Source of the DNA: Nitrospirota bacterium
Lineage (GTDB): Bacteria > Nitrospirota > Leptospirillia > Leptospirillales > Leptospirillaceae
Assembly (NCBI GenBank): GCA_021801345.1
Contig: JAJYYA010000024.1
Span: 1 to 64,000 of the forward strand
Length of the DNA stretch: 64,000 nt
Direction of reading: 5' to 3'
Shown: in pieces, positions 1 to 64,000 of the stretch
Numbering within the stretch: position 1 is the first letter of the stretch
How the letters are laid out: each line of letters starts with the position of its first letter
Notes under the pieces: model-generated
What the model was told of the DNA's origin: nothing
Database searches by the model: none
Seen by the model: the letters and a program-made list of their open reading frames with translations, nothing else
Translations under genes and position numbers: made by a program

Positions 1-106
1 GAGGAGGCCTAAAACAGGGATTTTGAGGCTTATTTGATCAAAAAATGTACATTACTTTTTTTGTAACCATTATTTTTTGAAAATTTGGGAGTTTTGCAAC
101 AGCCTC
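1..106. mobile_element. End of an insertion sequence running off the left edge
   Basis: Read on the minus strand, this stretch starts with GAGGCTGTTGCAAAACTCCC, the style of terminal inverted repeat found on many DDE-transposon insertion sequences. It continues as AT-rich sequence to the window edge. It cuts into the DUF4276 reading frame at about position 106. The transposase and the other end are outside the window, so the family is not established. Confidence 0.5.
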
Positions 107-532
107 TAATGTGTTAGGAACAGATGAATAGGCTGCGCATATCGCTGGAACATCACCGAAAAACCATGCTTCCAGTTCTTCGATGACGATACGATTGACA
201 ATACGGAATTGTCCGTCAGCTGCAGGCGATGATTTCGTTGGTAATGTTGCGTGGGCCGCAATTTTTTCCAGATGTGCTTTCAATTCTTTGCAATCATCGT
301 CGTCACGATCAATGACGACCAAAGCCCGGATATCTTCACGTGGAATCCGTCGAGCGTACCCAGCAAGTCTTGAAGGTAGATCCTGCAATAGTTTCTGTTT
401 TGAACCATGATCTATAATTCTGAACTCGACGTTTTGGCTTCCGAGTATGCGGGGGATAACAATTTTAAGGGTTTCCTCCATCGACGGTTCCTCAACGTGG
501 ATATAAATCATCCGAACCCCACACCCTGTCAC
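107..532 (-). pseudogene. DUF4276-type (TOPRIM-like) protein, 3' end lost to IS insertion
   Basis: The N-terminal 140 or so residues match the DUF4276 pattern: VEEPSMEE near the start, VVIDRDDDDC with its acidic cluster in the middle, and ELEAWFFGD later. The DUF4276 family is TOPRIM-like and usually about 200 residues or more. Here the frame runs into insertion-sequence DNA at about position 106 and ends after 24 unrelated residues, so the C-terminus is missing. The GTG start at 532 overlaps the TGA of the upstream ATPase by 4 bp (GTGA), which shows coupling; an ATG seven codons further in is the alternative start. DUF4276 genes commonly sit next to SMC/RecF-like ATPases in putative defence operons, as here. 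Nuclease activity is inferred from the family and the remnant is probably inactive. Confidence 0.7.
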
Positions 533-1734
533 GGATTATTGAATTCGAAATAATTTTCCATCCACAAGTCGCCAAGGACCGCTCCGGCATCCAACATTTC
601 CTGAATGCCTTGGATTTCGCTGATGCGCTTAACCACAGTGTAACCATCGCTCCCTCGCATCATAGCCCAGACTTGCTTCGCCTCAAGAGCATTGATGAAA
701 AATGGCGAGTGAGACGTGACAATAAGCTGGGTATTCTTCGTGGCGAGATTGCACTCTTCGGCTAATTCACGAAGCAACTTGGGGTGGAGGAAGTTTTCCG
801 GTTCTTCAATTCCGATAAGGGGAGGCGGTGCTGGATCGTTCAGGAGAACCAGATAGGCCAGTAATTTCATTGTCCCATCAGAGGCGTAACGGGCTTGTAC
901 CCCTTCAGAAAAGGGAGCATCCTTAACCATCAAGAGTAAGTGACCTGTTGGGAGAGGCTGAGGAATGACTCGCTCAATCTGAGGGATGCGTCGGCGCAAA
1001 GCCTCAAAGATGGTTTCGAGACGTTCAGGGTGGCGTTCTTTCAAAGACTGAATAACGTTGACCAGGTTGTCACCTGTCTTCGACAGGCGCTCCTGGGGTC
1101 CAGCTTCGGGAATGCCCCGCATATCTTTTGCTGATAAGTGAGAGAGATGCCATCCAGTAATAAAATCGCGTAAAGCTTTGACGCGAGGATTTTCTGCCAA
1201 CTGCCCCAGGGTGCTAACCGCTAGGACATCCGGCCCTGCCAGCGATTTTTCGACACGCTGGTCCTCTCGTTCCGGCACCTCTCCCGTCACCACAGATCCA
1301 TGTCCCCGTTCGTAACGGAGAAAATGAAACGGCTGGCCTGTTTGGCCGCGGCGCCACCTCATCCATTCCTGAGTGATGAATGGGCGACCACTATCCTCGT
1401 CAATTTCAAGATGATAGCTGATGCGAGGGGGTTGCCGCTCTCCATAACGATAGCTTTCGCGGTAAGAAATCTCGAAACTAATGGGTCCTTTGCTGTCACG
1501 GCTGCGCATGTCCTTCAACCCGACCCCGCGCTTGTCCACCGCCCGGCGTAACCCCTCCGAAAAGCAGTCTGACAAGAAGGCGAAGACATCAAAAAAAGTA
1601 GATTTGCCGCTGCCGTTAGGACCAAGTAGAACAGATAATGACGTCAGGTCCTGGAATTCGACATTTTTAAGGGCACGAAAATTGCCAATTTTTATTCGTT
1701 CGACCCTCGGGGGAATACGAATAGCCCCAGTCAT
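529..1734 (-). CDS. AAA/RecF-like ATPase, partner of the DUF4276 gene
   Basis: This is a 401-residue ABC/SMC-type ATPase. The Walker A motif GPNGSGKST lies at residues 38-46, an ABC-signature-like [10 protein letters not shown] precedes the C-terminal third, and a Walker [13 protein letters not shown] sits near residue 305. The start fits the usual opening of the family, with the first strand ([12 protein letters not shown]) just ahead of Walker A. Such stand-alone ATPases (AAA_21) pair with TOPRIM or DUF4276 nucleases in anti-phage modules, where the ATPase senses and the nuclease acts. The gene looks intact but its partner is truncated, so the system is probably dead or reduced to a lone ATPase. 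The 270 bp upstream hold no gene I can recognise. Confidence 0.8.
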
Positions 1735-2004
1735 CGCTTAAACTCCAACCCGCCATTGCGTTCTAACTCTTTTTGCATTAATACTATTTTAATTAAAAAT
1801 ACCCGCATTCCATTCTCCATACAATCAGTTCACCTCAAGAACTCTGATAAATCTTCCTCCTTCAAGTGTGTATATCTTTTAAGCATTTGTAAAGTTTTGG
1901 TAACGTAGAAATCAGGAGACCTGAGAGAGGAGATTAAAAGGAATCGCTCTTCTGGGTATGGTCAGAATGTTCCGGATTAACCCGATCCGGGAATGGCCTG
2001 ATTA

Positions 2005-3396
2005 GGGCTTATAAAATAATAACGTTACCTTTTAGTGGCGATTGCCCGGTCTGAAAAAAGTTTTCAAAGCACTGGACATCAGCGAACCCCGATGATAAAA
2101 TCGGGGCATGAAGATCACAGAGAGCCTCAAGAGCGAGATAAAATCCAGATATGACGCCCTTCGGCCGGCGCTTGACGAACGCATGCGTCGGTTGTGGGCG
2201 GCGGCGGAAGCCATACCGCTTGGCCATGGTGGCATTACAGCCCTGTCCGAGGTTACGGGACTCTCCCGCATTGTGATTCGGAGGGGAATCAAGGAGCTGG
2301 AAGAGATCCAGAAGCTGGAAAAAGAGACGCTTCCAGGCTCGAAAAAACAGAAAACAAGAGCCCGGATTCGAAGGCCGGGAGGGGGCCCCAAGTCTCTGAA
2401 AGAGAAGTATCCCAATCTCGTCAAGAATCTTGAATCTCTGGTGGATCCTGAGACGCGGGGAGATCCAATGTCGCCTCTTCGGTGGACGACAAAGAGTCTC
2501 CGGACGTTGGCGGCCGAGCTTCGCGCCATGGGGTATGAGATCACCCCCATGACAGTGGGGACGCTTCTGCACGAACTTAACTACAGTCTTCAGGCCAACC
2601 AGAAAGTCCTCCAGGGCAAGAACGACCACCCGGACAGGAACGCGCAGTTCGATTTCATCAACGCCCAAGCGGAGACGGCCATGAAGGCCGGCAACCCCGT
2701 TCTTTCCGTCGACACCAAGAAGAAAGAGCTGATCGGGAACTACAAAAATGCCGGTCAGACGTGGGAACCTAAGGGGTCTCCCGTAGAAGTCAGGGATCAC
2801 GACTTCATGGACGAGGAGAAGGGCAAGGTGGCGCCCTACGGCGTCTACGACATCGGCAAGAACGAGGGCTGGGTGAACGTGGGCACGGACCACGATACCG
2901 CGGCCTTTGCGGTGGAGAGCATCCGCCGCTGGTGGCTCATGCGGGGGAAAGAGATCTACCCGGACTGCACGGAGATCATCGTGACGGCCGATGGCGGAGG
3001 CAGCAACGGATACCGTGCCTGCCTTTGGAAGACGGAGCTTCAGGCGTTGTCCAACGAGATCGGCCGGTCTCTCCGGGTGAGCCACTTTCCTCCCGGCACC
3101 TCGAAATGGAACAAGATCGAGCATCGCCTCTTTTCCAGCATCTCCATGAATTGGAAGGGAATTCCGCTCACCAGCCACGAGGTCGTGGTGAACCTGATCG
3201 CCAATACCCAAACCGATACGGGCCTTGTCGTCAATGCCGTGCTCGATACCAACAAGTATCCGAAAGGAATCAAGATTGCCGACGAGCAAATGCAGGCCCT
3301 TTCAATCGAACGAAATGAATTTCACGGGGAGTGGAACTATGTGATCTCACCCCGATCAAACTGAAGAAAACGATAACGTTATTATTTTATAGGCCC
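2005..3396 (+). mobile_element. Complete ISAzo13-like insertion sequence with inverted repeats and 3-bp target duplication
   Basis: The element is 1392 bp. Its left end (2005-2029) and right end (3373-3396) are inverted repeats sharing the core TATAAAATAATAACGTTA, with GGGC at the outer edge of each. The base triplet TTA stands directly outside both ends (2002-2004 and 3397-3399), consistent with a target-site duplication. One transposase gene fills the element. Intact ends and an open transposase suggest recent arrival. Confidence 0.85.
2108..3364 (+). CDS. ISAzo13-family transposase
   Basis: The 418-residue protein opens with the stretch typical of ISAzo13 transposases (SRYDALRPALDERMRRLWAA) followed by an HTH-like segment (TALSEVTGLSRIVIRRGIKEL). 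The C-terminal half carries acidic residues expected of a DDE core, such as LSVDTKKKELIG, VTADGGGSNG and the HRLFSSISMNWKG segment. The length is normal for the family and no interruption is visible. It lies alone between the element's inverted repeats, so it should act on those ends. Confidence 0.88.
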   Translation: MKITESLKSEIKSRYDALRPALDERMRRLWAAAEAIPLGHGGITALSEVTGLSRIVIRRGIKELEEIQKLEKETLPGSKKQKTRARIRRPGGGPKSLKEKYPNLVKNLESLVDPETRGDPMSPLRWTTKSLRTLAAELRAMGYEITPMTVGTLLHELNYSLQANQKVLQGKNDHPDRNAQFDFINAQAETAMKAGNPVLSVDTKKKELIGNYKNAGQTWEPKGSPVEVRDHDFMDEEKGKVAPYGVYDIGKNEGWVNVGTDHDTAAFAVESIRRWWLMRGKEIYPDCTEIIVTADGGGSNGYRACLWKTELQALSNEIGRSLRVSHFPPGTSKWNKIEHRLFSSISMNWKGIPLTSHEVVVNLIANTQTDTGLVVNAVLDTNKYPKGIKIADEQMQALSIERNEFHGEWNYVISPRSN

Positions 3397-3665
3397 TTAA
3401 GGCGATCCCCAACACTTATTTTGCAAGGGATGGGCTTGAAATGACGCGCGAGGGAGGTCCGTCAGAGAGAGAGCCAAAACATCGGCCGGTCGGAACCCAC
3501 GCCGAACTTTCTCGGGAGGAAGCCCGGTCTCCCGTGAGCCGGCAGAAGGGCTCCTTTAGAAGGAGATCCCTCGATGAAACGTCACGGGAGAGGGCTCCCC
3601 GCAGATTCGCTTGGATCTTCCCTCAGCTCCGTACGATCCTTTGTCGAACAGGGGCCGTTCCGGCA
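3397..3665. other. Intergenic stretch without recognised features
   Basis: Between the ISAzo13-like element and the PIN toxin locus I see no convincing gene, RNA or repeat on either strand. The open frames that cross it have no family resemblance. Confidence 0.5.
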
Positions 3666-4044
3666 TCAACCGATCGATCGGAAAGCATTTTCCAATGCCT
3701 TGTCCAAAGTCACAAGATCCGATCCAAGCCATCGGGCGACCCACAGGTAGCTCGCATCATAGGCTGTGAGCCCCGACCGTTCGGCCAGATCCATGACCGA
3801 CATGCAGTCGGGATGGACCATTTCGATATTTAGCCGAAAATAGAGCCGGAAAGCCTCCCGAATCGATTCCCTCTGATCGGGATGGCGCCAAATTTTCTTA
3901 AGGCACACATTCGTGAGCTCAAGCGAGATCAGCGAAGGGGCGATCATTTTTGGCATTTTTGAGGGCAGCGGAAACCGAGACGGCTTCAGGCTCCCCGAAC
4001 AGAAGAGCTCCGATGGCGGAGGCATCGACAACCTTAACGGGCAT
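3666..4044 (-). pseudogene. FitB/VapC-like PIN-domain toxin with a frameshift
   Basis: The protein begins MPVKVVDASAIGALLFGE, the first PIN motif with its catalytic Asp, from an ATG at 4044. That frame stops about 40 codons in. Homology continues in the next frame with SLISLELTNVC, then YDASYLWVARWLGSDLVTLD, which carries the C-terminal PIN acidic residues. The shift falls near a run reading AAAAATGCCAAAAATG on the coding strand. PIN toxins of this group are Mg-dependent RNases held by a FitA-type antitoxin, which lies directly upstream and overlaps by 11 bp. A disabling mutation is the simplest reading; a sequencing error or programmed slippage at the A-run is possible. Confidence 0.65.
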
Positions 4045-4270
4045 CCCTGTCCCCACGGATCATCTGGACAGACTCCGACGGTGTGGTCAGAGCACGTTCG
4101 GAAACCCTCCGGAGAACTTCCTCCGGCTCCAAAATGGCGTCCGCTGCGACCGCCTCCTCAAGAATGGACAGGAGTTCTCCCTGCAGAGAACGGTGATGGC
4201 GCTCGGCTCGCGCCTTCAAGCGCTGGAGGACTTCGTCCGGCACATTCTTGACCGAAAGATGGGTAGGCAT
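4034..4270 (-). CDS. FitA-like ribbon-helix-helix antitoxin
   Basis: This 78-residue protein reads MPTHLSVKNVPDEVLQRLK and then ARAERHHRSLQGELLSILEE, a clear FitA-type ribbon-helix-helix DNA-binding domain, with an acidic C-terminal tail that would cover the toxin. I chose the ATG at 4270 because a GGAG lies just upstream and family members start this way; longer frames upstream have no homology. It overlaps the toxin gene by 11 bp in the usual antitoxin-first order. Such antitoxins normally repress their own promoter together with the toxin. Confidence 0.82.
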   Translation of the reverse strand: MPTHLSVKNVPDEVLQRLKARAERHHRSLQGELLSILEEAVAADAILEPEEVLRRVSERALTTPSESVQMIRGDRDAR

Positions 4271-4433
4271 CACTATTTCTCCGTCACACATCCATTTTGG
4301 AGCAATACACGAGATCGCAGATTTTTTCAAAACATGATCTGTAGCTCTTGCCTGACTTGCAAAAAGAGCGTCGAGCGACGATTGCCGATGGCTCCGGTCC
4401 CTGACCTGAGACCCTGCCGACATCCATCCCCCT

Positions 4434-5462
4434 TTACCTCCCCTCCCAGCGAAAGATCCGGAGGAGCGGAGATCCTCCGGCCTCTTCGAGGGGAAGATAG
4501 ACAAGGGAGCCGCGGGGATCGACGAGAATACTGTGGGCATGACGCGCCATAAATCTCTCCGAAAGCTTCTCCAAATGGGCACCGACCCTGTAGACGCCCA
4601 CGACCCCCGACTCCGACGCGACGTAAAGGCGTTTTGTCCCGGGATCGAAGCTCAGCACGTCCGGCCGCGTTCCTGTCGTGCCCCGAAAGAGGACCCGTCC
4701 CGACCCAAGATCGACTCCCAGAAGCCGTGCGTCGTGTTCGCAGGCGACAAGGGCCAGATGACGTTCCCCCAGGATCAGAAGTCCGTGGGGATGGTCGCAG
4801 GGAAGAGAAATCCGCCGTACGATCTTAAGCGACCCCGGATCGACTCCCACGAGAAGGTTCCGGGTCTGGACCGCAGCCCACACCCGATGCTCGACCGGGT
4901 CGACGCGGGTGTTGCCGATCTCTCCTCCCAGGGGAATCGTACCGACAATCTTGTTCTTGCCGGCATCGACCACGCTGAGGCTTCCTTCCCACTCGTTCGA
5001 GACGAAGATCCTGTCCGTCGTCGCCTCGTAGTCGAGCCCGTCCGGATGGATGCCGACCGGAACGTCCGCCAATCGCCGAAGCGTCGCGGAATCGAGGACG
5101 ACAAGGCGTCCCGTCTTTTTCCTCGACAAAGGAGAGACGGTGGCATACACCCGGTGGCGGGACGCAACCGCCAGCACCCCATGAACATGGGGGAATCCGG
5201 GGATGTCGGCAACCACCTTGCGTTTTGCGGTATCGAAGACCACCAGCCGGCCGTCTCCGAGATGGGCAATAAAGAGCCTTCCCGTCGCAGGATCCAGACT
5301 TTGGTAGTCAAAGCGCGTCGTCCGGCCCGGAAGAGGGGCAGAGAATACGAGAGTCCACCCTTTCCCATTTTCTTTCTGTTCCGCGACCGAATCCACGGAG
5401 CTCATCCCCAAGGCAACGATCCCCGCCACAAGGCAGAGTCCCCATAAAGCACCTCTTCTCAT
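4434..5462 (-). CDS. Exported YncE-like beta-propeller protein
   Basis: The protein has an N-terminal signal peptide (MRRGALWGLCLVAGIVALGM and on) followed by repeated blades with motifs such as GRLVVFDTAKRKVVADIPG, GSLSVVDAGKNKIVGTIPLG and KRLYVASESGVVGVYRVG. These are typical of the YVTN/YncE beta-propeller family, whose members act outside the cytoplasm as binding scaffolds. I chose the ATG at 5462 because GGGAGG lies 6 bases upstream and a signal peptide follows at once; an ATG at 5486 is in frame but lacks such a site. It has no operon partner and its ligand is unknown. Confidence 0.72.
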   Translation of the reverse strand: MRRGALWGLCLVAGIVALGMSSVDSVAEQKENGKGWTLVFSAPLPGRTTRFDYQSLDPATGRLFIAHLGDGRLVVFDTAKRKVVADIPGFPHVHGVLAVASRHRVYATVSPLSRKKTGRLVVLDSATLRRLADVPVGIHPDGLDYEATTDRIFVSNEWEGSLSVVDAGKNKIVGTIPLGGEIGNTRVDPVEHRVWAAVQTRNLLVGVDPGSLKIVRRISLPCDHPHGLLILGERHLALVACEHDARLLGVDLGSGRVLFRGTTGTRPDVLSFDPGTKRLYVASESGVVGVYRVGAHLEKLSERFMARHAHSILVDPRGSLVYLPLEEAGGSPLLRIFRWEGR

Positions 5463-5819
5463 GACAACCTCCCGATTTAAAGCCATTTTCACCCTCCGAC
5501 ACACCTTCTCAGAGAGTAACTTGCCGGATAATTCCACACCGTTCCCGTCCCGGATCTGAAAAAAGTCATCCCGGCTCCTTTGGCAAGATCTGCAAGCGTC
5601 ATCCCGATCAGGAGGCAAATGACAACCTCAGGTAGGGAGACAATCCAAGTAATATCCCGAGACAGCCTGACACTCTGAAATCGAGCGATCTCTATAATGG
5701 TAATACAATACGAGTCAAAGTCTGACGTTCCCCCCCCGGCCAAAATGTTCTTGTTCTCGATGCGCTTTCATGTCAAACTTTAAGAAATATGGTAGAAATC
5801 ATTCCACCATGGAGGAAGA

Positions 5820-6071
5820 ATGGCGCTGAACATTAAGGATCCGGAAGCGCACAATCTCGCGCAAATGATTGCTGAAGAAACGGGAGAGACACTCACCCGA
5901 GCGGTCAAAGAGGCCTTGCGCGAACGGCTTGACCGCATTCGGCGTCATAGAAGGCCCGAAGCAACGGTGGAAGATCTTCTTGCGATCGGTGTTCGCTGTG
6001 CCGCGACCCTCAAGGGCCGACCGGTCGATCATGAGGCCCTGCTCTACGACGATCGGGGACTTCCCCGATGA
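5820..6071 (+). CDS. vapB: VapB-family antitoxin
   Basis: This 83-residue protein begins MALNIKDPEAHNLAQMIAEE and continues TGETLTRAVKEALRERLDRI, the VapB-type ribbon-helix-helix with the conserved TGET stretch. The C-terminal part is expected to wrap the toxin. Its stop overlaps the toxin start by 4 bp (ATGA), so the two are translationally coupled. Autorepression by the pair is usual in this family. Confidence 0.88.
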   Translation: MALNIKDPEAHNLAQMIAEETGETLTRAVKEALRERLDRIRRHRRPEATVEDLLAIGVRCAATLKGRPVDHEALLYDDRGLPR

Positions 6072-6457
6072 TCATCGATACTTCCGCAATCATCGCAATT
6101 CTGTTTAACGAGGACGACGCCAGTCTTTATGCCGAAGCCATCGTCAAAGCGGATGACTGCCGCATCTCGGCTTCGACATTCGTCGAAACAGCCATTGTCA
6201 TTGAGGCTCAGACAAAAAATGGTGGAAGTCATCAGTTCGACACTTTTCTTCGGCGAGCGGGAATTAAAATCGAACCCGTCACAGAAGAACACGCCCATAT
6301 CGCAAGACAAGCCTATGCTGACTTCGGCAAGGGTCGGCATCCCGCCGCGCTCAATTTCGGAGACTGCTTTTCCTATGCTTTAGCAAAAGCCTCCGGAGAG
6401 TCTCTCCTCTTCAAAGGCGAGGATTTCAGGAAAACTGACATCAGATCCGCTCTCTGA
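6068..6457 (+). CDS. vapC: VapC-family PIN-domain toxin
   Basis: The 129-residue protein has the four conserved acidic positions of a PIN ribonuclease: MIIDTSAIIAIL at the N-terminus, FVETAIVIEA in the middle, and NFGDCFSYALAKASGESLLFKGEDF near the end. Length is normal for VapC. It follows vapB with a 4-bp overlap. VapC toxins cleave tRNA or rRNA in an Mg-dependent way until neutralised; the target here cannot be read from sequence. Confidence 0.9.
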   Translation: MIIDTSAIIAILFNEDDASLYAEAIVKADDCRISASTFVETAIVIEAQTKNGGSHQFDTFLRRAGIKIEPVTEEHAHIARQAYADFGKGRHPAALNFGDCFSYALAKASGESLLFKGEDFRKTDIRSAL

Positions 6458-6774
6458 CAATCCTTGCAAAGATCTGACGCAGATCGGAACTGGAGAGAGG
6501 ATCCTTGAGATTAAGCGTTCCCGCCCGTTTTCCAGAAATCCCGAGCGGAATCGGAGTTCCGGTTCAATTGGGAAAACCATGATGGTTCCGAGTCGGCAGA
6601 GGACTTTTCCTTTTTCCGCCCTTCCGGCCTGCTTGCAAATAGGTTTATTCTCTTCAAATAGAAGATTTTGCTAAATTTCCGGGTTCTCTCCGACGCTTCT
6701 TCCTTCATAGAGGATATCGATGGGAGAACTCGGGGCACAACTTTGACCCACGAAAACATCGGATGATCCAAAAG
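6458..6774. other. Intergenic stretch without recognised features
   Basis: Between vapC and the terminator of the receptor fragment no open frame has recognisable homology and I see no RNA gene or repeat. Confidence 0.45.
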
Positions 6775-6803
6775 AAAAGGCCTGCCGTTGAGGCAGGCCT
6801 TTT
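6775..6803 (-). terminator. Rho-independent terminator after the receptor fragment
   Basis: The stretch is a perfect 12-bp inverted repeat (AAAAGGCCTGCC / GGCAGGCCTTTT) around a 5-base loop. On the minus strand it ends in a T run and lies 35 bp past the stop of the TonB receptor fragment. Symmetry would let it act in both directions. Confidence 0.85.
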
Positions 6804-6837
6804 CTCAAACTCGTACTCCGGAAAACTTCCCCGGACT

Positions 6838-8102
6838 CTAGAAGGTAAACTGTGCTCCGGCGAAGATATTGACAGGCTCGCCGGGGTAGACGAAAAGCAT
6901 TTCCGGATTGCTCCCGTACCCCGTCAATCCGGCGGGGTTGTAGTAGTTCGTGTTGAGAAGGTTGTAGGCGCTGAGATACAGATTCGCCTTCTTGTACCAC
7001 CGGGGACAGGCCGGAAGATCGTAGGTCGCATAAAGATCGGTCACAAAGTATCCGGGAACGTTCTGCTGGGCTCCCGTACCGGTGTCGATCACATTCATCA
7101 TTCCGGTATAGCGCTCGTCCACAGTCAGGTGGTACGGACCGTGGTCGTAGGAGACCGCCACGTTCCCCATGTCGAGCGGCACGAAGGGAATCATCCCCCC
7201 TTCGAGATTGAGCGTTCCATTTGGAGTAGCGGCAGTCACACCGCTTACGGGAGTATTTCCGAGAACTCCATAGAAGTAGGTGAAATTGGCCGAGCCGGAG
7301 AAGCCGTAGCCCAGATCGATCTTCCCTTCCGTTTCGATCCCCTGCTCCCGGGCCTGGCCGATATTCTCGAACTGATTGTAATTCGTACCTGCCGAGTTCG
7401 AATAGGTCACAGCAACCGGCATATTGGAGATGTAGTCGCTGAAGACATCTCCCGCCAAAAACCCTCTCTTCGTTCCGTAACGGACGCCGGCGCTGAGATC
7501 CCAAACGGTTTCAGGATTGACGCCATTGGCGGCCGTTCCGGGCGCAAACCCCTTGTAGTCGAAAATTGCCGGGGGAGCAAACGACTCTCCGCCGGTAACG
7601 TAAATCTTCCAGTCGTCGTTCGGATAGTAGTTCAGTCCCACATGGGGCATGGGAATCAGCATGGAGCCTCCGTTGCTGACTCCGACCCCGCCGCCTCCCC
7701 CATAGGATCCCCCCGGGCCGCTGTTGTTGTAAAGACTAAACTGGCTGGAAGGCACCTGGTCGTTAAAGTACTGGGCCACGCTCGCCACCCGGAACCCCAC
7801 GTTCAGAAGAACGGGCTTGACCGGCCGGTAATGGTCCTCAAGATATCCCACGATGCTTGTCTGGGAGTAGATGGCGTCGACCGTGCCTCCAACAATATTG
7901 TTGGACAGAAGGGGGTCCGTATAGTAGTGATAGGTCGCATACTGCCCCTTCATGCCCAGATAGAGGTTGTCATCCTTCCAGAGCCGGTATTTGATCTCGG
8001 CAATATCGCCCGCCTTGTAGCCTTCAGCTTGATAGTAGTTCTGGAGAAACTGGTATCCGAGCTGATTGCTCATGTTCGGATTGATCGAATTGAATCCTAG
8101 TG
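6838..8102 (-). pseudogene. TonB-dependent receptor, C-terminal barrel only, cut by an IS
   Basis: About 420 residues of an outer-membrane beta-barrel are present. Strands alternate with aromatic belts (YLGMKGQYATYHYYTDPLL, SGSANFTYFYGVLGN, AVSYDHGPYHLTVDERYTG) and the protein ends AGAQFTF with a terminal Phe, as TonB-dependent receptors do. The frame is open right up to the IS4-type element at 8103, and the signal peptide, TonB box and plug domain are absent. They are not on the far side of the element either, where a complete small gene begins. So the insertion was accompanied or followed by loss of the 5' half. The ATG at 8073 is within the barrel and not a natural start. Confidence 0.75.
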
Positions 8103-10570
8103 CTGCCTATTCCCCACAAGTCACCTGAAGCTTAATTTTAGCCAAATTTTCACCCGCTGTTGAGCTCGAAGCCCAGGCAGAGGTCCTGGAGCCTGCCATA
8201 TCCGCTCCAGATCGCCATATGGCCCGGAGGCGGATCGTTCTTGCGTCCCTGGTGCCCTCCCAGACGCCCCACGAGGCGGACGGCCTCGCCGATGGTCTCC
8301 GGAGGCTTGAGATTGCTTCTCTTGGCGAAGGTCTGCAAGACCGTCAGTTCGATTATCGTGAAGAGCTCTCCAGCGGGAAGATCCGGCTGCTCCCGTCCCA
8401 ATAGCGTCATGAGCATGATGCGCCAACCGATGACCAGACGGAGCGCGACGGCCCGTTCGAGACGAAGAGCGGTCTCGTGCGCGAGCGCCTCGACCTTGAG
8501 GCCCGACTTGAGGACCCGGTGCCAGTCCTCGATCCGCCACCGGAGGCAGTACCAGCGGACGCACTCCCAAAGATCGCCTCCGTCCGCGATCTCGACGGTC
8601 GTCAGAAGGAACCATTCGAGCGGCTCGCTTCCGTCCTCGGGCTCTCCCGTCTCCCGAAGGTGGAGCACGGTCAGCCGAACGGGCGCCAAGTTTTTCAGCT
8701 GCCCCGGAGGAAGGATGTCGATGACCCGGGCGCGCAGGACGCCCGTGGCGATCCGCTCCTCCCGCTTCTCTTTGGCCTTCTGCTTCGACTTCTTCGGCCG
8801 TGCGGAGAGACCCGGCACCGCGATCCGGAACGTCCCGATCTCGGGCGCTTCCCGTGCCGCCTCGAACAGGCTCGTCTTTTTCCCGTCCGCATCGACCGGG
8901 AGCGTGGTCCGGTCGTTCTTGGCCCGCACGAGGAGCTCGACCGCCCCCTTCCGCTGCCGGCGCTCGAAGAGCTCGAAGAAGTCCGCCTCCCGGTCCATCA
9001 CGCACACCACCCGCGTGTCGGGGAGCATCGAGGCGGCGTCTTCGCAGGCGGCGAGTCCCCGGATCCACATCCCGGACTTCTTCTCTTCGACCGGGATCTT
9101 GGAGGAGGGCCGCTCGTCCGGGACGTCCGGCGGAGCCGAGAACTCCGCTCCCAGCACCCCCAGGGGTACCCCCTCCGTCGTCACCGCCAGGACGGAGTGC
9201 AGAAGCAGCCCCCGGCTGCTGGCGCTCGTCTGGTTCTTCCCGATCTTGCCCAACCCTTCGCACTGGGCAAGACCCGTATAGTTCAGGACGGTTCCGTCCT
9301 GGAGGCATAGGACCGTCTTGCAGGAGGCCATCCGGGCCACGGTGCGGTCGTGGTGGGGGCCCAGGATCGCCTCCACCGTCACACCCGACTCTTCCGGCTG
9401 CTCGATCAGACGATAATATCCCTTGACCGCAGCCCCCTGACCGCAGGCGGCCCGGGAGAAGGACTGCCCCGGAGCCGCTCCCAGGATCTCCGCGCTCGCC
9501 TCAAGTCGATCCGAGAGCCGAACATCTCCCATCTCCGCTCCGCCGAACTCGTTCGACGCCCACTCAGAAGAGTCCACTCCTTCGGCAATCCCCAAAAAGG
9601 AGGTCGACTCCGGCAAAAGCCCCATCTCCTTCCGGAAGTCGGGGGCCAGGGGGGTGAGGTAGACCGTCTTCTCCGGTCCGGGAAGCGCTTTTGTCCCCTC
9701 CGGAAAGACTCCCTCCAGAGATTCGGAGACGCGGCCGGACGCCTCCTGTCCGTCCTTCCGGACGACGGTCTCCACGAGGAGCGGACGATATCCGTACAGG
9801 GACTCGAAGTCGTCCGGAAGCCTCTCGAGCACCCGGGCAAGGACCTGCGCCGCAAGACCCCGGCCGGCGACCTTCGTCCGCAGCAGGAACCGGCTCATCT
9901 CAAGCACCTTGGGAAGCTCCCATTTCCGGGTCTTCTCGTCCCATCCCATCCAGCGATCCCGGACCGAGAGGGGGTGGGAGGCCGCCACGAACCCCACCGC
10001 TCCCAGCCATCCGTGCGCCGATCCGATCAGATACCGGATCTGGGGCCCCACCATGAGGGCGGAGCTTCTCGTCGGATGTTCCCGAATCATCAATTCATTG
10101 TAGGTCCGGCGCTCCTCCTCGGTCTCCACCACCACAAGACGACATTCTTCCCACACAGTCGGAACCTCCGAGGGTTCTGCGACGGCTGTTCCCAGGCGCA
10201 CGGGGCTCCGATGTCCCTCCTGACGCAGGGCTCTTCCCGGGGGAAGGGTCACTCTCCCCTCCTCCGCAAGCTCCCGAAGCGCCCGCGCACATCCCGCGAC
10301 CCGCTCCTTTCCCCGCTGATCGAGCAGTCCGAACTCCCGGCACACGGCCCGGGCGCTCTCGCTCCGGCTTCGGAAGGAGCCTTCTGACAGGATCTTTCGT
10401 ACCTGATCGAGCGAGGCCGTCAGGGTCTGTTTGATGAAAAGACGCTCGGAAGTTTGCATGCGTCGATCATACGCACTCCCGACGCCTATGTCCAGCCCCC
10501 CTCGCTACCCCCCTCACGCTCCGGTCGTCCCGGATTTTGAAGCTCTCCCCGACTTGTGGGGAATAGGCAG
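8103..10570 (-). mobile_element. IS4-type element with perfect 20-bp inverted repeats
   Basis: The ends CTGCCTATTCCCCACAAGTC (8103-8122) and its exact reverse complement (10551-10570) bound a 2468-bp element with a single transposase gene. A six-base word CTAGTG abuts the left end and recurs two bases beyond the right end. This is not a clean target duplication, so rearrangement after insertion is likely. Confidence 0.88.
8150..10459 (-). CDS. IS4/Tn5-like transposase fused to a DUF4338 (DruA-like) domain
   Basis: The 769-residue protein has two parts. Residues from about 1 to 290 contain a DUF4338-like region (IRYLIGSAHGWLGAVGFVAA, then DRWMGWDE and RGLAAQVLARVLERLP), the domain shared with DruA of Druantia systems. 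The remainder is an IS4/Tn5-type transposase. It starts with a DNA-binding segment (NEFGGAEMGDVRLSDRLEAS) and has DDE motifs around LCLQDGTVLNYTGL and VVCVMDREADFFELF, plus an RWRIEDWHRVLKSG signature carrying the catalytic Glu. It ends with a dimerisation region. The fusion appears open and complete. It should mobilise the element whose inverted repeats flank it. Confidence 0.85.
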   Translation of the reverse strand: MQTSERLFIKQTLTASLDQVRKILSEGSFRSRSESARAVCREFGLLDQRGKERVAGCARALRELAEEGRVTLPPGRALRQEGHRSPVRLGTAVAEPSEVPTVWEECRLVVVETEEERRTYNELMIREHPTRSSALMVGPQIRYLIGSAHGWLGAVGFVAASHPLSVRDRWMGWDEKTRKWELPKVLEMSRFLLRTKVAGRGLAAQVLARVLERLPDDFESLYGYRPLLVETVVRKDGQEASGRVSESLEGVFPEGTKALPGPEKTVYLTPLAPDFRKEMGLLPESTSFLGIAEGVDSSEWASNEFGGAEMGDVRLSDRLEASAEILGAAPGQSFSRAACGQGAAVKGYYRLIEQPEESGVTVEAILGPHHDRTVARMASCKTVLCLQDGTVLNYTGLAQCEGLGKIGKNQTSASSRGLLLHSVLAVTTEGVPLGVLGAEFSAPPDVPDERPSSKIPVEEKKSGMWIRGLAACEDAASMLPDTRVVCVMDREADFFELFERRQRKGAVELLVRAKNDRTTLPVDADGKKTSLFEAAREAPEIGTFRIAVPGLSARPKKSKQKAKEKREERIATGVLRARVIDILPPGQLKNLAPVRLTVLHLRETGEPEDGSEPLEWFLLTTVEIADGGDLWECVRWYCLRWRIEDWHRVLKSGLKVEALAHETALRLERAVALRLVIGWRIMLMTLLGREQPDLPAGELFTIIELTVLQTFAKRSNLKPPETIGEAVRLVGRLGGHQGRKNDPPPGHMAIWSGYGRLQDLCLGFELNSG

Positions 10571-10572
10571 GG

Positions 10573-10713
10573 CTAGTGACGGGAGAGCAGGAAGTTTCCG
10601 AGCACGACCAGGAGCGCGGTGACAATGAAAATGATGCCCACGATGGAGACGAGGATGATCCCGGCTCCGAGGGTTGGATATTTTTCGAGGAATCGTTTCA
10701 GGGGGCGACGCAT
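10573..10713 (-). CDS. Small single-pass membrane protein, 46 residues
   Basis: The frame starts MRRPLKRFLEKYPTLGAG and then has one long hydrophobic helix (IILVSIVGIIFIVTALLVVL) before a short tail ending SRH. An AGGAG lies a few bases ahead of the ATG at 10713. The stop codon touches the right end of the IS4-type element, so the insertion just missed or only reshaped its 3' end. It is the last of a minus-strand run of envelope genes. I do not recognise the family. Confidence 0.55.
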   Translation of the reverse strand: MRRPLKRFLEKYPTLGAGIILVSIVGIIFIVTALLVVLGNFLLSRH

Positions 10714-10780
10714 GGGGACTCCTGTGAGAATGGTGGAACCGTTAGAGCCGGGAAAGCCGAATCTCCGCAATGTGAAGGAA

Positions 10781-11857
10781 TTACATGCCACGGTAGCCGA
10801 AGGGACCGTTGAAGTAAAGTGTCACGGTCCCCATGGGGGTGTAGGTTTTAGGGTAATTGGACTCGGTGACCGGGAGGGCGACCCCTGCTCCCCATGTGGC
10901 GGAAAACTTTTGGGCATGAGGCCATGTGATCTCGACTTCCGGAGCGATCCAGAGGAAGGACCAAGCGGGGGCGTTGGCGGGGCCAAAAAAAAGACTGGTG
11001 CCGCTTTGGGTCTCTCCGTAAAGCTCGAGAAGTCCCCCGGCGCCCCACTCGGTGTTGGCGACGTATTCGAGCGCTCCGGCATAGTAGGTGAGGTTGCCGT
11101 CCACCATGTGAACGCTTCCCGAGTTCCAGGGAATCTGGTCCGTCCCGTTGTTGAATGTGTACCCGGGGCCGACGGCGGCAGGATTTTCCACGATGTCGCC
11201 AAGCTGTATGTAGACCATGAAAGGCTTAACATGTTTTCGGAGAAGAAACATGACGCCTTCGTTATAGGTGCCGTTCCCGAGCTGATCGGCTCCGTAGTCC
11301 TGGGGATTGAGATTCTGGTACTGGCCGGACGGGATCCAGAAGTCGAACGTGAGGGCCATGGCCGGCATGGCAAAAGGAAGGTAGACATTGCCGTCGCTGG
11401 TAAGTTGCCATTTGACCTCGAAATGGGTGTTCCCGACGCCAAAATGGCTGGCGGAGCGGTCGATCCCCTGGGAAGGGGCGGCCCCCTGCCAGTTCTGGAT
11501 AAGGGGGAGAAAGGTGTCGAACTCGAGATTGTGTCCAAGCCCAACGCCCAGACGCATGGGCATAGAGAGCGAGGAGGCCGAGATCCCCGGAGTCATGTAG
11601 TCGTAGGCGAAGGGCTCAATGTACCAGGATCCGACAGGCTCCACCTCGGCCGTGCCGGTAAAAAAAGGACCGCTCGTGTTGGGCCCCCAAGGAAGAAACG
11701 GGGGGGCGAGAGCCTGAAAATCCTTAGCGACCGCGGCATCGTCAGAAAAGGGGAGAAGAAAGTCCCCGGCCCCGGAGCCGGAGGAAAGGGCGCGGGCTTC
11801 GACGGGTTGAAGGAAAAACAGGAAAAGAGCTCCGAAGTAGAGGCTGAAAGAACGCAA
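10781..11857 (-). CDS. Putative outer-membrane beta-barrel protein
   Basis: The 358-residue protein has a signal peptide (MRSFSLYFGALFLFFLQPVE, cleavage likely after ARA) and then a sequence of short alternating strands rich in Gly, Tyr, Trp and Phe. Examples are HFGVGNTHFEVKWQLTSDGN, WGAGGLLELYGETQ and TLYFNGPFGYRGM at the C-terminus. The pattern resembles the MetA-pathway/phenol-degradation type outer-membrane proteins (PF13557-like). Substrate is unknown. It lies between a TPR lipoprotein and the small membrane protein on the same strand with short gaps, so the group may be one transcription unit. Confidence 0.6.
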   Translation of the reverse strand: MRSFSLYFGALFLFFLQPVEARALSSGSGAGDFLLPFSDDAAVAKDFQALAPPFLPWGPNTSGPFFTGTAEVEPVGSWYIEPFAYDYMTPGISASSLSMPMRLGVGLGHNLEFDTFLPLIQNWQGAAPSQGIDRSASHFGVGNTHFEVKWQLTSDGNVYLPFAMPAMALTFDFWIPSGQYQNLNPQDYGADQLGNGTYNEGVMFLLRKHVKPFMVYIQLGDIVENPAAVGPGYTFNNGTDQIPWNSGSVHMVDGNLTYYAGALEYVANTEWGAGGLLELYGETQSGTSLFFGPANAPAWSFLWIAPEVEITWPHAQKFSATWGAGVALPVTESNYPKTYTPMGTVTLYFNGPFGYRGM

Positions 11858-11892
11858 TGAAAAGCTCCGGGGTTGTTCGGTCGAAGGAACGG

Positions 11893-12411
11893 TTATCGGG
11901 AGACGGACAGGGAGGACTCCGAAGTCGCAGTTTCATCGTGGTTCTCGAGGAGGATCGCCATGGCTTTGGCATTTTGTCCGTTGTGTATGAGAGCCTTGGC
12001 CAGCATCTTGCGATAGCCCTTGGGCCACGTCCGTCGGGGTTCGATAAGGGAGAGAAGCGACAGTGCCCGTCGGTAGCGATGGCGGACGATGAGAATGCGC
12101 GCTTCGTTTAAAATGTAGGGCTCGTCGTTGTCGTTGTTCCGGAGGGCCCGGGCCTGTTCGAGGTATCCTATGGCCTTCCGGTCATCCCCTTCCTTGTACT
12201 TGATGTAGGCCATGTTGTTCAGGATCGAGGGTTCTTTCGGGTTGTCGCGGAGCGCGAGCTTTAAGTCGGCTTCGGCCGCTGCGAGATGCCCTTTCCCCAG
12301 TTCTTCGAAGGCCTTTCTTTCGTGGAGGTAGGCGCGCACGGAGGGCTCTGTGGTCGCGGCGCACCCGGTCGCGGAGAGGGCGAGGCAAGTCAAAAGGACG
12401 ATTTTTTTCAA
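11893..12411 (-). CDS. TPR-repeat lipoprotein
   Basis: The N-terminus (KKIVLLTCLALSATGC) is a signal peptide with a lipobox, LSATGC, so the mature protein should be lipid-anchored. The rest contains tetratricopeptide repeats: GHLAAAEADLKLALRDNPKE, then ILNNMAYIKYKEGDDRKAIG and YLEQARAL, followed by a further pair of helices. I favour the TTG start at 12411 because GGAG lies 7 bases upstream and it puts the charged lysines at the usual place; the ATG at 12441 would add ten residues. TPR lipoproteins of this kind act as assembly or pilus/outer-membrane helpers, but nothing here tells which. Confidence 0.65.
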   Translation of the reverse strand: MKKIVLLTCLALSATGCAATTEPSVRAYLHERKAFEELGKGHLAAAEADLKLALRDNPKEPSILNNMAYIKYKEGDDRKAIGYLEQARALRNNDNDEPYILNEARILIVRHRYRRALSLLSLIEPRRTWPKGYRKMLAKALIHNGQNAKAMAILLENHDETATSESSLSVSR

Positions 12412-12493
12412 GATGTCTCCATATCCCTTTGGAAAAAACAATTCAATAATCTGTCATCAGCGTGTCGAAGGAGTTTTTGACGACCAGCGTCCG

Positions 12494-13153
12494 TCAGGCG
12501 GTGGAACCCCGCGAAGGAGGCTTGGCCGCCTCCTGCATCTTGAGGTAGTAGGCCGCGGCGAATCCCAAAATGGCAAAGTCGTCAAAAAACCCCAGAAAGG
12601 GAATGGTATCCGGGATAAAGTCGATCGGCGTCAAAAGGTAGAACAGGGCACCGTAGGCGATGAACTTGTCGGTCAGTCCGAGCTTGCGGGAGCCGACGAC
12701 CGAAAGGAGTGTGGTGATCCTCTCCGACCACTCCGCCCCCATCGCCTTGAAGCTTTGGAGCTTGTCCGGATTCTTTTCGACGTCCGCCTGCTTTTTGGCC
12801 TGGGCGCCGATAACGACGAGGCTTGTGAGGATCCGGTCCCCGGAGATGGTGGGGTCGACCTCGAAGTCGGAGGGGAGTCCCAGATTGACGATGGCGGCCC
12901 GGTGTTCTCCCGGGGCAAGTCCGGAGAGAAGGATCGGCTTTATTTCGGGGATTTCGGGGTCAAGAACGCCTTCGGAGACAAGGCGGTAGCACGCATCCCT
13001 GATGGCAGGAAGATAGACCAAAGGGATGGGAGTCTCGGCCGGCTTTTTAAGCCATCGGCGAAGAGTCATGCCGGACAGACCGATGGATCGGCCAAGCTCT
13101 TCCGGGGAGTAGTCTGTTGCCTTGAGAAGGCTTAACAAATGTGAATTCGTCAT
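12494..13153 (-). CDS. DUF1232 (YkvA-like) protein with N-terminal HTH-like segment
   Basis: The C-terminal part (AYGALFYLLTPIDFIPDTIP followed by FLGFFDDFAILGFA) is the DUF1232 signature, a membrane-associated hairpin with a conserved DxIPD motif. The N-terminal 40 residues (YSPEELGRSIGLSGMTLRRW) read as a helix-turn-helix. The 219-residue length is longer than the bare domain because of this extension and a linker. Function of DUF1232 proteins is poorly known. It heads the minus-strand envelope gene run. Confidence 0.65.
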   Translation of the reverse strand: MTNSHLLSLLKATDYSPEELGRSIGLSGMTLRRWLKKPAETPIPLVYLPAIRDACYRLVSEGVLDPEIPEIKPILLSGLAPGEHRAAIVNLGLPSDFEVDPTISGDRILTSLVVIGAQAKKQADVEKNPDKLQSFKAMGAEWSERITTLLSVVGSRKLGLTDKFIAYGALFYLLTPIDFIPDTIPFLGFFDDFAILGFAAAYYLKMQEAAKPPSRGSTA

Positions 13154-13360
13154 GCTTAGATGTTAATGCGGGAGGTTGGGAGAGTCAAGAGGGGGCAGAC
13201 CATTTGGCTGAAAGAGTGCGAAGAGGAGGAGTGGGTGTTGCTGCGTCGGGCATCCGGGTCGGCCGTTGTATCGGAAGGATTGTGTGTGTGGCGGACGGGA
13301 AGCCTAATGTGGCCGAGCGGACACTTTAGGAGTTAATCACAAGGATGGTCTGAGAGAAGG

Positions 13361-13510
13361 TGTTGTTAGGACCATATCTTGGCATCGATTGGGAACCATA
13401 ACTTGGCACTTGAATTTATCCAAAAATATAAAATATTGCAAAAACAATTCTTCCCCTTTGTACTCATAACTTGGCACTCGCAACAGTTAGGGAATCATAA
13501 AGTGGCACTG
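13361..13510. repeat. Four-copy repeat resembling transposase-binding sites at a transposon end
   Basis: Four direct copies of a 14-18 bp word occur at 13369-13387 (CCATATCTTGGCATC), 13393-13411 (CCATAACTTGGCACTTG), 13461-13480 (TCATAACTTGGCACTCG) and 13491-13510 (TCATAAAGTGGCACTGG). A TGTTGTTAGG lies just outside the first copy at 13361. Terminal TGT with several subterminal repeats is the layout of Tn7-like and IS21-like ends. No transposase gene touches it, and the DGQHR gene starts 73 bp inward. The rest of the 13154-13582 gap shows no gene. Confidence 0.55.
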
Positions 13511-13582
13511 GAAAGGGATCGACAAATTGCTTTTTCTATGTTTTAATTAAAGTGCATTTTATTTCTGCAAAATAAAAATCAA

Positions 13583-14629
13583 ATGGATGCATTTCTTATG
13601 GTAAATAATTTTGAAATTAAAGGCATCATTGGTCATTGTGGCGATAGAGAAGTATTCCTTGGCTTTGCGACAGCCGTTGATCTTAGCCGGATTAGTTTCC
13701 TCGATACATTGGATGAGTTCTCGGGGAAGGGGTATCAACGCCGATTCCATCGCCAACATAGTCTGGAATTCAAGCGATATATCCAACAGCCTGGCGCAAC
13801 AACGATCCCGTTAACATTTAATCTTCGCCCAGACCGTAAGGGATGGGACTTGAAGCGCAATACGCAAGGAGCATCTCTTATAGTGGATGTTCATTCAATG
13901 CCAGTGATGTCTCAAGTCGATTGTCAGCATCGGCTCGGATATTTGAAAGAAAGCCAAATTCCCTTCGCATTTATGGCTTACATCGGTTTGACTATCGAAG
14001 AGGAAATGGAAATATTTCGGATTATTAATGGTAAGGCCAAAGGCCTAAGCGGCAGCCTGCTCGATTTTACCGGATCCCGTTTGGTCGAAGACGACCTGAA
14101 AGCTGTAAAGCCCGAACTCTTTCTTGCATTGGTATTGCATGAAGACAGGCGATCCCCGTGGTATAAATGTCTCGATTTGGGAGGTAATCGAACGACGGGG
14201 CTTCAGCGGGTGGCTTCACTTCGAACGATGCAGAAAGGTGTGCGTCGCTTCCTTCGCGAGGCAGGTTTGTCGAACAAGGAGGTCAGTGATTCCATCGCAA
14301 CGTTACTTATTGATTATTGGCGAGCGGTCACTGTGGTACTGCCAAAGCAATGGAGTCAGCCACGGCAACACGTATTAGTCAAGGGTATAGGAGTGTATTG
14401 CTTGATGAGTTTGGCCGGAGATCTCTACCGTGAGTCCTTGAGTAAGGCTGGGATGTGTGACATTGATTATTTCATAACGATGTTGTCCGACTTCGTTAAT
14501 GATATCGATTGGTCAAACAAGGGGTCGATGAAGGGTTACGGCGGCGCCGGCGGCGCTGATTCAGCACTGGAACTACTCCGCCAGGTCAGAGACCAAAAAC
14601 TATCCGGATGTGTAAATTATGCCAAATAA
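13583..14629 (+). CDS. DGQHR-like (DndB-related) protein, variant motif DCQHR
   Basis: The 348-residue protein carries VDCQHRLGYLKES at residues 112-124, a variant of the DGQHR motif in which Cys replaces Gly. After it come IGLTIEEEMEIFRIINGKAKG and the helical C-terminal half usual for the family. DGQHR proteins include DndB of phosphorothioation systems and are tied to DNA modification gene clusters. The start at 13583 has no strong ribosome site and an in-frame ATG at 13598 is possible. The stop overlaps the radical SAM gene by 11 bp. The AT-rich codon use differs from the host genes on either side, suggesting transfer. A role in controlling or guiding DNA modification is inference. Confidence 0.72.
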   Translation: MDAFLMVNNFEIKGIIGHCGDREVFLGFATAVDLSRISFLDTLDEFSGKGYQRRFHRQHSLEFKRYIQQPGATTIPLTFNLRPDRKGWDLKRNTQGASLIVDVHSMPVMSQVDCQHRLGYLKESQIPFAFMAYIGLTIEEEMEIFRIINGKAKGLSGSLLDFTGSRLVEDDLKAVKPELFLALVLHEDRRSPWYKCLDLGGNRTTGLQRVASLRTMQKGVRRFLREAGLSNKEVSDSIATLLIDYWRAVTVVLPKQWSQPRQHVLVKGIGVYCLMSLAGDLYRESLSKAGMCDIDYFITMLSDFVNDIDWSNKGSMKGYGGAGGADSALELLRQVRDQKLSGCVNYAK

Positions 14630-16217
14630 GAATGTTCTTCTTATAGAGCCTGGATATAAAAATAAGTATCCACCGCTTGGTTTAATGAAACTTGCTGCCT
14701 ACCACGGTCCATATGGGAAGCGAGACAACGTCAAATTCATAAAAGGTGATAAGGATAAATCGGTCAAACAGATCAACTGGGATCGAATTTATGTCACCAC
14801 GCTTTTCTCGTTTGAATGGAAAGAAATATCAAAATCCATTGATGCGGCGATTGCCATAGCACGTGGTGACTCTACCAAGGTGTTTGTTGGTGGTATCGCA
14901 GCCTCACTCATGCACGATAGGTTTGTGTCTGAGCCTCGCTGGAGAGGGGTGCGATTCATTTCTGGATTGCTATCAAACTCCCCAGCTGAATCTTTACAGC
15001 TCGACGACTTTGCCGAAGAATTATATTCAGACGACACTAACGGAACTCCCATTGAGGACTTAGTTCCTGACTACTCGATCCTTGATCAAATCAAGGATCA
15101 ATATGTTTACCCCGTTCACGACGCTTATTTTGCCTATGCATCGCGTGGTTGTGTTCGCAAGTGCCATTTCTGTGGGGTTCCGAAGTTGGAAGGTGATCAG
15201 CGAGATGCTCAATCAATCACTGGACTGATCAAAGCTATCGCGGAACGTCACGGTGAAAAACGCGATCTGATGTTGATGGACAATAATATTGTGGCATCAC
15301 CAAACTACAAAAATATCATCGCCGAGATTCGTGACAATGGTTTTCAGAGGGGAGCCATGTTCCGTAGGCCAGGTAAACCAGCGGTGCAACGCCGGGTTGA
15401 TTTTAATCAAGGAGTAGATGCCCGAATTCTCTGCAATAGTAAAATGTACCTGAAGGAAATGTCCACCATTGCTATACGTCCTCTTAGAATCGCCTTCGAT
15501 CATCTCGGAGTTCGTGAGGAATATGAGCGAGCAATTCGCATGGCTCATAGTGTTGGACTACATGACTTGTCAAATTATATGCTTTATAACTTTTCAGACA
15601 CTCCGGCAGACCTTTATGAACGCATGCGTATTAACATCGATTTGAATAATGCACTCGGGATTAGAATCTTCTCATTCCCAATGCGGTATCACCCTACCGA
15701 CCTGCCTGATCGATCCTATATTGGTATTTATTGGAATCGTTATTATCTCCGGTCTATGCAGATCATCTTGCAGGCCACACATGGTGTTGTTAGCGGCTCT
15801 CCGCAATTTTTTTGTAGGGCTTTTGGTGAAAGTAAAGAAGAATTCGAAGACTTGTTATTGCGCCCTCAGCATTTTTTATTCAATCGATTCTGGTATGAGG
15901 AGTTCGATGGCCGGGCTGAGTTTGATGAATTTGAATTAGATTTCAAAAGGTTGTCGAAGGATGATCGCAAGGAGTTAGTGGATCTATTGTCCAGCACCAC
16001 CCCCGGGGGCTTTTCTGGGTTGATAGGGAAGTCTTCCCGCAACAATGTCAATCGGATACTTAGCTACTATGTTCCCCTACCCGAGAATGAAGAAGCGAAA
16101 ATATGGAAGATTCAGCGTATGCGTTTGCAAGAGAACAAGCGACCACAATTTTTCGATAAAAAAATCATCCCTGCAGATGAGCTGGTCGAAGATGCCGGCT
16201 TGGCTGAAACCATCTGA
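14619..16217 (+). CDS. Radical SAM enzyme with B12-binding-like N-terminus
   Basis: The 532-residue protein has a Rossmann-like N-terminal region (NVLLIEPGYKNKYPPLGLMK, then KVFVGGIAASLM) typical of cobalamin-type radical SAM proteins. The B12-ligating DxHxxG motif is not evident. The cluster motif is ASRGCVRKCHFCGV with Cys178, Cys182 and Cys185 placed as CxxxCxxC to hold a 4Fe-4S cluster. Enzymes of this type methylate, thiolate or rearrange unreactive carbons, including nucleobases. Its tight linkage with DGQHR-like and HSP90-like genes (11-bp overlap upstream, 5-bp gap downstream) suggests a DNA or nucleotide modification step. Substrate is unknown. Confidence 0.82.
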   Translation: MPNKNVLLIEPGYKNKYPPLGLMKLAAYHGPYGKRDNVKFIKGDKDKSVKQINWDRIYVTTLFSFEWKEISKSIDAAIAIARGDSTKVFVGGIAASLMHDRFVSEPRWRGVRFISGLLSNSPAESLQLDDFAEELYSDDTNGTPIEDLVPDYSILDQIKDQYVYPVHDAYFAYASRGCVRKCHFCGVPKLEGDQRDAQSITGLIKAIAERHGEKRDLMLMDNNIVASPNYKNIIAEIRDNGFQRGAMFRRPGKPAVQRRVDFNQGVDARILCNSKMYLKEMSTIAIRPLRIAFDHLGVREEYERAIRMAHSVGLHDLSNYMLYNFSDTPADLYERMRINIDLNNALGIRIFSFPMRYHPTDLPDRSYIGIYWNRYYLRSMQIILQATHGVVSGSPQFFCRAFGESKEEFEDLLLRPQHFLFNRFWYEEFDGRAEFDEFELDFKRLSKDDRKELVDLLSSTTPGGFSGLIGKSSRNNVNRILSYYVPLPENEEAKIWKIQRMRLQENKRPQFFDKKIIPADELVEDAGLAETI

Positions 16218-16222
16218 AACAG

Positions 16223-17812
16223 GTGTCAAAAATGAATGTTACTCCCATCAGTATTTCTATAAAACCTAAGACCCTGATCGAATCGAATATCGTCGTAGGT
16301 AAGGACGTCCTCGAACTCCTAGCAAATGCAATGTATCTTGATCCTCTGACGATCTATCGTGAATATGTTCAAAATGCCGCCGACTCCATTGATGAAGCTA
16401 GAATGGCCGGGCATTCAGTGAAAGACTCGAACATCATGATTCACCTGGACCATTCTAGCCGTACGGTACTTATTCGTGACAATGGTAAAAGCATTCCAAA
16501 TGATGAGTTTGTCAAACGCCTAACTGCCATCGGTGCGAGTCATAAGCGTGGCACTGACCTTCGTGGTTTTAGAGGCGTAGGCCGTCTATCTGGTCTTGGA
16601 TATTGCCAGGAGTTGATCTTTCGTGGCAAAGCCAAGGACGATTCGAGGGTCATTGAGGTTTCTTGGAATAGCCGTACCCTCAAGGAAAAACTAATGGAGG
16701 CTTCGTATCCCGGTGGTCTTAAAGACATTATCTCCGAAGTTGTTACTTATAATGACTTCCCCGCTACGGATAAGGGCGAGCAGTTCTTTGAAGTTGAGTT
16801 AAGGAAGGTCCAGCGTCTAAAGAACGACTTACTTATGAATGAGCAAGCGATTCGGTCCTATCTCTCACAGGTGGCTCCGGTACCCTTCAGTCCAGATTTT
16901 ACGTTTGGGGAAGAGATTCAGAAATTTTTAGCGGAACGGGGAATCCATCCAGTGATCCATGTCGAACTAAATGATGGAGCAGGTCAAATTTATCACCGTG
17001 CCCGAAACACTATTGAATTTAATCCTAAGGTCCATGATACGCTGAGAAAGATCGAATTCATCGAGATTTTCGGAGACGACGGTGAATTATCGGCCTTTGG
17101 GTGGGTTGCGGATCACTCATACTTGGGTGCGATTCCCAAAAGACTTGGGCTTGGAGGCATTCGGCTACGTTCGGGAAACATACAAGTAGGTGATGAATCT
17201 CTGCTAGCTCCGTTGTACCCGGAACAGCGTTTCGTTGCCTGGGCGATGGGCGATATTCATGTGTTATCAAAGAAGATCATCCCGAATGGCAGACGCGATG
17301 ATTTCGAACACAACGTTCACTACTCTTGGTTGCAATCGGAACTTTTAACCAAGACTAGTGAACTGGCACACCGAATACGTACACGCTCTCAGCAACGCCA
17401 ACATCTACGAAACGTCCAGATTCATTTTCAGTCCATAGATGACTGGTATCGTCTTGCACAGAAAGATGATACTCCATTACTCCTGAAAAAGGCCCTAATC
17501 GAACTAACTGATGAACAAGTTCAGAAGACTGCTAAGGAATTAAGAAAGCTTGCGGAGGGCAGCAATGAACACCAAATGGCCACGGAGCGGCTTAACCAGA
17601 AATCAATCGATATTCGTGCACTCAGCCATATGATCGAAGGCAGAGAACACTTGGGGGTCATAAATATCTCCAAAGTCACAGAAAAAGCGCTACTCAAGGC
17701 ACTGAAGGTGGTCCTGTCGAATGCCCGTTCAGCAAAGGTTGGGACGAAGACTGCCCTTGATATTGTCGAAGCGGTAACTCAGGGGGGGGAGGCAAATTAT
17801 TCTAATGATTGA
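16223..17812 (+). CDS. HSP90-like (GHKL) ATPase
   Basis: The 529-residue protein has the Bergerat ATP-binding fold near its N-terminus. YREYVQNAADSIDEAR holds Glu47, Asn51 and Asp54, IRDNGKSIP is the second motif, and GFRGVGRLSGLG (about residues 115-126) is the lid glycine motif. The middle and C-terminal parts, with long helices late in the protein, do not match HtpG, MutL or gyrase closely. GHKL ATPases act as chaperones or DNA clamps; stand-alone versions occur in several defence islands. GTG at 16223 or ATG at 16232 may start it. Its 3' end overlaps the convergent ParB-like gene by 11 bp. A chaperone or clamp role for the neighbouring enzymes is inference. Confidence 0.82.
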   Translation: MSKMNVTPISISIKPKTLIESNIVVGKDVLELLANAMYLDPLTIYREYVQNAADSIDEARMAGHSVKDSNIMIHLDHSSRTVLIRDNGKSIPNDEFVKRLTAIGASHKRGTDLRGFRGVGRLSGLGYCQELIFRGKAKDDSRVIEVSWNSRTLKEKLMEASYPGGLKDIISEVVTYNDFPATDKGEQFFEVELRKVQRLKNDLLMNEQAIRSYLSQVAPVPFSPDFTFGEEIQKFLAERGIHPVIHVELNDGAGQIYHRARNTIEFNPKVHDTLRKIEFIEIFGDDGELSAFGWVADHSYLGAIPKRLGLGGIRLRSGNIQVGDESLLAPLYPEQRFVAWAMGDIHVLSKKIIPNGRRDDFEHNVHYSWLQSELLTKTSELAHRIRTRSQQRQHLRNVQIHFQSIDDWYRLAQKDDTPLLLKKALIELTDEQVQKTAKELRKLAEGSNEHQMATERLNQKSIDIRALSHMIEGREHLGVINISKVTEKALLKALKVVLSNARSAKVGTKTALDIVEAVTQGGEANYSND

Positions 17813-18803
17813 ACCCGTTGATTTTCTTGGCTATATGCTTGATGCGGGATTCGATCTTGTTAATTAAGTATGAAAGATTCGATCGCTCCTCAGAGGAAAT
17901 ATTTGTAAGCTCGAGCTCAACATTTTCTTCAGCAAGGAAATCCTTGAACTCGGTGAGCCTTTTAGCATAGTAGTTGCCAGCTCCCCGGATATGAGCTTCC
18001 TGAAGTGCATCGTGAAACGACAGTTTGCCATTCATGAATTTCTTGAGAGTGTTTCCTCCGACCTTTACGATCTTCGATAGCCCATCGCGAATATCAACAG
18101 CACGTTCGATTTCTTCATTTTTGATCATTTCGGTAATTTTCTGATCAAAAATGGGGTAAAGCTCACGTGTGTGATTAAACCGACGACCTTTTAATAGTTC
18201 GTCGTAATAACTCCATCGTTCTGGATTGCGGTCATCGACATTCAGCATGAACTCGTAGACATGAATAAGATGCCTTATCTTTGCTGGTGTCAACCCGACT
18301 TCGTGGTGCAATTGTTTTTCATCGATACCATGGGTCTTGAAACGCCGGTAAAGATACCCGGCTTGTTCGAATGGTGACCAGTCCTTCTTTCCAACGATGT
18401 GGAATTCACCAAGTAATGAGAACACTTCGCTGTCGGAAATGGTGTCGGGAAGAATCCGTACCCGGATCATCTCCCATGTGCTAGCATCCCGCTGCGCGAG
18501 GAGACGATAGGCTGCCAGTCGACTGTTCCCTTCAAGAACGATATTTTTACGAATCAGTACTGGCTCAATTAGGCCACCGTTGTTCTTGATACTTGGGACA
18601 AGGGTTTCGCGAACATGCTCGGTTTTCGCCAACGCCTCGAAAATCTCTTCCTGAGTTGGCTCACCTCCCCCTTCATTCCAGACGATGGAGTAGATGCGAG
18701 GATTCTCAGGGTAGAAAAGGAGAGTGTGTTGTGGTAGAAAGCCTGTTTTGACCTTGATCTCTCGTTTACGCAGCGTGATGGTGTCTTCCGTGAAATCACT
18801 CAT
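17802..18803 (-). CDS. ParB-fold protein 1
   Basis: The protein has a ParB N-terminal-like domain: GLIEPVLIRKNIVLEGNSRL at residues 77-96, where EGNSR takes the place of the canonical GERR box. A helical section resembling the ParB HTH/KorB region (LHHEVGLTPAKIRHLIHVYE) and a coiled C-terminus follow. The ATG at 18803 overlaps the helicase stop by 8 bp and is preferred to an upstream in-frame start inside the helicase gene. ParB-fold proteins bind or hydrolyse nucleotides (CTP, ATP) and some have nuclease or kinase-like activity. It is the last gene of the long minus-strand operon. There is no ParA partner, so chromosome partition is unlikely. Confidence 0.75.
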   Translation of the reverse strand: MSDFTEDTITLRKREIKVKTGFLPQHTLLFYPENPRIYSIVWNEGGGEPTQEEIFEALAKTEHVRETLVPSIKNNGGLIEPVLIRKNIVLEGNSRLAAYRLLAQRDASTWEMIRVRILPDTISDSEVFSLLGEFHIVGKKDWSPFEQAGYLYRRFKTHGIDEKQLHHEVGLTPAKIRHLIHVYEFMLNVDDRNPERWSYYDELLKGRRFNHTRELYPIFDQKITEMIKNEEIERAVDIRDGLSKIVKVGGNTLKKFMNGKLSFHDALQEAHIRGAGNYYAKRLTEFKDFLAEENVELELTNISSEERSNLSYLINKIESRIKHIAKKINGFNH

Positions 18804-20286
18804 CAGTCCTGGCTCCTCCCAGAATCCTTTTAAGTATTTCGAAAAAACCCAATGTAGCTCGCTCTGAATAAGCCCGTGCGTCAATGTCTCCCTGTGTGAG
18901 CTGTGCCGCTAACCGTTTTTCTTCTAGCAGACAATCTACCCATTCGTCGACTGAATCAACCATGAGCATGTTGTATACGTAACATGTTTTTGTCTGTGAG
19001 ACCCGATGAATGCGGTCCTGTGCCTGCAAGTAATCGTCAAGACTGTACGTGCGATCATAGAAGATGACATGATTCGCTATGGTCAACGTCAAACCTTCCT
19101 TGGCAGCACCGGGTGTCGCGACGAGCACCTGGTCATCGGGATTCTCAAGGAACCATTTTACGACGGTATTGCGCCTTTCCATCGGCATCTTGCCATTGAG
19201 CGCGAGCGCACCAAATGATGACAGTTTATTAAACAGCCATAAGCAGTTGTCGTTGAAGGTTGTCCAGACAATTGCCTTCTCCCCTTGGCGCGTAATATCA
19301 GTGAGCAAGTGATAGAGGGGCTCGAATTTTCCGGGCTCCGCTGTATAACTTTCGTCCACCATGACAGGATTGGAAGCAATTTGTATGAGTCGAAGCAGGC
19401 GCTTTAATATTGACTCCTGATCTTCCTCGATCAGTTTTCCATCGCGAACAATCAGGGCACGAAGCTCTTCTCGCACCTGCCGGTACAACTCGAACTGTGC
19501 CAACTCCCAATCGCACTCGATACGTTGGAACTCCTTCGAGGGCAAGACAATTCGTCCACCGTCCTTGGTTTCCCGAATGGAGAAGCTTGATATTTTGCGA
19601 TTAATATCCTCCAACCGATGTTGGTAAGCCTCAAATTCTTGTTTGCTGTGTTGGATGCCCGTCGTCAAGTCTGTTTCACGCTTGAATTTATTAAAGTCCC
19701 TACCAAGCGATGCACCGTGGTCAAGGAAATAAACCTGAGCCCATATGTCGTAGGGACGGTTTGCGACCGGTGTTCCAGTCATGATTACCCGCTTAGTGAA
19801 CAGAGGGGATAGTTCGAAAAATGCCTGTGTAAGTTCGGCGTCAGGATTCTTGATCTTGGCAGACTCATCGATGATTACACCCACTCTCCTGGAGGATAGC
19901 CATGCCTTGAAGCGATTAATTTCTTTTTTGGCTGACTCAAAGTGACTAAGCACCAGGCGGGTAGGGGTTGTGAACACATAGTAGTTTTTGGTCGAATTTT
20001 CTGTGACGACGAGGGGGGTCAATTGGCTGTGTGATCGGAATTCGCGAATCCAGTTTGCGATCAACCCCTTCTTGGTGAAGACGAGTACGGTATCGACTTC
20101 CTTGTTCTGGAGCCAACGCAATATTACATCAATGGCAATCTTTGTTTTTCCCAAGCCCTGCTCATGAAAAATAGCCGAATAATCTCGGCAAGCAACAAAT
20201 TCAGTTGCTTCCTCCTGGTAAGGGAACGCCTTGTACTTTGCTTCAAGCACTGGCTCTGAGTGGAGTCGAAATCTGAATTCATTCAT
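18796..20286 (-). CDS. SNF2-type superfamily 2 helicase
   Basis: This is a 496-residue two-lobed helicase. Motif I is EQGLGKTK (GLGKT at residues 44-48), motif II is IIDESAKIKNP (DESA rather than DEAH), motif III is MTGTPVANRP, and the C-terminal lobe ends with QAQDRIHRVSQ (motif VI). These mark it as SNF2-like: DNA translocases that move along duplex DNA. There is no fused nuclease; a PD-(D/E)XK-like gene lies directly upstream with an 8-bp overlap. I chose the ATG at 20286 because it sits in the overlapping ATGAATGA. SNF2 helicases of this size are common restriction components of Dpd and related modification systems. Confidence 0.88.
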   Translation of the reverse strand: MNEFRFRLHSEPVLEAKYKAFPYQEEATEFVACRDYSAIFHEQGLGKTKIAIDVILRWLQNKEVDTVLVFTKKGLIANWIREFRSHSQLTPLVVTENSTKNYYVFTTPTRLVLSHFESAKKEINRFKAWLSSRRVGVIIDESAKIKNPDAELTQAFFELSPLFTKRVIMTGTPVANRPYDIWAQVYFLDHGASLGRDFNKFKRETDLTTGIQHSKQEFEAYQHRLEDINRKISSFSIRETKDGGRIVLPSKEFQRIECDWELAQFELYRQVREELRALIVRDGKLIEEDQESILKRLLRLIQIASNPVMVDESYTAEPGKFEPLYHLLTDITRQGEKAIVWTTFNDNCLWLFNKLSSFGALALNGKMPMERRNTVVKWFLENPDDQVLVATPGAAKEGLTLTIANHVIFYDRTYSLDDYLQAQDRIHRVSQTKTCYVYNMLMVDSVDEWVDCLLEEKRLAAQLTQGDIDARAYSERATLGFFEILKRILGGARTDE

Positions 20287-20719
20287 GCCAAAATCTCCTA
20301 ACACTCGATGAACCTAGCACGTAAGAGATCACGCAGATAGGAATGTTTTCGGAATTAGTTCTCCTCCGTATGAGTTTGCAGACACGGATCGCAGTGCCCG
20401 CAGACAACCATGGTACACCTATCCATAGTTCTCCCTCCGATTGTGTACGTAGGTAATCGAAGAAAGAAGTTAGCTGGTCAGTGGTATGCTGGTTGTCAAT
20501 ATCGTCAGTTGTTTTTGCTTCGCCAATGAGTGTACGGCCAGTCGAAAGGTCACGGGCAAAGACATCGGGGCGATTGGAGCCGATATATGGAGGCGGTTCT
20601 CTAGAGACTAAATCTTGAAGGTCGAAATAGACTACTGGTAACTTGTTCCAGCGAATATCATTGGCGATATCGTTGGCCAGTGCTCTGACAAGGAAGCGGT
20701 GATGCTCGCTCTCACTCAC
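20279..20719 (-). CDS. Small PD-(D/E)XK nuclease-like protein
   Basis: The 146-residue protein has RPDVFARDLSTGRTLIGEAK, which gives Asp52 and the E-x-K pair Glu67/Lys69 of the PD-(D/E)XK fold, then a helix with TTDQLTSFFDYLR. The size fits a minimal nuclease domain. It overlaps the helicase downstream and the ParB-fold gene upstream by 8 bp each, so the three are coupled. Cleavage of foreign or unmodified DNA after helicase loading is a reasonable inference, not shown. Confidence 0.68.
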   Translation of the reverse strand: MSESEHHRFLVRALANDIANDIRWNKLPVVYFDLQDLVSREPPPYIGSNRPDVFARDLSTGRTLIGEAKTTDDIDNQHTTDQLTSFFDYLRTQSEGELWIGVPWLSAGTAIRVCKLIRRRTNSENIPICVISYVLGSSSVRRFWHE

Positions 20720-21743
20720 TGTCGGTGATCAGGCCTATATCTCTGCAAAGATCATGTAGCTCCTCGTAGCAGTCGGAGAGTGCTTGGGAACGAGGGGAAT
20801 CATTGTCTTCTCTGAGGGCCTTCACATCAGGGTAGTTGAGACTTCTAATCTTACTGGCGAGAGCATTTGCTAATTGATCTATGGTTGCATCTTTAATTAC
20901 TGCGCTTGTGTTTGGTTGCTCAAGTACCTTCATGGCTTCACGAGCGTCATGAGATAAGAATTTTTTCTTGGCTTCAGGGTTGTTCAATATTCGCGGAAGC
21001 TGACGAACTGTATTCAATGGAGTGATTTTTGAATCATTAACCCATCTAGCAAAGTTATCCATTGTAAATCCTGCCTTCACAATGGATTCTTTGACCTTGG
21101 GCTTTTGTAATTCGACAAACGCGCTAAATCTAGTGTAATCGGGCTGATTCTGACCAACCAAAGGCATGTAGAAACGCTGCATATCCTTATAAGCTTCGAT
21201 ATACTCAACGATTTCTCGATTTCTGGCGGAGCCACCGCAGTAGTCAAGAATTTCGTTGATCGATAGCTTTTGTTCGGCGTATAGCGAGTGTAGGTATTTT
21301 GCTTTGGCATATGGACGCCATTGACGAGGGCCGACCAAGTGGGACTGTAGTCGGATTGCGTGTTCACCTTCTTCCTCAATGTCCGGGCGAACGATTGCTG
21401 GAATCGTATCCCATGATCCGGGGGCCTTTTCTTCCGCAAGTTGGCGATAAATCGATACGCGGGTATTCCCTTCAATTACCACATACTTGCCATCAGTGCG
21501 CGGTGTGACAACAATGGGGTTAATTAAGCCTTTATAGGCGCGGATTGATGCTTTGAGACTGGAAAAAGTTGTTGATGAGCCTTTTTCATCGTCATCAGGG
21601 GCAAATTGCCCTAATGCAAGCTCAATAAAGCTCTGTTGAGGTTCGCCCTCAATAGACTCTAAGGCTGGAGCAACACGTGGATTGCGTAGGTCAAGGATGA
21701 TTTTGTCGATTGGTAAATACTGAATCGCCAATTCATTCATCAT
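20712..21743 (-). CDS. ParB-fold protein 2
   Basis: The 343-residue protein contains GLINPIVVTPRTDGKYVVIE followed by GNTRVSIYRQL, with EGNTR at residues 91-95 in the position of the ParB nucleotide-binding box. The rest is helical. It resembles the first ParB-fold protein in plan but the two are clearly diverged. ATG at 21743 or the next codon starts it. It overlaps the nuclease gene by 8 bp. Paired ParB-fold proteins without ParA suggest they sense nucleotide or modification state; that is inference. Confidence 0.75.
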   Translation of the reverse strand: MMNELAIQYLPIDKIILDLRNPRVAPALESIEGEPQQSFIELALGQFAPDDDEKGSSTTFSSLKASIRAYKGLINPIVVTPRTDGKYVVIEGNTRVSIYRQLAEEKAPGSWDTIPAIVRPDIEEEGEHAIRLQSHLVGPRQWRPYAKAKYLHSLYAEQKLSINEILDYCGGSARNREIVEYIEAYKDMQRFYMPLVGQNQPDYTRFSAFVELQKPKVKESIVKAGFTMDNFARWVNDSKITPLNTVRQLPRILNNPEAKKKFLSHDAREAMKVLEQPNTSAVIKDATIDQLANALASKIRSLNYPDVKALREDNDSPRSQALSDCYEELHDLCRDIGLITDSE

Positions 21744-21850
21744 TTTCCCTTGATATAGATAGTGGCACTTTCAAGCCGATCTTTGATTTCAATTGATCCC
21801 ATGAAAGAATCGAGTCACATAATAATATTTGCCCTTTTTGCAGTTCATCA

Positions 21851-23008
21851 CTACGTCTCTAATTGAAGATCTTCAAGGTTCGGGGCTTCGCTAACAGAGT
21901 AGGTAAGCTTGTCCACGCCCAGCAAAGCTTTTGCCAGCTTAATGGCACCCGCGCCACTACTAGGAAAGTTATTTGAGGTGAGCGAGAAGTTGTTCAAGTT
22001 TATCTTTAGACGGGCGAATTGACCTTCAAAGAATTCTTGTCTTAGATCTTTGTGTTTGAACCCCTCTTCCAAGAGATGGCGAAACACAATAATTAGGGCT
22101 GTATATCCAACCGTCTTTCGAATCACGAAATTCCCTTCAGAATCTTCCCATTCCTCCTCAAAGGTTTTTGCGGCGGCAGAGAAATAATTTTTTACTATTT
22201 TCAGTATAAATTGATCATCGCCCTTCTTAAAATATTTGCGTAGTGGACACCGTGGGTCATCATTAAGTTCTTGTTTCCCTTCCTTCAATATCCGCGCATC
22301 TTCATTCGGCTCTTTGGAAATAAGCTCTTCCAGCCTAGCAGCAAAACTACCTTGTGAAAGCATAACATCCTGAAGATGATGAGGCTCCCTTCTCCCAAGC
22401 ATTTTTAATCGTTTATAGAATGGACTTTCAGGATCGCTATTTAGTGATTGTGCTATATAGTGACAGGTTTTCTGTGGGCTGCGTGAATCAGATAAACCAA
22501 ATAAGTCATAAATTAAGGATTTCGAAACAGGTGTTTGCGTGCTGTTTATGATCGAGAAGACGAATGCTTTCTCATCTAAAGAAAGATCAAACATAAGTAC
22601 AACAGGCAACTCGAAATATTCTATATTATTTAGAGATTGTTTAAGGCCCAACACACGGTGTTGTCCATCCAGAACATCGCCAATCATCCCATCGTCAGGT
22701 AGTTCAAAACTGGTTAACGACGGATTACAGTTGGAATCTTCACTTTGAAGATTGACCCTCCTTTCAGGGGCAATTTTGCTATCCAGCGCAATTATTATAG
22801 GTGTGGGAAAAACAGCCTGAGGGTCGCCGGTAAAATCAGCAATCTTTTGTACGCGCTCACCACTGAACATACGCTGAATCTCTTCACTGTGCTCAAAGTC
22901 AGAAGTTCGTGGACGATTGTTTACTCTTCCAACCAAAACGCGCGCAGGAAGTGATGAGATATAGAACTCACCAAGCGGCTGCTGAACCCGAAAAGCCAAT
23001 ACCCTCAT
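21851..23008 (-). CDS. DGQHR-domain (DndB-like) protein 2
   Basis: The 385-residue protein has a perfect family motif, DVLDGQHRVLGLKQS (DGQHR at residues 114-118). FVFSIINSTQTPVSKSLIYD follows, which is also characteristic. Length fits the DndB/DGQHR families. In phosphorothioation systems DndB acts as a regulator and may bind DNA or NAD-like nucleotides; here the modification enzymes DndACDE are absent. It lies 107 bp upstream of the ParB-fold gene and 16 bp downstream of the membrane protein gene in the same operon. Confidence 0.85.
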   Translation of the reverse strand: MRVLAFRVQQPLGEFYISSLPARVLVGRVNNRPRTSDFEHSEEIQRMFSGERVQKIADFTGDPQAVFPTPIIIALDSKIAPERRVNLQSEDSNCNPSLTSFELPDDGMIGDVLDGQHRVLGLKQSLNNIEYFELPVVLMFDLSLDEKAFVFSIINSTQTPVSKSLIYDLFGLSDSRSPQKTCHYIAQSLNSDPESPFYKRLKMLGRREPHHLQDVMLSQGSFAARLEELISKEPNEDARILKEGKQELNDDPRCPLRKYFKKGDDQFILKIVKNYFSAAAKTFEEEWEDSEGNFVIRKTVGYTALIIVFRHLLEEGFKHKDLRQEFFEGQFARLKINLNNFSLTSNNFPSSGAGAIKLAKALLGVDKLTYSVSEAPNLEDLQLET

Positions 23009-23024
23009 TTCTCACTTATCCTTA

Positions 23025-23624
23025 TTAGACCTTCTCGCCAAATGAAGTTTCATTCTGAGTCTTTGCTTTTTCATTAAGGTCCCGTACTTCCTTGTTTACA
23101 TCATCAGCAAAGTGCTGTGGTATCAATGGTATCCTATAGAGGGTATATAAATGCAACGCAATCATCATGCTCAGCACCCATAATAAAATTTCCAACGAAT
23201 AATTGGTATTCACCTTCTGAGAAGCCGGTTCTGAGAGGAGTGGTCCGGCCAATGTAGCTTGAAAGATTACAAAAATACCTGCGACAATGCTCCAAAAGAG
23301 CTTTTGTTCAAAAAGATCAAGCTTTTCTTTAGAATAAAATGCATCGATAATTTCTGATATGATTAGACCCACGCTTGATACGACTATAGATATTGAATAA
23401 GTGTACATGGTGGCGGATGCAAGGTTCTGAGTTAAAACGTCATGGAACTTTTCGCCGTTTTGCAAAGTTAGAAGAAATGAAACCCATACGCCCAATTGTC
23501 CAACAATTAAACTAACCGCTATAAAGAGAAGAAGGGAGGTTTTGTCCTGCCGACAAGCCTCCATATAGAGAGAGTATGTATTTTGAATAAATATTTTTAT
23601 ATGCGCCAACCTGTTTCCTTTCAA
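23025..23624 (-). CDS. Four-helix membrane protein
   Basis: Four hydrophobic segments are visible in 199 residues: LLLFIAVSLIVGQLGVWVSF, TYSISIVVSSVGLIISEII, LFWSIVAGIFVIFQATLAGP and LEILLWVLSMMIALHLYTLY. A charged tail follows. I do not recognise the family. A transmembrane component in an otherwise DNA-directed operon is reminiscent of abortive-infection effectors that damage the membrane, but there is no motif that proves this. Confidence 0.6.
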   Translation of the reverse strand: MKGNRLAHIKIFIQNTYSLYMEACRQDKTSLLLFIAVSLIVGQLGVWVSFLLTLQNGEKFHDVLTQNLASATMYTYSISIVVSSVGLIISEIIDAFYSKEKLDLFEQKLFWSIVAGIFVIFQATLAGPLLSEPASQKVNTNYSLEILLWVLSMMIALHLYTLYRIPLIPQHFADDVNKEVRDLNEKAKTQNETSFGEKV

Positions 23625-23630
23625 TTTTTC

Positions 23631-24185
23631 TCACTCCGGAAACGAAATCCCCAAGTTTTTCAAGCGAAACTCTACCATTTGCGCACTCACCTTGTACTCT
23701 TTTGAGATCCTCCCAACGATTTTCTTCCAATCCAGTATTTTTTTCTTTCCAATTACTTGAAGGGACTTCTCTACAAAATCTTTTGGCATCAATAGTTCAG
23801 CCGCGAATCCATTAGCTTCGATCTCCTCTTTGTCGATAGCTAAGGCGGACTTAGAATCCCTGTAACGAATTATGGGGGAGTCGACATACATTTTTCCCTC
23901 ATGGCACAAAAGATGGCCAATCTCATGGGCAATTGTGAAACGTTGGCGGTGAATGTGATTCGTCGAGTTCACCCCGATGACTGGTTGCCCCTCATCCCGA
24001 TAAAGCATTCCATAAACCTCTTCCTCCCCTTCGCGGGAAGGCTCGTAAACGAGTCTTGCTCCCAACGAATCCGCGATTCTTTCCACTGGTACCGGAGCTG
24101 ATTTCACCCCGTTTTTTTCGAGAAGATCTCTGACCATTGATTCAATATTAGGCATTTCTTTCAAGCTCTCCTGCTGATCATCCAT
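23631..24185 (-). CDS. ImmA/IrrE-family zinc metallopeptidase
   Basis: The 184-residue protein has the motif RFTIAHEIGHLLCHEG with His87, Glu88 and His91 forming HExxH, and the later Glu in the EIEANGFAAELLMP segment as the third ligand. ImmA/IrrE peptidases cut XRE-type repressors to release genes of mobile elements or stress responses. The XRE gene lies immediately upstream with a 1-bp gap, the classic ImmR-ImmA arrangement. It is thus likely to control this operon and perhaps the divergent transposition genes. Confidence 0.87.
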   Translation of the reverse strand: MDDQQESLKEMPNIESMVRDLLEKNGVKSAPVPVERIADSLGARLVYEPSREGEEEVYGMLYRDEGQPVIGVNSTNHIHRQRFTIAHEIGHLLCHEGKMYVDSPIIRYRDSKSALAIDKEEIEANGFAAELLMPKDFVEKSLQVIGKKKILDWKKIVGRISKEYKVSAQMVEFRLKNLGISFPE

Positions 24186-24186
24186 T

Positions 24187-24507
24187 TCAGTTTTTTGGAT
24201 TTTTAGAAGGTCTTCGTATAACTCTTTCCGCCCATCCTCCCTTTTTTGAGGGGTTCTCCGTAATCTCCCTGGCGTCGCTCAGGCTTGTCTCGATAGGAGG
24301 GAGAAGAGAATTCAAGTCACACTTTAAGGCTAAAGCGATCCGGTAGAGAAGAGGAAGAGAGATACTTTGGCGCCCGGCCTCAAGATTGGCGATCGTTGTT
24401 CGGACGACACCAACCCTGTCGCCGAGTTCTACTTGGGTGATCTCGGACCTCTTCCGTTCTTCGGCGAGCTTTTTTCCAAAGGCAATGTTGACGGGATTGG
24501 GTTTCAT
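24187..24507 (-). CDS. XRE-family transcriptional regulator
   Basis: The 106-residue protein is a Cro/C1-type helix-turn-helix: FGKKLAEERKRSEITQVELG followed by DRVGVVRTTIANLEAGRQSI. It has a short tail that would be the cleavable part for the ImmA-like peptidase encoded next. It reads away from tnsAB across a 157-bp gap that contains several palindromes, the likely operators. Autorepression and repression of the divergent promoter are inferred. Confidence 0.85.
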   Translation of the reverse strand: MKPNPVNIAFGKKLAEERKRSEITQVELGDRVGVVRTTIANLEAGRQSISLPLLYRIALALKCDLNSLLPPIETSLSDAREITENPSKKGGWAERVIRRPSKNPKN

Positions 24508-24567
24508 GTTCGAATTCTAGGCTAAATGCAGAAAAGCGTCAATGAAAAAAACGACAAAGTCTTGAAA

Positions 24568-24637
24568 GTCATTTTAAATGACGGTATGATCGATTGCTGA
24601 AAGTCATCTGTGATGACATTATAATTTGTAATGTCAT
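24568..24637. promoter_or_regulatory. Cluster of palindromic operator-like sites between xre and tnsAB
   Basis: Three palindromes share the half-site GTCAT. They are GTCATTTTAAATGAC (24568-24582), GTCATCTGTGATGAC (24603-24617), and nine-base arms ATGACATTA / TAATGTCAT separated by seven bases (24613-24637), which overlap the second. They lie in the divergent promoter region and fit an XRE dimer bound at several sites. They could instead be TnsB-binding sites, but no terminal TGT or insertion junction is visible here. Confidence 0.6.
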
Positions 24638-24664
24638 TTTCTGTAACCTATAGAGGACGGGGTA

Positions 24665-27379
24665 ATGTTGAAGTATTTTCAAATCGAGAGCCTCTTTGAA
24701 ACGCTTGGGATAGGGGAAGCGGGGAGAAGACTCATCGAAGAGATCAGAATATCAGAGCCGGTTCGCCGGGTTGGCGGAGGTACCTCCAATGTGTGCGTCC
24801 GGTATCCCAGCCGCAAGATGGGGCGCATCATCCAGGCGGAAAGCCATACGGTTGAACTGCCTTTTATCTATGAGTTGGAACATGATCCGGAAGTGTTTGA
24901 ATACTATGATCAGCCCACTTCCCTGAAAATTAATGTCAAGGGGAATGGGAATAGGAATTTTGGTTTTTTCTATACTCCCGATTTTCTTGTCATCGGATCC
25001 GATTGCATCCGGTTTGTGGAGTGTAAAAGTGGAGATGACCTTAAAAAGCTCGCCGAAAAAAACCCTAACAGGTACAGAAAGAACGAGGAAGGGATATGGA
25101 TCTGTCCTCCCGGCCAAGAGGCGGTCATCAAGTATGGGATCGAGTTCCGGGTGTGGTCGTCTAAAGAAACAGATTGGGTTTTCCATGACAACGTCCGTTT
25201 CCTTAAGGATTATTTTGACGAAAAATGCCCGGATCCCGCCTCCGAGGAGGAGAGCCGGATCATTTCCATCATTCGAAGCCAAAAGGCGGTTTCCCTTTCA
25301 GGTCTAATTCGTGATCATAAGGTTTCTTCGGATGCCGTCTATCGGTTGATTGCGTTGGACAGGCTCGCGGTGAATATTCGGGAAGTCCGATTGAGAGAGC
25401 CGGATAAAGTCCTGTTCTTCTCCAGTCCTGCCGCCAGGGCGGCCTACGAATCCAGCGAAAGGATGGATTCTGGAATGTTATTGCCATCTGGCGGACTCAC
25501 CATCGCGTCCGGATCGAAGCTCGAATGGGAAGGATCCGTTTGGACCGTTGCGAACGTCGGTGCCAGAAAATACCTCTTGCAGGCATCCGATGGACGTTCT
25601 GTCTCGCTCTTGCACAACGACGCGATCGATCTGTTCGAGAAGGGGGAGATGGCTCCTCTGATGGAGCCGTCTCGACAGGAAGAGGATCTTTCCAGAAGGA
25701 GGGTCGAACTTCTTGAAAAAACAAGCGAGGACGAGCTTGCGGAAGCCATGAGACGTTTCGAACGGCTCGGGATCGAGAAAGGAGGGAAGATCCCGAGTCG
25801 ACCATCCGAAGGAATTTCACGAAGGACTTTTTATCGGTTAAAAGCGCAATATTTACAGTTTCACCACGAATTGGGCGACGGCATTCAGGGATTGGTCCCT
25901 AAGTCATCCAAGAGAGGAAATCGCCTTTCAAAGCTTCCCGAGGGTTCATGCGCATTGATGCATAAAATCATAGAGGAAATTTACGAATCAAAACGACAGG
26001 TCTCCATTGCGACCGCCCATCGAAAGCTTTCCTTGGAATGCGAAAGATCCGGCCTGCCCGTCCCCAGTTACAAAACCTTCAGGAAGGCCGTGAAAATGAG
26101 ACCAAAAGAAAATCAGTCCAGAAAAAGAAAAGGGAATCGGGCGGCCTATTCGTCCGAGGAATTCTTCTGGAATATCGACGGGACGACTCCCCGTCATGGG
26201 ACAAGACCGTTCGAAATCTGTCACATCGACCACACAGAATTGGACATCGAACTTGTGGCAAGCGACACGAACAAACCGATGGGGCGCCCCTGGCTCACTC
26301 TGATGATCGACGCCTACTCGAGAGTGGTTGTCGGATTCTATCTTACCTTCGATCCTCCGAGCACCCAAAGCTGCATGATGGTTCTTCGGGACTGCGTGAG
26401 GCGGTTCCGGAAACTTCCACAGACGCTTGTTCTGGATAACGGGAAGGAATTTCAGTCGGTGGCCTTCGAGGCCCTCCTGGCCGCATACGAATGCGAGAAG
26501 AAATCACGTCCTCCCGCGAAAGCCAGGTTCGGGAGCGTCTGCGAGCGATTCTTCGGGAAGACGAACACGGAACTTCTCTATGGGCTCGCGGGGAACACCC
26601 AGATCACGAAGAACGTCCGCCAAGTGACGAAATCAGTCAACCCGAAGAATCTGGCCGTCTGGACTCTTCCGGAACTTTATCGGCTCCTTGAGGAATATCT
26701 GTTTGAGATTTATCCATCGATGGATCACCCGTCTCTCGGTGATTCTCCGAAGGCGGTCTTCGATCGGGGGCTCCTCTTGGGAGGGGAACGAGCCCATAAG
26801 ATTGTTCTCGATACGGAGGAGTTCAGAATGCGGATCCTCCCGTCCTCTCCCAGGGGAACGGGAAAGATCGATCCGAATACGGGAATCCAGGTCCAATACA
26901 TCCGCTACTGGCACGACTGCTTCCGGGACCCGGATGTCGCCGGACAATCCGTCAGCGTCAAATACGATCCGGAAGACGCCAGCGTAATCTATGCGTTCAT
27001 TCGGGGACGGTGGGTCCAGTGCCTCTCCGAGAATTCGGGGATTTTCCGTGGTAAGTCTCGCAAGGAAATTCTCCTTGCGAGCCGGGAACTCTCCAGACAA
27101 ATGCAAGTGGCTTCGAAAGGCCGTTCCATTACGGCGGGAAAACTCGCGCACTTTCTCGAAAGCGCCCTTGAAACTGAGGAGACACTCCGGCAGAGGAGAA
27201 AGGATGCCGAATTGACAAGGTCGTTGAAAGATGCAGGGCTATCCGTGGTCGAAGGGAGCTATCCGGAAATTCCCATGCATCGTCCGGATTCTCTTCCCAA
27301 GAAAGAAAATCTGGGCGGAATCATCGAATCGCTTCGAAGGCGAAGCGAAACTGCCCCGAGAACCCTGGAGGAGTTTTAA
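24665..27379 (+). CDS. TnsA-TnsB fusion, Tn7-like transposase
   Basis: The 904-residue protein joins two Tn7 functions. The N-terminal quarter is a TnsA-type endonuclease with Glu64, then YTPDFLVIG carrying Asp106, and FVECKSG giving Glu119/Lys121. This is the PD-(D/E)XK core that cuts the 5' ends for cut-and-paste movement. The rest is TnsB: an HTH region, then an rve-type DDE domain with Asp522 in HIDHTELD, Asp591 in LVLDNGKEF and Glu627 in SVCERFFGK, the last two with 35 residues between them as expected. A Mu/TnsB C-terminal domain follows. Its stop is directly followed by the TnsC start. TnsA-TnsB fusions occur in several Tn7-like branches, including some CRISPR-associated ones, but no cas gene is present. 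Confidence 0.9.
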   Translation: MLKYFQIESLFETLGIGEAGRRLIEEIRISEPVRRVGGGTSNVCVRYPSRKMGRIIQAESHTVELPFIYELEHDPEVFEYYDQPTSLKINVKGNGNRNFGFFYTPDFLVIGSDCIRFVECKSGDDLKKLAEKNPNRYRKNEEGIWICPPGQEAVIKYGIEFRVWSSKETDWVFHDNVRFLKDYFDEKCPDPASEEESRIISIIRSQKAVSLSGLIRDHKVSSDAVYRLIALDRLAVNIREVRLREPDKVLFFSSPAARAAYESSERMDSGMLLPSGGLTIASGSKLEWEGSVWTVANVGARKYLLQASDGRSVSLLHNDAIDLFEKGEMAPLMEPSRQEEDLSRRRVELLEKTSEDELAEAMRRFERLGIEKGGKIPSRPSEGISRRTFYRLKAQYLQFHHELGDGIQGLVPKSSKRGNRLSKLPEGSCALMHKIIEEIYESKRQVSIATAHRKLSLECERSGLPVPSYKTFRKAVKMRPKENQSRKRKGNRAAYSSEEFFWNIDGTTPRHGTRPFEICHIDHTELDIELVASDTNKPMGRPWLTLMIDAYSRVVVGFYLTFDPPSTQSCMMVLRDCVRRFRKLPQTLVLDNGKEFQSVAFEALLAAYECEKKSRPPAKARFGSVCERFFGKTNTELLYGLAGNTQITKNVRQVTKSVNPKNLAVWTLPELYRLLEEYLFEIYPSMDHPSLGDSPKAVFDRGLLLGGERAHKIVLDTEEFRMRILPSSPRGTGKIDPNTGIQVQYIRYWHDCFRDPDVAGQSVSVKYDPEDASVIYAFIRGRWVQCLSENSGIFRGKSRKEILLASRELSRQMQVASKGRSITAGKLAHFLESALETEETLRQRRKDAELTRSLKDAGLSVVEGSYPEIPMHRPDSLPKKENLGGIIESLRRRSETAPRTLEEF

Positions 27380-28594
27380 GTGACTCTCGATCTCCCGAAC
27401 GAACGTCCCCTCCCATCCTCCTCTCCGGAAGAGCGGGTCGAGTATTTCAGGAGAAAGAAGCTTGCTCACCGGAACCTTGCCCGGGCGTGGGATAAGCTTC
27501 TCGTCGCCGTCATGGATCCGGACCCCTGTTCTCTGACCCTTGTTTACGGGCCCACCGGCGGGGGCAAGACGACACTCGCCCATCGGTTGAAGGACTATCT
27601 GGAATCCCTCGATGGGAAGCTTTCGAGAAGTCCTGGAACCATTCCGGTCGCATTGATTGAGGCTGTCGCGTCGGGAAATTCCGGGTTCGACTGGAGAGAT
27701 TATTACATTCGCGCTCTGCAAGCCCTGGACGAGCCCCTTATCCACAAAAAACTCGATCCGGACTTCATGCTGTATACGGCAAGAGCGTACCAGACCCATC
27801 TCAGGTCGAAGCGGCCTTCTGTCACGGATCTTCGCAGGGGACTCGAATCCTGTCTCCGTCAAAGGAGTCCCCGAGCCTTCCTCATCGATGAGGCCCAGCA
27901 TCTCAAGAAAATCGCGAGCGGAAAGCGACTCATTGATCAAATGGACACGATCAAATCCCTGGCCAACATGACCGGGGTCAAGCATGTCTTGTTCGGAACC
28001 TATGAATTGTTCGGCCTGACCAATCTGAGCGCACAGTTGAACCGCAGAACGGTGGAAATCCATTTTCCCCGGTACCGGTTCGACGACCCGAAAGACATGG
28101 AGGAATTCATCCTCTTTCTCGAAAGCCTCGAAAAACATCTTCCCATGCCCGAGCCTTCGCTCCTGTCGGAAAACCCCCTCGCGGTGAGGTTCATATATAC
28201 GCGTTCCGCTGGATGTCCCGGGATTCTCAAGGACTGGATGACTCGGGCTTTGGGAGAAGCTATCCGGGAAGGTTCAAAGAAGGTCGATATCTCCCATTAT
28301 GAAAGGACGGCCATTCCGGATGTCCAACTCGCGAGAATCGCCCGGGAGATCAAGGAGGGGGAAAACCAGATCAACCCGGACCGGTCTGAGGAGATTGAAT
28401 CTCTCCTTGGAGTGGCTTCGACCGACAGAGGAGGACCATTCCAGCAGGCAAGCATCAAATCACCAGAAAAAAGATCCCGGAATCCTCGACCGGGAACGAG
28501 AAAACCCGCACGGGATCCCATTGGTCTTGGCGGGGCCGAAATACCTATGGAGAAATCCGATGACCGTCCTATCACCCGCCCGGAAAGCGCATAG
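27380..28594 (+). CDS. TnsC-like AAA+ ATPase
   Basis: The 404-residue protein has Walker A GPTGGGKTT at residues 57-65 and Walker B in RAFLIDEAQHL, followed by GVKHVLFGTYELFGL, the TnsC/TniB pattern. TnsC forms ATP-dependent filaments on target DNA and links the target selector to TnsB. I use the GTG at 27380, which follows the tnsAB stop with GGAGGAG just upstream. Its end overlaps tniQ by 35 bp. The roughly 80-residue C-terminal tail is charged and lacks clear structure. Confidence 0.88.
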   Translation: MTLDLPNERPLPSSSPEERVEYFRRKKLAHRNLARAWDKLLVAVMDPDPCSLTLVYGPTGGGKTTLAHRLKDYLESLDGKLSRSPGTIPVALIEAVASGNSGFDWRDYYIRALQALDEPLIHKKLDPDFMLYTARAYQTHLRSKRPSVTDLRRGLESCLRQRSPRAFLIDEAQHLKKIASGKRLIDQMDTIKSLANMTGVKHVLFGTYELFGLTNLSAQLNRRTVEIHFPRYRFDDPKDMEEFILFLESLEKHLPMPEPSLLSENPLAVRFIYTRSAGCPGILKDWMTRALGEAIREGSKKVDISHYERTAIPDVQLARIAREIKEGENQINPDRSEEIESLLGVASTDRGGPFQQASIKSPEKRSRNPRPGTRKPARDPIGLGGAEIPMEKSDDRPITRPESA

Positions 28595-29918
28595 TACCCT
28601 TTATCATCTCGAACCCATTGGCGTCGGGACTCCCGATGTCGAAAGTCTGACGGGCTACATCTCCCGGCTCGCGAAGGCACATTGTCTTCCAGTCCAGCCC
28701 TTGGTAAGCGAAATCATTGCCCCGGAACTCGGGATGACCTCAATGGTCCGCTCCTATTCCCGATTCTTCAAGGAGTCCGCATGCTCGGTCAACGGACTGG
28801 GGCAATATGCCGAGGACTTCCACTCTGCGATGGAGCGCTTGACCCTCAGGGGAGATCTGTCACGGCTGACGATGCTTCCCTGGAAAGGCGTGTTCGATCC
28901 CGGCGGAAAAGGGCTGAACAAGCCACTCAAGTCTTGGTGCTCATCATGCTTCCGGGAATGGTTCAAAAATGGAGCCCTGCTTTACGAGCCTCTGATATGG
29001 ACTCTCTCGTCAGTCCGGATTTGCGGAAGACATGGATCTCCACTCAGGACAACCTGTCCAGGGTGTGGAGAGCCACAGCCGGTCCTGGGCCGGACCTATC
29101 CGATCGGGTACTGCTCTTCATGCGGAGAACAGCTTTGGAGCAAAGAGGATGAAAAAGTCGAGGGGGAAGAGCACGTGACGGAATGGGACCTTTGGGTAGT
29201 CACGGAAGTGGGGAGGCTTCTGTCAGCATCTCCGTCCGAGTCTGGCATGGCAACCCAAAAGCGGTTTCAGTCGGCTGTGGCGGATGTGGTCCGCCATCTC
29301 AAGGTTACCAATACTCAGGAACTCGACCGGTCCATCGGATTCGGGGAAAGTACGATCACCCAGTGGCGGAGGGGTCGGGGAAAGCCCCGGTTCGATTACT
29401 TTCTCCTGTTTTGTTTCAAGACGAACATTGTTCCCAAGGATATGCTCTGCCGTTCTTCGGAAGAATTTCTTCGAAATTCTTGGAGACCTGGGTGCAAGGA
29501 GAAAATATCGCGGAAGAAAGAGTCCCACAAACAGGAAGAGCTTCGGAAAAGGGTCAAAAAGGAGATGGAGACTCTTTTATCCACCGAAAATGCCCCTTCG
29601 CTGAAGGAGTTCGCCCGAAATCTTGGAGTCGGACTCGGTTATCTGCGGTACCGGTTTCCGAAGGAATCAAAGAGGATTGCTTCCCGATACCGGGAACGCC
29701 TTCGCGAGAGCAAGGAATCACTTTTTCACGAGAGGTCCGAAGCGATCCGGAAGGCAGTCGATGATTTGAGAGGGGCTGGTGAGCATCCAAGTAAATGGAA
29801 GGTTTTTCGGAAAATTCCGGGAATTCTTCCGGGAGGGGGGAAGGACAAGGATTTGACGAGGGTCTGGAAGGAGACCCTTGAGGGAAAGCATATAGTTGGA
29901 GATCCATCAGGATGTTGA
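28560..29918 (+). CDS. TniQ/TnsD-family target selector
   Basis: The 452-residue protein starts with the TniQ domain (GTPDVESLTGYISRLAKAHC) and has zinc-binding pairs WCSSC, TTCPGCGEP and YCSSCGEQ. The C-terminal 200 residues contain an XRE-like segment (IGFGESTITQWRRGRGKPRF) and further HTH-like helices, as in TnsD proteins that read a fixed attachment site. The ATG at 28560 has GGAG upstream and lies inside the end of tnsC. The extended C-terminus argues for site-specific targeting rather than the short TniQ used in CRISPR-guided elements. The attachment site is not identified. Confidence 0.86.
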   Translation: MTVLSPARKAHSTLYHLEPIGVGTPDVESLTGYISRLAKAHCLPVQPLVSEIIAPELGMTSMVRSYSRFFKESACSVNGLGQYAEDFHSAMERLTLRGDLSRLTMLPWKGVFDPGGKGLNKPLKSWCSSCFREWFKNGALLYEPLIWTLSSVRICGRHGSPLRTTCPGCGEPQPVLGRTYPIGYCSSCGEQLWSKEDEKVEGEEHVTEWDLWVVTEVGRLLSASPSESGMATQKRFQSAVADVVRHLKVTNTQELDRSIGFGESTITQWRRGRGKPRFDYFLLFCFKTNIVPKDMLCRSSEEFLRNSWRPGCKEKISRKKESHKQEELRKRVKKEMETLLSTENAPSLKEFARNLGVGLGYLRYRFPKESKRIASRYRERLRESKESLFHERSEAIRKAVDDLRGAGEHPSKWKVFRKIPGILPGGGKDKDLTRVWKETLEGKHIVGDPSGC

Positions 29919-30113
29919 TAAAGTATGCGCGATCAAATATTTGCATTTTAGTGAAAACTACTTATAAATTAGACCGTTGTTGGGAAAAAGGATTCCTGGT
30001 TGTGGAACATGGGGAAGGAAAAAAAGTTAGCAATGAACTCCTCACACCGGCCCGGTGGGCGGAATAAGGTAAAACAGAAACAGGTGTGAAGAGAAAAGAC
30101 GGAACAAAAATTC

Positions 30114-30236
30114 TTAATCTTCATGAAAATTAGCTTTTATTAATTCCACTTGAATAGATTTAATAACTTCTGGTTTTTCTATCGCTTTGAGCTGGTTTAG
30201 AAGGTGATCAGCAACCCTATTTGATTTATCCATCAT
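30114..30236 (-). CDS. Possible 40-residue protein
   Basis: The frame begins MMDKSNRVADHLLNQLKAIE and ends with an acidic HED. The ATG at 30236 is preceded by GAGGAAGAG, a good ribosome-binding site. It would be mostly helical. There is no recognised family, and short length leaves the call open. It lies downstream of tniQ on the opposite strand. Confidence 0.35.
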   Translation of the reverse strand: MMDKSNRVADHLLNQLKAIEKPEVIKSIQVELIKANFHED

Positions 30237-30316
30237 AACTCTTCCTCTCAAGAAACAACGCGTAAGTAGTCTTTAGTAAAAGCTTTTAAAATAAATTTTT
30301 CGTTCCATTTTAGATT

Positions 30317-30403
30317 TTTTCAGGCACATTTCGGCAGAGACTCCTCCCTTGAGGGAAGGTCGGGGCGCCTGAAAATGTCCGGAGTTGGAATTCCGCCTGA
30401 AAA
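30317..30403. repeat. TTTTCAGGC inverted repeats, possible structured RNA beside the IS110-type gene
   Basis: TTTTCAGGC at 30317-30325 can pair with GCCTGAAAA at 30367-30375 or at 30395-30403. The intervening sequence contains a further short hairpin (CCCTTGAGGG). The site lies 120-200 bp downstream of the transposase stop. Non-coding RNA flanking the recombinase gene is known for IS110-family elements (bridge RNA), on the 3' side in the IS1111 group. Assignment is tentative. Confidence 0.3.
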
Positions 30404-30525
30404 CAGGAAAAAAGCCATGTTTTTTCTATTTTTAGGTAAAAAAAGGACGCACCTCTCCCTTCGAGTTTTAAAAGTGTTGAAAAATAAGGCTTTCCATTAC
30501 CGATCCGCCCGTGTTGGCGGATTGA

Positions 30526-31896
30526 TCAGGCCGAAATAGGCGTAAGGACGTACCCCATCTCTTTGACCCGTTTTTTCAGATTTTCCATGACCCGCTTTTG
30601 ATAGCGTTCTTCGTAGGCTTTTTCTCCGGCATCGACGAACGCTTCCCCCTTGGTCAAAAGGGCAAAGATGATCCTGGCCAGCTTGTGAGCGGTGGCGACG
30701 ATGGCGCTTCCCTTGTCCATGCGGGAACACATGCGACGGTAATAGGCTCCCAGAGCCGACTGGCTTCGACGAAGACCCGCTGCCGCCAGACGAAGAGCCT
30801 GTGCCGCCCGATTCTGTCGCTTGGGAATATGTGACGAGAGGACTTTGCCTCCGGAAACCCGGGTTCCGGGAGCCAGACCCAGCCAGGAACAGAAGTGTTT
30901 GGCCGAAGGGAACCGAGAGAGGTCTGGCCCAATCTCGGCCATGATCTTCATCGCTGTGTTGACGTCGATGCCGTTGATGCAGGTGAGGTCGACCCCGGAC
31001 ATCTTGTAAAGCGCCACACGAATGTCGAACAAGGGTGCGTTGCGCGATGGAGAACGGCGCTTTACTGCGGGAGAAGGATCGCCATGCTTTTCCAGAGTCT
31101 TCAAGAGGGATTCCAATTCCCTGTCGCATTCAAGAATCTGAGTGGAATAGGCGTCGTACATATTGACGGCCACCCTCAGGGACAGGAGGTGCTCGGACCG
31201 CCAGTTCCCTTTCAAAGACTTGGCCACCTGCTCTTGGGAAGACCGGACGCGCCAGTCGCACAAAGTCGCCAAGATCATGGGATCTCTTTCGCCTTTAAGA
31301 ATCGCCCTTGTAATGGCCATTCCACTCACTCCGGCCAGATCGGACAGAACGTTGCCCAGTTGGATATTCATTTCTGTATAAGCTTTTTGCATCCGCTGAA
31401 CCTGTTGTCCTTGGTCCCGGACCAAGTTTCCCCGGCTCCGGACCACCGAGCGAAGCTTGCAGATCTCGTCTGCGGGACGGTAGGCGCCATTGAGGAGCCC
31501 ATAGGACAAGAGTTGCTGAAGCCACTGGCAGTCCAGAATGTCCGACTTGCGTCCCGAAACGTTCTTGGCATGCCGGGCATTGACCAGCAGAACATCGAAT
31601 CCCCGGCTATCGAGAAGTTCGAAGAGCGGGATCCAGTACACGCCGGTCGACTCCATGGCCACCGTCGTGATTCCGCACTCCGTAAGCCAGTCCGCCAAGG
31701 CGTTCAGGTCGTCGGTAAAACTCGGAAACTCCCGAACCGGCGTGTCAGAGCGATTGGAAGGAACCGCCACGTAATGGCTGGCGCTTCCGATATCGATCCC
31801 CGCGGCATTGGGATTGATTTCAGTCAGGGGCGTCGGGGACACAACCTTCTTCTTGAAGGTTCGTCCGTCCGGCTTTCTTGGCTTGAGTTTTTTCAT
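30526..31896 (-). CDS. IS110-family transposase (DEDD recombinase)
   Basis: The 456-residue protein has the N-terminal RuvC-like DEDD domain (AGIDIGSASHYVAVPSN, then AMESTGVYWIPLFELLD and RKSDILDCQWLQQL). The C-terminal Transposase_20 domain contains INGIDVNTAMKIMAEIG and WLGLAPGTRVSGGK, with the region of the serine nucleophile near LSSHIPKRQN. IS110-type recombinases are guided by a bispecific RNA from the element's own non-coding end. The protein is longer than the roughly 330 residues of many members but looks complete. Element boundaries are not certain and probably lie near 30300 and 32100. Confidence 0.88.
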   Translation of the reverse strand: MKKLKPRKPDGRTFKKKVVSPTPLTEINPNAAGIDIGSASHYVAVPSNRSDTPVREFPSFTDDLNALADWLTECGITTVAMESTGVYWIPLFELLDSRGFDVLLVNARHAKNVSGRKSDILDCQWLQQLLSYGLLNGAYRPADEICKLRSVVRSRGNLVRDQGQQVQRMQKAYTEMNIQLGNVLSDLAGVSGMAITRAILKGERDPMILATLCDWRVRSSQEQVAKSLKGNWRSEHLLSLRVAVNMYDAYSTQILECDRELESLLKTLEKHGDPSPAVKRRSPSRNAPLFDIRVALYKMSGVDLTCINGIDVNTAMKIMAEIGPDLSRFPSAKHFCSWLGLAPGTRVSGGKVLSSHIPKRQNRAAQALRLAAAGLRRSQSALGAYYRRMCSRMDKGSAIVATAHKLARIIFALLTKGEAFVDAGEKAYEERYQKRVMENLKKRVKEMGYVLTPISA

Positions 31897-31917
31897 CGGT
31901 CTGCTCCATGATAGAGG

Positions 31918-32098
31918 GTGGAAGGGGGCGCCCCTCTGGGGAGCGTCTCAAAAAGGGCACTCTCTCAAACGGGATGTGACAAGGCCAAACAAAAGCCTTC
32001 CACTCGCCAATGTCGCCTACGCTACCCCGTGACCATGCTGAATATCGGGCGCAACTGCGCTCCAGTGTACGTTCGGTCTTCGGGACGCCCCCTTCTAC
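31918..32098. repeat. Imperfect 17-bp inverted repeat upstream of the IS110-type gene
   Basis: GTGGAAGGGGGCGCCCC (31918-31934) and GGGACGCCCCCTTCTAC (32082-32098) are inverted copies with two mismatches. They enclose about 150 bp just upstream of the transposase start on the coding strand. This is where IS110-group elements carry their bridge RNA, so the stem may close such an RNA. The outer copy lies beside or in the decayed vapC. Confidence 0.35.
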
Positions 32099-32149
32099 TT
32101 TTAACATCATGACTGGGAAAGTAAAGGGTATTCCAGATTGGAGCCCGCA

Positions 32150-32458
32150 GCGTTGTTTCTTTACCGCGCCCGGCCGGGACGGTATATTGTGCTGAATACT
32201 TGGCCAATGTCGTATCGGTCGTGATCAGGGTGATGCCTTCGACGATTGCCTGCGACAGGAGAATCCGATCGAACGGGTCTTTGTGAATCATTGGGAGGTT
32301 CTCGATTTCCATGACATGATTGCGATTTCCCATAAGCTGGCAGGGCTAAAGATTAAAACATTCGCCCGATCATTCAGAAGCGAGCGGACCGAGACAGGGA
32401 GTCGATCTGGAACTCCCGCAGCCCAAAGCAACAATTGGGTATCAAGAAGACATCTCAC
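32150..32458 (-). pseudogene. Decayed VapC-type PIN toxin
   Basis: The 5' part reads CLLDTQLLLWAAGVPDRLP and SPASLWEIAI, the first two PIN motifs. It is followed, in another frame, by ENLPMIHKDPFDRILLSQAI and TLITTDTTLAKYSAQYT, the last two. About 35 codons between them are missing and the frame is lost. The GTG start at 32458 overlaps the stop of the antitoxin remnant. The original end is blurred: the frame runs on past the expected stop. Confidence 0.7.
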
Positions 32459-32556
32459 TTGTCGCCCTCGAACATTCTCTCGATTTCTTCGGCATGCATC
32501 TGGTTGAAATCGTCCGGTACCCGGATCTGTCCGGACATGAACCCGATGCGACGCAT
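32455..32556 (-). pseudogene. C-terminal remnant of the matching antitoxin
   Basis: The remnant reads MRRIGFMSGQIRVPDDFNQM, continues through HAEEIERMFEGDK and ends there. This is the toxin-binding tail typical of Phd/YefM-like antitoxins. An in-frame stop lies 9 bases upstream and no DNA-binding N-terminus is found, so only about 33 codons survive. Its stop overlaps the toxin start (GTGA). Confidence 0.55.
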
Positions 32557-32868
32557 CTGATCTCAGAATATCCGGGACTACGGAACTGGACGCTTCAGCC
32601 CTTTGATTCTTGAGGCTTCGAAGGGCGGGCCGGATGACGCGGCCCCTAACGAGGTAAAGCAACTGCTGCCGCAAAATCGGCGGCAGGCTGAGAACTCGAA
32701 CCACCAGAAGCGAGGAGCTTTTGGAATCCTCTTCCGTCATGGAGAGGAGGACGTCAATTGATCTAGTTTATATCTTGAGCGATTTCGTGCCGCGCCTTAC
32801 AATTTTATGGTAGTATGAATTTAATTTTGTGCTTACATTTGTGAAAATTCTTTTTTTGAGAGGGTTCC

Positions 32869-33120
32869 ATGCTTGCTAAGGTTACTGACAAAGGTCAAGT
32901 TACCGTCCCAAAGAAGATACGCGACAAGATTGGAATCGTTCCAGGAAGTCGCCTAGATTTCGCACTAATGGAAGATGGTAGCGTTGTTATTCGCTTACTG
33001 GCGAGGGGTTCCGACAATCTGTTTGGTGTGGTCAGGAGACAGGATCAAGCCCCTCTTAGCGTCGAGGATATGGATGACGGTATCGTTGATGCCGTGACTT
33101 CGCGCAATCGTCGCGCATGA
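32869..33120 (+). CDS. AbrB/MazE-type antitoxin
   Basis: The 83-residue protein starts MLAKVTDKGQVTVPKKIRDK, a textbook swapped-hairpin AbrB domain (KGQVTVPKKIR), with a C-terminal tail including SVEDMDDGIVDAV for toxin binding. The ATG has GAGAGGG upstream. It overlaps the PIN toxin by 4 bp. The pair is an AbrB-PIN variant of VapBC and should be self-regulated. Confidence 0.88.
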   Translation: MLAKVTDKGQVTVPKKIRDKIGIVPGSRLDFALMEDGSVVIRLLARGSDNLFGVVRRQDQAPLSVEDMDDGIVDAVTSRNRRA

Positions 33121-33512
33121 TCGCTCTCGATACCAATATTCTTGTGCGTCTTGTCACTTGCGACGACGAGCCGCAGGCCATGCGTGCGAAAGGCATATTC
33201 GATCTCCATGGGAGTGAGGATGGCGCGCTCTTCGTATCCGACATCGTGTTGGTCGAATTGTGCTGGACGCTTGATCGCAGTTATCGACTGACAGGTCAAG
33301 AGATTGAAGAGGTTCTTTTCGCCTTGCTCGATAATAACACTGTCAAACTCGAGTCCCCTGCCGCAGTGCGTGATGCTCTGACTATTTTTAAAAAAAATGG
33401 GGTTGGATTTTCTGATTGCCTGATTGTCGCCAAGGCACATCACGAAGGCTGTTCCAAAACGCTCACATTCGATCGGCGAATGGCCTCCCTTCCCGATGTT
33501 GAGGTTCTGTAA
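33117..33512 (+). CDS. vapC: VapC-family PIN-domain toxin (AbrB-linked)
   Basis: The 131-residue protein has MIALDTNILVRLV, VSDIVLVELCWTL and GVGFSDCLIVAKAHHEGCSK with TLTFDRRMASL, giving the four PIN acidic residues. It starts with an ATGA overlap with the antitoxin stop. Intact length and motifs suggest an active RNase. Confidence 0.9.
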   Translation: MIALDTNILVRLVTCDDEPQAMRAKGIFDLHGSEDGALFVSDIVLVELCWTLDRSYRLTGQEIEEVLFALLDNNTVKLESPAAVRDALTIFKKNGVGFSDCLIVAKAHHEGCSKTLTFDRRMASLPDVEVL

Positions 33513-33668
33513 GGTCTCGTTCGACAATAAGACAAACGGCAGACTCCGATAGTGTCCCCCTCCCCTACTCTCCTTCAGGTCTTCAGAGATCCACGCCATT
33601 TTCCCTTCCATAAACAGAAACGTCCTCAACGGAGCTCAGTAGCATTGATCGGTCTTGCTGTTTTTTTG

Positions 33669-33710
33669 GAAGATGAATTAAGATCAGTTCACTGATCTTA
33701 ATTCATCTTC
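33669..33710. repeat. Perfect 19-bp palindrome with 4-base loop upstream of the DUF4143-type ATPase gene
   Basis: GAAGATGAATTAAGATCAG (33669-33687) and its exact reverse complement (33692-33710) flank TTCA. The right arm ends immediately before the TTGGAG ribosome-binding region of the ATPase gene, whose ATG is 13 bases downstream. It could act as a protein-binding operator, or as an mRNA hairpin beside the ribosome site. There is no T run, so it is not a terminator. Confidence 0.75.
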
Positions 33711-33722
33711 TTGGAGAAAAAT

Positions 33723-35138
33723 ATGCTAACTATCTCGGAAGGCGAAATTTTTCATCGGCTCGAGTTCGACAATCCCTGGTGGACAAGCGGTGTCGGCATC
33801 GACAGGCAGGTCTCCGAATTCAAGCGGAGAACATACTTTGCCCCCTTAATTCGACTTATCGAGGAGAGATCGGTCAATCGGGCAGTCGTTGTCATGGGGC
33901 CACGCAGGGTCGGAAAGACCGTCATGGTTTTTCATGCGATTCAGGCTCTTTTGGATTCGGGTATTCCTGGAAACTGCATACTCTACGCCTCTCTCGAAAC
34001 CCCCCTCTACAGTGGACTGCCTCTCGAGAAGATCGTAGGGATGTTCCAATCGCGATTGGGGCACAAGAGAGATGCAGAACTATATGTTTTTTTTGACGAA
34101 GTGCAATATTTGCGGGATTGGGAGCGACATCTCAAATCGTTGGTAGATTCCTTCGCATCTTGCAGATTTGTCGTAACCGGCTCGGCCGCAGCTGCGCTGA
34201 GGCTCAAGAGCCGGGAATCCGGTGCCGGTCGTTTCACTGAGTTCATTCTTCCTTCGCTGACCTTTTCTGAGTATGTCGATTTCATCGGGCGCAAGGATGC
34301 TCTTGTCGATCCTTCCGGAGAGACAACGCCGGATATTGAAGAACTGAACAGGGAGTTCTGCCACTATCTCAACTACGGCGGATATCCCGAAGCGGTTCTC
34401 TCTGGCACGGTCCGAAACAACCTCGACCGGTATATCAAAAGCGACATCATCGACAAGGTTCTCCTGCGCGACCTTCCGGGTCTGTATGGAATTGGCGACA
34501 TCCAAGAACTGAACCGGCTCTTCACGACGCTGGCCTACAATACCGGCATGGAATTGTCGCTTGAGGGCCTTTCGAAAAGTTCCGGCGTAGCCAAAAATAC
34601 AATCAGACGCTACCTGGAGTATCTGGAAGCCGCCTTCCTGATACGTCGAGTCGACAGGATCGATCTTAACGCCAGGCACTTCAGGCGAGCGACATCATTC
34701 AAGGTCTACCTGACCAATCCATCTATGCGGTCGGCATTGTTCGGACCTCTCGATTCAGATGATTCGGCCATGGGGCATCTGGTTGAAACGGCGATTTATA
34801 GTCAATGGCTTCATGATCCGGGGATCGACCAATTGTATTTTTCCCGATGGGCCGGGGGAGAGGTCGATATCGTGCACGTCGATACCATGACACAAAAACC
34901 GACATGGATCGTTGAGGTGAAGTGGTCGGACCGGGCCTGCGAAGACAGGAAGGAGCTCAACAACTGCGTAGAGTTCTCTCTCCATAACAAGATCGATAAG
35001 ATAAGGGTCCTTGTCACGACAAAAAACATGACACAAAATGTCATATACAAAAATATTACCTTCGACTTCCTTCCGAGCAGTCTGTATGCCTATATTGTTG
35101 GAGAGAAAGGACGAAAATTAAGAGGAGAGTCGTTCTGA
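33723..35138 (+). CDS. AAA_14/DUF4143-type ATPase
   Basis: The 471-residue protein has Walker A GPRRVGKT near residue 60, Walker B in LYVFFDEVQYL, a sensor-like FVVTGSAAAAL, and the C-terminal DUF4143 region (GGEVDIVHVDTMTQKPTWIV and on) resembling a degenerate restriction-endonuclease fold. This two-part plan is common in bacterial and archaeal accessory genomes with no settled function. I chose ATG 33723 because GGAG lies just upstream. A perfect palindrome precedes it. Neighbouring genes are toxin-antitoxin loci and IS remnants. Confidence 0.82.
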   Translation: MLTISEGEIFHRLEFDNPWWTSGVGIDRQVSEFKRRTYFAPLIRLIEERSVNRAVVVMGPRRVGKTVMVFHAIQALLDSGIPGNCILYASLETPLYSGLPLEKIVGMFQSRLGHKRDAELYVFFDEVQYLRDWERHLKSLVDSFASCRFVVTGSAAAALRLKSRESGAGRFTEFILPSLTFSEYVDFIGRKDALVDPSGETTPDIEELNREFCHYLNYGGYPEAVLSGTVRNNLDRYIKSDIIDKVLLRDLPGLYGIGDIQELNRLFTTLAYNTGMELSLEGLSKSSGVAKNTIRRYLEYLEAAFLIRRVDRIDLNARHFRRATSFKVYLTNPSMRSALFGPLDSDDSAMGHLVETAIYSQWLHDPGIDQLYFSRWAGGEVDIVHVDTMTQKPTWIVEVKWSDRACEDRKELNNCVEFSLHNKIDKIRVLVTTKNMTQNVIYKNITFDFLPSSLYAYIVGEKGRKLRGESF

Positions 35139-35306
35139 TCCGAATCCTTTCTCTCCGTCTCTCCTCTTTGCCAAAAGAGACGGTTGGAATCCCTTTGACA
35201 TCCTCCCATCCCTCTCGCTTCGCTCGCCGCGAAAGCGGAAAGGAAGGGGATTCCTTCCTGCCAACTCCCCTTTTGAAGACGGGGAGGAATCGGCGGACCT
35301 GAACGG

Positions 35307-35963
35307 TCAGGCAGCCTGTTCGGAGGTTTTCGCCTCCGAACAGGCGCTGCGGGCTTGCCCAGCCCTGAGAATATTCTTTGCGGCATTGATATCGGCGTTT
35401 TCCGCATGACCGCAGGCCACGCAGACGAACGCCTCCTGCGTCTTCCGATTTTCCGGAGAGACAGGACCGCAGACGGAACAGGTCTGGCTCGTGTACTGCG
35501 GGGGAACCCGGACCAGACCCTCCTCCGTTTTGGGACAGCTTATCTCCCAGGAGGGTCAGAAAGATCCCCCATCCCCGGGAGAGGATCGAGCTGTTCAGCC
35601 CGGCCTTCTGGCTGACGTTCTTCCCGGGGGACTCGAGAGCGTCTCCTTCCCCCTTCCTCTTGAACCGGGGGAAGCCCTTCTTCTTCATCACTCCGTCCCA
35701 CAGTGCCCGGTCCAGAAACTTGAGGGCCCACTGCTGCGGATGGACCGGACCAAGCGCCAGGAAGCCGTACTCGTCGCTCGACCTCCAGAGGGTCAGAAGT
35801 TTGGCCATGTCCCCGTAAGATAAAAGAGGGATCCCCGCCTCGAGCCTCCTCCGCTGGAGGTCGAGGGCCTTGTTCCAGACGAACCGCACGCACCCCGCAT
35901 GGCGGGAGAGAAGCCTCTCCTGTTCGGGAGTCGGAACCAGACGGAATTTGAAGGCTTGTTTTC
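35307..35963 (-). pseudogene. Decayed IS200/IS605 TnpB
   Basis: The N-terminal third is recognisable (FRLVPTPEQERLLSRHAGCV, then RFVWNKALDLQRRRLEAGIP). So is the C-terminal zinc ribbon with TSQTCSVCG and FVCVACGHAENADINAAKNI, but in a different frame. The RuvC-like catalytic middle is deleted. No proper start codon is in frame with the N-terminal part. TnpB is an RNA-guided nuclease; this copy cannot be active. The 170 bp downstream (35139-35306) hold inverted sequence around AAGGAAGGGGATTCCTTCC that may be left from the element's right end and omega RNA. Confidence 0.8.
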
Positions 35964-36009
35964 ATGCCCGACATAATAGTTGGCCTCATGGTAAAGTCAA
36001 CCTAACTCA

Positions 36010-36143
36010 GACATGGAAGACTCGGAAATTCGCAAGAAGCTTTGGGACCGGGTACTCTGCCCAGCTATTTTGCCGGAAGCTGTGGCGGCGCTCCCATCGA
36101 AATCATTCGCCAATACATTGAACAGCAACAGACCCCACACTGA
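36010..36143 (+). pseudogene. C-terminal remnant of IS200-type TnpA
   Basis: In one frame the stretch reads LPSYFAGSCGGAPIEIIRQY and then IEQQQTPH before a stop. This is the last helix region of Y1 HUH transposases of the IS200/IS605 family. The N-terminal part, including the HUH and tyrosine motifs, is absent, and the residues just ahead are shifted in frame. It is divergent from the TnpB remnant, as in IS605-type elements. Confidence 0.65.
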
Positions 36144-36157
36144 AAGTCAAAATTTCA

Positions 36158-36205
36158 GGACGGCTCTGCCGTCCGCGCTATCCTTCCCCGGCATGAATGC
36201 CGAGG
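36158..36205 (+). repeat. Two adjacent hairpins at the IS605-type element end
   Basis: GGACGGC TCT GCCGTCC (36158-36174) is a perfect hairpin, and CCCCGGCAT GA ATGCCGAGG (36186-36205) follows with one mismatch. Subterminal hairpins are what TnpA recognises in IS200/IS605 elements, and the spot is right after the TnpA remnant. Confidence 0.5.
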
Positions 36206-36389
36206 TTTGCCGCGCGACTCGATCAACCCCCATAGGGGAACAGAGCCTTGTGCGATATTGTCGGACGGATTATAATACAAAATGTCATACATTCTCTGTG
36301 ATCTTTAAAACCCTTGAGTCTCATAAGCAGTCTCACCCTGAAAAGGAAAAATGGAGAATCCTTGAGTCCCATTTTTCCCGGAGACTACC

Positions 36390-36692
36390 ATGCCATCCTT
36401 TAGTATTCGCCTTCCGGATGAACTCGAATCCCGTCTGCTTGAGGAGGCTCGAATCGAAAACAAACCCCGATCGGAAGTTGTGCGTGAAGCTATTGCCGAA
36501 TATGTGACGCATCGAGAACGGGAGAGGTTTTTGGGCAAACTGGCCTCTGCCGCACGCGCCCTTGCTAAAGATCGGGAAACCCGATCCGAAGTTCTGGAGA
36601 TTGAAAGGGATTTGATCGATGAAGGGATGGATGTTTTGCATGGGTCCGAACCCATTCAGGAAACCGATTCCGGAAATCGATGGTGGAAGTGA
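36390..36692 (+). CDS. Ribbon-helix-helix antitoxin of a MazF pair
   Basis: The 100-residue protein begins MPSFSIRLPDELESRLLEEA with KPRSEVVREAIAEYV, a CopG/MetJ-type ribbon-helix-helix. A helical tail follows that should contact the toxin. It overlaps the MazF-like gene by 13 bp. RHH-type partners of MazF are known (MazE variants). Confidence 0.82.
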   Translation: MPSFSIRLPDELESRLLEEARIENKPRSEVVREAIAEYVTHRERERFLGKLASAARALAKDRETRSEVLEIERDLIDEGMDVLHGSEPIQETDSGNRWWK

Positions 36693-37033
36693 AACGACGC
36701 GGAGAAGTGTGGGTAGCGAACCTTAATCCCCCCAAAAAAGGAGAAATAGGCAAGGTTCGACCGGTTCTCCTTATCCAGAACACCTTCCTGGAGGAAGCAG
36801 GGCTCGAAACCGCCGTGATTCTGCCCCTCACGACTCAATTTCGTCCTTCCTTCGATCCCTTGAGAGTCCGTATTCCGGCCAGGGATCGTCTACTGAAGGA
36901 GTGCTTCGTCGTTATCGAACAAATTCGTGCAATCGATATCTCCCGGTTCTCGGAAGGTCCGCTGACCACTCTCACCTCTCAGGAAATGGCTGCGGTAGAA
37001 AGAAGCCTCAAAGCCGTTCTTGGCCTCTGGTGA
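36680..37033 (+). CDS. mazF: MazF/PemK-family toxin
   Basis: The 117-residue protein has RRGEVWVANLNPPKKGEIGK with VRPVLLIQN, then VILPLTTQ and CFVVIEQIRAIDISRF, the standard MazF beta-barrel motifs. MazF toxins are sequence-specific endoribonucleases. Length and motifs are intact. It is translationally coupled to the upstream antitoxin. Confidence 0.9.
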   Translation: MVEVKRRGEVWVANLNPPKKGEIGKVRPVLLIQNTFLEEAGLETAVILPLTTQFRPSFDPLRVRIPARDRLLKECFVVIEQIRAIDISRFSEGPLTTLTSQEMAAVERSLKAVLGLW

Positions 37034-37080
37034 CACAACTTCCGTTCTCATCACTTTTCCGCTCTTCCGGGGTCTGCCCG

Positions 37081-37495
37081 TCAGGAGCGGATGTCCTTGC
37101 GGTTTTCTCTCCCGCTTTCCCCTCCCCACAGGATCGAGACCGGAGCCGCAAAAAGAGTGTCTCCGAAAGGTAGGACATGGCTTCCATCATGGAGAACGAG
37201 GCCCAGGCTCATCCTCTTCCCCAAAAGTCCGGCCAGCTTTTTGAGTCCCCGGAAGTCCTGCCCTGTCACGGTCATGGCGGCCTTCACCTTGTGGATCGTT
37301 TTTTGCCGACATAAGGAGGCTCTGGTCGTCGAGCGTCAGGTAGGGGCGGGCTCCCGTGAGAGAGAACTGCCGGACAAGGGTACTCTTCCCCGCCTGTCGG
37401 GGTCCGACGACAAGGACGACAGGTGTGTCGGAGAGGGCCGCGTTAAGAGCGCGTATCGAAAAACGGGGGTAGATCGGGGTTGCAGGAGGCGACAT
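37081..37495 (-). pseudogene. Decayed AAA_14/DUF4143-type ATPase
   Basis: The 5' end reads MSPPATPIYPRFSIRALNAA with VVLVVGPRQAGKSTLVRQF, giving Walker A, and breaks off after about 65 residues. A C-terminal piece (LGLVLHDGSHVLPFGDTLFA) in another frame matches the end of DUF4143 proteins. The ATPase core and the rest are deleted. It is unlike the intact 33723 gene in detail, so it is a separate family member. Confidence 0.7.
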
Positions 37496-37592
37496 GGGGT
37501 CGTCCAATCCGGAAGCAAATTATTTTTATACTTTAATATCATGTTTTTAAAATGTCAAAGATAAAAAATATCCGTACTCTATTTCGATTCTT

Positions 37593-37769
37593 TTATTCTT
37601 CCGAATTGGCCTCCCCTTCCTCAAGCCATCGCTTGTTCCGAACGTCCTTTTTCCGACGGGCGTTCCGCGATCGCATCGCAAAGCCCGCCGGGATCCCCGG
37701 CCTCCGGGCGGTCGGGCGGGGAGGAGGGGCCTCCTTGCTGAAGAGACGACGTTTCTTTTTCTTTGCCAT
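37593..37769 (-). CDS. Small, very basic hypothetical protein
   Basis: The 58-residue frame from the ATG at 37769 begins MAKKKKRRLFSKEAPPPRPT and ends with an acidic tail. High Lys/Arg content suggests nucleic-acid or ribosome contact. I do not recognise a family. It precedes no obvious partner; the YrdC-like gene lies upstream on the same strand 68 bp away. Confidence 0.4.
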   Translation of the reverse strand: MAKKKKRRLFSKEAPPPRPTARRPGIPAGFAMRSRNARRKKDVRNKRWLEEGEANSEE

Positions 37770-37836
37770 AAGGGGGGGGCTCCCGGAGAAATGAACTGTC
37801 CGTGTTTCCGTTTTGGGGGGGAAGGACGCGTTCCCC

Positions 37837-38460
37837 TCAGTTTTTAAAGAAACGCTCGGCCTGTCGCCAGGATCCCCTGAGGACTCTTTTCTCCCGGGAG
37901 TAAGGATCGAGGATGGGTGAGACGGGGGCTCCGGGGCGAAATCCGCCGTCGACCACCGCAAGATCGGGGAAGATCTTGTGGATCGCCTCCCGCGTTGTCA
38001 GCGGAGGAGATCCGGAAGGATTGAGGCTCGTTCCCGAAAGCGGTTCCCCCAGAAAGACAAGAAACTCCCGAAGCGTCCTGTCGGGAGGGATCCGGAACGC
38101 GACCTTGCCGGACTTGGCCATACCGAGAGCGAGGGCAAGGGGTGTGGCGGGGAGAAGAATGGTCAAAAATCGCGAAGGACCCGTCATGAGACGGTTTTTC
38201 GCCGGGTCTTTCGGGAGTTTGGCAAACCTTGCGACAATCCGGAGGCTTCCTGCCAGATAGAGGACGGATTTCCCTTCGGGCCTACCCTTGATCCGGGTGA
38301 GACGCCGGGTCTCCCCGGGAGGTCTCTTCGTGGGAACTTCGGCCAGGGCATAGGCATACTCCGCGGGGAAGCCCACGACCCCTCCTTCAAGAAAATAACG
38401 CCGGATCTCTCTCCATCCGGAGCGGTCTTTCAGAGAGGCAAAGACTGGAGCCGCGTCCAT
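37837..38460 (-). CDS. YrdC/Sua5-family threonylcarbamoyl-AMP synthase-like protein
   Basis: The 207-residue protein has GGVVGFPAEYAYALAEV near the N-terminus, TRIKGRPEGKSVLYLAG, VAFRIPPDRTLREFL and SLNPSGSPPLTT, the signature blocks of the YrdC fold. These enzymes make threonylcarbamoyl-AMP from threonine, bicarbonate and ATP for t6A in tRNAs. The usual PTET stretch reads FPAEYAYAL, a slight departure. Only 3 bp separate it from purD, so it may be co-transcribed. Confidence 0.82.
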   Translation of the reverse strand: MDAAPVFASLKDRSGWREIRRYFLEGGVVGFPAEYAYALAEVPTKRPPGETRRLTRIKGRPEGKSVLYLAGSLRIVARFAKLPKDPAKNRLMTGPSRFLTILLPATPLALALGMAKSGKVAFRIPPDRTLREFLVFLGEPLSGTSLNPSGSPPLTTREAIHKIFPDLAVVDGGFRPGAPVSPILDPYSREKRVLRGSWRQAERFFKN

Positions 38461-38463
38461 CTT

Positions 38464-39765
38464 CTAGTCTTCTTTTCGGCTGTCCGAAAGCCCCGGTAAG
38501 GACTCGGATTCCTTAAGGGCAATGTCGGAGCGGACCTGTCCGCCTTTTAAACGAACCCCCTTCACGATCCGGTAGGCTGCCTCCCGGGCGCTGGCCAGGG
38601 TTGCTCCCCGACCGACAGCCGTCAGAACACGGCCCCCGGAAGAACAGAGGGCTCCGTTCTTCTTTTCGACTCCGGCGAAGTAGAGTGCCCCGTCGGGAAT
38701 CGGCGTTTCGGGAGAGGGAAGCCCCTCGACCGGATCTCCCGTCACAGGCTTTTCCGGATAGCCTGCCGAGGCGAGGACGACGCCGACTCTGGGCGTCGCC
38801 TCGATTGTCCAGTGATCCTTAAGATCCTTTGCCGCAATCTCCTCCATGAGGGGAAGGGCCGACTCTCCCAGGGTTTCAAAGAGAACCTGGGCCTCCGGAT
38901 CCCCCATGCGGGCGTTGAACTCGAGCACCGAAGGACCATCCTCCGTCATCATCAGTCCGGCATAGAGAAATCCCGAAAAGGGGGTCCCCTCCCGAGCGAG
39001 CCCCCAGAGGCATCGCTCGACGATCTCCCGCGCCCGGCTCTGGTCGCGCTCCGTCCATCCGGGAACGGGGGTCAGGGCTCCCATCCCGCCCGTGTTCGGT
39101 CCTTTGTCCCCCTCCCCGATCCGCTTGAAGTCCCGGGCGGTAGGAAAGGGAACAAAACGCTTTCCGTCGGTAGCGACGATGAAGGAGACCTCCGGCCCCG
39201 AGAGCCCCCGCTCAAGGAGCACGATCTCCCCTCCGGGGATCTCCTTTCGGTCGAGATAGCGGCGAAGGGCCTCCTCCCATTCCCCTTCCGTCGTCACAAC
39301 CGAAACCCCCTTCCCCTGGGCCAGGCCGTCGGCCTTGAAAACAAGTGGAAGGCCCCATCGCTTGAGCGCCTGTTCCGCCTCTTCGCGAGTCGAAACTTTT
39401 TGCCAGGAGGCGGTCGCGATTCCCGAGCGTTCCATAAGTCCTTTGGCAAAGGTTTTCGAGCCCTCTATCCGGGCCGCGCCGGCGGTAGGACCGACGACAG
39501 GGATTCCCCTTTCGAGAAGAGCGTCGACAAGTCCGTCCATCAGGGGTTTCTCCGGGCCGACAACGACGAGATTCGCCCCGGAACTCTCCAATATCCTGGC
39601 CGCAAGGCGGGGATCCCCGGGAAGGGGCTCCCCGCGAACCACGCCTTCCATTCCGTCGTTTCCCGGGAAGAGGAGTATGCGGGACTTTTCCTTCGAGCGA
39701 AGAAGGGCAGCAGCCAGAGCATGCTCCCGGGCGCCGGATCCGACGACCGCGATTTTTTTCTCCAT
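38464..39765 (-). CDS. purD: Phosphoribosylamine-glycine ligase
   Basis: The 433-residue protein is a typical GARS of the ATP-grasp superfamily. It has KIAVVGSGAREHALA at the start, VVGPEKPLMDGLVDAL, the ATP-grasp block LVFKADGLAQGKGVSV, FNARMGDPEAQV and a C-terminal B domain. It joins phosphoribosylamine and glycine in the second step of purine synthesis. It is followed by the yrdC-like gene and preceded by purH with 28 bp between, so it is part of a purine operon. Confidence 0.95.
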   Translation of the reverse strand: MEKKIAVVGSGAREHALAAALLRSKEKSRILLFPGNDGMEGVVRGEPLPGDPRLAARILESSGANLVVVGPEKPLMDGLVDALLERGIPVVGPTAGAARIEGSKTFAKGLMERSGIATASWQKVSTREEAEQALKRWGLPLVFKADGLAQGKGVSVVTTEGEWEEALRRYLDRKEIPGGEIVLLERGLSGPEVSFIVATDGKRFVPFPTARDFKRIGEGDKGPNTGGMGALTPVPGWTERDQSRAREIVERCLWGLAREGTPFSGFLYAGLMMTEDGPSVLEFNARMGDPEAQVLFETLGESALPLMEEIAAKDLKDHWTIEATPRVGVVLASAGYPEKPVTGDPVEGLPSPETPIPDGALYFAGVEKKNGALCSSGGRVLTAVGRGATLASAREAAYRIVKGVRLKGGQVRSDIALKESESLPGLSDSRKED

Positions 39766-39793
39766 CGATAGGATCCTTTCTTTCGCTATGCGA

Positions 39794-41368
39794 TCAGTGC
39801 TTGAAGTGGCGGACTCCCGTCAGGATCATGAACATCCCGTATTCATCGGCGGCGTCGAAAACCTCCTTGTCCCGGATAGACCCGCCGGGCTGGACGATTC
39901 CTGCCACGCCGAGCTTTGCCGCCTCGTCGATCCCGTCTCGGAAGGGAAAAAAGGCGTCGGAGGCCAACACCGTTCCCTGGGTGGTGCGGTTGGCCTTCAT
40001 TCCGGAAAGCCTGACCGAGTCGACGCGGCTCATCTGTCCCGCGCCGATTCCTACTGTCACGCGGTCCTTCACCAGAATGATCGCGTTGGAGCGAACGTGC
40101 TTCCCGACGGTAAAGGCAAAGAGGGCGTCCTCCCACTCGCTGTCGGTGGGGATTCTCTTGGTGGCGAAGGTCACCTTGTCCCGGGAGGGCATCACGATCC
40201 GGTCCGGAGTCTGAACGAGAAGTCCGCCGGAGACGGAGCGAAGTTCGAGGACTCCCCCCTCCCCTTCCCCGCCGCCTTGGCTAAATGCATCGGGAGCTTC
40301 GAGAAGACGGATGTCCTTTTTCTTGGTAAGAATCTCGAGAGCCTCTGGAGTAAAGCCTGGGGCGATGACCACCTCAAGAAAGATCTTGGCCATCTCTCCG
40401 GCGGTCTCGGAGTCGAGCGGGCGGTTTGTCGCGACAACCCCGCCGAAGGAGGAGACCGGATCGGTGTCCCGGGCCTGACGGTAGGTTTCGAGAAGCGACT
40501 CTCCCGTAGAAGCGCCGCAAGGATTGTTGTGCTTGACGATAACGGTTGCCGGGCCGGAAAACTCCCGCACCAGGGCGAGGGCCGAGTGGGCGTCGAGAAC
40601 GTTGTTGTAGGAAAGCTCCTTCCCCCAACGCTTGACGGCGGTTCCGACCCCCCGGTCGGCCGCATTTGCCGAGCGGTAGAAGGCGCCCTTCTGGTGAGGG
40701 TTCTCTCCGTAGCGAAGCGTCTGTGCCAGGGTAAAAGAGGGAGAGAGGACGGCCGGGAACTCTCCGATTCCGGTCTGACCCAGATAGGAGGCAATGGCCG
40801 CGTCATAGGCCGAGGTCATCAGAAAGGCCTTGGCGGCAAGCTCTTTTTTGAGATCCTGCCCGACCTCCTTCTTCGACTCGAGAAGGCCAAGAACGCGCTC
40901 ATAGTCGGCGGGGTCGGTCAAAATGACGACATCCTGAAAGTTCTTGGCAGAGGCCCGGACCATGGCCGGTCCCCCGATATCGATCTGCTCGCAGGCCATT
41001 TCGAGAGTGGTCTTCGGATCGGCAACGGTTTTGACGAAGGGGTAGAGATTGATGCAGACGAGGTCGATGGGCGTGATTCCGTGGGTCTTCATCTCCGTCT
41101 GATGCGCGGGATCCTTTCTCTTTCCCAGAATGCCTCCGTGGATCTTCGGGTGGAGTGTCTTGACCCGACCCCCGAGGATCTCCGGGAACCCTGTGACGGA
41201 GGAGACGTCGGTGACAGAGATTCCGGCCGATCTGAGCATCGCAGCCGTTCCCCCTGTGGAGAGGATCTCGACTCCGAGGGCAGAGAGCCTTTTGGCAAAG
41301 GCGTCGATGCCGGTCTTGTCCGAGACGCTGATCAGGGCCCGGCGGATTGTGTGAGGTGTATCAGTCAT
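39794..41368 (-). CDS. purH: Bifunctional AICAR transformylase / IMP cyclohydrolase
   Basis: The 524-residue protein has an MGS-like N-terminal domain (ALISVSDKTGIDAFAKRLSA, STGGTAAMLRSAG, GGRVKTLHPKIHGGIL) for IMP cyclohydrolase. The C-terminal AICARFT domain has YGENPHQKGAFYR, VKHNNPCGAS and VFDAADEYGMFMILTG. It catalyses the last two steps of IMP synthesis. An AGGAG lies upstream of the ATG at 41368. Length and motifs are standard. Confidence 0.96.
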   Translation of the reverse strand: MTDTPHTIRRALISVSDKTGIDAFAKRLSALGVEILSTGGTAAMLRSAGISVTDVSSVTGFPEILGGRVKTLHPKIHGGILGKRKDPAHQTEMKTHGITPIDLVCINLYPFVKTVADPKTTLEMACEQIDIGGPAMVRASAKNFQDVVILTDPADYERVLGLLESKKEVGQDLKKELAAKAFLMTSAYDAAIASYLGQTGIGEFPAVLSPSFTLAQTLRYGENPHQKGAFYRSANAADRGVGTAVKRWGKELSYNNVLDAHSALALVREFSGPATVIVKHNNPCGASTGESLLETYRQARDTDPVSSFGGVVATNRPLDSETAGEMAKIFLEVVIAPGFTPEALEILTKKKDIRLLEAPDAFSQGGGEGEGGVLELRSVSGGLLVQTPDRIVMPSRDKVTFATKRIPTDSEWEDALFAFTVGKHVRSNAIILVKDRVTVGIGAGQMSRVDSVRLSGMKANRTTQGTVLASDAFFPFRDGIDEAAKLGVAGIVQPGGSIRDKEVFDAADEYGMFMILTGVRHFKH

Positions 41369-41461
41369 TCGATTCTCCTTTTAATAAATGCTTCTCGCAT
41401 TGGTTTTGAGCTGTGGGGCCGCCCAGACGAGAGCGTCTGGGGAAGACCCGTTGCCGGGTTT

Positions 41462-42994
41462 CTAGAAGACCTTGAGAAAAGGAGCCGGAAGCTTCGAGAG
41501 ACCGTTTCTGAAGGACGGGATCAGATAGAGGTCCGACTCGATGATGGGGCTCTGGTCGCGAGCGCCCCGTCGGGGAATCAGGATTGTTCCGAGATAGACG
41601 GACTTTCCGAAGGTGCCGCCGATCTCATGAGCGAAGCCCCCGTGGGGGCCGTTCTGGACGAGAAGAACGGGGTGGCCCACATATCTTTCCGCCTCGGATT
41701 CCGGAAGAAGGGTCGTCCGGAAAGGGCGTTTCGCGCGGATCTGGTAGACCGGCGTTCGTCCGTACTCAAAAAACTTGAGAAGAGAGGTGTTGGGGTATCC
41801 CTCCACGAGCCAGGCAACGGGGCGCCGGGACGGGGGGAGTGCGGCGACGACCTTCCGGATCTCCCTGTCCTCGGTGGCAAAACCTGCCATGCGGCCCGTG
41901 GGGTCGACATTCGGGTCGATGGGAATGATCGGCCGGAAGATCTGGACCCCTACGGCGAGGTTGGACAGAAGGCCCAGCGCCACGCCGGCCACGGCCACGC
42001 GCAATAGCAGCGGGCGGAAGGACCAGGAGGAGACCATGGCCCCTGCCACGAGAAAGGCCCCCAGATATCCTTCGACCGGCCAGTTGGCCTCGACCTTGGC
42101 CTTAAGACTCGAGTAGGCGAAGAAGAGGAGGATCGGATAGGAGGTGATCCAGAAATAGAGGATCGGGGTGTCGCGATTTTTCCGGATCTCCCGGAGCCCC
42201 CAGACGGCGGCGGCCAGCACGAGGAGGTAGACGATCGGCGTCATGACCCCCGTCTGTCCTCCGAAATAGTCGGAAAGTCCGGCAAGGGGAGAGAACTGGT
42301 GAGCCTCCATGCCGTGGTGCCACTGGAACCGGAAGGAGGCCCAGTCGTGAGCGCGGTTCCAGAGAATGACCGGGGTAAAGAGAAGGAGTGCCGCCAGGGC
42401 GGAGATGTAGAGGGAGGGGCGCCAAAGCCAGGGGCGATGGCGGGGAGACAAAAGGAGATAAAGCAGAAGAAGTGGGCCCAAAAGGACCATGGTGTACTTC
42501 GAAAGAAGCCCCAGACCGAACCAGAGTCCGGCCAGAACCATCGATCTCCCGCTGTTTTTTTCCAGGGCCCGGGAGAACTGCCAGAGCGTGAGTGCGAAGA
42601 AAAAAATCACAAGGGAGTCGGGGGTGATCAGAAAGGCTCCCGCCGAAAAAAGGAGGGAAGATGTGACAAAAAGGACGGCCCAGGCGCCGGCCCATCGGTC
42701 CTTCAAAGACTCCTTCCCCATCTCGTAGAGCAAAAACGAGAGAGCCAGGGAGATCAAAAGGGAGGCCATCCGGATACCGAGCTTGTCCGTTCCGAAGATG
42801 TGGGTGAAGAACGCGATCGTCCAGGCGATAAAGGGCGGATGGTCGAAGTAGCTCATCTTCGGGGCAAGCGACCAGATCCAGTAGTAGGCCTCGTCGGCGA
42901 CAAGACCCGCCCGCTCCGCCAAGACGAGATGGAAGAGGAAAAAAAATGAGGCGAGGACGAAGACGAGCTTCCCGGGCTCCTTCGCAAGGGTCAT
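41462..42994 (-). CDS. Membrane glycosyltransferase, GT39/ArnT-like
   Basis: The 510-residue protein has many transmembrane segments and opens with VADEAYYWIWSLAPKMSYFD followed by HPPFIAW. This is the acidic loop and DHPP motif of PMT/ArnT-like enzymes that move sugars from polyprenyl phosphate. It sits immediately downstream (ATGA overlap) of a polyprenyl-phosphate sugar synthase, which may supply its donor. A similar protein lies at 45093-46649. The acceptor, protein or lipid A/glycan, is unknown. Confidence 0.8.
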   Translation of the reverse strand: MTLAKEPGKLVFVLASFFFLFHLVLAERAGLVADEAYYWIWSLAPKMSYFDHPPFIAWTIAFFTHIFGTDKLGIRMASLLISLALSFLLYEMGKESLKDRWAGAWAVLFVTSSLLFSAGAFLITPDSLVIFFFALTLWQFSRALEKNSGRSMVLAGLWFGLGLLSKYTMVLLGPLLLLYLLLSPRHRPWLWRPSLYISALAALLLFTPVILWNRAHDWASFRFQWHHGMEAHQFSPLAGLSDYFGGQTGVMTPIVYLLVLAAAVWGLREIRKNRDTPILYFWITSYPILLFFAYSSLKAKVEANWPVEGYLGAFLVAGAMVSSWSFRPLLLRVAVAGVALGLLSNLAVGVQIFRPIIPIDPNVDPTGRMAGFATEDREIRKVVAALPPSRRPVAWLVEGYPNTSLLKFFEYGRTPVYQIRAKRPFRTTLLPESEAERYVGHPVLLVQNGPHGGFAHEIGGTFGKSVYLGTILIPRRGARDQSPIIESDLYLIPSFRNGLSKLPAPFLKVF

Positions 42995-43833
42995 TTCTCT
43001 CCTTCCTTCCCCCGGACGGCACCGTATTTTTCCCGGAATGCCAGGACGATCCGGAGGCTGTCGAGAAGAATCCGGCGATTGAGGGTGGACTCTCCCAGCA
43101 CGCGGTCCCGGAAGGTAATCGGGCTTTCGGCCAGTCGATGGCCGTTTTTGTGGATGATCAGGAGGATCTCCTGAAGGAGGGAGGGGCCCCGGCTGATGAG
43201 ATCGGTCCAGGGGATCTCCCGGAGGAGCTCCCGACGGAAGATCCGGTAGCCCGAGGTCGTATCGCGGTAGGGAAGGCCGAGAAGGGCCCGAATATAGAGA
43301 TTGGCGGCCCGGGTCAAAAGCCGGCGCGCCAGCGTCCTCCCCTCCTCTCGCCCCCCGGGAACCAGTCGGGAGCCGATCACCCCGTCCACACCGGAAGTCA
43401 GGGCCTTGAGAAGTCCCGGAAGATCCTCCGGAGCGTGGGAGCCGTCCGCGTCCATCTCCCCGATCAGCGGCGCTCCCATGTGGAGGGCCTGGAGGTATCC
43501 GTCGATACCGGCCGGTCCCCTGCCCCTGTTGTCGAGGCGTTCGAGAAGGTAGACGTGGGCCGCATGGGCTTTCTGGAAGGACTTGACCGCCTCCCCTGTT
43601 CCGTCGGGAGAGCGGTCGTCGACGATAAGGACGCCGACCACCGCTCCTTGTGCGGTCAGGCGTTCAAGAAGTCCCGGGATATTTTCCGCCTCGTTGTAGG
43701 TGGGGACGGTCATCAGGAGATCCGGTGGTGCCAAGGGAAGGCGGGGCGGAGAAAAAAGCCGTGCCGTGGTCCCGGGGAGGGGCGCAAGCGAAAGGTCGAA
43801 GGAGGGGGTGAGGCTCTGCGCGGAGAGGGTCAC
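42991..43833 (-). CDS. GT2 polyprenyl-phosphate sugar synthase (Dpm1-like)
   Basis: The protein of about 280 residues has LLMTVPTYNEAENIPGLLER, VGVLIVDDRSPDGTGEAV, MDADGSHAPEDLPGLL (the DxD-like nucleotide-sugar site) and YRDTTSGYRIFRREL, all typical of dolichol/polyprenol phosphate mannosyl- or glucosyl-transferases. I place the start at the GTG 43833, which overlaps the stop of the upstream GT9 gene (GTGA). The first 35 residues are an extra tail. It probably makes the lipid-linked sugar used by the GT39 enzymes beside it. Confidence 0.85.
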   Translation of the reverse strand: MTLSAQSLTPSFDLSLAPLPGTTARLFSPPRLPLAPPDLLMTVPTYNEAENIPGLLERLTAQGAVVGVLIVDDRSPDGTGEAVKSFQKAHAAHVYLLERLDNRGRGPAGIDGYLQALHMGAPLIGEMDADGSHAPEDLPGLLKALTSGVDGVIGSRLVPGGREEGRTLARRLLTRAANLYIRALLGLPYRDTTSGYRIFRRELLREIPWTDLISRGPSLLQEILLIIHKNGHRLAESPITFRDRVLGESTLNRRILLDSLRIVLAFREKYGAVRGKEGEK

Positions 43834-45071
43834 TGGGCTCCCCCTCTCGAGGAGTCTCTCTCTCGTGGTGCGGCAAAGGCGGCGATCTGCCTCATGACCG
43901 CGTCCGTCACTCTTTGTGCATCGATCGTCTCCATGCAGGAGGGATGGATATCGCAGCTGCGACGGTAGCAGGGCGCGCATGAAAGGGGCGTTACGATCTT
44001 TTCTCCTCGCCCGAAGAGTTCGATCTCGTGGGGCTGGGTCGAGCCAAAGAGGGCGACGACGGGCCGCCCGGCGGCAAGGGCCACATGCATGCCGAGCGTA
44101 TCGCCGGTAACGACGACCCGACAGAGAGAGACAAGGGCCGAGAAAACCCCAAGAGAAAGGGCCGAGCCGACTTCTCGAAGATAGGGGCTCGAGATCTTTC
44201 GGGCGATCTCGGCATTTCTCGAAGACTCCCGGTCTCCCCCGAGGAGCAGGACGGGGATCCGGGCCCTTTCGAGCTCCCGGATCAGTTCAAGATAGCCGAG
44301 GACGGTCCAGTCCTTGTTGACGAAGACCCCTCCGGCCCCGGTATTGAGGCCCACGATCGGATCGGCGGGAGAGAGCCCCTGGCCTGCGAGGAGCCTGCGG
44401 GCCGTTTCGAGATCTTTTTCCGAAATATCGAGGTGGTAGTCGTCGGTTTCCGGGTCATAGGGGATCCGGACCGCCTCGGAAAGAAGGTCGGGGTAGCTTC
44501 GCCGATTGCCGTGGAACTTTTCCGGGTTATCGAGCCCGAGGCGATAGTAATACGCCATCTCAGGGTTGAGGGGGTAGACCGCCCCCCGGGAGTCTACCCC
44601 CATTCCCCTCTTGTCCGGGGCGGTCGCAACCATGGCCAGTGCCGCCACCTCGGGCTCCTTGTCGAGGGAAAGGACGAGGTCGAAGCGTTCGACATGGAGA
44701 CGAAAGAGCGTTTGGGGGGAGAGTGTCCAGATCCGATCGACTTGGGAGGCGGGGACGAGGGGAACAGCTCCGGGGGCCGTAATCCAGGTGATGTGGGAAT
44801 GAGGATAAGCTCTCCGGATGCCGCCGAGAAGGATCGTCGTCCGGAGGACGTCGCCCAGGGCCCCCGTCTTGAGAAGGAGGATCCGGAAGCCCTGCGGCGA
44901 ATAGTCCGTGCAGCCCTCGCAGGCTCTTCCGAAGCGGCAGGGGCGGTCGCCGATGTAGTGCCGGCAGTCAAGTGCCACAGGAAATGTCCCCTGCCCCGCC
45001 TCCCGGGAAAAGTCGCGCCAGTGTTCGGGGAGGGCTCCGGGCACGTTCTCGAAGTTGTTGAGTTGGGTCAC
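43830..45071 (-). CDS. GT9 heptosyltransferase-like protein
   Basis: The 413-residue protein has a GT9 core: ILLLKTGALGDVLRTTILLG, SLDKEPEVAALAM, GLNTGAGGVFVNKDWTV and VVTGDTLGMHVALAAGRPVV. A Cys-rich N-terminal extension (DCRHYIGDRPCRFGRACEGC) could bind metal, and a second Cys group sits in APCYRRSCDIHPSC. GT9 enzymes add heptose to the lipopolysaccharide core. It lies in a run of glycan genes and overlaps the GT2 gene by 4 bp. Confidence 0.82.
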   Translation of the reverse strand: MTQLNNFENVPGALPEHWRDFSREAGQGTFPVALDCRHYIGDRPCRFGRACEGCTDYSPQGFRILLLKTGALGDVLRTTILLGGIRRAYPHSHITWITAPGAVPLVPASQVDRIWTLSPQTLFRLHVERFDLVLSLDKEPEVAALAMVATAPDKRGMGVDSRGAVYPLNPEMAYYYRLGLDNPEKFHGNRRSYPDLLSEAVRIPYDPETDDYHLDISEKDLETARRLLAGQGLSPADPIVGLNTGAGGVFVNKDWTVLGYLELIRELERARIPVLLLGGDRESSRNAEIARKISSPYLREVGSALSLGVFSALVSLCRVVVTGDTLGMHVALAAGRPVVALFGSTQPHEIELFGRGEKIVTPLSCAPCYRRSCDIHPSCMETIDAQRVTDAVMRQIAAFAAPRERDSSRGGAQ

Positions 45072-45092
45072 GATACTCCTCGTATTGTCGGA

Positions 45093-46649
45093 TCAGGGCC
45101 GAAAGGGGACATGCCGGAATCCGATCAGCCAGGCCATGTAGAAGATGCGTGCCGGATGGCCGTTTCTCATGACCACGAAAGGCTTGAGGGGGATCACCCG
45201 GTCGAAGGTTCCCGGCGGATAGAATTTCGCCGGGTCGACTTTGTACTTGTCGGTCGAGACGAAGAGTCCGTTCTGGCCGACAAACCGGTGGGGATCGCTC
45301 CAGAAGTCGAAGCCGGTCGTTTCATGGGACAGACATATTGTATGGGAGGAATTCCCAAGATAAAAGGCCAAAAGATCGGCGGTATTGAAGTGCTCGGCGG
45401 CAAAAAAGAACTTCGGCGTCACCCGTTCGGGATGTCGCGCCAACTCTGCCTTGATCGCTCCGGCCAGCCTCCTGTAGCCGAAGAGGTCGTTGGTGATGTC
45501 GACCCAGAGAGGGACGGTCGCGGGAAGCACGATAGGGCGGAAAAAAAGCTGGACCGTCGTCAGTGCCGCCATGCTTGCCCCCAGAAGAACTCCGGCCAGC
45601 GTCCAGGAGGAGAGGCGGGAGCGGGGAGCCGTGGACCAAAGAAGCGCGAGGAGCGGAAGCGCGGTGAGATACCCCATGGCCGGCCAGTGGGGGAGGATCG
45701 GATGAAGAAGGCCGATCCCGTTGAAAAAAAGAAGGGGCAAAAGGGAGAAGACGAGGAGAAGGCGCACGACGAGGGGGTCGGCCTGTCCCGGCGGAGAGGC
45801 ACGAAGAAGGCGCACGAGAGTTGCCGCCAGGAGAACGAAAAGAATGGGCGAGACGTAGCCCATCTGGCCAAAGACCATCTGGTAGAAGGGAACCCAGGAG
45901 AAGTGGGCGTGAGAGCCTCCCAGTCCGTGACCTCCCTGAAAAGCAAAGGAGACCCATCCGTGGCGGAAGTTCCATAAAAAAAGAGGCCACGACACCAGAA
46001 GTCCCACTAGAAGGGCCAGATAGGGGGCGGGGGTGAGGAGACGGGCTCTGTGGCGGGGAGAGAAAAGAAGAAAAAGGAAGCTTCCCCCTGCCAGAAGGAC
46101 CCCGTTGTACTTGGACAGGAGGGCCAGACCGAAGGTCGCCCCCAGCAGGAGCCATCCCGCAGCCCTGTTCTTCCGGTCGAGTCGCTCGTACCGGGAGAAG
46201 AGGACCGTCGCCACAAGAATATGGAGAAGCCAGAAGACGGAAAGGGGAGCGTCGGGGAGGATCAGCATCGACCCCAGATATCCGAAGAGCGGCACGGCGT
46301 TCACGAGAAGGAGGGTTCCGAGAACCATCCTGCGGGAAGGGCGAAGCAAAAGAGCGATCATCAGAAGAATAACGGTCGAGAGAAGGAAGAGAATCGGGGC
46401 AAAGAGGCGGACGCCGAAGGCGGTCGTTCCTCCAAGGAAGATCCCCGCCCGGATCAGGAGGGCGACCATGAGGGGGTGGTCGAAGTAGCTTGCCGCCGGA
46501 TGGAGGGCATACATGAAATAGTGGGCCTCGTCGTTGCCCAGGTCGAAGCGGCCGATCATGAAGAGCCGGAAAAGAGTCGGCAGAACGAGGAGGGCTCCCG
46601 TCAGAAGAAGAAAGCGCTGCGGGCTCAGTCGGGAAAGAAAAGTCCTCAA
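45093..46649 (-). CDS. Second GT39/ArnT-like membrane glycosyltransferase
   Basis: The protein of about 518 residues has GRFDLGNDEAHYFMYALHPA with SYFDHPLMVALL, the GT39 signature, and a dozen or so hydrophobic segments. I use the TTG at 46649, which overlaps the PAP2 stop (TTGA) and precedes a short basic stretch and the first helix; the long frame upstream lies antiparallel in the PAP2 gene. It is related in plan to the 41462-42994 enzyme. The C-terminal domain (ICLSHETTGFDFWSDPHRFV) is periplasmic. Confidence 0.8.
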   Translation of the reverse strand: MRTFLSRLSPQRFLLLTGALLVLPTLFRLFMIGRFDLGNDEAHYFMYALHPAASYFDHPLMVALLIRAGIFLGGTTAFGVRLFAPILFLLSTVILLMIALLLRPSRRMVLGTLLLVNAVPLFGYLGSMLILPDAPLSVFWLLHILVATVLFSRYERLDRKNRAAGWLLLGATFGLALLSKYNGVLLAGGSFLFLLFSPRHRARLLTPAPYLALLVGLLVSWPLFLWNFRHGWVSFAFQGGHGLGGSHAHFSWVPFYQMVFGQMGYVSPILFVLLAATLVRLLRASPPGQADPLVVRLLLVFSLLPLLFFNGIGLLHPILPHWPAMGYLTALPLLALLWSTAPRSRLSSWTLAGVLLGASMAALTTVQLFFRPIVLPATVPLWVDITNDLFGYRRLAGAIKAELARHPERVTPKFFFAAEHFNTADLLAFYLGNSSHTICLSHETTGFDFWSDPHRFVGQNGLFVSTDKYKVDPAKFYPPGTFDRVIPLKPFVVMRNGHPARIFYMAWLIGFRHVPFRP

Positions 46650-47212
46650 CGGTGTCGGCCTTCCCCGAAGAGGGGCGAGAGCGCGGGGATCCTCAAAAGG
46701 GCCGAAACAACAAAGAATCCAGTCGCTGCCCCAATGATGGCCCCACCCAGAACGTCGAAGGGATAGTGGACCCCGATATAGATCCGGGAGTATCCGACAA
46801 GCGTCGCAAAAAGAAAGGCATAGGGCGTTGCCCGGGGATAGATGAGCGAGAGGATCGTCGCCTCGCAGAAGATATTGACGGCATGGCTCGAAGGGAAGCT
46901 CCACGAGTCGGAGCAGCCCAGGGGAAGGTGGAGGGGCGTCTCCCCGTGGCAGGGGCGGACCCGGTGGAAGAGCGACTTGAGAAGGCGGCTGGCCAGCGGA
47001 TCGGAAATGGCCACGCCCACGCCGGCCGAGAGAACGAGAGCCTTCCCGCGACCCCCTCCCCAGAGAAGGAGGAAAAAGACCGCGACGACAAGACTTAACG
47101 CAAAGTTCTCCGGACGGGTCACGAAGACAAAAAAGGATGTAAGCCACGGCGGATGGGGCGCGTAAAGGATCCGGTGGTAGAGGGAGAGATCGAGGGAGGC
47201 GAGACCGTTCAT
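46646..47212 (-). CDS. PAP2-family membrane phosphatase
   Basis: The 188-residue protein has the three PAP2 motifs: [15 protein letters not shown] (KxxxxxxRP), [10 protein letters not shown] (PSGH-like PSSH) and [19 protein letters not shown] (SRxxxxxHxxxD). It has five or six membrane helices. Such enzymes dephosphorylate undecaprenyl pyrophosphate or lipid phosphates. The ATG at 47212 overlaps the cysE stop (ATGA). Confidence 0.87.
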
Positions 47213-47931
47213 TCCGGAGAGTTGTCTCCCGGCGCGGATTTTCTCAGCCTTGAGATCTCGTCGGAGAGGCGGGCTACCGTCCGTTCGAGCTGCTCGATAC
47301 GCTCCTGGGTCGGATCGGGCATGTCCTGATGGTTCAGCGTCCATTCGGGGTAACCGGACTCCTTGGTGCGGACGACCCGTCCGGGGATGCCCACGACGGT
47401 CGAGTGGGGAGGGATCGAGCGCAGGACGACCGCATTCGATCCGACGCGGACTCCTTCTCCGATCGTCACGTTCCCCAGGATCTTGGCCCCGGCCCCCACC
47501 AGGACGTGGCTTCCCAGCGTAGGATGGCGCTTCTGTCCTTTCTCCTTTCCGGTTCCTCCCAGACTGACCCCCTGGTAGAGGGTCACCTCCTCTCCGACGA
47601 CCGTCGTCTCGCCGATGACGACCCCCATGCCGTGGTCGATGAAGAAGCCCGCTCCGATGGTCGCGGCGGGATGGATCTCGACTCCGGTCAGAAATCGCGC
47701 GAACAGGGAGAGAAGTCTCGCCGTCATCGTCAGTCGGCGGACATAGAGAAAGTGCGCGACCCGGTAGAGAAGAACGGCATGAAATCCGGGATAGGTCAGG
47801 AGAACGGCCAGGACGCTCCGCGCTGCCGGATCCCGTTCGAAGACTACGCGAAAGTCCCGGGAGATCACCTCCCGAAGGGAGATTTCCTTGCGCCGGGACA
47901 TCTTGTCTGTGGTGGCATCGGCCAGGCTCAC
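47209..47931 (-). CDS. cysE: Serine O-acetyltransferase
   Basis: The protein of about 240 residues has the N-terminal helical SAT domain ([20 protein letters not shown]) and left-handed beta-helix repeats: [58 protein letters not shown]. It makes O-acetylserine for cysteine synthesis. A C-terminal coiled segment ([20 protein letters not shown]) is extra. The GTG at 47931 overlaps the ispF stop; the ATG ten codons in is an alternative. Confidence 0.93.
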
Positions 47932-48413
47932 GGGGAGTCGCTCCGAAGGACGGAGGCGATCGCCCAGACGGCGATCCCTTCCTCTCGTCCGGTGAATCCC
48001 ATGCGCTCGGTGGTGGTGGCCTTGATGGAGACATCCTCCGCCCCGACCTCAAGAAGACGCGAAAGTTCGGCCGTCATCGCCGGAATATGGGGGGAGATCC
48101 GGGGTCTTTCCGCGAGGATCGTGATATCGACCTGGTGGGGCCGGTAGCCCTTGCCCCGAACGAGCGCGGCGACCTCCCGAAGAAAGAACCGGCTGTCCTT
48201 TCCCTTGTAGCGGGGATCGGAGGGGGGGAAGTGGTGGCCGATATCGCCGAGCGCCAGCGTGCCGAGAAGGGCGTCGCAGAGGGCATGGATGACCGCATCG
48301 GCGTCGGAGTGGCCGTCGAGGCCCCGGTCGTGCGGGATCGTGACCCCTCCCAGAACGAGCGGCCTGCCTTCCTTGAAGGGGTGGACGTCGACCCCCTGCC
48401 CTATCCGTAACAT
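47928..48413 (-). CDS. ispF: 2-C-methyl-D-erythritol 2,4-cyclodiphosphate synthase
   Basis: The 161-residue protein has [20 protein letters not shown], the metal site around [35 protein letters not shown] and [20 protein letters not shown]. It forms the cyclic diphosphate in the MEP isoprenoid pathway and binds zinc through the two His/Asp motifs. It is separated from ispD by an MNT-HEPN gene, though the two are usually adjacent or fused. Confidence 0.95.
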
Positions 48414-48458
48414 TTTTCGGCGATCCTTTCGTTGTCGGTCACTCTCGTCCTGAGAGAA

Positions 48459-48590
48459 CGATTGCTCAGCCGGATTCCTATGGTCGGCTTCAGGCGGCGC
48501 TTTCGGCTCATGGTCCTGCCTATGCGTCGACTTCCGGGCGGTCTAGAACTCGGCACCTCAGAAACTTGGCTCCGCCCGGCTGAGCAATCG
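48459..48590. repeat. 15-bp perfect inverted repeat enclosing about 100 bp
   Basis: CGATTGCTCAGCCGG (48459-48473) and its exact complement (48576-48590) bracket a stretch without a convincing gene, between ispF and the MNT-HEPN gene. It could be a small non-autonomous element, the scar of the MNT-HEPN insertion, or a structured RNA in the ispF leader. The frame inside (MSRKRRLKP and on) has no homology I recognise. Confidence 0.5.
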
Positions 48591-48606
48591 CTCATCAGGT
48601 CTCTTT

Positions 48607-49449
48607 TTAAAGAGTAAAAAAACGATCACAGTCCGAGATCCGACCCCTTTTTTCGCGGCTCTTTTCCTGGCGTTCGAGGGAGTCCGAAAGGGTCCGGTCA
48701 AGCGATTTAAGCCATGGATCGAGTTTTTCCCGAAGATCCCGCACCTCGGGAAGTGTCGGAACGATCCGGACTTCTCCTTCCCGGCGTGGCGCATAATGGC
48801 AGGCCCGTCCCCAATCATAAGTAACTTGGAGGGTTTCCCGAAGCGATTCCCAGGACGGTTCATACTTGACGGCTTGGTCGAGAAGTCCGGGGAGACTGTG
48901 CACCATTTCGACCTTGATTCCTTTGCTCATGAGAAACGCCTTCATGTATCGTTCCGTGGCCTGAAAAAGCTCATCCATGGCCCCTATGTCATAATCTCTC
49001 CGAAGGTCGAGTTCCATGTGTTCCAAATGTCGTCGCGCTTCCTTCAGCCAGTGTTTGATATTATAAAAAACCTCCCTTGCCGCCATAAACTCCTTTTCTT
49101 TTCCATAGAGAAAACGTCCGTTGAAGAACGACACACTCACATAAGTCTGTCCTTCGGACAGCCCTTGGGCAACCTCCTGGGGTGTCCACACCTGAACGTC
49201 GAAATCGACGGGGGATCCGATCTTCCGGAGGAGATCTTCCGCGTCGTGCGTCCTCTCTATCGGCTCTCGGTCCGTTTCTTTCACGACCAGAAGATCGATA
49301 TCGCTGTCGGGATAGGGATCCCCGAAGAGGCGGGATCCGTGGAACACGACATGGCTGGCCCCGTACTCCCGGACGAGAATCTCCGTGGCTTGGGAAAGGA
49401 TCTTTTCGAGAACCCCGGGACTTTGGATATCGATAGATTGGACAACCAT
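48607..49449 (-). CDS. Nucleotidyltransferase-HEPN fusion protein
   Basis: Residues 1-110 hold a Pol-beta-type minimal nucleotidyltransferase (VVFHGSRLFGDPYPDSDIDL, the GS and DxD motifs, plus a third Asp in DFDVQVW). Residues from about 120 to 240 form a HEPN helical bundle (YNIKHWLKEARRHLEHMELD, ATERYMKAFLMSKGIKVEMV). MNT and HEPN are usually two genes of a toxin-antitoxin pair, where MNT AMPylates the HEPN RNase; single-chain fusions are also known. The gene lies between ispF and ispD, so it looks like an insertion into an isoprenoid operon. Function as a self-contained toxin-antitoxin is inferred. Confidence 0.8.
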   Translation of the reverse strand: MVVQSIDIQSPGVLEKILSQATEILVREYGASHVVFHGSRLFGDPYPDSDIDLLVVKETDREPIERTHDAEDLLRKIGSPVDFDVQVWTPQEVAQGLSEGQTYVSVSFFNGRFLYGKEKEFMAAREVFYNIKHWLKEARRHLEHMELDLRRDYDIGAMDELFQATERYMKAFLMSKGIKVEMVHSLPGLLDQAVKYEPSWESLRETLQVTYDWGRACHYAPRREGEVRIVPTLPEVRDLREKLDPWLKSLDRTLSDSLERQEKSREKRGRISDCDRFFTL

Positions 49450-49608
49450 GTTTTTCTCCGAAGGGGGGACAATTGCCCTATATGTTCGATTCTACTCCAG
49501 ATAAAAAAGGACCGGGCAGGAGAACGTGAGTCGGGAAGCAACCATTGTCCTGTCCGGAATTTTATCGTTCGGACAGGATATCCTCTCCTCCTCCGCATGC
49601 GTTCCAAA

Positions 49609-50337
49609 CTAGTTCGATTTATTTCCCCGTTCCCGTGAGGTCTCCAGAGCAAGATCCTCCGGACGGGTGATCTTGCGGTTTTTTCCGGAGCCCTCGACGA
49701 GGTAGAACGGAATGCCGGCCCTGAGAAAAAGGCTGGCCTCATCCGTAAATTCTCGGTCCTCGAGCCTTGCCAGGTCAAGAGCCCTGAGAAAAAGCTCCCG
49801 GGGCCCCCCCTGGGGCGTCTGGGCGGTGACCATCCGATCGCGGGAGACGATTTCGGCGATCCGGATCCCTCCTTCCCTCTCCTCGTGGGTTTTCCAGAGG
49901 GTGTCGACCACGGGGACCCCCACTCCGACGGCCTTGCCCTCCCGAAGTGTCCGGATCGTCTCGGCAAGGACCGAAGCGGAGAGAAAGGGGCGGGCGGCAT
50001 CGTGGACAAGGGCCCCCGTAATGGCAGGGAAAAGATCGAAGAGGCGGCGCACCCCCCGTTCGACGGTGTCCTGGCGCCGCACTCCGCCGGCAAAGACGTC
50101 GAGGCGACCGGATTCGACCGATTCGGGAAATCGCCGGGCCAGATCCATCCGGACCTCGTCGACATAGAGGGCGGGCATGCCGACAAGGACCACCGCGACA
50201 TCGGGTGAAGCGAGAAAGGGGGCAAGCGCCTTTCGGTAGATCGGCTCGCCTTCGATCTCGAGGAACTGCTTGGGAACGGGTCCCCCCATGCGAAGCCCCT
50301 TGCCTCCCGCCGCAAGGACCACCCCAATACCGCTCAT
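49609..50337 (-). CDS. ispD: 2-C-methyl-D-erythritol 4-phosphate cytidylyltransferase
   Basis: The 242-residue protein begins GIGVVLAAGGKGLRMGGPVP with KQFLEI, the nucleotide-binding loop, and has HDAARPFLSASVLA, VPVVDTLWKT, AQTPQGG and TDEASLFLRAG. These are standard IspD motifs. It activates methylerythritol phosphate with CTP. It overlaps the PIN-TRAM gene by 4 bp upstream. Confidence 0.94.
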   Translation of the reverse strand: MSGIGVVLAAGGKGLRMGGPVPKQFLEIEGEPIYRKALAPFLASPDVAVVLVGMPALYVDEVRMDLARRFPESVESGRLDVFAGGVRRQDTVERGVRRLFDLFPAITGALVHDAARPFLSASVLAETIRTLREGKAVGVGVPVVDTLWKTHEEREGGIRIAEIVSRDRMVTAQTPQGGPRELFLRALDLARLEDREFTDEASLFLRAGIPFYLVEGSGKNRKITRPEDLALETSRERGNKSN

Positions 50338-51371
50338 GTCGAGGGCTCCCGAGAGGAAGCGCCTTCCTCCGTCTCGCGCATCCGTCCGAAAATCATCCGT
50401 CCCGCCGAAGTCTGGAGAACGCTCGTGACCACCACGTCGATGTTCTTGCCGATGAAGCGCCGGCTGTTGTCGACGACGATCATCGTCCCGTCCTCGAGGT
50501 ACCCCACGGCCTGTCCCGCCTCCTTCCCGTCCTTGATGAGATAGACCCGCATGATCTCTCCCGGAAGAACCACCGGCTTGACCGCGTTGGCAAGATCGTT
50601 GATGTTGAGGACCCTGACGCCCTGGAGCTCGGCCACCTTGTTCAGGTTGAGGTCGTTTGTGACGATGACCGCCTTCATGCGGCGGCCCAGGGCGACGAGT
50701 TTGGAGTCGACCTCGCGGATATGAGGAAAGTCGTCGTCGGTGATCTGGATCTTGATGCCGGGGGTGGTCCGCATGCGCTGGAGGACGTCGAGACCTCTCC
50801 GTCCGCGGGTCCGCTTCATGCTGTCGGGGGAGTCGGCAATGAACTGGAGCTCATGGATGACGAACTGGGGAATGGTAAAGACCCCTTCGGCAAAGCCTGT
50901 CGTCGCAATGTCGGCGATCCGTCCATCGATGATGACGCTTGTGTCGAGGAGCTTGGGAGGGACGGCGCGATAGCCTTCGAGCCAGAAGGAGAGAAAGGAG
51001 CCCGCATACTGGAACTCTCGTCCCGCCCGGATTCCCACGATCATCCCGAAATAGCCCATGATGAGGCCGATGAAGATGTCGAGAGGCGCCGTCTGCTCGA
51101 GGGTCATGTGGAAGAGCGACCCGGTGGAGTAGGTCAGGACGCCTGCGGCAATCAGCCCTCCATAGAGGCCGATGATTCCCCCCAGCATGATGCGGAGGGG
51201 AACCTTTCGGAAAAGAAACTGGAGAAAGAGGGCGGAGCCTCCGACCGCCATGCCGATCCCGAGTCCTACCGGCCAGGGGTTGTCGCGGATGCCTGAAAAG
51301 ACGTAGATCCCGGCAGTAGCGGTCACTACGAGGAAGAACATCTGGGTCATGGTGGAGCGATTCATGCGCAA
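50334..51371 (-). CDS. Membrane-anchored PIN-TRAM protein (YacL-like)
   Basis: The 345-residue protein has four hydrophobic helices in its first 130 residues, then a PIN domain (LLDTSVIIDGRIADIATTGF, VTNDLNLNKVAELQGV) and a C-terminal TRAM segment (GQAVGYLEDGTMIVVDNSRR). This is the YacL architecture, found beside ispD in many bacteria. It probably acts on RNA at the membrane; the exact role is not settled. Confidence 0.87.
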   Translation of the reverse strand: MRMNRSTMTQMFFLVVTATAGIYVFSGIRDNPWPVGLGIGMAVGGSALFLQFLFRKVPLRIMLGGIIGLYGGLIAAGVLTYSTGSLFHMTLEQTAPLDIFIGLIMGYFGMIVGIRAGREFQYAGSFLSFWLEGYRAVPPKLLDTSVIIDGRIADIATTGFAEGVFTIPQFVIHELQFIADSPDSMKRTRGRRGLDVLQRMRTTPGIKIQITDDDFPHIREVDSKLVALGRRMKAVIVTNDLNLNKVAELQGVRVLNINDLANAVKPVVLPGEIMRVYLIKDGKEAGQAVGYLEDGTMIVVDNSRRFIGKNIDVVVTSVLQTSAGRMIFGRMRETEEGASSREPST

Positions 51372-51394
51372 GGGTCACTCTCCTCGAAAAAGCT

Positions 51395-52636
51395 CTACCG
51401 GTAATGGCCAAAGACCGGAACGGAGTGTCGGAGGGAAGCGTTTTCCTTCTCCTTCCCGATCCCGTCTTCCGTGACGAGGACGATGGCCATGATCAGCATA
51501 AAAAGGAGAGAAAAGGATCCGCCCCACATGGGATGGGCCATGCCGGCAAGCAGAAGGTTCAGGAGAAATCCGACGGTCATCCCCTTCAGGAAACGGACCG
51601 TCTCCGACCGCTTCTTTTCCCGGAGGACCCTTCCTACCCAGAAAAGAAGGAGAAGGGCAAAGGAGAGGACCCCAAGGAGACCGTACTCGCCGAGAAGGTT
51701 GAAAAAGAGATTGTGGCCGTGGGAGGCAAAATCCGGAAGGTTGTAGATCTTATGGATGTTCGGCATCTGGAATGTATCGGGCCCCACGCCCAGAAAGGGG
51801 CGGTCGTGGAAGATCCGGATGGCCCCCGCCCAGGTTTCGTAGCGGCTGGTGAAGGATCCGTCGTGGGTCGGGGCGATCGCAGAGGTCATCTCCCAGCGAA
51901 GATGGGGGGAGAGGAGGTAGAGAAGTCCCGCCCCCGCCGCAAAGACCGAAAGCGCTCCCGCCAGTGTTTTCCATTGGCGTCCGATAACGAGGATCGCCGC
52001 CGAGGCGACGGGAAGGGAAATAAGAAAGGCCCGGGAGTGGCAAAGAAGTATGCAGCCCAAAACAAGAAGGAGGGTCGGAGCGAAAAAGCGCCAGGTGAGG
52101 CCGACAGTATGCCTGACGGTCGAGATCCCGAGAAAAAGGAGAAAGGCCGTGGAGAGAAACTGCGCGCTGGAGTTTTTGTCGCCCAGGTTCATCATTTCCA
52201 TGTTCGGGTCGGAGAGGGCGAGCATTCGGTAGAGCCCTACGGCGCCTCCCGCCAAAATGCCGGCCGAAAGGGCGAAGAGAGCAATCCGGAGTATTCGGCT
52301 CCGGTCCGGAAAGATCAGGAGGGCCCCCGAAAAGACCACCCAGGACATCAACGTCTCGAGATCTCCCCAGAATCCCCTCATCGCAATGAAGGTGTTGATC
52401 GAATGGAGGGCCGAGGAGAGGGAGACGATCGAAAAGAGAAAGACCGGAAGGCCCAGAACGAGGATCCGCGAGGCGGGAACGAAGGCGTTGTCGTAGAGAT
52501 GGAGAAGGGTCAGGAGAAAGGAGAGAACGAGAAAGACCTCCTTGAGAGCCTCGGAAAAAGGCAAATTGAAGACGAAGAGTGCAAAGATAAAGATAAAAAG
52601 TCTTTCGTCTAGAAGCCTCGAGAGGAGGAGTCTCAC
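51395..52636 (-). CDS. O-antigen ligase-like (Wzy/WaaL family) membrane protein
   Basis: The 413-residue protein has about twelve membrane helices and a large loop with YETWAGAIRIFHDRPFLGVG and PDTFQMPN, then FASHGHNLFFNLLGEYGLLG. This is the O-antigen ligase/polymerase signature with the conserved His. It would join polysaccharide to lipid A core or polymerise it in the periplasm. It overlaps the patatin gene by 4 bp upstream. Confidence 0.82.
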   Translation of the reverse strand: MRLLLSRLLDERLFIFIFALFVFNLPFSEALKEVFLVLSFLLTLLHLYDNAFVPASRILVLGLPVFLFSIVSLSSALHSINTFIAMRGFWGDLETLMSWVVFSGALLIFPDRSRILRIALFALSAGILAGGAVGLYRMLALSDPNMEMMNLGDKNSSAQFLSTAFLLFLGISTVRHTVGLTWRFFAPTLLLVLGCILLCHSRAFLISLPVASAAILVIGRQWKTLAGALSVFAAGAGLLYLLSPHLRWEMTSAIAPTHDGSFTSRYETWAGAIRIFHDRPFLGVGPDTFQMPNIHKIYNLPDFASHGHNLFFNLLGEYGLLGVLSFALLLLFWVGRVLREKKRSETVRFLKGMTVGFLLNLLLAGMAHPMWGGSFSLLFMLIMAIVLVTEDGIGKEKENASLRHSVPVFGHYR

Positions 52637-53523
52637 CTTTTCTCCCTGTCTGTCGATTCGGGTCCGGCCTGATGGTCGTCTGAACGTTCGCCTCCGGACT
52701 GCCGTTTTTTCCGGAGGCGATCTTCTCTCAGTTCTTTTCGGCTGAAAAAATCCGAGGCTTCACTATACCCGATCTCATAGATTTTATCTATTGAGCCCAA
52801 GGAGAAAAGGGGGTACGCGCCGGCCGGAACAAGAATCGTATCGTCGGCAAAGGATCTTTCGAGGAGGGAGGCCCGGGCGACTGAAAGCCAGAGAGGATCT
52901 ATGGCCATGGAGAGCCAGTTTTCCTTTCGGCGCGGGGGACGATTTTTCCCTCTTCCTCCGACCGAGAGAGGATAGACATTGACGTCGACGGCGATGATCG
53001 TCGCGTCGGGAAAGAGGCGACGGGCTTCCCGGGCCGGCAGGATGGAGAGGACTCCCCCGTCGAGGTAGTCGATTCCGGCGATCGTGACCGGGGTGAAAAG
53101 AGGCGGAAGAGCCGAGCTGGCAGCGACAGCCGAGGCGATCTCCCCGTGTTCAAGAACCTCGAGAGACCTTTTTGTCCAGTTTGTGACCACGGCGTAAAGA
53201 GGAAGAGGAAGCTCCTCGAAAAGCTTGATGGGAAGGACCTCGTCAAGGAGCTCCCGGATCCGCCCGCTCGAAAAAATCCCCCGCCGCGAAAAGGCAAAGC
53301 GAAGGACCGTTTGCGCTTTGAGTCCCCGGATGAGGTCAAGAGGCCTTCCTGTGGTACAATTCCAGGAGGCATAGAGGGCTCCTGCAAGGGCCCCGGCGCT
53401 TGTTCCGACGATCGCGCGGGGCCGTATCCCGGCCTCTTCCATGGCGGCAAGAACTCCAAGATGGGCAACCCCCCGAGCCGCTCCGCCGGAGAGGACCAGG
53501 ACAGGCCCTGTTTCGACTTCCAA
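52633..53523 (-). CDS. Patatin-like phospholipase
   Basis: The protein of about 296 residues has VLSGGAARGVAHLGVLAAME (oxyanion glycine loop), IVGTSAGALAGAL (GxSxG with the nucleophile Ser) and YLDGGVLSILP (DGG with the catalytic Asp). These mark the RssA/patatin family of lipid acyl hydrolases. I use the TTG at 53523, preceded by AAAGGGGG, since the longer frame antisense to bioA has no homology. No signal peptide is seen, so it is likely cytoplasmic. Confidence 0.85.
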   Translation of the reverse strand: MEVETGPVLVLSGGAARGVAHLGVLAAMEEAGIRPRAIVGTSAGALAGALYASWNCTTGRPLDLIRGLKAQTVLRFAFSRRGIFSSGRIRELLDEVLPIKLFEELPLPLYAVVTNWTKRSLEVLEHGEIASAVAASSALPPLFTPVTIAGIDYLDGGVLSILPAREARRLFPDATIIAVDVNVYPLSVGGRGKNRPPRRKENWLSMAIDPLWLSVARASLLERSFADDTILVPAGAYPLFSLGSIDKIYEIGYSEASDFFSRKELREDRLRKKRQSGGERSDDHQAGPESTDREKR

Positions 53524-53597
53524 TTTATTCCCCCTTTCGGAGCGGTCTGGATCTCCCGTCCCGCTCCCTGATAAGATTTTCAGAAAGGAACTCCCGG

Positions 53598-54968
53598 ATG
53601 CTCCCTGCCGAGCAAGAAAAAAGGGACCTCCTCGTCGCGGCCGACCGGCGGTCTCTGTGGCATCCCTTTGCCGACTTGGCAAAATGGGAGACGGAGGATC
53701 CTCCCGTCATTCTCTCCGGGGAGGGGGTCTGGCTTACCGACATGAGCGGCCACCGGATGCTCGACGGGACCGCCTCCCTCTGGGTCAACCTTCTCGGCCA
53801 CAGAAGACCGGAGCTCGACCGGGCGCTGGCCCTCCAGGCCGGCCTGATCGCGCACTCGACATTTCTTGGGGCCACCCACGACGGGGCCGTCCTTCTGGGA
53901 GAAAAGCTCCTCTCCCTCGCCCCTTCGGGGCTCTCTCGCGTCTTTTACTCCGACAACGGGTCGACCGCCGTCGAGATTGCCATGAAGCTTTCCTATCTGG
54001 CCTCCCGCCATAGAAGGAAAAAGGAGGGGCGTTCCCCTCCCTCCCGCTTCTTTTCCCTCGAAAGAGGGTATCACGGCGACACCCTCGGCGCGGTAGGGGC
54101 CGGCGGGATCGAGCGCTTCCACGCCGTCTTCGGCCCTCTGGTCCGGCCTTCCGTTACCGCCCCCGCCCCTGACTGCTTCCGGTGCCCGATGGGCCTCTTC
54201 CGCCAGGATTGCGGCCTGGCCTGTGCCTCGGTCGCCGTTCGGCTCATGGAAGAGCACCGCGACGAGATCGCGGCGGTGATCCTGGAACCGCTCCTTCAAG
54301 CCGCAGGAGGCATGATCGTCTGGCCGGAGGGATACCTCTCGAGGATTGCCGGTGCCGCGAAAGATCTCGGCCTCTTTCTTATTGCCGACGAGGTTGCGAC
54401 CGGATTCGGGCGGACAGGAACCCTGTTCGCCTGCGAGCAGGAAGGGGTGCGTCCCGACTTTCTCCTGGCGGGCAAGGCCCTGACGGGAGGATACCTCCCT
54501 CTCGCAGCGACCCTTGTCACCGAGGAGATTTTCGAGGCCGTGCGGGAGGACCCGGGAGTCTTCTACCACGGACACAGCTATACCGCCAACCCCCTGGCCT
54601 GTCGCGTCGCCCTTGCCGCGATGGAGGTTCTCGAACGGGAGCCGCTCCTCTCCGCGATTCCGGAAAAAAGGGCGAAAATGCTAGAGGAGTGGGCCCCTCT
54701 GACGACGCATCCCAACGTGGCCAATATCCGGTCATTGGGTCTTGTCGCGGCCTTCGACCTCGTCGGTCCGGAAGGCCGTCCCCTCACCGATTTCTCCGTC
54801 ATGGGGAGGATTCGGGATCTGGCCCGCAGGGAGGGGCTTTTGATTCGCCCCTTGGGTCCCACGCTCTACCTCATTCCCCCTCTTTCGACGACTCTGTCGG
54901 AGGGGACCCTCATGGCCCGGATCCTTCGGAAGGCGACGGAAGAGGGGCTTGGAACGGCGATTGGCTGA
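53598..54968 (+). CDS. bioA: Adenosylmethionine-8-amino-7-oxononanoate aminotransferase
   Basis: The 456-residue protein is a class III aminotransferase with SLWHPFADLAKWETEDPPVI, SGHRMLDGTASLWVNLLGHR, YSDNGSTAVEIAMKLSY, LIADEVATGFGRTGTLFACE and the PLP lysine in LLAGKALTGGYLPLA. It converts KAPA to DAPA in biotin synthesis. The ATG at 53598 has AAAGGAA upstream. No other biotin gene lies nearby. A hairpin follows the stop. Confidence 0.92.
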   Translation: MLPAEQEKRDLLVAADRRSLWHPFADLAKWETEDPPVILSGEGVWLTDMSGHRMLDGTASLWVNLLGHRRPELDRALALQAGLIAHSTFLGATHDGAVLLGEKLLSLAPSGLSRVFYSDNGSTAVEIAMKLSYLASRHRRKKEGRSPPSRFFSLERGYHGDTLGAVGAGGIERFHAVFGPLVRPSVTAPAPDCFRCPMGLFRQDCGLACASVAVRLMEEHRDEIAAVILEPLLQAAGGMIVWPEGYLSRIAGAAKDLGLFLIADEVATGFGRTGTLFACEQEGVRPDFLLAGKALTGGYLPLAATLVTEEIFEAVREDPGVFYHGHSYTANPLACRVALAAMEVLEREPLLSAIPEKRAKMLEEWAPLTTHPNVANIRSLGLVAAFDLVGPEGRPLTDFSVMGRIRDLARREGLLIRPLGPTLYLIPPLSTTLSEGTLMARILRKATEEGLGTAIG

Positions 54969-54972
54969 GGGC

Positions 54973-54993
54973 CCCTCGACTAAAAGTCGAGGG
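54973..54993 (+). terminator. Hairpin after bioA
   Basis: CCCTCGACT and AGTCGAGGG form a perfect 9-bp stem with a 3-base loop right after the bioA stop, followed by TGTTTC. The T tract is weak, so termination may be partial. Confidence 0.6.
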
Positions 54994-55001
54994 TGTTTCA
55001 G

Positions 55002-55036
55002 GTGCGCCCCGCCCGGATGGTATATTGTGCCGAGTA
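55002..55036 (-). pseudogene. Last codons of a VapC-type toxin, scar beside the ATPase island
   Basis: On the minus strand this reads YSAQYTIRAGRT then a stop, matching YSAQYTVPAGRG at the end of the decayed vapC near 32180. The DNA shared is about 30 bp with a few differences, including GGTATATTGTGC on the plus strand. Nothing more of a toxin gene is present. The rest of 54994-55188 shows no convincing gene. Confidence 0.4.
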
Positions 55037-55188
55037 GTGACAAAAGATATACTCACCTGAAGGTGGAGGACTTTGGCGGAGATGTTGAAAGGGTAGATAT
55101 CGGGAGCGGGTTTATCGAATCCTGAGAGAAGGGATTCCGGAATAAATGCGGAAGTTATCCCGACAAAACTGGAAGAAGACCTATAGTC

Positions 55189-56382
55189 ATGATAACTAAG
55201 ATTTCGGTTGAATCATTCAAGTCGCTTGAAAACATAGAAATAGAACTTGGCAGCATCAATGTGTTTATTGGGGCCAATGGTTCGGGAAAGAGTAACATAC
55301 TTGAAGCTATTGGAGTTCTGTCTGCAGCGGCAGACGGAAAAGTTACGGATCAGACATTGCTGCAACGTGGCGTTCGCCCGGGAGTCCCTCAGCTTTACAA
55401 GAGTTCTTTTCCTACAACAAGGAATAATCCTTCAAAACCTCACATCTATTTTAGCGCCGCATCGGATGGCGTTTCTTATAGTGTTTCATTGAACAATCCG
55501 ATGTCTGATCCTAAACCTGCATGGAGGTTCAAAACAGAGCAACTCCAGCGTGGAAAATCAAGCATCGCCAGCCGTGGACCCAACCTGCACAATAATCCCA
55601 ATACAGAAAATGGCCTGGCAGCCTTGAAAACAGTTGAACTTAAAGAAGGCGACGCCGCATTGGCGCTGATGCGATGCCTTCAAAATTATGTCATTTACTC
55701 ACCGACCACTCCGGTACTTAGAGGTATTGCGCCTGAAATGCAGCCGAGACAGCCGCTTGGGCTTTCAGGCGGACGATTGCCAGATGCAGTCCATGAATTG
55801 CTGGTGAGCCGTTCTGAAAATGATCGGACGCGTAAAGTATGTTCTGAAGCTCTCATGCTCATTAGCTGGGCAAAAAGTTATGGATCGGACAACGCCGAAG
55901 ACCTCCCGCTTTCTCCGGCAGCCAGTTCTTCGCCTACGGTTATTAGGTTTAGCGATAGATATATGAAGAAAGACCGCAATGTCCTTTCGGGGTACGATGC
56001 CAGCGAGGGAGCTCTTCTTGTTCTTTTTCTCGCCGTTCTTGCAGCACATCCTGAGGCCCCGTCTTTTTTTGCTGTGGACAACGCAGACCATGGGCTCAAT
56101 CCAGGCTTGGCAAGAGTGTTGATGGAACATTTCGCACGTTGGGTATTGCACGCGCAAAACAAGCGGCAAATTTTGTTGACAAGTCATAACCCGGCGGTCC
56201 TTGATGGCTTGCCCTTGCAGGACGATAGGGTTCGACTTTTTACTGTCGATCGCGACAACAAAGGAAAAACTGTTATAAAACGCATCATTGTAGACGAAAA
56301 ACTTTTGGAGATGAAGGAAAAGGGCTGGACACTTTCCCGTCTGTGGATGAACAAACTCATCGGTGGAATGCCGGATGTCTAG
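55189..56382 (+). CDS. AAA/RecF-like ATPase of a two-gene island
   Basis: The 397-residue protein has ISVESFKSLENIEIELG, Walker A GANGSGKSN near residue 30, the ABC-signature-like GYDASEGALLVLFLAVLA and Walker B FFAVDNADHGLNPGL followed by LLTSHNPAVLDGL. In Walker B the usual Glu-Glu reads Asp-Asn, a departure that may affect hydrolysis. It lacks a fused TOPRIM domain, but the next gene looks TOPRIM-like. Codon use is AT-rich against bioA and the following genes. An anti-phage role is inferred from the pattern ATPase plus TOPRIM. Confidence 0.8.
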   Translation: MITKISVESFKSLENIEIELGSINVFIGANGSGKSNILEAIGVLSAAADGKVTDQTLLQRGVRPGVPQLYKSSFPTTRNNPSKPHIYFSAASDGVSYSVSLNNPMSDPKPAWRFKTEQLQRGKSSIASRGPNLHNNPNTENGLAALKTVELKEGDAALALMRCLQNYVIYSPTTPVLRGIAPEMQPRQPLGLSGGRLPDAVHELLVSRSENDRTRKVCSEALMLISWAKSYGSDNAEDLPLSPAASSSPTVIRFSDRYMKKDRNVLSGYDASEGALLVLFLAVLAAHPEAPSFFAVDNADHGLNPGLARVLMEHFARWVLHAQNKRQILLTSHNPAVLDGLPLQDDRVRLFTVDRDNKGKTVIKRIIVDEKLLEMKEKGWTLSRLWMNKLIGGMPDV

Positions 56383-57091
56383 TCCGGTAAGAATTGCACT
56401 GGTCGCTGAAGGCATTACCGATTATGTATTTTTAAAAGCATCTGTCGAATCCATGCTTAACGGTCGACCATTTGTCCTTAAGTTACTTCAACCAGAGGAG
56501 AGTCTTGCCTTTGCCGGCGCTGGCGATGCAGGCCCCCATGGTGGAGGATGGAGAGGAGTTTACAAGTGGTGCTGTCAGGTCATTGAACGTAGCGGAACAT
56601 TGAGAAGCGATCCTTTATTCTATGGATATGACTTGTTGCTGCTGCATTTGGATGCCGACGTGGCCGATGAAGATCCAGCTAAATACCAAGCCAACCCAAT
56701 GGCTCAGTTGTCTGGAATATTGCCGTGCGCGAAGACATGTCCACCGGCGAGCGATACGACTGATTCATTGCGCAGAGTGATGCTCTCCTGGGTTGGTGAA
56801 ATCCAAACCCCTCCCAAGGCAGTTCTTTGCACACCTTCAAAAAACCTGGAAGCATGGGTAATGGCCATCTTCTTTCCTAACGACACTCTAATGCAAAGAC
56901 AATGCTGGGAGTGTTTCCCAAACCCTGAAAGCAGACTGGGACAACAACCGAAAAAATCTCGTTTTCCCAAAAAACTTCAGTCTTACGAACAACGCAGTTC
57001 TCAGATTCAGGCAAAGTGGACGCTAGCAGTCACTAAATGCTCAGAGGCAGAGAGATTTCAGAACGAGTTTCTCGCAGCTCTGCCCCCCTGA
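56375..57091 (+). CDS. TOPRIM-like partner of the ATPase
   Basis: The 238-residue protein begins with VRIALVAEGITDYVFLKASV (Glu of a TOPRIM-type EGxxD) and has GYDLLLLHLDADVADED in the middle, an acidic DxD-like motif, then LCTPSKNLEAWVMAIFFPND, reminiscent of the LEAW box of DUF4276. It overlaps the ATPase by 8 bp. TOPRIM partners in OLD-, Gabija- and PARIS-like systems are nucleases. Similarity in layout to the pair at 107-1734 is notable, though the sequences differ. Confidence 0.68.
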   Translation: MSSPVRIALVAEGITDYVFLKASVESMLNGRPFVLKLLQPEESLAFAGAGDAGPHGGGWRGVYKWCCQVIERSGTLRSDPLFYGYDLLLLHLDADVADEDPAKYQANPMAQLSGILPCAKTCPPASDTTDSLRRVMLSWVGEIQTPPKAVLCTPSKNLEAWVMAIFFPNDTLMQRQCWECFPNPESRLGQQPKKSRFPKKLQSYEQRSSQIQAKWTLAVTKCSEAERFQNEFLAALPP

Positions 57092-57168
57092 GGAGTATAA
57101 ATCATGTCCGGGTTGCAAGATCATCAGGCTAAAAATTTCTCTCCACGATCTCCCGAAAGGATTCCCGC

Positions 57169-58005
57169 GTGACTTTTTTTTCCCGCAGTCATTTTTTCTT
57201 CCTAGGATTTCTTCTCATTGCCATTTTCTCAAGCCTCTCCGAGGCAAAGGCCTCCGGGAGCTCCGAAAACTCTGACAGACACGGTCCGGCGCTCGTCTTT
57301 ACCGTCCTTTCCAGCAAGAGCGGAGAGAAAGACAAGACCGTCCGCCGGATTACCTATACCATTGCCGCCGACGCCATGCGGATCGATACGCCCGGTCCCG
57401 GAGGGAGCCGAAGCTATCTCTGGAACCTCTCGACCCGGACCGTTGCCGCTCTCGACAACGACAAAAAAACCTACCACTCCGACTCCCTCGACAAGATCAT
57501 GGGGTTCGTCGACTTCTCCCAGCTTCTGGGACAGGTTGCCGGGAACAATCCCAAGGACCGGGTCATCGAGGCGACGGCGCCCCGGACGGTGGCCGGAGTC
57601 GCCTGCACCGACCGAACGATCCTGCACCGCTTCAAAGGGCGGGTGGTGGGAATGATCAACGGAGACCAGAAGATCGTTCTGTGCCTGGCCTCGACCTTCC
57701 CCGGGAGCGACCTCTACGGGGCCTTCCAGAAGGCACTGGCGGCGCTGGCGGCCAAGAACTCCCCCCACACCTCGGCCCCCCTGCCCGGGATCTCTCCGCT
57801 TTCTCTCGAGACAGTCCGGACGACGGACTACTCCAAGGGATTTCTGGTGAAGATCCTCTCCGCCCTCCACCTCTACGACAGTTCGCGGATTCCGGTCAGA
57901 ACGCGGGAGCGGGAGGTCGTGGACTCTCTGGCCGTCAAGGATCTGCCTCCCGGGACATTTTCCGTCCCTTCCTCCTACAAAAAGGAGGCCTCCCCCGGGA
58001 AATGA
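57169..58005 (+). CDS. Secreted hypothetical protein (DUF4412-like)
   Basis: The protein of 278 residues has a signal peptide (SHFFFLGFLLIAIFSSLSEA) and a predicted beta-rich body. Motifs TYTIAADAMRIDTPG, LDNDKKTYHSDSLDKIM and CTDRTILHRFKGRVVGMING resemble DUF4412-type periplasmic proteins. It has no known enzyme residues. The stop overlaps the diacylglycerol kinase-like gene (ATGA). Confidence 0.55.
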   Translation: MTFFSRSHFFFLGFLLIAIFSSLSEAKASGSSENSDRHGPALVFTVLSSKSGEKDKTVRRITYTIAADAMRIDTPGPGGSRSYLWNLSTRTVAALDNDKKTYHSDSLDKIMGFVDFSQLLGQVAGNNPKDRVIEATAPRTVAGVACTDRTILHRFKGRVVGMINGDQKIVLCLASTFPGSDLYGAFQKALAALAAKNSPHTSAPLPGISPLSLETVRTTDYSKGFLVKILSALHLYDSSRIPVRTREREVVDSLAVKDLPPGTFSVPSSYKKEASPGK

Positions 58006-58913
58006 CCGTTCGCCGGCCTCTTCTCGTCGGGAACCCAAACGCCGGCCCCCCCTCCCGGCGCCTGGGATTTCAAAATCTCAAGGAGGCCTTTCTTCGGCGC
58101 TATCCGGAGGGGGACGTCATCTCGGACCCTCTCGATCCCCGGGATCCGGCTTTGCCGGAGAGGCTAAAAAACGCCGATCTCCTTGTCCTCTATGGAGGAG
58201 ACGGAACGGTGGCTCGCCTTCTCTCCCTGCCCCTCTCGCTCCTTCCCCCGCTCCTCGTTCTTCCCGGAGGCACCGGCAATGTTCTTTCCCGCTTTCTGCG
58301 TGTTCCCTACGATCTTAAGCGTCCAGGCGAGATTTTTTCCCTTCTGGGGCGGAGCCGGACGGTGAGATTCGTGCCTGGGAAAGCCGGAGAGAGGCATTTT
58401 TGCCTGATGGCGGGAGCCGGGTGGGATGGGTTCGCGGCAGGGCACGTTTGGAGAAAAAATGAGCTCGGAGCCCTCTCCTATTACTTGGCGGGGATTTCGG
58501 CGACACTCTCCCCGGCTCTTCCCCGATTTTGCGTCCAGATTGTGACTGCAGAGGGAGAGGAGGTGATCCGGGAAAATGTTGTCTGGGCACTCGTCTCCCG
58601 TATCCCCCCCTATTTCGGTCCCTTTCGGGTCAGAGGCGCCGGGACGGAAAATTCGCCCTTTCTGACTGCGACAATCGTCCGCGGATCGGCCCTTAAAGTT
58701 CCCGGGGCGTTTCTCGAAATGATCCCCGGTATCCCAGGGGGGCTCTTCTCCGAACGTTTCCGGATCAGGGAGCTCTGCCTCATTCCGGAGAGGACCCCGC
58801 TCGAAACGGGATCTCCTCCTCCCTGCCAGGCGGACGGAGAGGCGATTCCACGCTTTTCCCGGGTCGCACTCTCCCGGGAGCAGGTTTCCTTCATCGGCTT
58901 TTCCCGCTCTTGA
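58002..58913 (+). CDS. Diacylglycerol kinase-family lipid kinase
   Basis: The protein of 303 residues has the DAGK catalytic motif LLVLYGGDGTVARLLSLPLS (GGDGT) and PGGTGNVLSRFL, and ends in the second lobe with QADGEAI. Family members phosphorylate diacylglycerol, sphingoid or undecaprenol lipids. Start ATG 58002 overlaps the upstream stop. It probably works with the envelope genes of the locus, but the substrate is unknown. Confidence 0.85.
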   Translation: MTVRRPLLVGNPNAGPPSRRLGFQNLKEAFLRRYPEGDVISDPLDPRDPALPERLKNADLLVLYGGDGTVARLLSLPLSLLPPLLVLPGGTGNVLSRFLRVPYDLKRPGEIFSLLGRSRTVRFVPGKAGERHFCLMAGAGWDGFAAGHVWRKNELGALSYYLAGISATLSPALPRFCVQIVTAEGEEVIRENVVWALVSRIPPYFGPFRVRGAGTENSPFLTATIVRGSALKVPGAFLEMIPGIPGGLFSERFRIRELCLIPERTPLETGSPPPCQADGEAIPRFSRVALSREQVSFIGFSRS

Positions 58914-58921
58914 TCCCCCTC

Positions 58922-58944
58922 GGGAATTTTCATAAAAAATTCCC
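58922..58944 (+). terminator. Hairpin after the lipid kinase gene
   Basis: GGGAATTTT and AAAATTCCC form a 9-bp stem with a five-base loop eight bases past the stop. A-T pairs next to the loop make it moderately stable. It would end the 57169-58913 unit. Confidence 0.55.
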
Positions 58945-59124
58945 TGTGGAAAATTATAAAAACAGGCCACCTTCTTCAGAATTCGATTCGGGTTCAGGTT
59001 TTTCTAAGAGGGGGGAGTTGATCCGGTCGGGGATCTTTCGATAAAGTCGGAGGAGGAAGACCCCTTTTCATTGTAACTTTCGAGGAGCGTTCATGCTGCC
59101 GACACCCGACAAGAAGACTGGACT

Positions 59125-59505
59125 GTGAAGGCCTTTCTTTTGGCCTTTTCCGGCAAAATCAGGCGGGCCTTCCTCTGCCTGTTCAAGCCCTCCCGGGTCC
59201 GGAAGGCCAAAGAGAGCCGACAAGGAGAGTGCGACATGTGCGGCAACTGTTGCCGCATCGCCTTCGACTGTCCCTTTCTGAAGGTCTTCGAGACCCACAG
59301 CCTCTGTCGGATATACCATATCGGGCGCCCCGCCCCCTGTCAGGCCTTTCCTATTGACCAGCGCGACATCGACGATGTCGGAGGGGCTTGCAGCTTCAGC
59401 TTCCCGGAGCCCTCAAAACCCCGAAGACTCTCCCCGAACGATCTTCCCGTCTGGAATCGTTCCCCGGCCGTCTACTCCCGGGAGGCGGAGATCGAAGACT
59501 CCTGA
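59125..59505 (+). CDS. YkgJ-family cysteine-cluster protein
   Basis: The 126-residue protein has CDMCGNCCRIAFDCPFL and LCRIYHIGRPAPCQAFP, the Cys arrangement of the YkgJ/UPF0153 Zn/Fe-binding family. It starts with a basic stretch and a GTG at 59125; no strong ribosome site is visible, so the start is uncertain. Members are thought to bind an iron-sulphur or zinc centre; no function is proven. Confidence 0.75.
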   Translation: MKAFLLAFSGKIRRAFLCLFKPSRVRKAKESRQGECDMCGNCCRIAFDCPFLKVFETHSLCRIYHIGRPAPCQAFPIDQRDIDDVGGACSFSFPEPSKPRRLSPNDLPVWNRSPAVYSREAEIEDS

Positions 59506-59538
59506 GCGGCTTCTCCAAACCTCAGGCACCATGGGCAT

Positions 59539-59823
59539 TTATGGGGTGTCGGCCAGATTGGAGAGATAGCCGGGAGCCCAGCGGACCCAGTCGATGACGA
59601 AGTCTATGGCGAAGACGATATCCTCTTTGGTGAGATCGGGGTAGCATTCGGTCACGATCCGGTCGACCGTATACCCTTTTTTAAAAAGCTCGAGAAAGAC
59701 CGTGACCGGAATCTGGGTTCCGTCGAGGCAGGGAAGCCCCCGGGCAATCCCGGGTTTCATCCGGATCTGGCGGACCGCCCGAGGGGGGGCCGAATCGTTT
59801 TTTTCTGCGTCATTATCTTCCAT
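59539..59823 (-). CDS. DUF433 protein
   Basis: The 94-residue protein contains RMKPGIARGLPCLDGTQIPV, ELFKKGYTVDRIVTECYPDL and TKEDIVFAIDFVIDW, the DUF433 HTH-like domain often found as an antitoxin of VapC-like or DUF5615 toxins. No such toxin lies beside it here. It starts inside the end of the GT4 gene (11-bp overlap), so it is co-translated with the glycan operon. Confidence 0.78.
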   Translation of the reverse strand: MEDNDAEKNDSAPPRAVRQIRMKPGIARGLPCLDGTQIPVTVFLELFKKGYTVDRIVTECYPDLTKEDIVFAIDFVIDWVRWAPGYLSNLADTP

Positions 59824-61042
59824 TGGTTTCTCCTTTACATTCCGGTTCTATTGGCTCCCGTCTTGTCTCCGCTTTCCTGATTTTCTCCTCCTCCCCTGCA
59901 AAAGGGTCGATCCGTCCGCCAAAGGTTTCGTAGAGGTTTTTTCCCAGCTCCCCCGCCTTTTTTCGCTCGAGGGCCCATCGATAAAAGGATTCGGTTCGCT
60001 CGACCGACCGGGCGATGTCGAAGCTTCCCGGAAGAAACCTGGGGGCTCCTCCCCCGGGGGGCAGGTCTCGGAGGGCCCATGCGACCGTCCGCTCCGCCAG
60101 GAGGGGGAAGTTCCAGGGGGGGACAAGCTCGCCAAAGTTGCCCCGGGAGAAGGCCTCGATCACCCCCCCCTGCCGGAAGCCGACCACGGGAACCTCGTGG
60201 GAGAAGGCCTCCAGGATGACCAAAGAGTAGGATTCCCGGAAGGAGGAGACGACGAGAGCGGAAGCTCTTTTATAATAGGGAAGAGGGTCGTCAAATCCAG
60301 GAAGGTGGATGCGGTCCCTGACATCGGCGAACCGCCCGGAGGCCAGTCGCCGCTCGATGTTCGGGCGAAGGGGGCCTTCTCCGAGAAGGACGAGGTGCAG
60401 CGAGGGATGCCTGGCAAGATGAGGGCGGAGGGCTTCAAGAAGGGGAAGCTGTCCCTTGTCCCGCTGAAAGGTCCCGATCTGGAGGATCACCCGGTCGTTC
60501 TCGGGCCAGTCGGGGAAAGAAGACTGAAACTGCGCCCTGCCCTCTTCCGGCTTCGGGATCCCCCGAGGGATTGCGACGACCTTCCAAAACGGAATCTTTC
60601 GTTCGATATAGCCAAATCGGGCGATATCGCTGACTGCGACGATAAAGTCGCAGAATCGTCGAAACGGAAGCATGCCCTTCGGAGGGTTCAGGAGGTGGCG
60701 CTGGCGCACCACCACCGGGAGGCTCTCCCCGAGGGATTGCGCGGCAAACCATCCGAGGACGGCATCGATATAGCTCGTCGTGACAAGAATGTCGATCTTC
60801 TCCGACTTCAGAAAATTCCGGATCGTCGCAAAAGAGAGAAGGTCGAAGTTCGACCTCATCGGAAGAGAGAGGCCTATCTCCATTTTCTGGGCGGCGCGAA
60901 GGAGGAATGTGTCCGGCCGCGCCCCGATCCAGTAGAGGTGCCCCCTTCGCCTGAACTCGCAGGCTTCGTGAATGTGGTCCTTTTCCTGCCCCCCCTGCCC
61001 CATGGTGCAGTCGAGGTGGAGAATGCGAAGGGAGTCCTTCAC
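59813..61042 (-). CDS. GT4-family glycosyltransferase
   Basis: The protein of about 409 residues has LRILHLDCTMGQGGQEKDHI at the N-terminus, ILQIGTFQRDKGQLPLLEAL and VVSSFRESYSLVILEAFSHE with VPVVGF, the GT4 E-x7-E nucleotide-sugar motif. I use the GTG at 61042 overlapping the deacetylase stop (GTGA) and matching the usual N-terminus. It probably adds a sugar in the envelope polysaccharide made by this operon. Confidence 0.87.
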   Translation of the reverse strand: MKDSLRILHLDCTMGQGGQEKDHIHEACEFRRRGHLYWIGARPDTFLLRAAQKMEIGLSLPMRSNFDLLSFATIRNFLKSEKIDILVTTSYIDAVLGWFAAQSLGESLPVVVRQRHLLNPPKGMLPFRRFCDFIVAVSDIARFGYIERKIPFWKVVAIPRGIPKPEEGRAQFQSSFPDWPENDRVILQIGTFQRDKGQLPLLEALRPHLARHPSLHLVLLGEGPLRPNIERRLASGRFADVRDRIHLPGFDDPLPYYKRASALVVSSFRESYSLVILEAFSHEVPVVGFRQGGVIEAFSRGNFGELVPPWNFPLLAERTVAWALRDLPPGGGAPRFLPGSFDIARSVERTESFYRWALERKKAGELGKNLYETFGGRIDPFAGEEEKIRKAETRREPIEPECKGETNGR

Positions 61043-61833
61043 GGCTTCCCCCTGTCCCGAAGAGTTTGGGGGGTGGAGAGGGAGGCCAGCAGAGAAAATC
61101 CTGCCCGGTAGGCGGCCGCCGTCAGAAAAAATCGTCCGATGCTCATCCGTCCGGAGATCGGTCGGCACGCAAGCCGGAAGAGGTCGTTCTGCCGCCCGAC
61201 CCGGTAGCGAAGTACAGTCCGGGCGGCCCGGTAGCCGGCCTCCCGCGCCAACTCCGCATGGACGGGACGAAAGGATCCGTAGGGATAGCAGAAGGTCGTC
61301 ACAGGGGCAGAGAGAGCATCGGAGAGGCGGACCCGGCTCTCCGCGATCTCTCGCCGGGCCTCCCCGTCGGGAAGAAGGGCCAGATCGGGGTGGGTCAGCG
61401 TGTGGGATCCGGCCTCGAATCCGCGTTCAGCGAGCTCCCGCGCCTGGGAGGAAGCCATGAGCGGATGGTCGCGCCAGACGGGGTCCTTTGTCCAGTCCAC
61501 CCGTCTTCCCATCCTCTCCGCCACGAAGTAGATCGTCGCGCGAAAGCCCCTCTCTTCGAGAATGGGGGCGGCATGCTCATAGTTGTCGAGATAGCCGTCG
61601 TCGAAGGTCAGGACGATCGGAGTGCGGCCCGACCCAGTCTCTTCTCTCTCCGGATTGCCTCCCTCCCCCGCCCAGGAGAGGGCCCGGTCGAGGGTGACGC
61701 CCACAAAGCCGAGGCCGGCAAGGATCTCCATCTGGGTGCGGAAGACCTCCGGGGTGACTCCCGTCTGGGGGTCGGCCATGGGAGAGACCCTGTGATAATA
61801 GAGGACGGGGACGTTCAACACCGAGCCGCTCAC
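61039..61833 (-). CDS. Polysaccharide deacetylase (NodB-homology)
   Basis: The 264-residue protein has VPVLYYHRVSPM, the NodB motif IVLTFDDGYLDNYEHAAPIL and FEAGSHTLTHPDLALL, then TFCYPYGSFRP. These give the metal-binding Asp-His-His triad and catalytic Asp of carbohydrate esterase family 4. Cytoplasmic or periplasmic location is not obvious as no signal peptide is seen. It overlaps the GT9 gene upstream by 4 bp. Confidence 0.88.
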   Translation of the reverse strand: MSGSVLNVPVLYYHRVSPMADPQTGVTPEVFRTQMEILAGLGFVGVTLDRALSWAGEGGNPEREETGSGRTPIVLTFDDGYLDNYEHAAPILEERGFRATIYFVAERMGRRVDWTKDPVWRDHPLMASSQARELAERGFEAGSHTLTHPDLALLPDGEARREIAESRVRLSDALSAPVTTFCYPYGSFRPVHAELAREAGYRAARTVLRYRVGRQNDLFRLACRPISGRMSIGRFFLTAAAYRAGFSLLASLSTPQTLRDRGKP

Positions 61834-62852
61834 AGGAGGCTCTCCACTTTTTGGAAGACGTCGGTAACAGAGAGGGAGGCCAGACAGTTCTCTCCTCCCA
61901 GAGAGCAGCCGGTATGGTGGCAGGGAGAACAGTCCTTCCGAATATAGGCAATCTCCCGGCGCGGAGAAGACGTCGGCCCCCAGACCGCGGGAAGGGTCGA
62001 TCCGAAGAGCCCGACCAGAGGAACATGGGCGGCATCGGCCATGTGAAGGGGACCTGAGTCGTTTCCCACAAAGACGCGCGCCCTGCGGATCAGCGCATCG
62101 AGAAGGCCGACCGGGGTTCCGATCAAGGGAAAGATCCGTCCTTTCCCGACTCCCGAGAGCACAGAGTCCGCCAAAGTTCGTTCTCCTCCTGTGGCGGCGA
62201 CGATGACCGCGCCGTCATTTTTTTCCATCCAGAGCGCGGCAAGACGGGCGAATCTGTCCGGAGGCCAGCGCTTGAACCAGTGCCTCCCGCCCGGATGAAG
62301 AAAAAGAATCGGAACGGATTCGAGATCCCTCTCCCTGATCCATCTCCCCGCCCGCGCAATCCACTGGGGATCGGGAAAGTAGGCTTTTTCCAGCGACTCT
62401 CCCATGGGGATTCCGAGCGCCGAGAGAAGGTGGCCGTGCATTGCGACAATCGACTCGGGGCCGCGGTTGAGGTCGACCGGGATCCGGATCTCCCAGGGGC
62501 CCCGGGCAAGGTCGGCAGCCTCTCCCGCCGCTCCCGAACGCCTGGCTCCTGAAGCTCTGGAGAGCCAGCGCGAGCGGTCGGAGACGGTCAGGTCGAGGAG
62601 CAGGTCCGGGCGGATCTTCCTGAGAACTCCAGAAAGCCGGACGGTCGAGATCCCCCGTGCAAGGGAGCCGCTTCGGGCCAGGCTGTGGAGCTCCACCCCG
62701 GGAAAGCGTTCGAGGGGATAGGTCGTCCCCTCGTTGACGATCGCCACGATCCGGGCCGACCGGTCGAAACTCTGGATCGCCCGGATAAGCGGAACGAGAA
62801 GGATCGTATCTCCGAGATAGCGCGTCCGGATGAGCGCCACGGTCAGGGGCAC
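61830..62852 (-). CDS. GT9 heptosyltransferase-like protein
   Basis: The protein of about 340 residues opens TVALIRTRYLGDTILLVPLI with the GT9 N-terminal motif and has LFLHPGGRHWFKRWPPDRFA and VFVGNDSGPLHMADAAHVPL. A Cys group (CSPCHHTGCSLGGENC) near the end recurs in related proteins here. I chose the GTG at 62852 because GGAGGG lies just upstream; it overlaps the previous stop by 10 bp. Acts in lipopolysaccharide core or similar glycan assembly. Confidence 0.86.
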   Translation of the reverse strand: MPLTVALIRTRYLGDTILLVPLIRAIQSFDRSARIVAIVNEGTTYPLERFPGVELHSLARSGSLARGISTVRLSGVLRKIRPDLLLDLTVSDRSRWLSRASGARRSGAAGEAADLARGPWEIRIPVDLNRGPESIVAMHGHLLSALGIPMGESLEKAYFPDPQWIARAGRWIRERDLESVPILFLHPGGRHWFKRWPPDRFARLAALWMEKNDGAVIVAATGGERTLADSVLSGVGKGRIFPLIGTPVGLLDALIRRARVFVGNDSGPLHMADAAHVPLVGLFGSTLPAVWGPTSSPRREIAYIRKDCSPCHHTGCSLGGENCLASLSVTDVFQKVESLL

Positions 62853-64000
62853 GATTCCCTCCGCTCTCCCGAAGGGAGCCCGTTCATTTTTTCGAGTTTC
62901 TCCTCCACGGCCTTCCAGACCTTTTCGCACGAGATCTCCTGCATGCACCGGTTGTCCGGACAGTGGTTGGCGAAGGCCTGGCAAGGCTGACATGCGAGGC
63001 TCGCCTTGAGAAAACCTCCCCGGAACGGGGCATAGGAGACGTGGTCGCCCGGGCCGAAAAGGACGAGGACCTCCCGTCCCACGGCCTGTGCCAGGTGGAG
63101 GGGCCCGGAGTCGTTGCCGAGGATCCCCGAACTGAGCTGACAGAGTCCCTTGAGGGAACCGAAGGGAAGTTCCTCGTAAAAAAAGACCCCTTCCCGGTCC
63201 CTGAGCGCCTCTCTCACAGCCTCCAATTGGGGGTGGTCGCTCACGGCTCCGAGGCAGAGTACCCCGAAGCCCCGGGCAAGAAGGCGTCGCGCGATTTCGG
63301 CAAAGCGGTCGGGGGGCCAGTTCTTGGAGGGGATCCCCGAGCCGCAGAAAAAAATCCAGAAGGCACGGCCGTCCGGAAGGTCTCTGGAAAGAATCTCCCT
63401 GGCGGAGGCGACATTCTCTTCCGAGACGCGAAGGGAGGGGGGATGAGAGCGGTGATGAGCACAGAAGGAGTCTTTTTCCAGGGCTCGGAGCCGGGAGGCG
63501 AGATAGTCCATGCGGTCGACTGTAAGCGCCAGCTGGATCGGAGGGGTGGCAGTCAGGGTAAAGACGCGGCGGTCGAGCCGGCGTTGACCCGGGAAGGTTC
63601 TGTCGACAAAGCCCACGCGGTGTCGGGCTCCTGTGGCGAGAGCGATGATCCTTGACCGGGGGCCCCTGGAAAAAAAATCCACCGTCAGATCGTAGCCGGT
63701 CTCTCTCAGGGAGCGCAGAAACTGAAAGTACCGGGAGTGGTAAGAGAAAAAGGAGGTCCCTTTTCGCTCGGGAAGCGCATAGACATGGTCGAGGGAGGAT
63801 TCCTCGTCGAGAAGTCGGTCGTACGGTCTTCGCGTCAGGTAGTCGATCCGGGCGCCGGGAAAGCGCTCCCTGAGAGCGGAGAGGACCCCTGTCGTGAGAA
63901 TGACGTCTCCCATGGTCCGGATCCCGATCAGGAGAACTCTCTCGATGGATCCGCCGGAGGGGATCAGGGGCGGCCTTCCGTGACGGGAAGGGCCTCCTCG
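62843..64000 (-). CDS. GT9 heptosyltransferase-like protein, 5' end at the window edge
   Basis: The protein contains TMGDVILTTGVLSALRERFP, FFCGSGIPSKNWPPDRFAEI and ILGNDSGPLHLAQAVGREVL, and ends with a Cys motif CQPCQAFANHCPDNRC. The ATG at 63913 is inside the first conserved strand; upstream codons (SIERVLLIGIRTMGDV) match the family N-terminus and the frame is open to the edge, so the true start is at or beyond 64000. It is the first visible gene of the minus-strand operon. Confidence 0.83.
   Translation of the reverse strand, partial: RGGPSRHGRPPLIPSGGSIERVLLIGIRTMGDVILTTGVLSALRERFPGARIDYLTRRPYDRLLDEESSLDHVYALPERKGTSFFSYHSRYFQFLRSLRETGYDLTVDFFSRGPRSRIIALATGARHRVGFVDRTFPGQRRLDRRVFTLTATPPIQLALTVDRMDYLASRLRALEKDSFCAHHRSHPPSLRVSEENVASAREILSRDLPDGRAFWIFFCGSGIPSKNWPPDRFAEIARRLLARGFGVLCLGAVSDHPQLEAVREALRDREGVFFYEELPFGSLKGLCQLSSGILGNDSGPLHLAQAVGREVLVLFGPGDHVSYAPFRGGFLKASLACQPCQAFANHCPDNRCMQEISCEKVWKAVEEKLEKMNGLPSGERRESCP

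Follow-up and report, generated by a model that had tools for sequence, protein, structure and literature searches.

The window analysed here, a stretch of 64,000 nucleotides, covers positions 1 to 64,000 of the forward strand of contig JAJYYA010000024.1 from the Nitrospirota bacterium assembly GCA_021801345.1. One of its genes codes for a radical SAM protein, and from its position next to a DGQHR-like gene the original prediction proposed a DNA- or nucleotide-modifying enzyme. The locus thus raises the question of what kind of system this gene is part of, and what its product acts upon. There is good support for viewing the surrounding cluster as a defence-type system that is both modular and mobile; a role in defence is likely, and for DNA as the substrate of the radical SAM enzyme the odds are about even. 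The genes of the cluster are as follows.

13583–14629, plus strand: DGQHR protein (DndB/DpdB-like, ParB/Srx superfamily), optional third core gene, translationally coupled
14619–16217, plus strand: radical SAM enzyme, core gene 1; ATG start, 532 amino acids; B12/UPF0004-like Rossmann N-domain, radical SAM barrel, helical C-domain
16223–17812, plus strand: GHKL/HSP90-like ATPase, core gene 2; Bergerat motifs E47xxxN51, D86xG88 and G118xG120 invariant
17802–18884, minus strand: ParB-like protein b, module M1; true start probably near 18803; ENPR and EGNxR motifs
18796–20304, minus strand: SNF2-family DNA translocase, module M1; best PHROG phrog_62
20279–20719, minus strand: small predicted PD-(D/E)xK nuclease, module M1; P51-D52 ... 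E67-A-K69 and Q82 invariant in 34 relatives
20712–21743, minus strand: ParB-like protein a, module M1; NPR and EGNxR motifs
21851–23008, minus strand: second DGQHR protein, accessory; TIGR04172-like, below cut-off
23025–23624, minus strand: small predicted membrane protein, accessory; no family match
23631–24185, minus strand: M78/IrrE-like metallopeptidase, likely a regulator with the adjacent HTH gene
24187–24507, minus strand: Cro/C1-type HTH regulator

The radical SAM protein and its fold

The open reading frame and its cluster motif CxxxCxxC (C178/C182/C185) are as first described; the start codon is aligned throughout the family, and the motif is kept in 164 of 165 relatives. A signature, VDFNQGxDAR, is located at residues 260–269. 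All bacterial and phage homologues have F63, G92, G177, C178, C182, N223, DFNQG (261–265) and D294 in common; invariant cysteines are confined to the radical SAM motif, and the window protein contains no cysteine before C178. The Pfam model PF04055 (Radical_SAM) matches with an E-value of 4.1e-5 and 24.3 bits, which is below the gathering score of 29.5, and the RimO and B12-type radical SAM families of NCBIfam gave sub-cut-off matches only. Assignment to the radical SAM superfamily is based on the CxxxCxxC motif, which is positioned on a radical SAM barrel, and on the match of the model to radical SAM structures. Homology to a family with an unrelated, proven small-molecule substrate did not emerge, the protein scoring far below all curated NCBIfam cut-offs.

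The structural comparison suggested along with the original prediction was performed with an AlphaFold2 model built from 66 homologues (pLDDT 93.5, pTM 0.91). Among the PDB entries TsrM ranked first (E 2.7e-10), followed by MiaB, CysS, TokK and RimO, at sequence identities of 10–15%. Based on these best matches, the protein starts with a Rossmann N-domain of the cobalamin/UPF0004 type, continues with a radical SAM barrel and ends in a C-terminal domain that is entirely helical, which agrees with the cobalamin-type N-terminal fold recognised earlier. The B12-ligating DxHxxG motif, which had likewise been reported as not evident, was found in the first 130 residues of none of the relatives (0/165). 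The N-domain is of the Rossmann B12-binding type, and the fold is shared with TsrM, CysS and TokK; however, since the defining DxHxxG feature is missing, membership in the cobalamin-dependent enzymes was dropped. To our knowledge, TsrM also lacks the usual DxHxxG histidine that provides the lower ligand, so that the enzyme may still bind cobalamin.

With MiaB and RimO, the protein shares the Rossmann N-domain, the radical SAM barrel and a GCxxxCxFCxVP-type cluster stretch. However, the three extra N-terminal cysteines of the second cluster are missing, the TRAM domain is replaced by a C-terminus that is all helical in the model, and the MiaB/RimO score in NCBIfam is 20.7 bits as compared to a cut-off of 356.95; identity as a methylthiotransferase was therefore dropped. 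The same observations bear on the idea that a MiaB-like enzyme acts on tRNA or phage RNA, with the nucleases of the cluster as a linked second layer. The ranking of MiaB and RimO among the best structure and HMM matches and the shared cluster stretch speak for it, but the missing cysteines, the helical domain in place of a TRAM barrel, and the partner proteins, which are DNA nucleases, SNF2 and ParB proteins, render it improbable.

A two-gene core with an optional third member

The 11-nt overlap of the DGQHR gene (13583–14629) with the radical SAM gene, noted before, is part of a conserved arrangement: 41 loci have a DGQHR gene immediately 5' of the radical SAM gene, and in 39 of them the two overlap, mostly by 8 nt. 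The DGQHR proteins score 107.5 and 177.6 bits against TIGR03187, above the cut-off of 58.85. The co-transcription emphasised in the original prediction thus reflects true coupling, but this partner is optional, and the invariant partner is the HSP90-like gene downstream (16223–17812). Being optional, the DGQHR coupling is insufficient to carry the argument for DNA modification alone.

Of 94 bacterial-type loci, drawn from many phyla, 93 have a GHKL gene immediately 3' of the radical SAM gene; the remaining one stops at a contig end. The overlap of the two genes is usually 1–4 nt. The model of the GHKL protein matches the N and middle domains of HtpG/TRAP1/HSP90 (E about 1e-14), and together with the Bergerat ATP-binding motifs this fold identifies the protein as an HSP90-like ATPase. 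The radical SAM enzyme and the HSP90-like ATPase form a two-gene core, and the DGQHR protein is an optional, coupled third member.

In the window, the operon of the core converges with that of the nuclease module; their last genes, coding for the GHKL and ParB-like proteins, share 11 nt (17802–17812), resulting in an antisense overlap of the 3'-ends. The accessory arm at 21851–24507 comprises the genes of the second DGQHR protein, the membrane protein, the M78 peptidase and the HTH regulator, of which only the DGQHR gene recurs beside a relative (locus L010).

Exchangeable nuclease modules and the question of the substrate

Five types of module accompany the core.

M1 (the window's set): ParB-like protein a, small PD-(D/E)xK protein, SNF2 translocase, ParB-like protein b
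M2: PIN_8 nuclease and a second GHKL protein
M3: NurA-like, HerA-like and GHKL proteins, labelled by similarity to Marinitoga virus annotations, without Pfam support
M4: HerA/VirD4-type ATPase, GHKL protein and an unknown protein
M5: DGQHR-nuclease fusion with an N-terminal D...ECR nuclease-like motif, judged by eye

Nuclease modules were recognised in 56 of the 59 loci that extend at least 7 kb to both sides; L064, one of the three others, contains HerA/GHKL genes, an M4-type set. The small PD-(D/E)xK protein did not match any Pfam family. In L029 (13174–18352), L041 and L064, the genes of a HerA/VirD4-type ATPase, a GHKL protein and an unknown protein lie at the core and are followed by a DUF5131 (Gp37/Gp68) gene.

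Co-divergence was assessed as the Mantel correlation of pairwise protein distances across loci. For the radical SAM protein, r is 0.86 with the GHKL protein (92 loci) and 0.69 with the DGQHR protein (41 loci), and correlations within modules are high as well (SNF2–ParBa, 0.93; ParBa–ParBb, 0.92; PIN–GHKL2, 0.95), whereas the values for the radical SAM protein versus ParBa, ParBb, SNF2, PIN and GHKL2 are only 0.24–0.43. Because core and modules each co-diverge internally but not with each other, the modules have been swapped between stable cores. The PIN module was considered as an essential part and dropped: of 40 carrier genomes, 11 contain it, and the genome of the window does not. ParBa matches in two genomes (G437, G457) were discarded as other ParB proteins in view of their weak scores and an identity of 21–25%.

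The tight co-divergence of the radical SAM and GHKL proteins would also be expected if the enzyme licensed or silenced the HSP90-like protein or a nuclease subunit by altering one of its side chains, and RimO- and TsrM-type folds do act on proteins or amino acids. However, the enzyme is combined with nuclease modules of several unrelated kinds, which would leave the GHKL protein as the sole conceivable protein substrate, and a precursor-like peptide gene is not present beside the radical SAM gene in the window; we give this explanation little credence. Module swapping is also compatible with a sensor or signal core that serves exchangeable effectors. The radical SAM enzyme would then form a modified nucleotide or small molecule upon infection, as in viperin- or CBASS-like systems, to trigger or feed the nuclease modules, and the HSP90-like ATPase, which resembles sensor and chaperone ATPases, would be the sensor. 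A constant core with exchangeable effectors is indeed reminiscent of signalling defences. Nevertheless, we consider this rather unlikely, since neither the radical SAM nor the GHKL protein matched any PADLOC-DB 2.0.0 model, and hence none of the viperin type, at E-values up to 0.1, and since the modules are multi-gene translocase-nuclease machines, not small-ligand-gated effectors, and no ligand-binding domain was recognised in these modules.

Among DNA modification systems, Dnd/Ssp (DndBCDE with exchangeable DndFGH or other nucleases) is similar in having an optional DGQHR/DndB protein and decoupled, swappable nucleases. In Dnd systems, the nucleases likewise vary independently of the core that sets the mark, and DndB is not always present: it occurs in 52% of taxa with a phosphorothioation modification system (PMC10853773). 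The cluster, however, is devoid of DndC, DndD and DndE, its core being the radical SAM enzyme and the HSP90-like ATPase. Resemblance to Dpd systems is seen in the DpdB-like DGQHR protein and in the SNF2-type helicase, which is similar to DpdE; but DpdA is missing, the DpdB score is 43 bits (cut-off 300), and the helicase is below its NCBIfam cut-off. Searches of the host genome for DndC and for DpdA, a TGT-like transglycosylase, did not retrieve either protein in spite of the DGQHR proteins present, so that dependence of the latter on a Dnd or Dpd system is unsupported. Genes with DNA-methyltransferase motifs were likewise not found in any of the clusters (0/94). With neither methyltransferase motifs in the 94 clusters nor DndC or DpdA in the genome, the radical SAM enzyme is left as the sole candidate for marking self DNA.

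The original prediction regarded radical SAM chemistry on DNA as new, but spore photoproduct lyase and the 5-aminoethyl-dU pathway of phage M6 are precedents, and MiaB and TsrM functionalise C–H bonds of other heteroaromatic rings. In other settings, the DndB/DpdB family, to which the DGQHR partner belongs, is connected with phosphorothioate and deazaguanine DNA. A mobile-element radical SAM gene has also been linked to DNA modification in the Thermus phages Cumys and phiMa, where a different module of radical SAM and DUF483 genes was independently proposed to make an unknown DNA modification; in contrast to the present core, an HSP90-like partner or nuclease modules are not described there (PMC11437467). 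Judged against Pfam, NCBIfam, PADLOC 2023 (PADLOC-DB 2.0.0), PHROGs, the PDB and open-licence papers, the system appears to be undescribed: PADLOC, Pfam, NCBIfam and the open-licence literature do not contain a description of it, and in that literature no defence function is described for radical SAM proteins combined with DGQHR, HerA, GHKL or HSP90 proteins.

The original assignment therefore stands as far as it places the radical SAM gene in a DNA-modification or defence-type cluster, as borne out by the conserved nuclease and translocase modules, whereas DNA or a nucleotide as substrate is suggested circumstantially: it fits the methyltransferase-free nuclease modules, the DndB-family partner and the MiaB-like fold. 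It counts against a DNA mark that enzymes with this fold act on peptides, tRNA, proteins and small molecules as well. On balance, we assign a probability of roughly 45% to a mobile, modification/restriction-like defence system with a core of radical SAM enzyme and HSP90-like ATPase, in which the former, as the catalytic half, marks self DNA. The radical SAM enzyme would place a protective mark on host DNA, most likely by C–H functionalisation of a base. The HSP90-like ATPase might act as an ATP-driven clamp or chaperone that positions or remodels the enzyme, and the coupled DGQHR protein might tune or target marking, as DndB does in phosphorothioation. The swappable nuclease module (in the window, two ParB-like proteins, the PD-(D/E)xK nuclease and the SNF2 translocase) would cut unmarked, presumably invading DNA.

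Removal of a lesion or a phage base modification, enabling the nucleases to act, is conceivable in view of the DNA-processing neighbour genes and of spore photoproduct lyase as a radical SAM enzyme in DNA repair. We see only a small chance for it, as Pfam and NCBIfam searches gave no match to the spore photoproduct lyase family, and a fixed recognition mark better explains the swapping of nucleases.

Distribution, phage homologues and genomic surroundings

At least 479 relatives are encoded in bacterial genomes, in addition to copies on viral contigs, and they span Alpha- and Gammaproteobacteria, Acidobacteria, Verrucomicrobia, Gemmatimonadetes, Chloroflexi, Latescibacterota and others. Within the phylum of the window, four of the 395 other genomes encode a protein of the same type, and none of 12 congeners does; in the order of Sinorhizobium, 3 of 397 genomes do. 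Mobile defence loci typically show such a rare and patchy spread. In a collection of 72,556 plasmids, the genes for full-length radical SAM, GHKL and DGQHR proteins are confined to one shared set of 12 records; the PIN gene occurs in these and one more, and ParBa in seven, all within the 12, although this co-occurrence rests on a small number (n=12) of plasmids that are related to one another. Carriers with sequenced plasmids include Novosphingobium aromaticivorans (pNL1), Rhizobium leguminosarum WSM1325 and Mesorhizobium sp. NZP2077. DISARM, Mokosh and PD-T7 proteins as well as CBASS genes are found in the neighbourhood of relatives. On a Mesorhizobium plasmid (L005, 25312–29737), a CBASS operon (patatin, CD-NTase, ThiF, Mov34) and a copy of the system are two to three genes apart.

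Plasmid copies, the ParB-like proteins and a Tn7-like element adjoining the window cluster might instead point to a module for mobile-element maintenance or for competition between elements on plasmids and transposons. The prospects of this non-defence role are slim, considering that the system is also chromosomal in many phyla and combines catalytic nuclease motifs with nearby defence genes.

The phage family phrog_9298 is homologous to residues 5–375 of the radical SAM protein (E 2.7e-38) and has the same signature residues, but its members comprise about 300 amino acids and mostly lack a GHKL partner. Core-type radical SAM proteins form a clade apart from the phage homologues (support 0.95). 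Neighbours of phage homologues are, in separate cases, ParB with an SNF2 helicase, a DNA methyltransferase, and PAPS reductase with methyltransferases. PP-loop proteins are enriched close to the phage homologues (5 of 211 within three genes, as compared to 0 of 593 farther away; p=0.001). An enrichment of methyltransferases at first looked real but was gone once near-duplicates had been removed (p=0.35). In one virus (L180, vir335; 5104–8369), whose assigned host belongs to the Methanomassiliicoccales, SNF2 helicase, radical SAM and ParB genes adjoin, mirroring the bacterial cluster without its GHKL gene.

A broader and more tentative proposal is that of a widespread and so far overlooked class of self/non-self DNA discrimination, in which the radical SAM enzyme, driven by the HSP90-like ATPase, would install a carbon-centred DNA mark, unrelated nucleases (ParB/SNF2/PD-(D/E)xK, PIN/GHKL, HerA/NurA, DGQHR-nuclease) would read it, and solitary phage homologues would forge it. 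If marking of DNA by the core pair holds true, a new DNA-marking chemistry and core pair would be added to the few modification-based immune systems (R-M, BREX, Dnd/Ssp and Dpd), HSP90-like ATPases would be tied to DNA marking, and a function would be obtained for phrog_9298 as well as for radical SAM and "ATP-binding protein" genes that, in their hundreds, lack a name. Even if the substrate is not DNA, the invariant radical SAM–HSP90 pair with its swappable nucleases calls for an explanation.

Several mobile-element genes are found on both sides of the window cluster. Tn7-like transposition genes at 24563–29918 code for a TnsA-N/TnsB fusion, TniB/TnsC and TniQ, and two TGAAAGTCAT-type repeats lie just 5' of them. 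The possibility that the cluster is cargo of this Tn7-like element was dropped, because the putative end repeats (24563–24625) separate it from the transposition genes; as the repeats sit between both, the element would run rightwards, away from the cluster. On the other side, the window contains an ORF of a Tn5-type transposase with an N-terminal DruA-like domain (PF14236) in a fusion-like arrangement (8150–10459), an ISAzo13-type transposase gene (2108–3364), and a gene of an OLD/AbiEii-like AAA_21 ATPase (529–1734), possibly a further defence gene.

Follow-up and report, generated by a model that had tools for sequence, protein, structure and literature searches.

A 64,000-nt stretch of DNA from a Nitrospirota bacterium (the window) carries a CapH-CapP-type pair, that is, a small XRE repressor and a zinc peptidase, on a Tn7-like element of the TnsAB-fusion type, and we propose, with a probability of about 0.5, that this pair represses tnsAB-tnsC-tniQ until DNA damage occurs. 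CapH-CapP is a repressor with an ssDNA-activated protease that governs neighbouring immune operons, Bub included (PMC13373217; PMC10904395; our description also draws on PMC10233336). That a controller of immune operons, triggered by ssDNA or DNA damage, was taken over by a Tn7-like transposon and now releases its transposase genes is a statement to which we would give slightly less than even odds.

The gene calls and orientations of the preliminary description, with an XRE gene and an M78/ImmA-type peptidase gene read leftward and tnsAB read rightward, agree with the domain matches (Table 1). A single base pair separates the XRE stop from the peptidase start (TGA-A-ATG). Genes for a membrane protein and a DGQHR protein (21851-23624) follow in the same direction and belong to the operon of the XRE gene. 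The neighbours of the proposed switch are the divergent tns operon on one side and this co-directional pair, a putative defence unit, on the other. Profile searches matched the membrane protein to no family, nor to any toxin family. The conserved TnsAB residues are D106/E119, joined in the window protein by K121, and D522/D591/E627; the protein shows 38-45% identity with cyanobacterial and acidobacterial TnsAB fusions.

Table 1. Features of the Tn7-like element and of the gap between the XRE gene and tnsAB (window coordinates).
Feature	Position	Strand	Remarks
Left end of Tn7-like element	13361-13510	+	begins TGTTGTTAGGACC; four TnsB-type sites at 13370, 13394, 13462, 13493
Seven-gene cargo module, separate unit	13583-21743	both	recurs on plasmids
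DGQHR/DndB-like protein, XRE operon	21851-23008	-	DGQHR, E 4e-52
Membrane protein, XRE operon	23025-23624	-	~4 predicted helices
Zinc peptidase, M78/ImmA-type, CapP-like short form	23631-24185	-	Peptidase_M78, E 2e-23; HEIGH + EIEAN
XRE repressor, CapH-like	24187-24507	-	HTH_3, E 1e-10
XRE promoter-like site	24514-24542	-	TTGACG-17-TAGAAT; 10/12 consensus positions; few bp before ATG
P1, tnsAB promoter-like site	24562-24590	+	TTGAAA-17-TATGAT; 10/12 consensus positions
Operator candidate O1	24568-24582		GTCATTTTAAATGAC; perfect, 7-bp arms; between -35 and -10 of P1
P2, tnsAB promoter-like site	24597-24625	+	CTGAAA-17-TATAAT; 10/12 consensus positions
Operator candidate O2	24603-24617		GTCATCTGTGATGAC; perfect, 6-bp arms; between -35 and -10 of P2
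Operator candidate O3	24613-24637		ATGACATTATAATTTGTAATGTCAT; 12-bp arms, one mismatch; overlaps O2
Second leftward promoter-like site	24618-24647	-	GTTACA-18-TATAAT; 10/12 consensus positions; overlapped by O2/O3
tnsAB, TnsA endonuclease fused to TnsB transposase	24665-27379	+	TnsA-N, rve, Mu-transpos_C
tnsC	27380-28594	+	AAA_22 / TniB
tniQ/tnsD	28299-29918	+	called frame, start probably near 28.5 kb; TniQ, E 5e-11

The nearest relative of the pair is best taken, from profile matches, to be CapH-CapP and not ImmR-ImmA of ICEBs1. Among PADLOC models, capP is the best match of the peptidase (100 bits, E 3.2e-29), residues 12-175 aligning with positions 3-150 of the 242 in the model. The XRE protein matches capH with an E value of 4.2e-7, in third place after the generic and slightly better Control_protein and HTH_VI models. 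The catalytic residues of the peptidase are intact (H87, E88 and H91 of HEIGH, with the third ligand in EIEAN) and are kept in its homologues. As in CapH-CapP, a small XRE repressor is followed after 1 bp by an M78 zinc peptidase, and a neighbouring operon has palindromic sites in the common gap. The window differs in that the divergent operon is tnsAB-tnsC-tniQ instead of an immune operon, and in that the peptidase (184 aa) is a short form without the C-terminal part of the capP model. With ImmR-ImmA of ICEBs1 and TnSmu1 the pair shares the combination of an XRE repressor with an M78 protease on a mobile element, which is here a Tn7-like transposon and not an ICE; ImmR-ImmA was rejected as the nearest relative on the capP profile match and on the neighbourhoods of the homologues. 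Thus, the ImmA-type logic that had been suggested earlier for this element holds insofar as the pair lies inside the element and palindromes overlap the transposase promoters, while CapH-CapP takes the place of ICEBs1 as its model.

Promoters are understood here as sigma-70 consensus matches with predicted start sites. In the 157-bp gap, two sigma-70-like sites facing tnsAB, P1 and P2, are part of a tandem 28-nt repeat, and their 17-bp spacers are filled by O1 and O2. Both palindromes are perfect matches to GTCAT-N5-ATGAC and a third, O3, overlaps O2 and spans the -10 element and probable start of P2, in agreement with the three GTCAT-type palindromes, two of them overlapping, noted before. 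The perfect palindromes lie 18-97 bp from tnsAB and at least 61 bp from the XRE gene, and the XRE promoter-like site nearest the gene (24542-24514) holds no palindrome; with palindromes in the tnsAB spacers and none in the XRE promoter, the layout points first to repression of tnsAB. Judged from its consensus match, the XRE transcript starting at the latter site is predicted to be nearly leaderless. Feedback on the XRE operon is possible through O2 and O3, which overlap the second leftward site.

Exact copies of GTCAT-N5-ATGAC occur six times in the 2.6-Mb genome. Two of these are O1 and O2, the only ones outside ORFs of at least 100 aa, within which the remaining four lie. When the 157-bp gap was dinucleotide-shuffled 2000 times, a pair of palindromes with equal arm and gap arose in 6 of the shuffles, in a test framed post hoc. 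Enrichment in the window is only modest when two mismatches are permitted. That the palindromes serve TnsAB autoregulation or form RNA hairpins acting by attenuation, instead of being XRE operators, is very improbable. Many relatives do have TnsB sites within ~100-600 bp upstream of tnsAB, but those of the window element lie at its end, at a distance of 11.3 kb; the TnsB motif (CCATAACTTGGCAC) has no cluster in the gap and is unlike the palindromes, which were rejected as TnsB sites by motif. Likewise, O2 followed by ATTATAATTT forms a weak terminator-like hairpin, yet such sites are no commoner than in shuffled sequence.

The position of the palindromes also bears on whether the XRE-peptidase pair works as a toxin-antitoxin module that stabilises the element, with the palindromes as ordinary autoregulatory sites. 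In a survey of Tn7-like elements, ImmA was classed as toxin-antitoxin cargo in 295 cases (PMC8649781), and a Brucella ZnMP/HTH-Xre pair has been proposed to be of this kind (PMC10538038). Palindromes on the tnsAB side and absent from the nearest XRE promoter, a best profile match to a regulator protease and a third gene matching no toxin family nevertheless render this explanation improbable.

Nine homologues of the pair were found on plasmids, all in the order XRE-peptidase and the nearest with 35-41% amino acid identity over the alignment. Most adjoin defence-type genes, usually divergently: CBASS-like genes in Pukyongiella and Streptomyces, ThiF/multiubiquitin (Bub-like) operons in Rhizobium, Methylocystis and Mesorhizobium, nucleotidyltransferase and SLATT genes in Pseudosulfitobacter, and a PDDEXK nuclease gene in Adhaeribacter. 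Five XRE residues in the recognition helix and beside it (R36, N41, E43, G45 and Q47) are invariant in ten pairs; overall, the window XRE shares only 25-34% identity with the homologues. The gaps of eight homologues contain 22 TGTCA/TGACA half-sites, against 4.8 expected and at most 14 in 1000 shuffles, and these often lie less than 60 bp from the XRE gene. Because the palindrome word of the homologues is TGTCAA and that of the window GTCAT, with the GTCA core in common, the kinship of the operators is confined to these 4 bp. Viral contigs, scanned with TnsAB and with the peptidase, gave no usable match. On Pukyongiella plasmid p1 (L183, 1-4501), a TniQ gene lies ~3 kb from a CBASS-like operon that has its own XRE-peptidase pair.

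These neighbourhoods count against the proposed switch, in that the partners of most homologues are defence operons and the membrane-DGQHR pair shares the operon of the switch. Possibly, then, the pair mainly serves these two co-read genes and is itself cargo, any effect on tnsAB being a by-product of the shared gap. CapH-CapP pairs are known to control defence operons, and O2 and O3 overlap the second leftward promoter-like site. In L194, from another member of the phylum, such a pair is followed by a co-directional methylase-like gene, and in Acinetobacter a membrane-protein and DGQHR gene pair adjoins a restriction-modification system, the membrane proteins being only weakly similar. We still regard this explanation as unlikely, though as one to be reckoned with, since the perfect palindromes occupy the tnsAB promoter spacers and not the nearest XRE promoter, and lie closer to tnsAB than to XRE, in contrast to the homologue half-sites.

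The seven-gene module farther left comprises rightward genes for DGQHR, radical SAM and HSP90-like ATPase proteins and leftward genes for two ParB-like proteins, a SNF2 helicase and a protein of unknown type. The same block is found on plasmids of Roseomonas, Mesorhizobium and Rhizobium (L265-L268) and no XRE-peptidase pair is annotated near these copies, so the switch need not include it; its function may lie in DNA modification or defence. Joint control of the module and the transposon, and of neighbour genes, as envisaged in the preliminary description, is unevenly supported. O1 and O2 lie on the tnsAB promoters and O2/O3 on the second leftward site, but the nearest XRE promoter is palindrome-free and the large left cargo module is a separate conserved unit.

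The boundaries of the element were established from its ends. The left-end repeats (13370-13510; CATAACTTGGCAC) have the same motif as the ends of the related TnsAB elements L038 and L060, and a spacing of 23-24 bp between the first two TnsB-type sites is common to all. A right end was sought within the window on the minus strand and was not found there; it is located on another contig (C24 of the same assembly, G000:C24:1592), the first 1592 bases of which finish in a terminal sequence, TGTGATTGGGACCATAAAGTGGCAC, that matches the left end and lies 27 bp from tRNA-Met. The 5-bp target duplication GAAGG flanks both ends. In sister genomes the site is empty, with the DUF1232 gene (window 12494-13153), tRNA-Met and lpdA adjacent, while tRNA-Met and lpdA of the window's own genome are on C24. 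Taken together, the matched ends, the duplication and the empty sister sites place the XRE-peptidase pair within a tRNA-Met-targeted element. Contig C73 continues from tniQ to purD, although the right end is on C24, and is either misjoined or reflects a rearrangement of the element between ~30 and 37.9 kb. IS110 was considered as a multicopy misassembly point and discarded, as it is present in a single copy in the assembly.

Just outside the left end, at ~13195-13341, there is a degenerate, leftward, right-end-like sequence (TGTGATTAACTCCTAAAGTG...), separated from the left end by duplicated tRNA-flank sequence, which suggests that this tRNA-Met site had already received an insertion before. 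L151, from another genome of the genus, has a solitary right-end-like sequence (TGTGATTGGGATTATGATCTGGCA) beside the same tRNA-Met (near 10560-10619), and the site is therefore probably reused.

By its traits, the element is assigned to the TnsAB-fusion clade that also yielded the I-B2 and I-D CASTs: it has fused TnsAB together with TnsC and TniQ, ends starting with TGT, TnsB arrays and a 5-bp duplication. Its insertion at 27 bp likewise resembles that of the clade, about 30 bp from the tRNA 3' end; CyCAST inserts 30-33 nt from the tRNA (PMC10293859). No cas genes were found among the proteins scanned (13361-29918, the part of the element from ~30 kb to C24 lying outside the scan), and no integrase or conjugation genes were recognised in the same interval.

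For comparison, 80 TnsAB-fusion loci and six others were assembled, the window included (~86). None besides the window has a CapP-like peptidase near tnsAB, and conservation thus cannot prove the link between switch and tnsAB. An XRE gene divergent from tnsAB is present in eight Nostoc I-B2-type elements (L042-L048, L072), in G025 and in the window, accompanied by a peptidase only in the last, and XRE matches divergent from tnsA occur in two further elements of the same phylum. In the Nostoc elements the conserved XRE gene is situated at -443 to -147 from tnsAB, between tnsAB and tniQ, and is a possible regulator of those CASTs. The I-B2 CAST of Nostoc 210A (L042) resembles the window element in its fused TnsAB, TnsC and TniQ, in its tRNA attachment site and in the divergent XRE gene at nearly the same distance from tnsAB, but the Nostoc XRE has another recognition helix, the gene after it is tniQ and not a peptidase gene, and there are TnsB-like sites in the gap.

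Tn7 transposase is subject to end-linked self-repression. With the TnsB sites 11.3 kb off, such repression would be weakened in the window element, and a dedicated repressor would suit an element whose end is so distant.

Six genomes of the same phylum (L223-L228) contain an unrelated Tn7-like family with a cassette divergent from tnsA and ~50-150 bp away from it. In L223 (7160-9322) it encodes a 207-aa protein that looks sigma-factor-like by eye and matches no family, then a 147-aa protein and, last, an M78 peptidase; it is conserved in L224-L228. Switches based on a peptidase may have evolved repeatedly beside tns genes. The phylum's long TnsA-N frames were also considered as TnsAB and set aside, their neighbourhoods suggesting helicase- or restriction-like proteins.

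The peptidase-free XRE genes divergent from tnsAB or tnsA raise the question of whether the peptidase is the trigger at all. The XRE protein could repress tnsAB as an entry switch (zygotic induction), the transposase being made briefly in a new, repressor-free cell and the peptidase having another role. A precedent exists in the Xre regulators RtaC/RtbC, which control I-F3 CASTs (PMC11406308). Like CvkR of V-K CASTs, these are transcriptional regulators aboard Tn7-like elements; they differ from the window pair in regulating guide-RNA transposition and, in the parts of the sources used, no protease partner is mentioned. A peptidase gene 1 bp from XRE, with catalytic residues kept and a match to CapP, speaks for a role in the switch, and we consider an entry switch without it rather unlikely; entry control is, moreover, compatible with control by damage.

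In the switch that we favour, the XRE gene would be transcribed, almost without a leader, from a promoter of its own that contains no operator, and the XRE protein would bind O1 and O2 in the tnsAB promoter spacers and O3 over the start site, blocking RNA polymerase. The zinc peptidase expressed with it would cleave the repressor once ssDNA accumulates, whether because DNA is damaged, a phage attacks or the element enters a new cell; the tns genes would be expressed and the element would be able to move to tRNA-Met sites. The proposed switch predicts simple induction by mitomycin C.

Control of CASTs by Xre proteins, the CapH-CapP principle and ImmA as cargo are already known. The earlier assertion that no such switch has been described for a Tn7 relative is accordingly too strong, as RtaC/RtbC (PMC11406308) and ImmA cargo (PMC8649781) precede it. 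What appears to be new is a CapH-CapP pair with candidate operators in a transposase promoter; the open literature searched yielded no description of a repressor-protease pair whose operators lie in tns promoters, most subscription papers being outside the scope of the search.

Tn7-like elements carry many defence systems and, to our knowledge, the timing of transposase expression in those without CRISPR is largely unstudied. If the CapH-CapP pair controls tns, the same alarm, single-stranded DNA, serves both transposon mobility and defence against viruses. The element could then leave a damaged or infected genome just when its defence cargo is needed.
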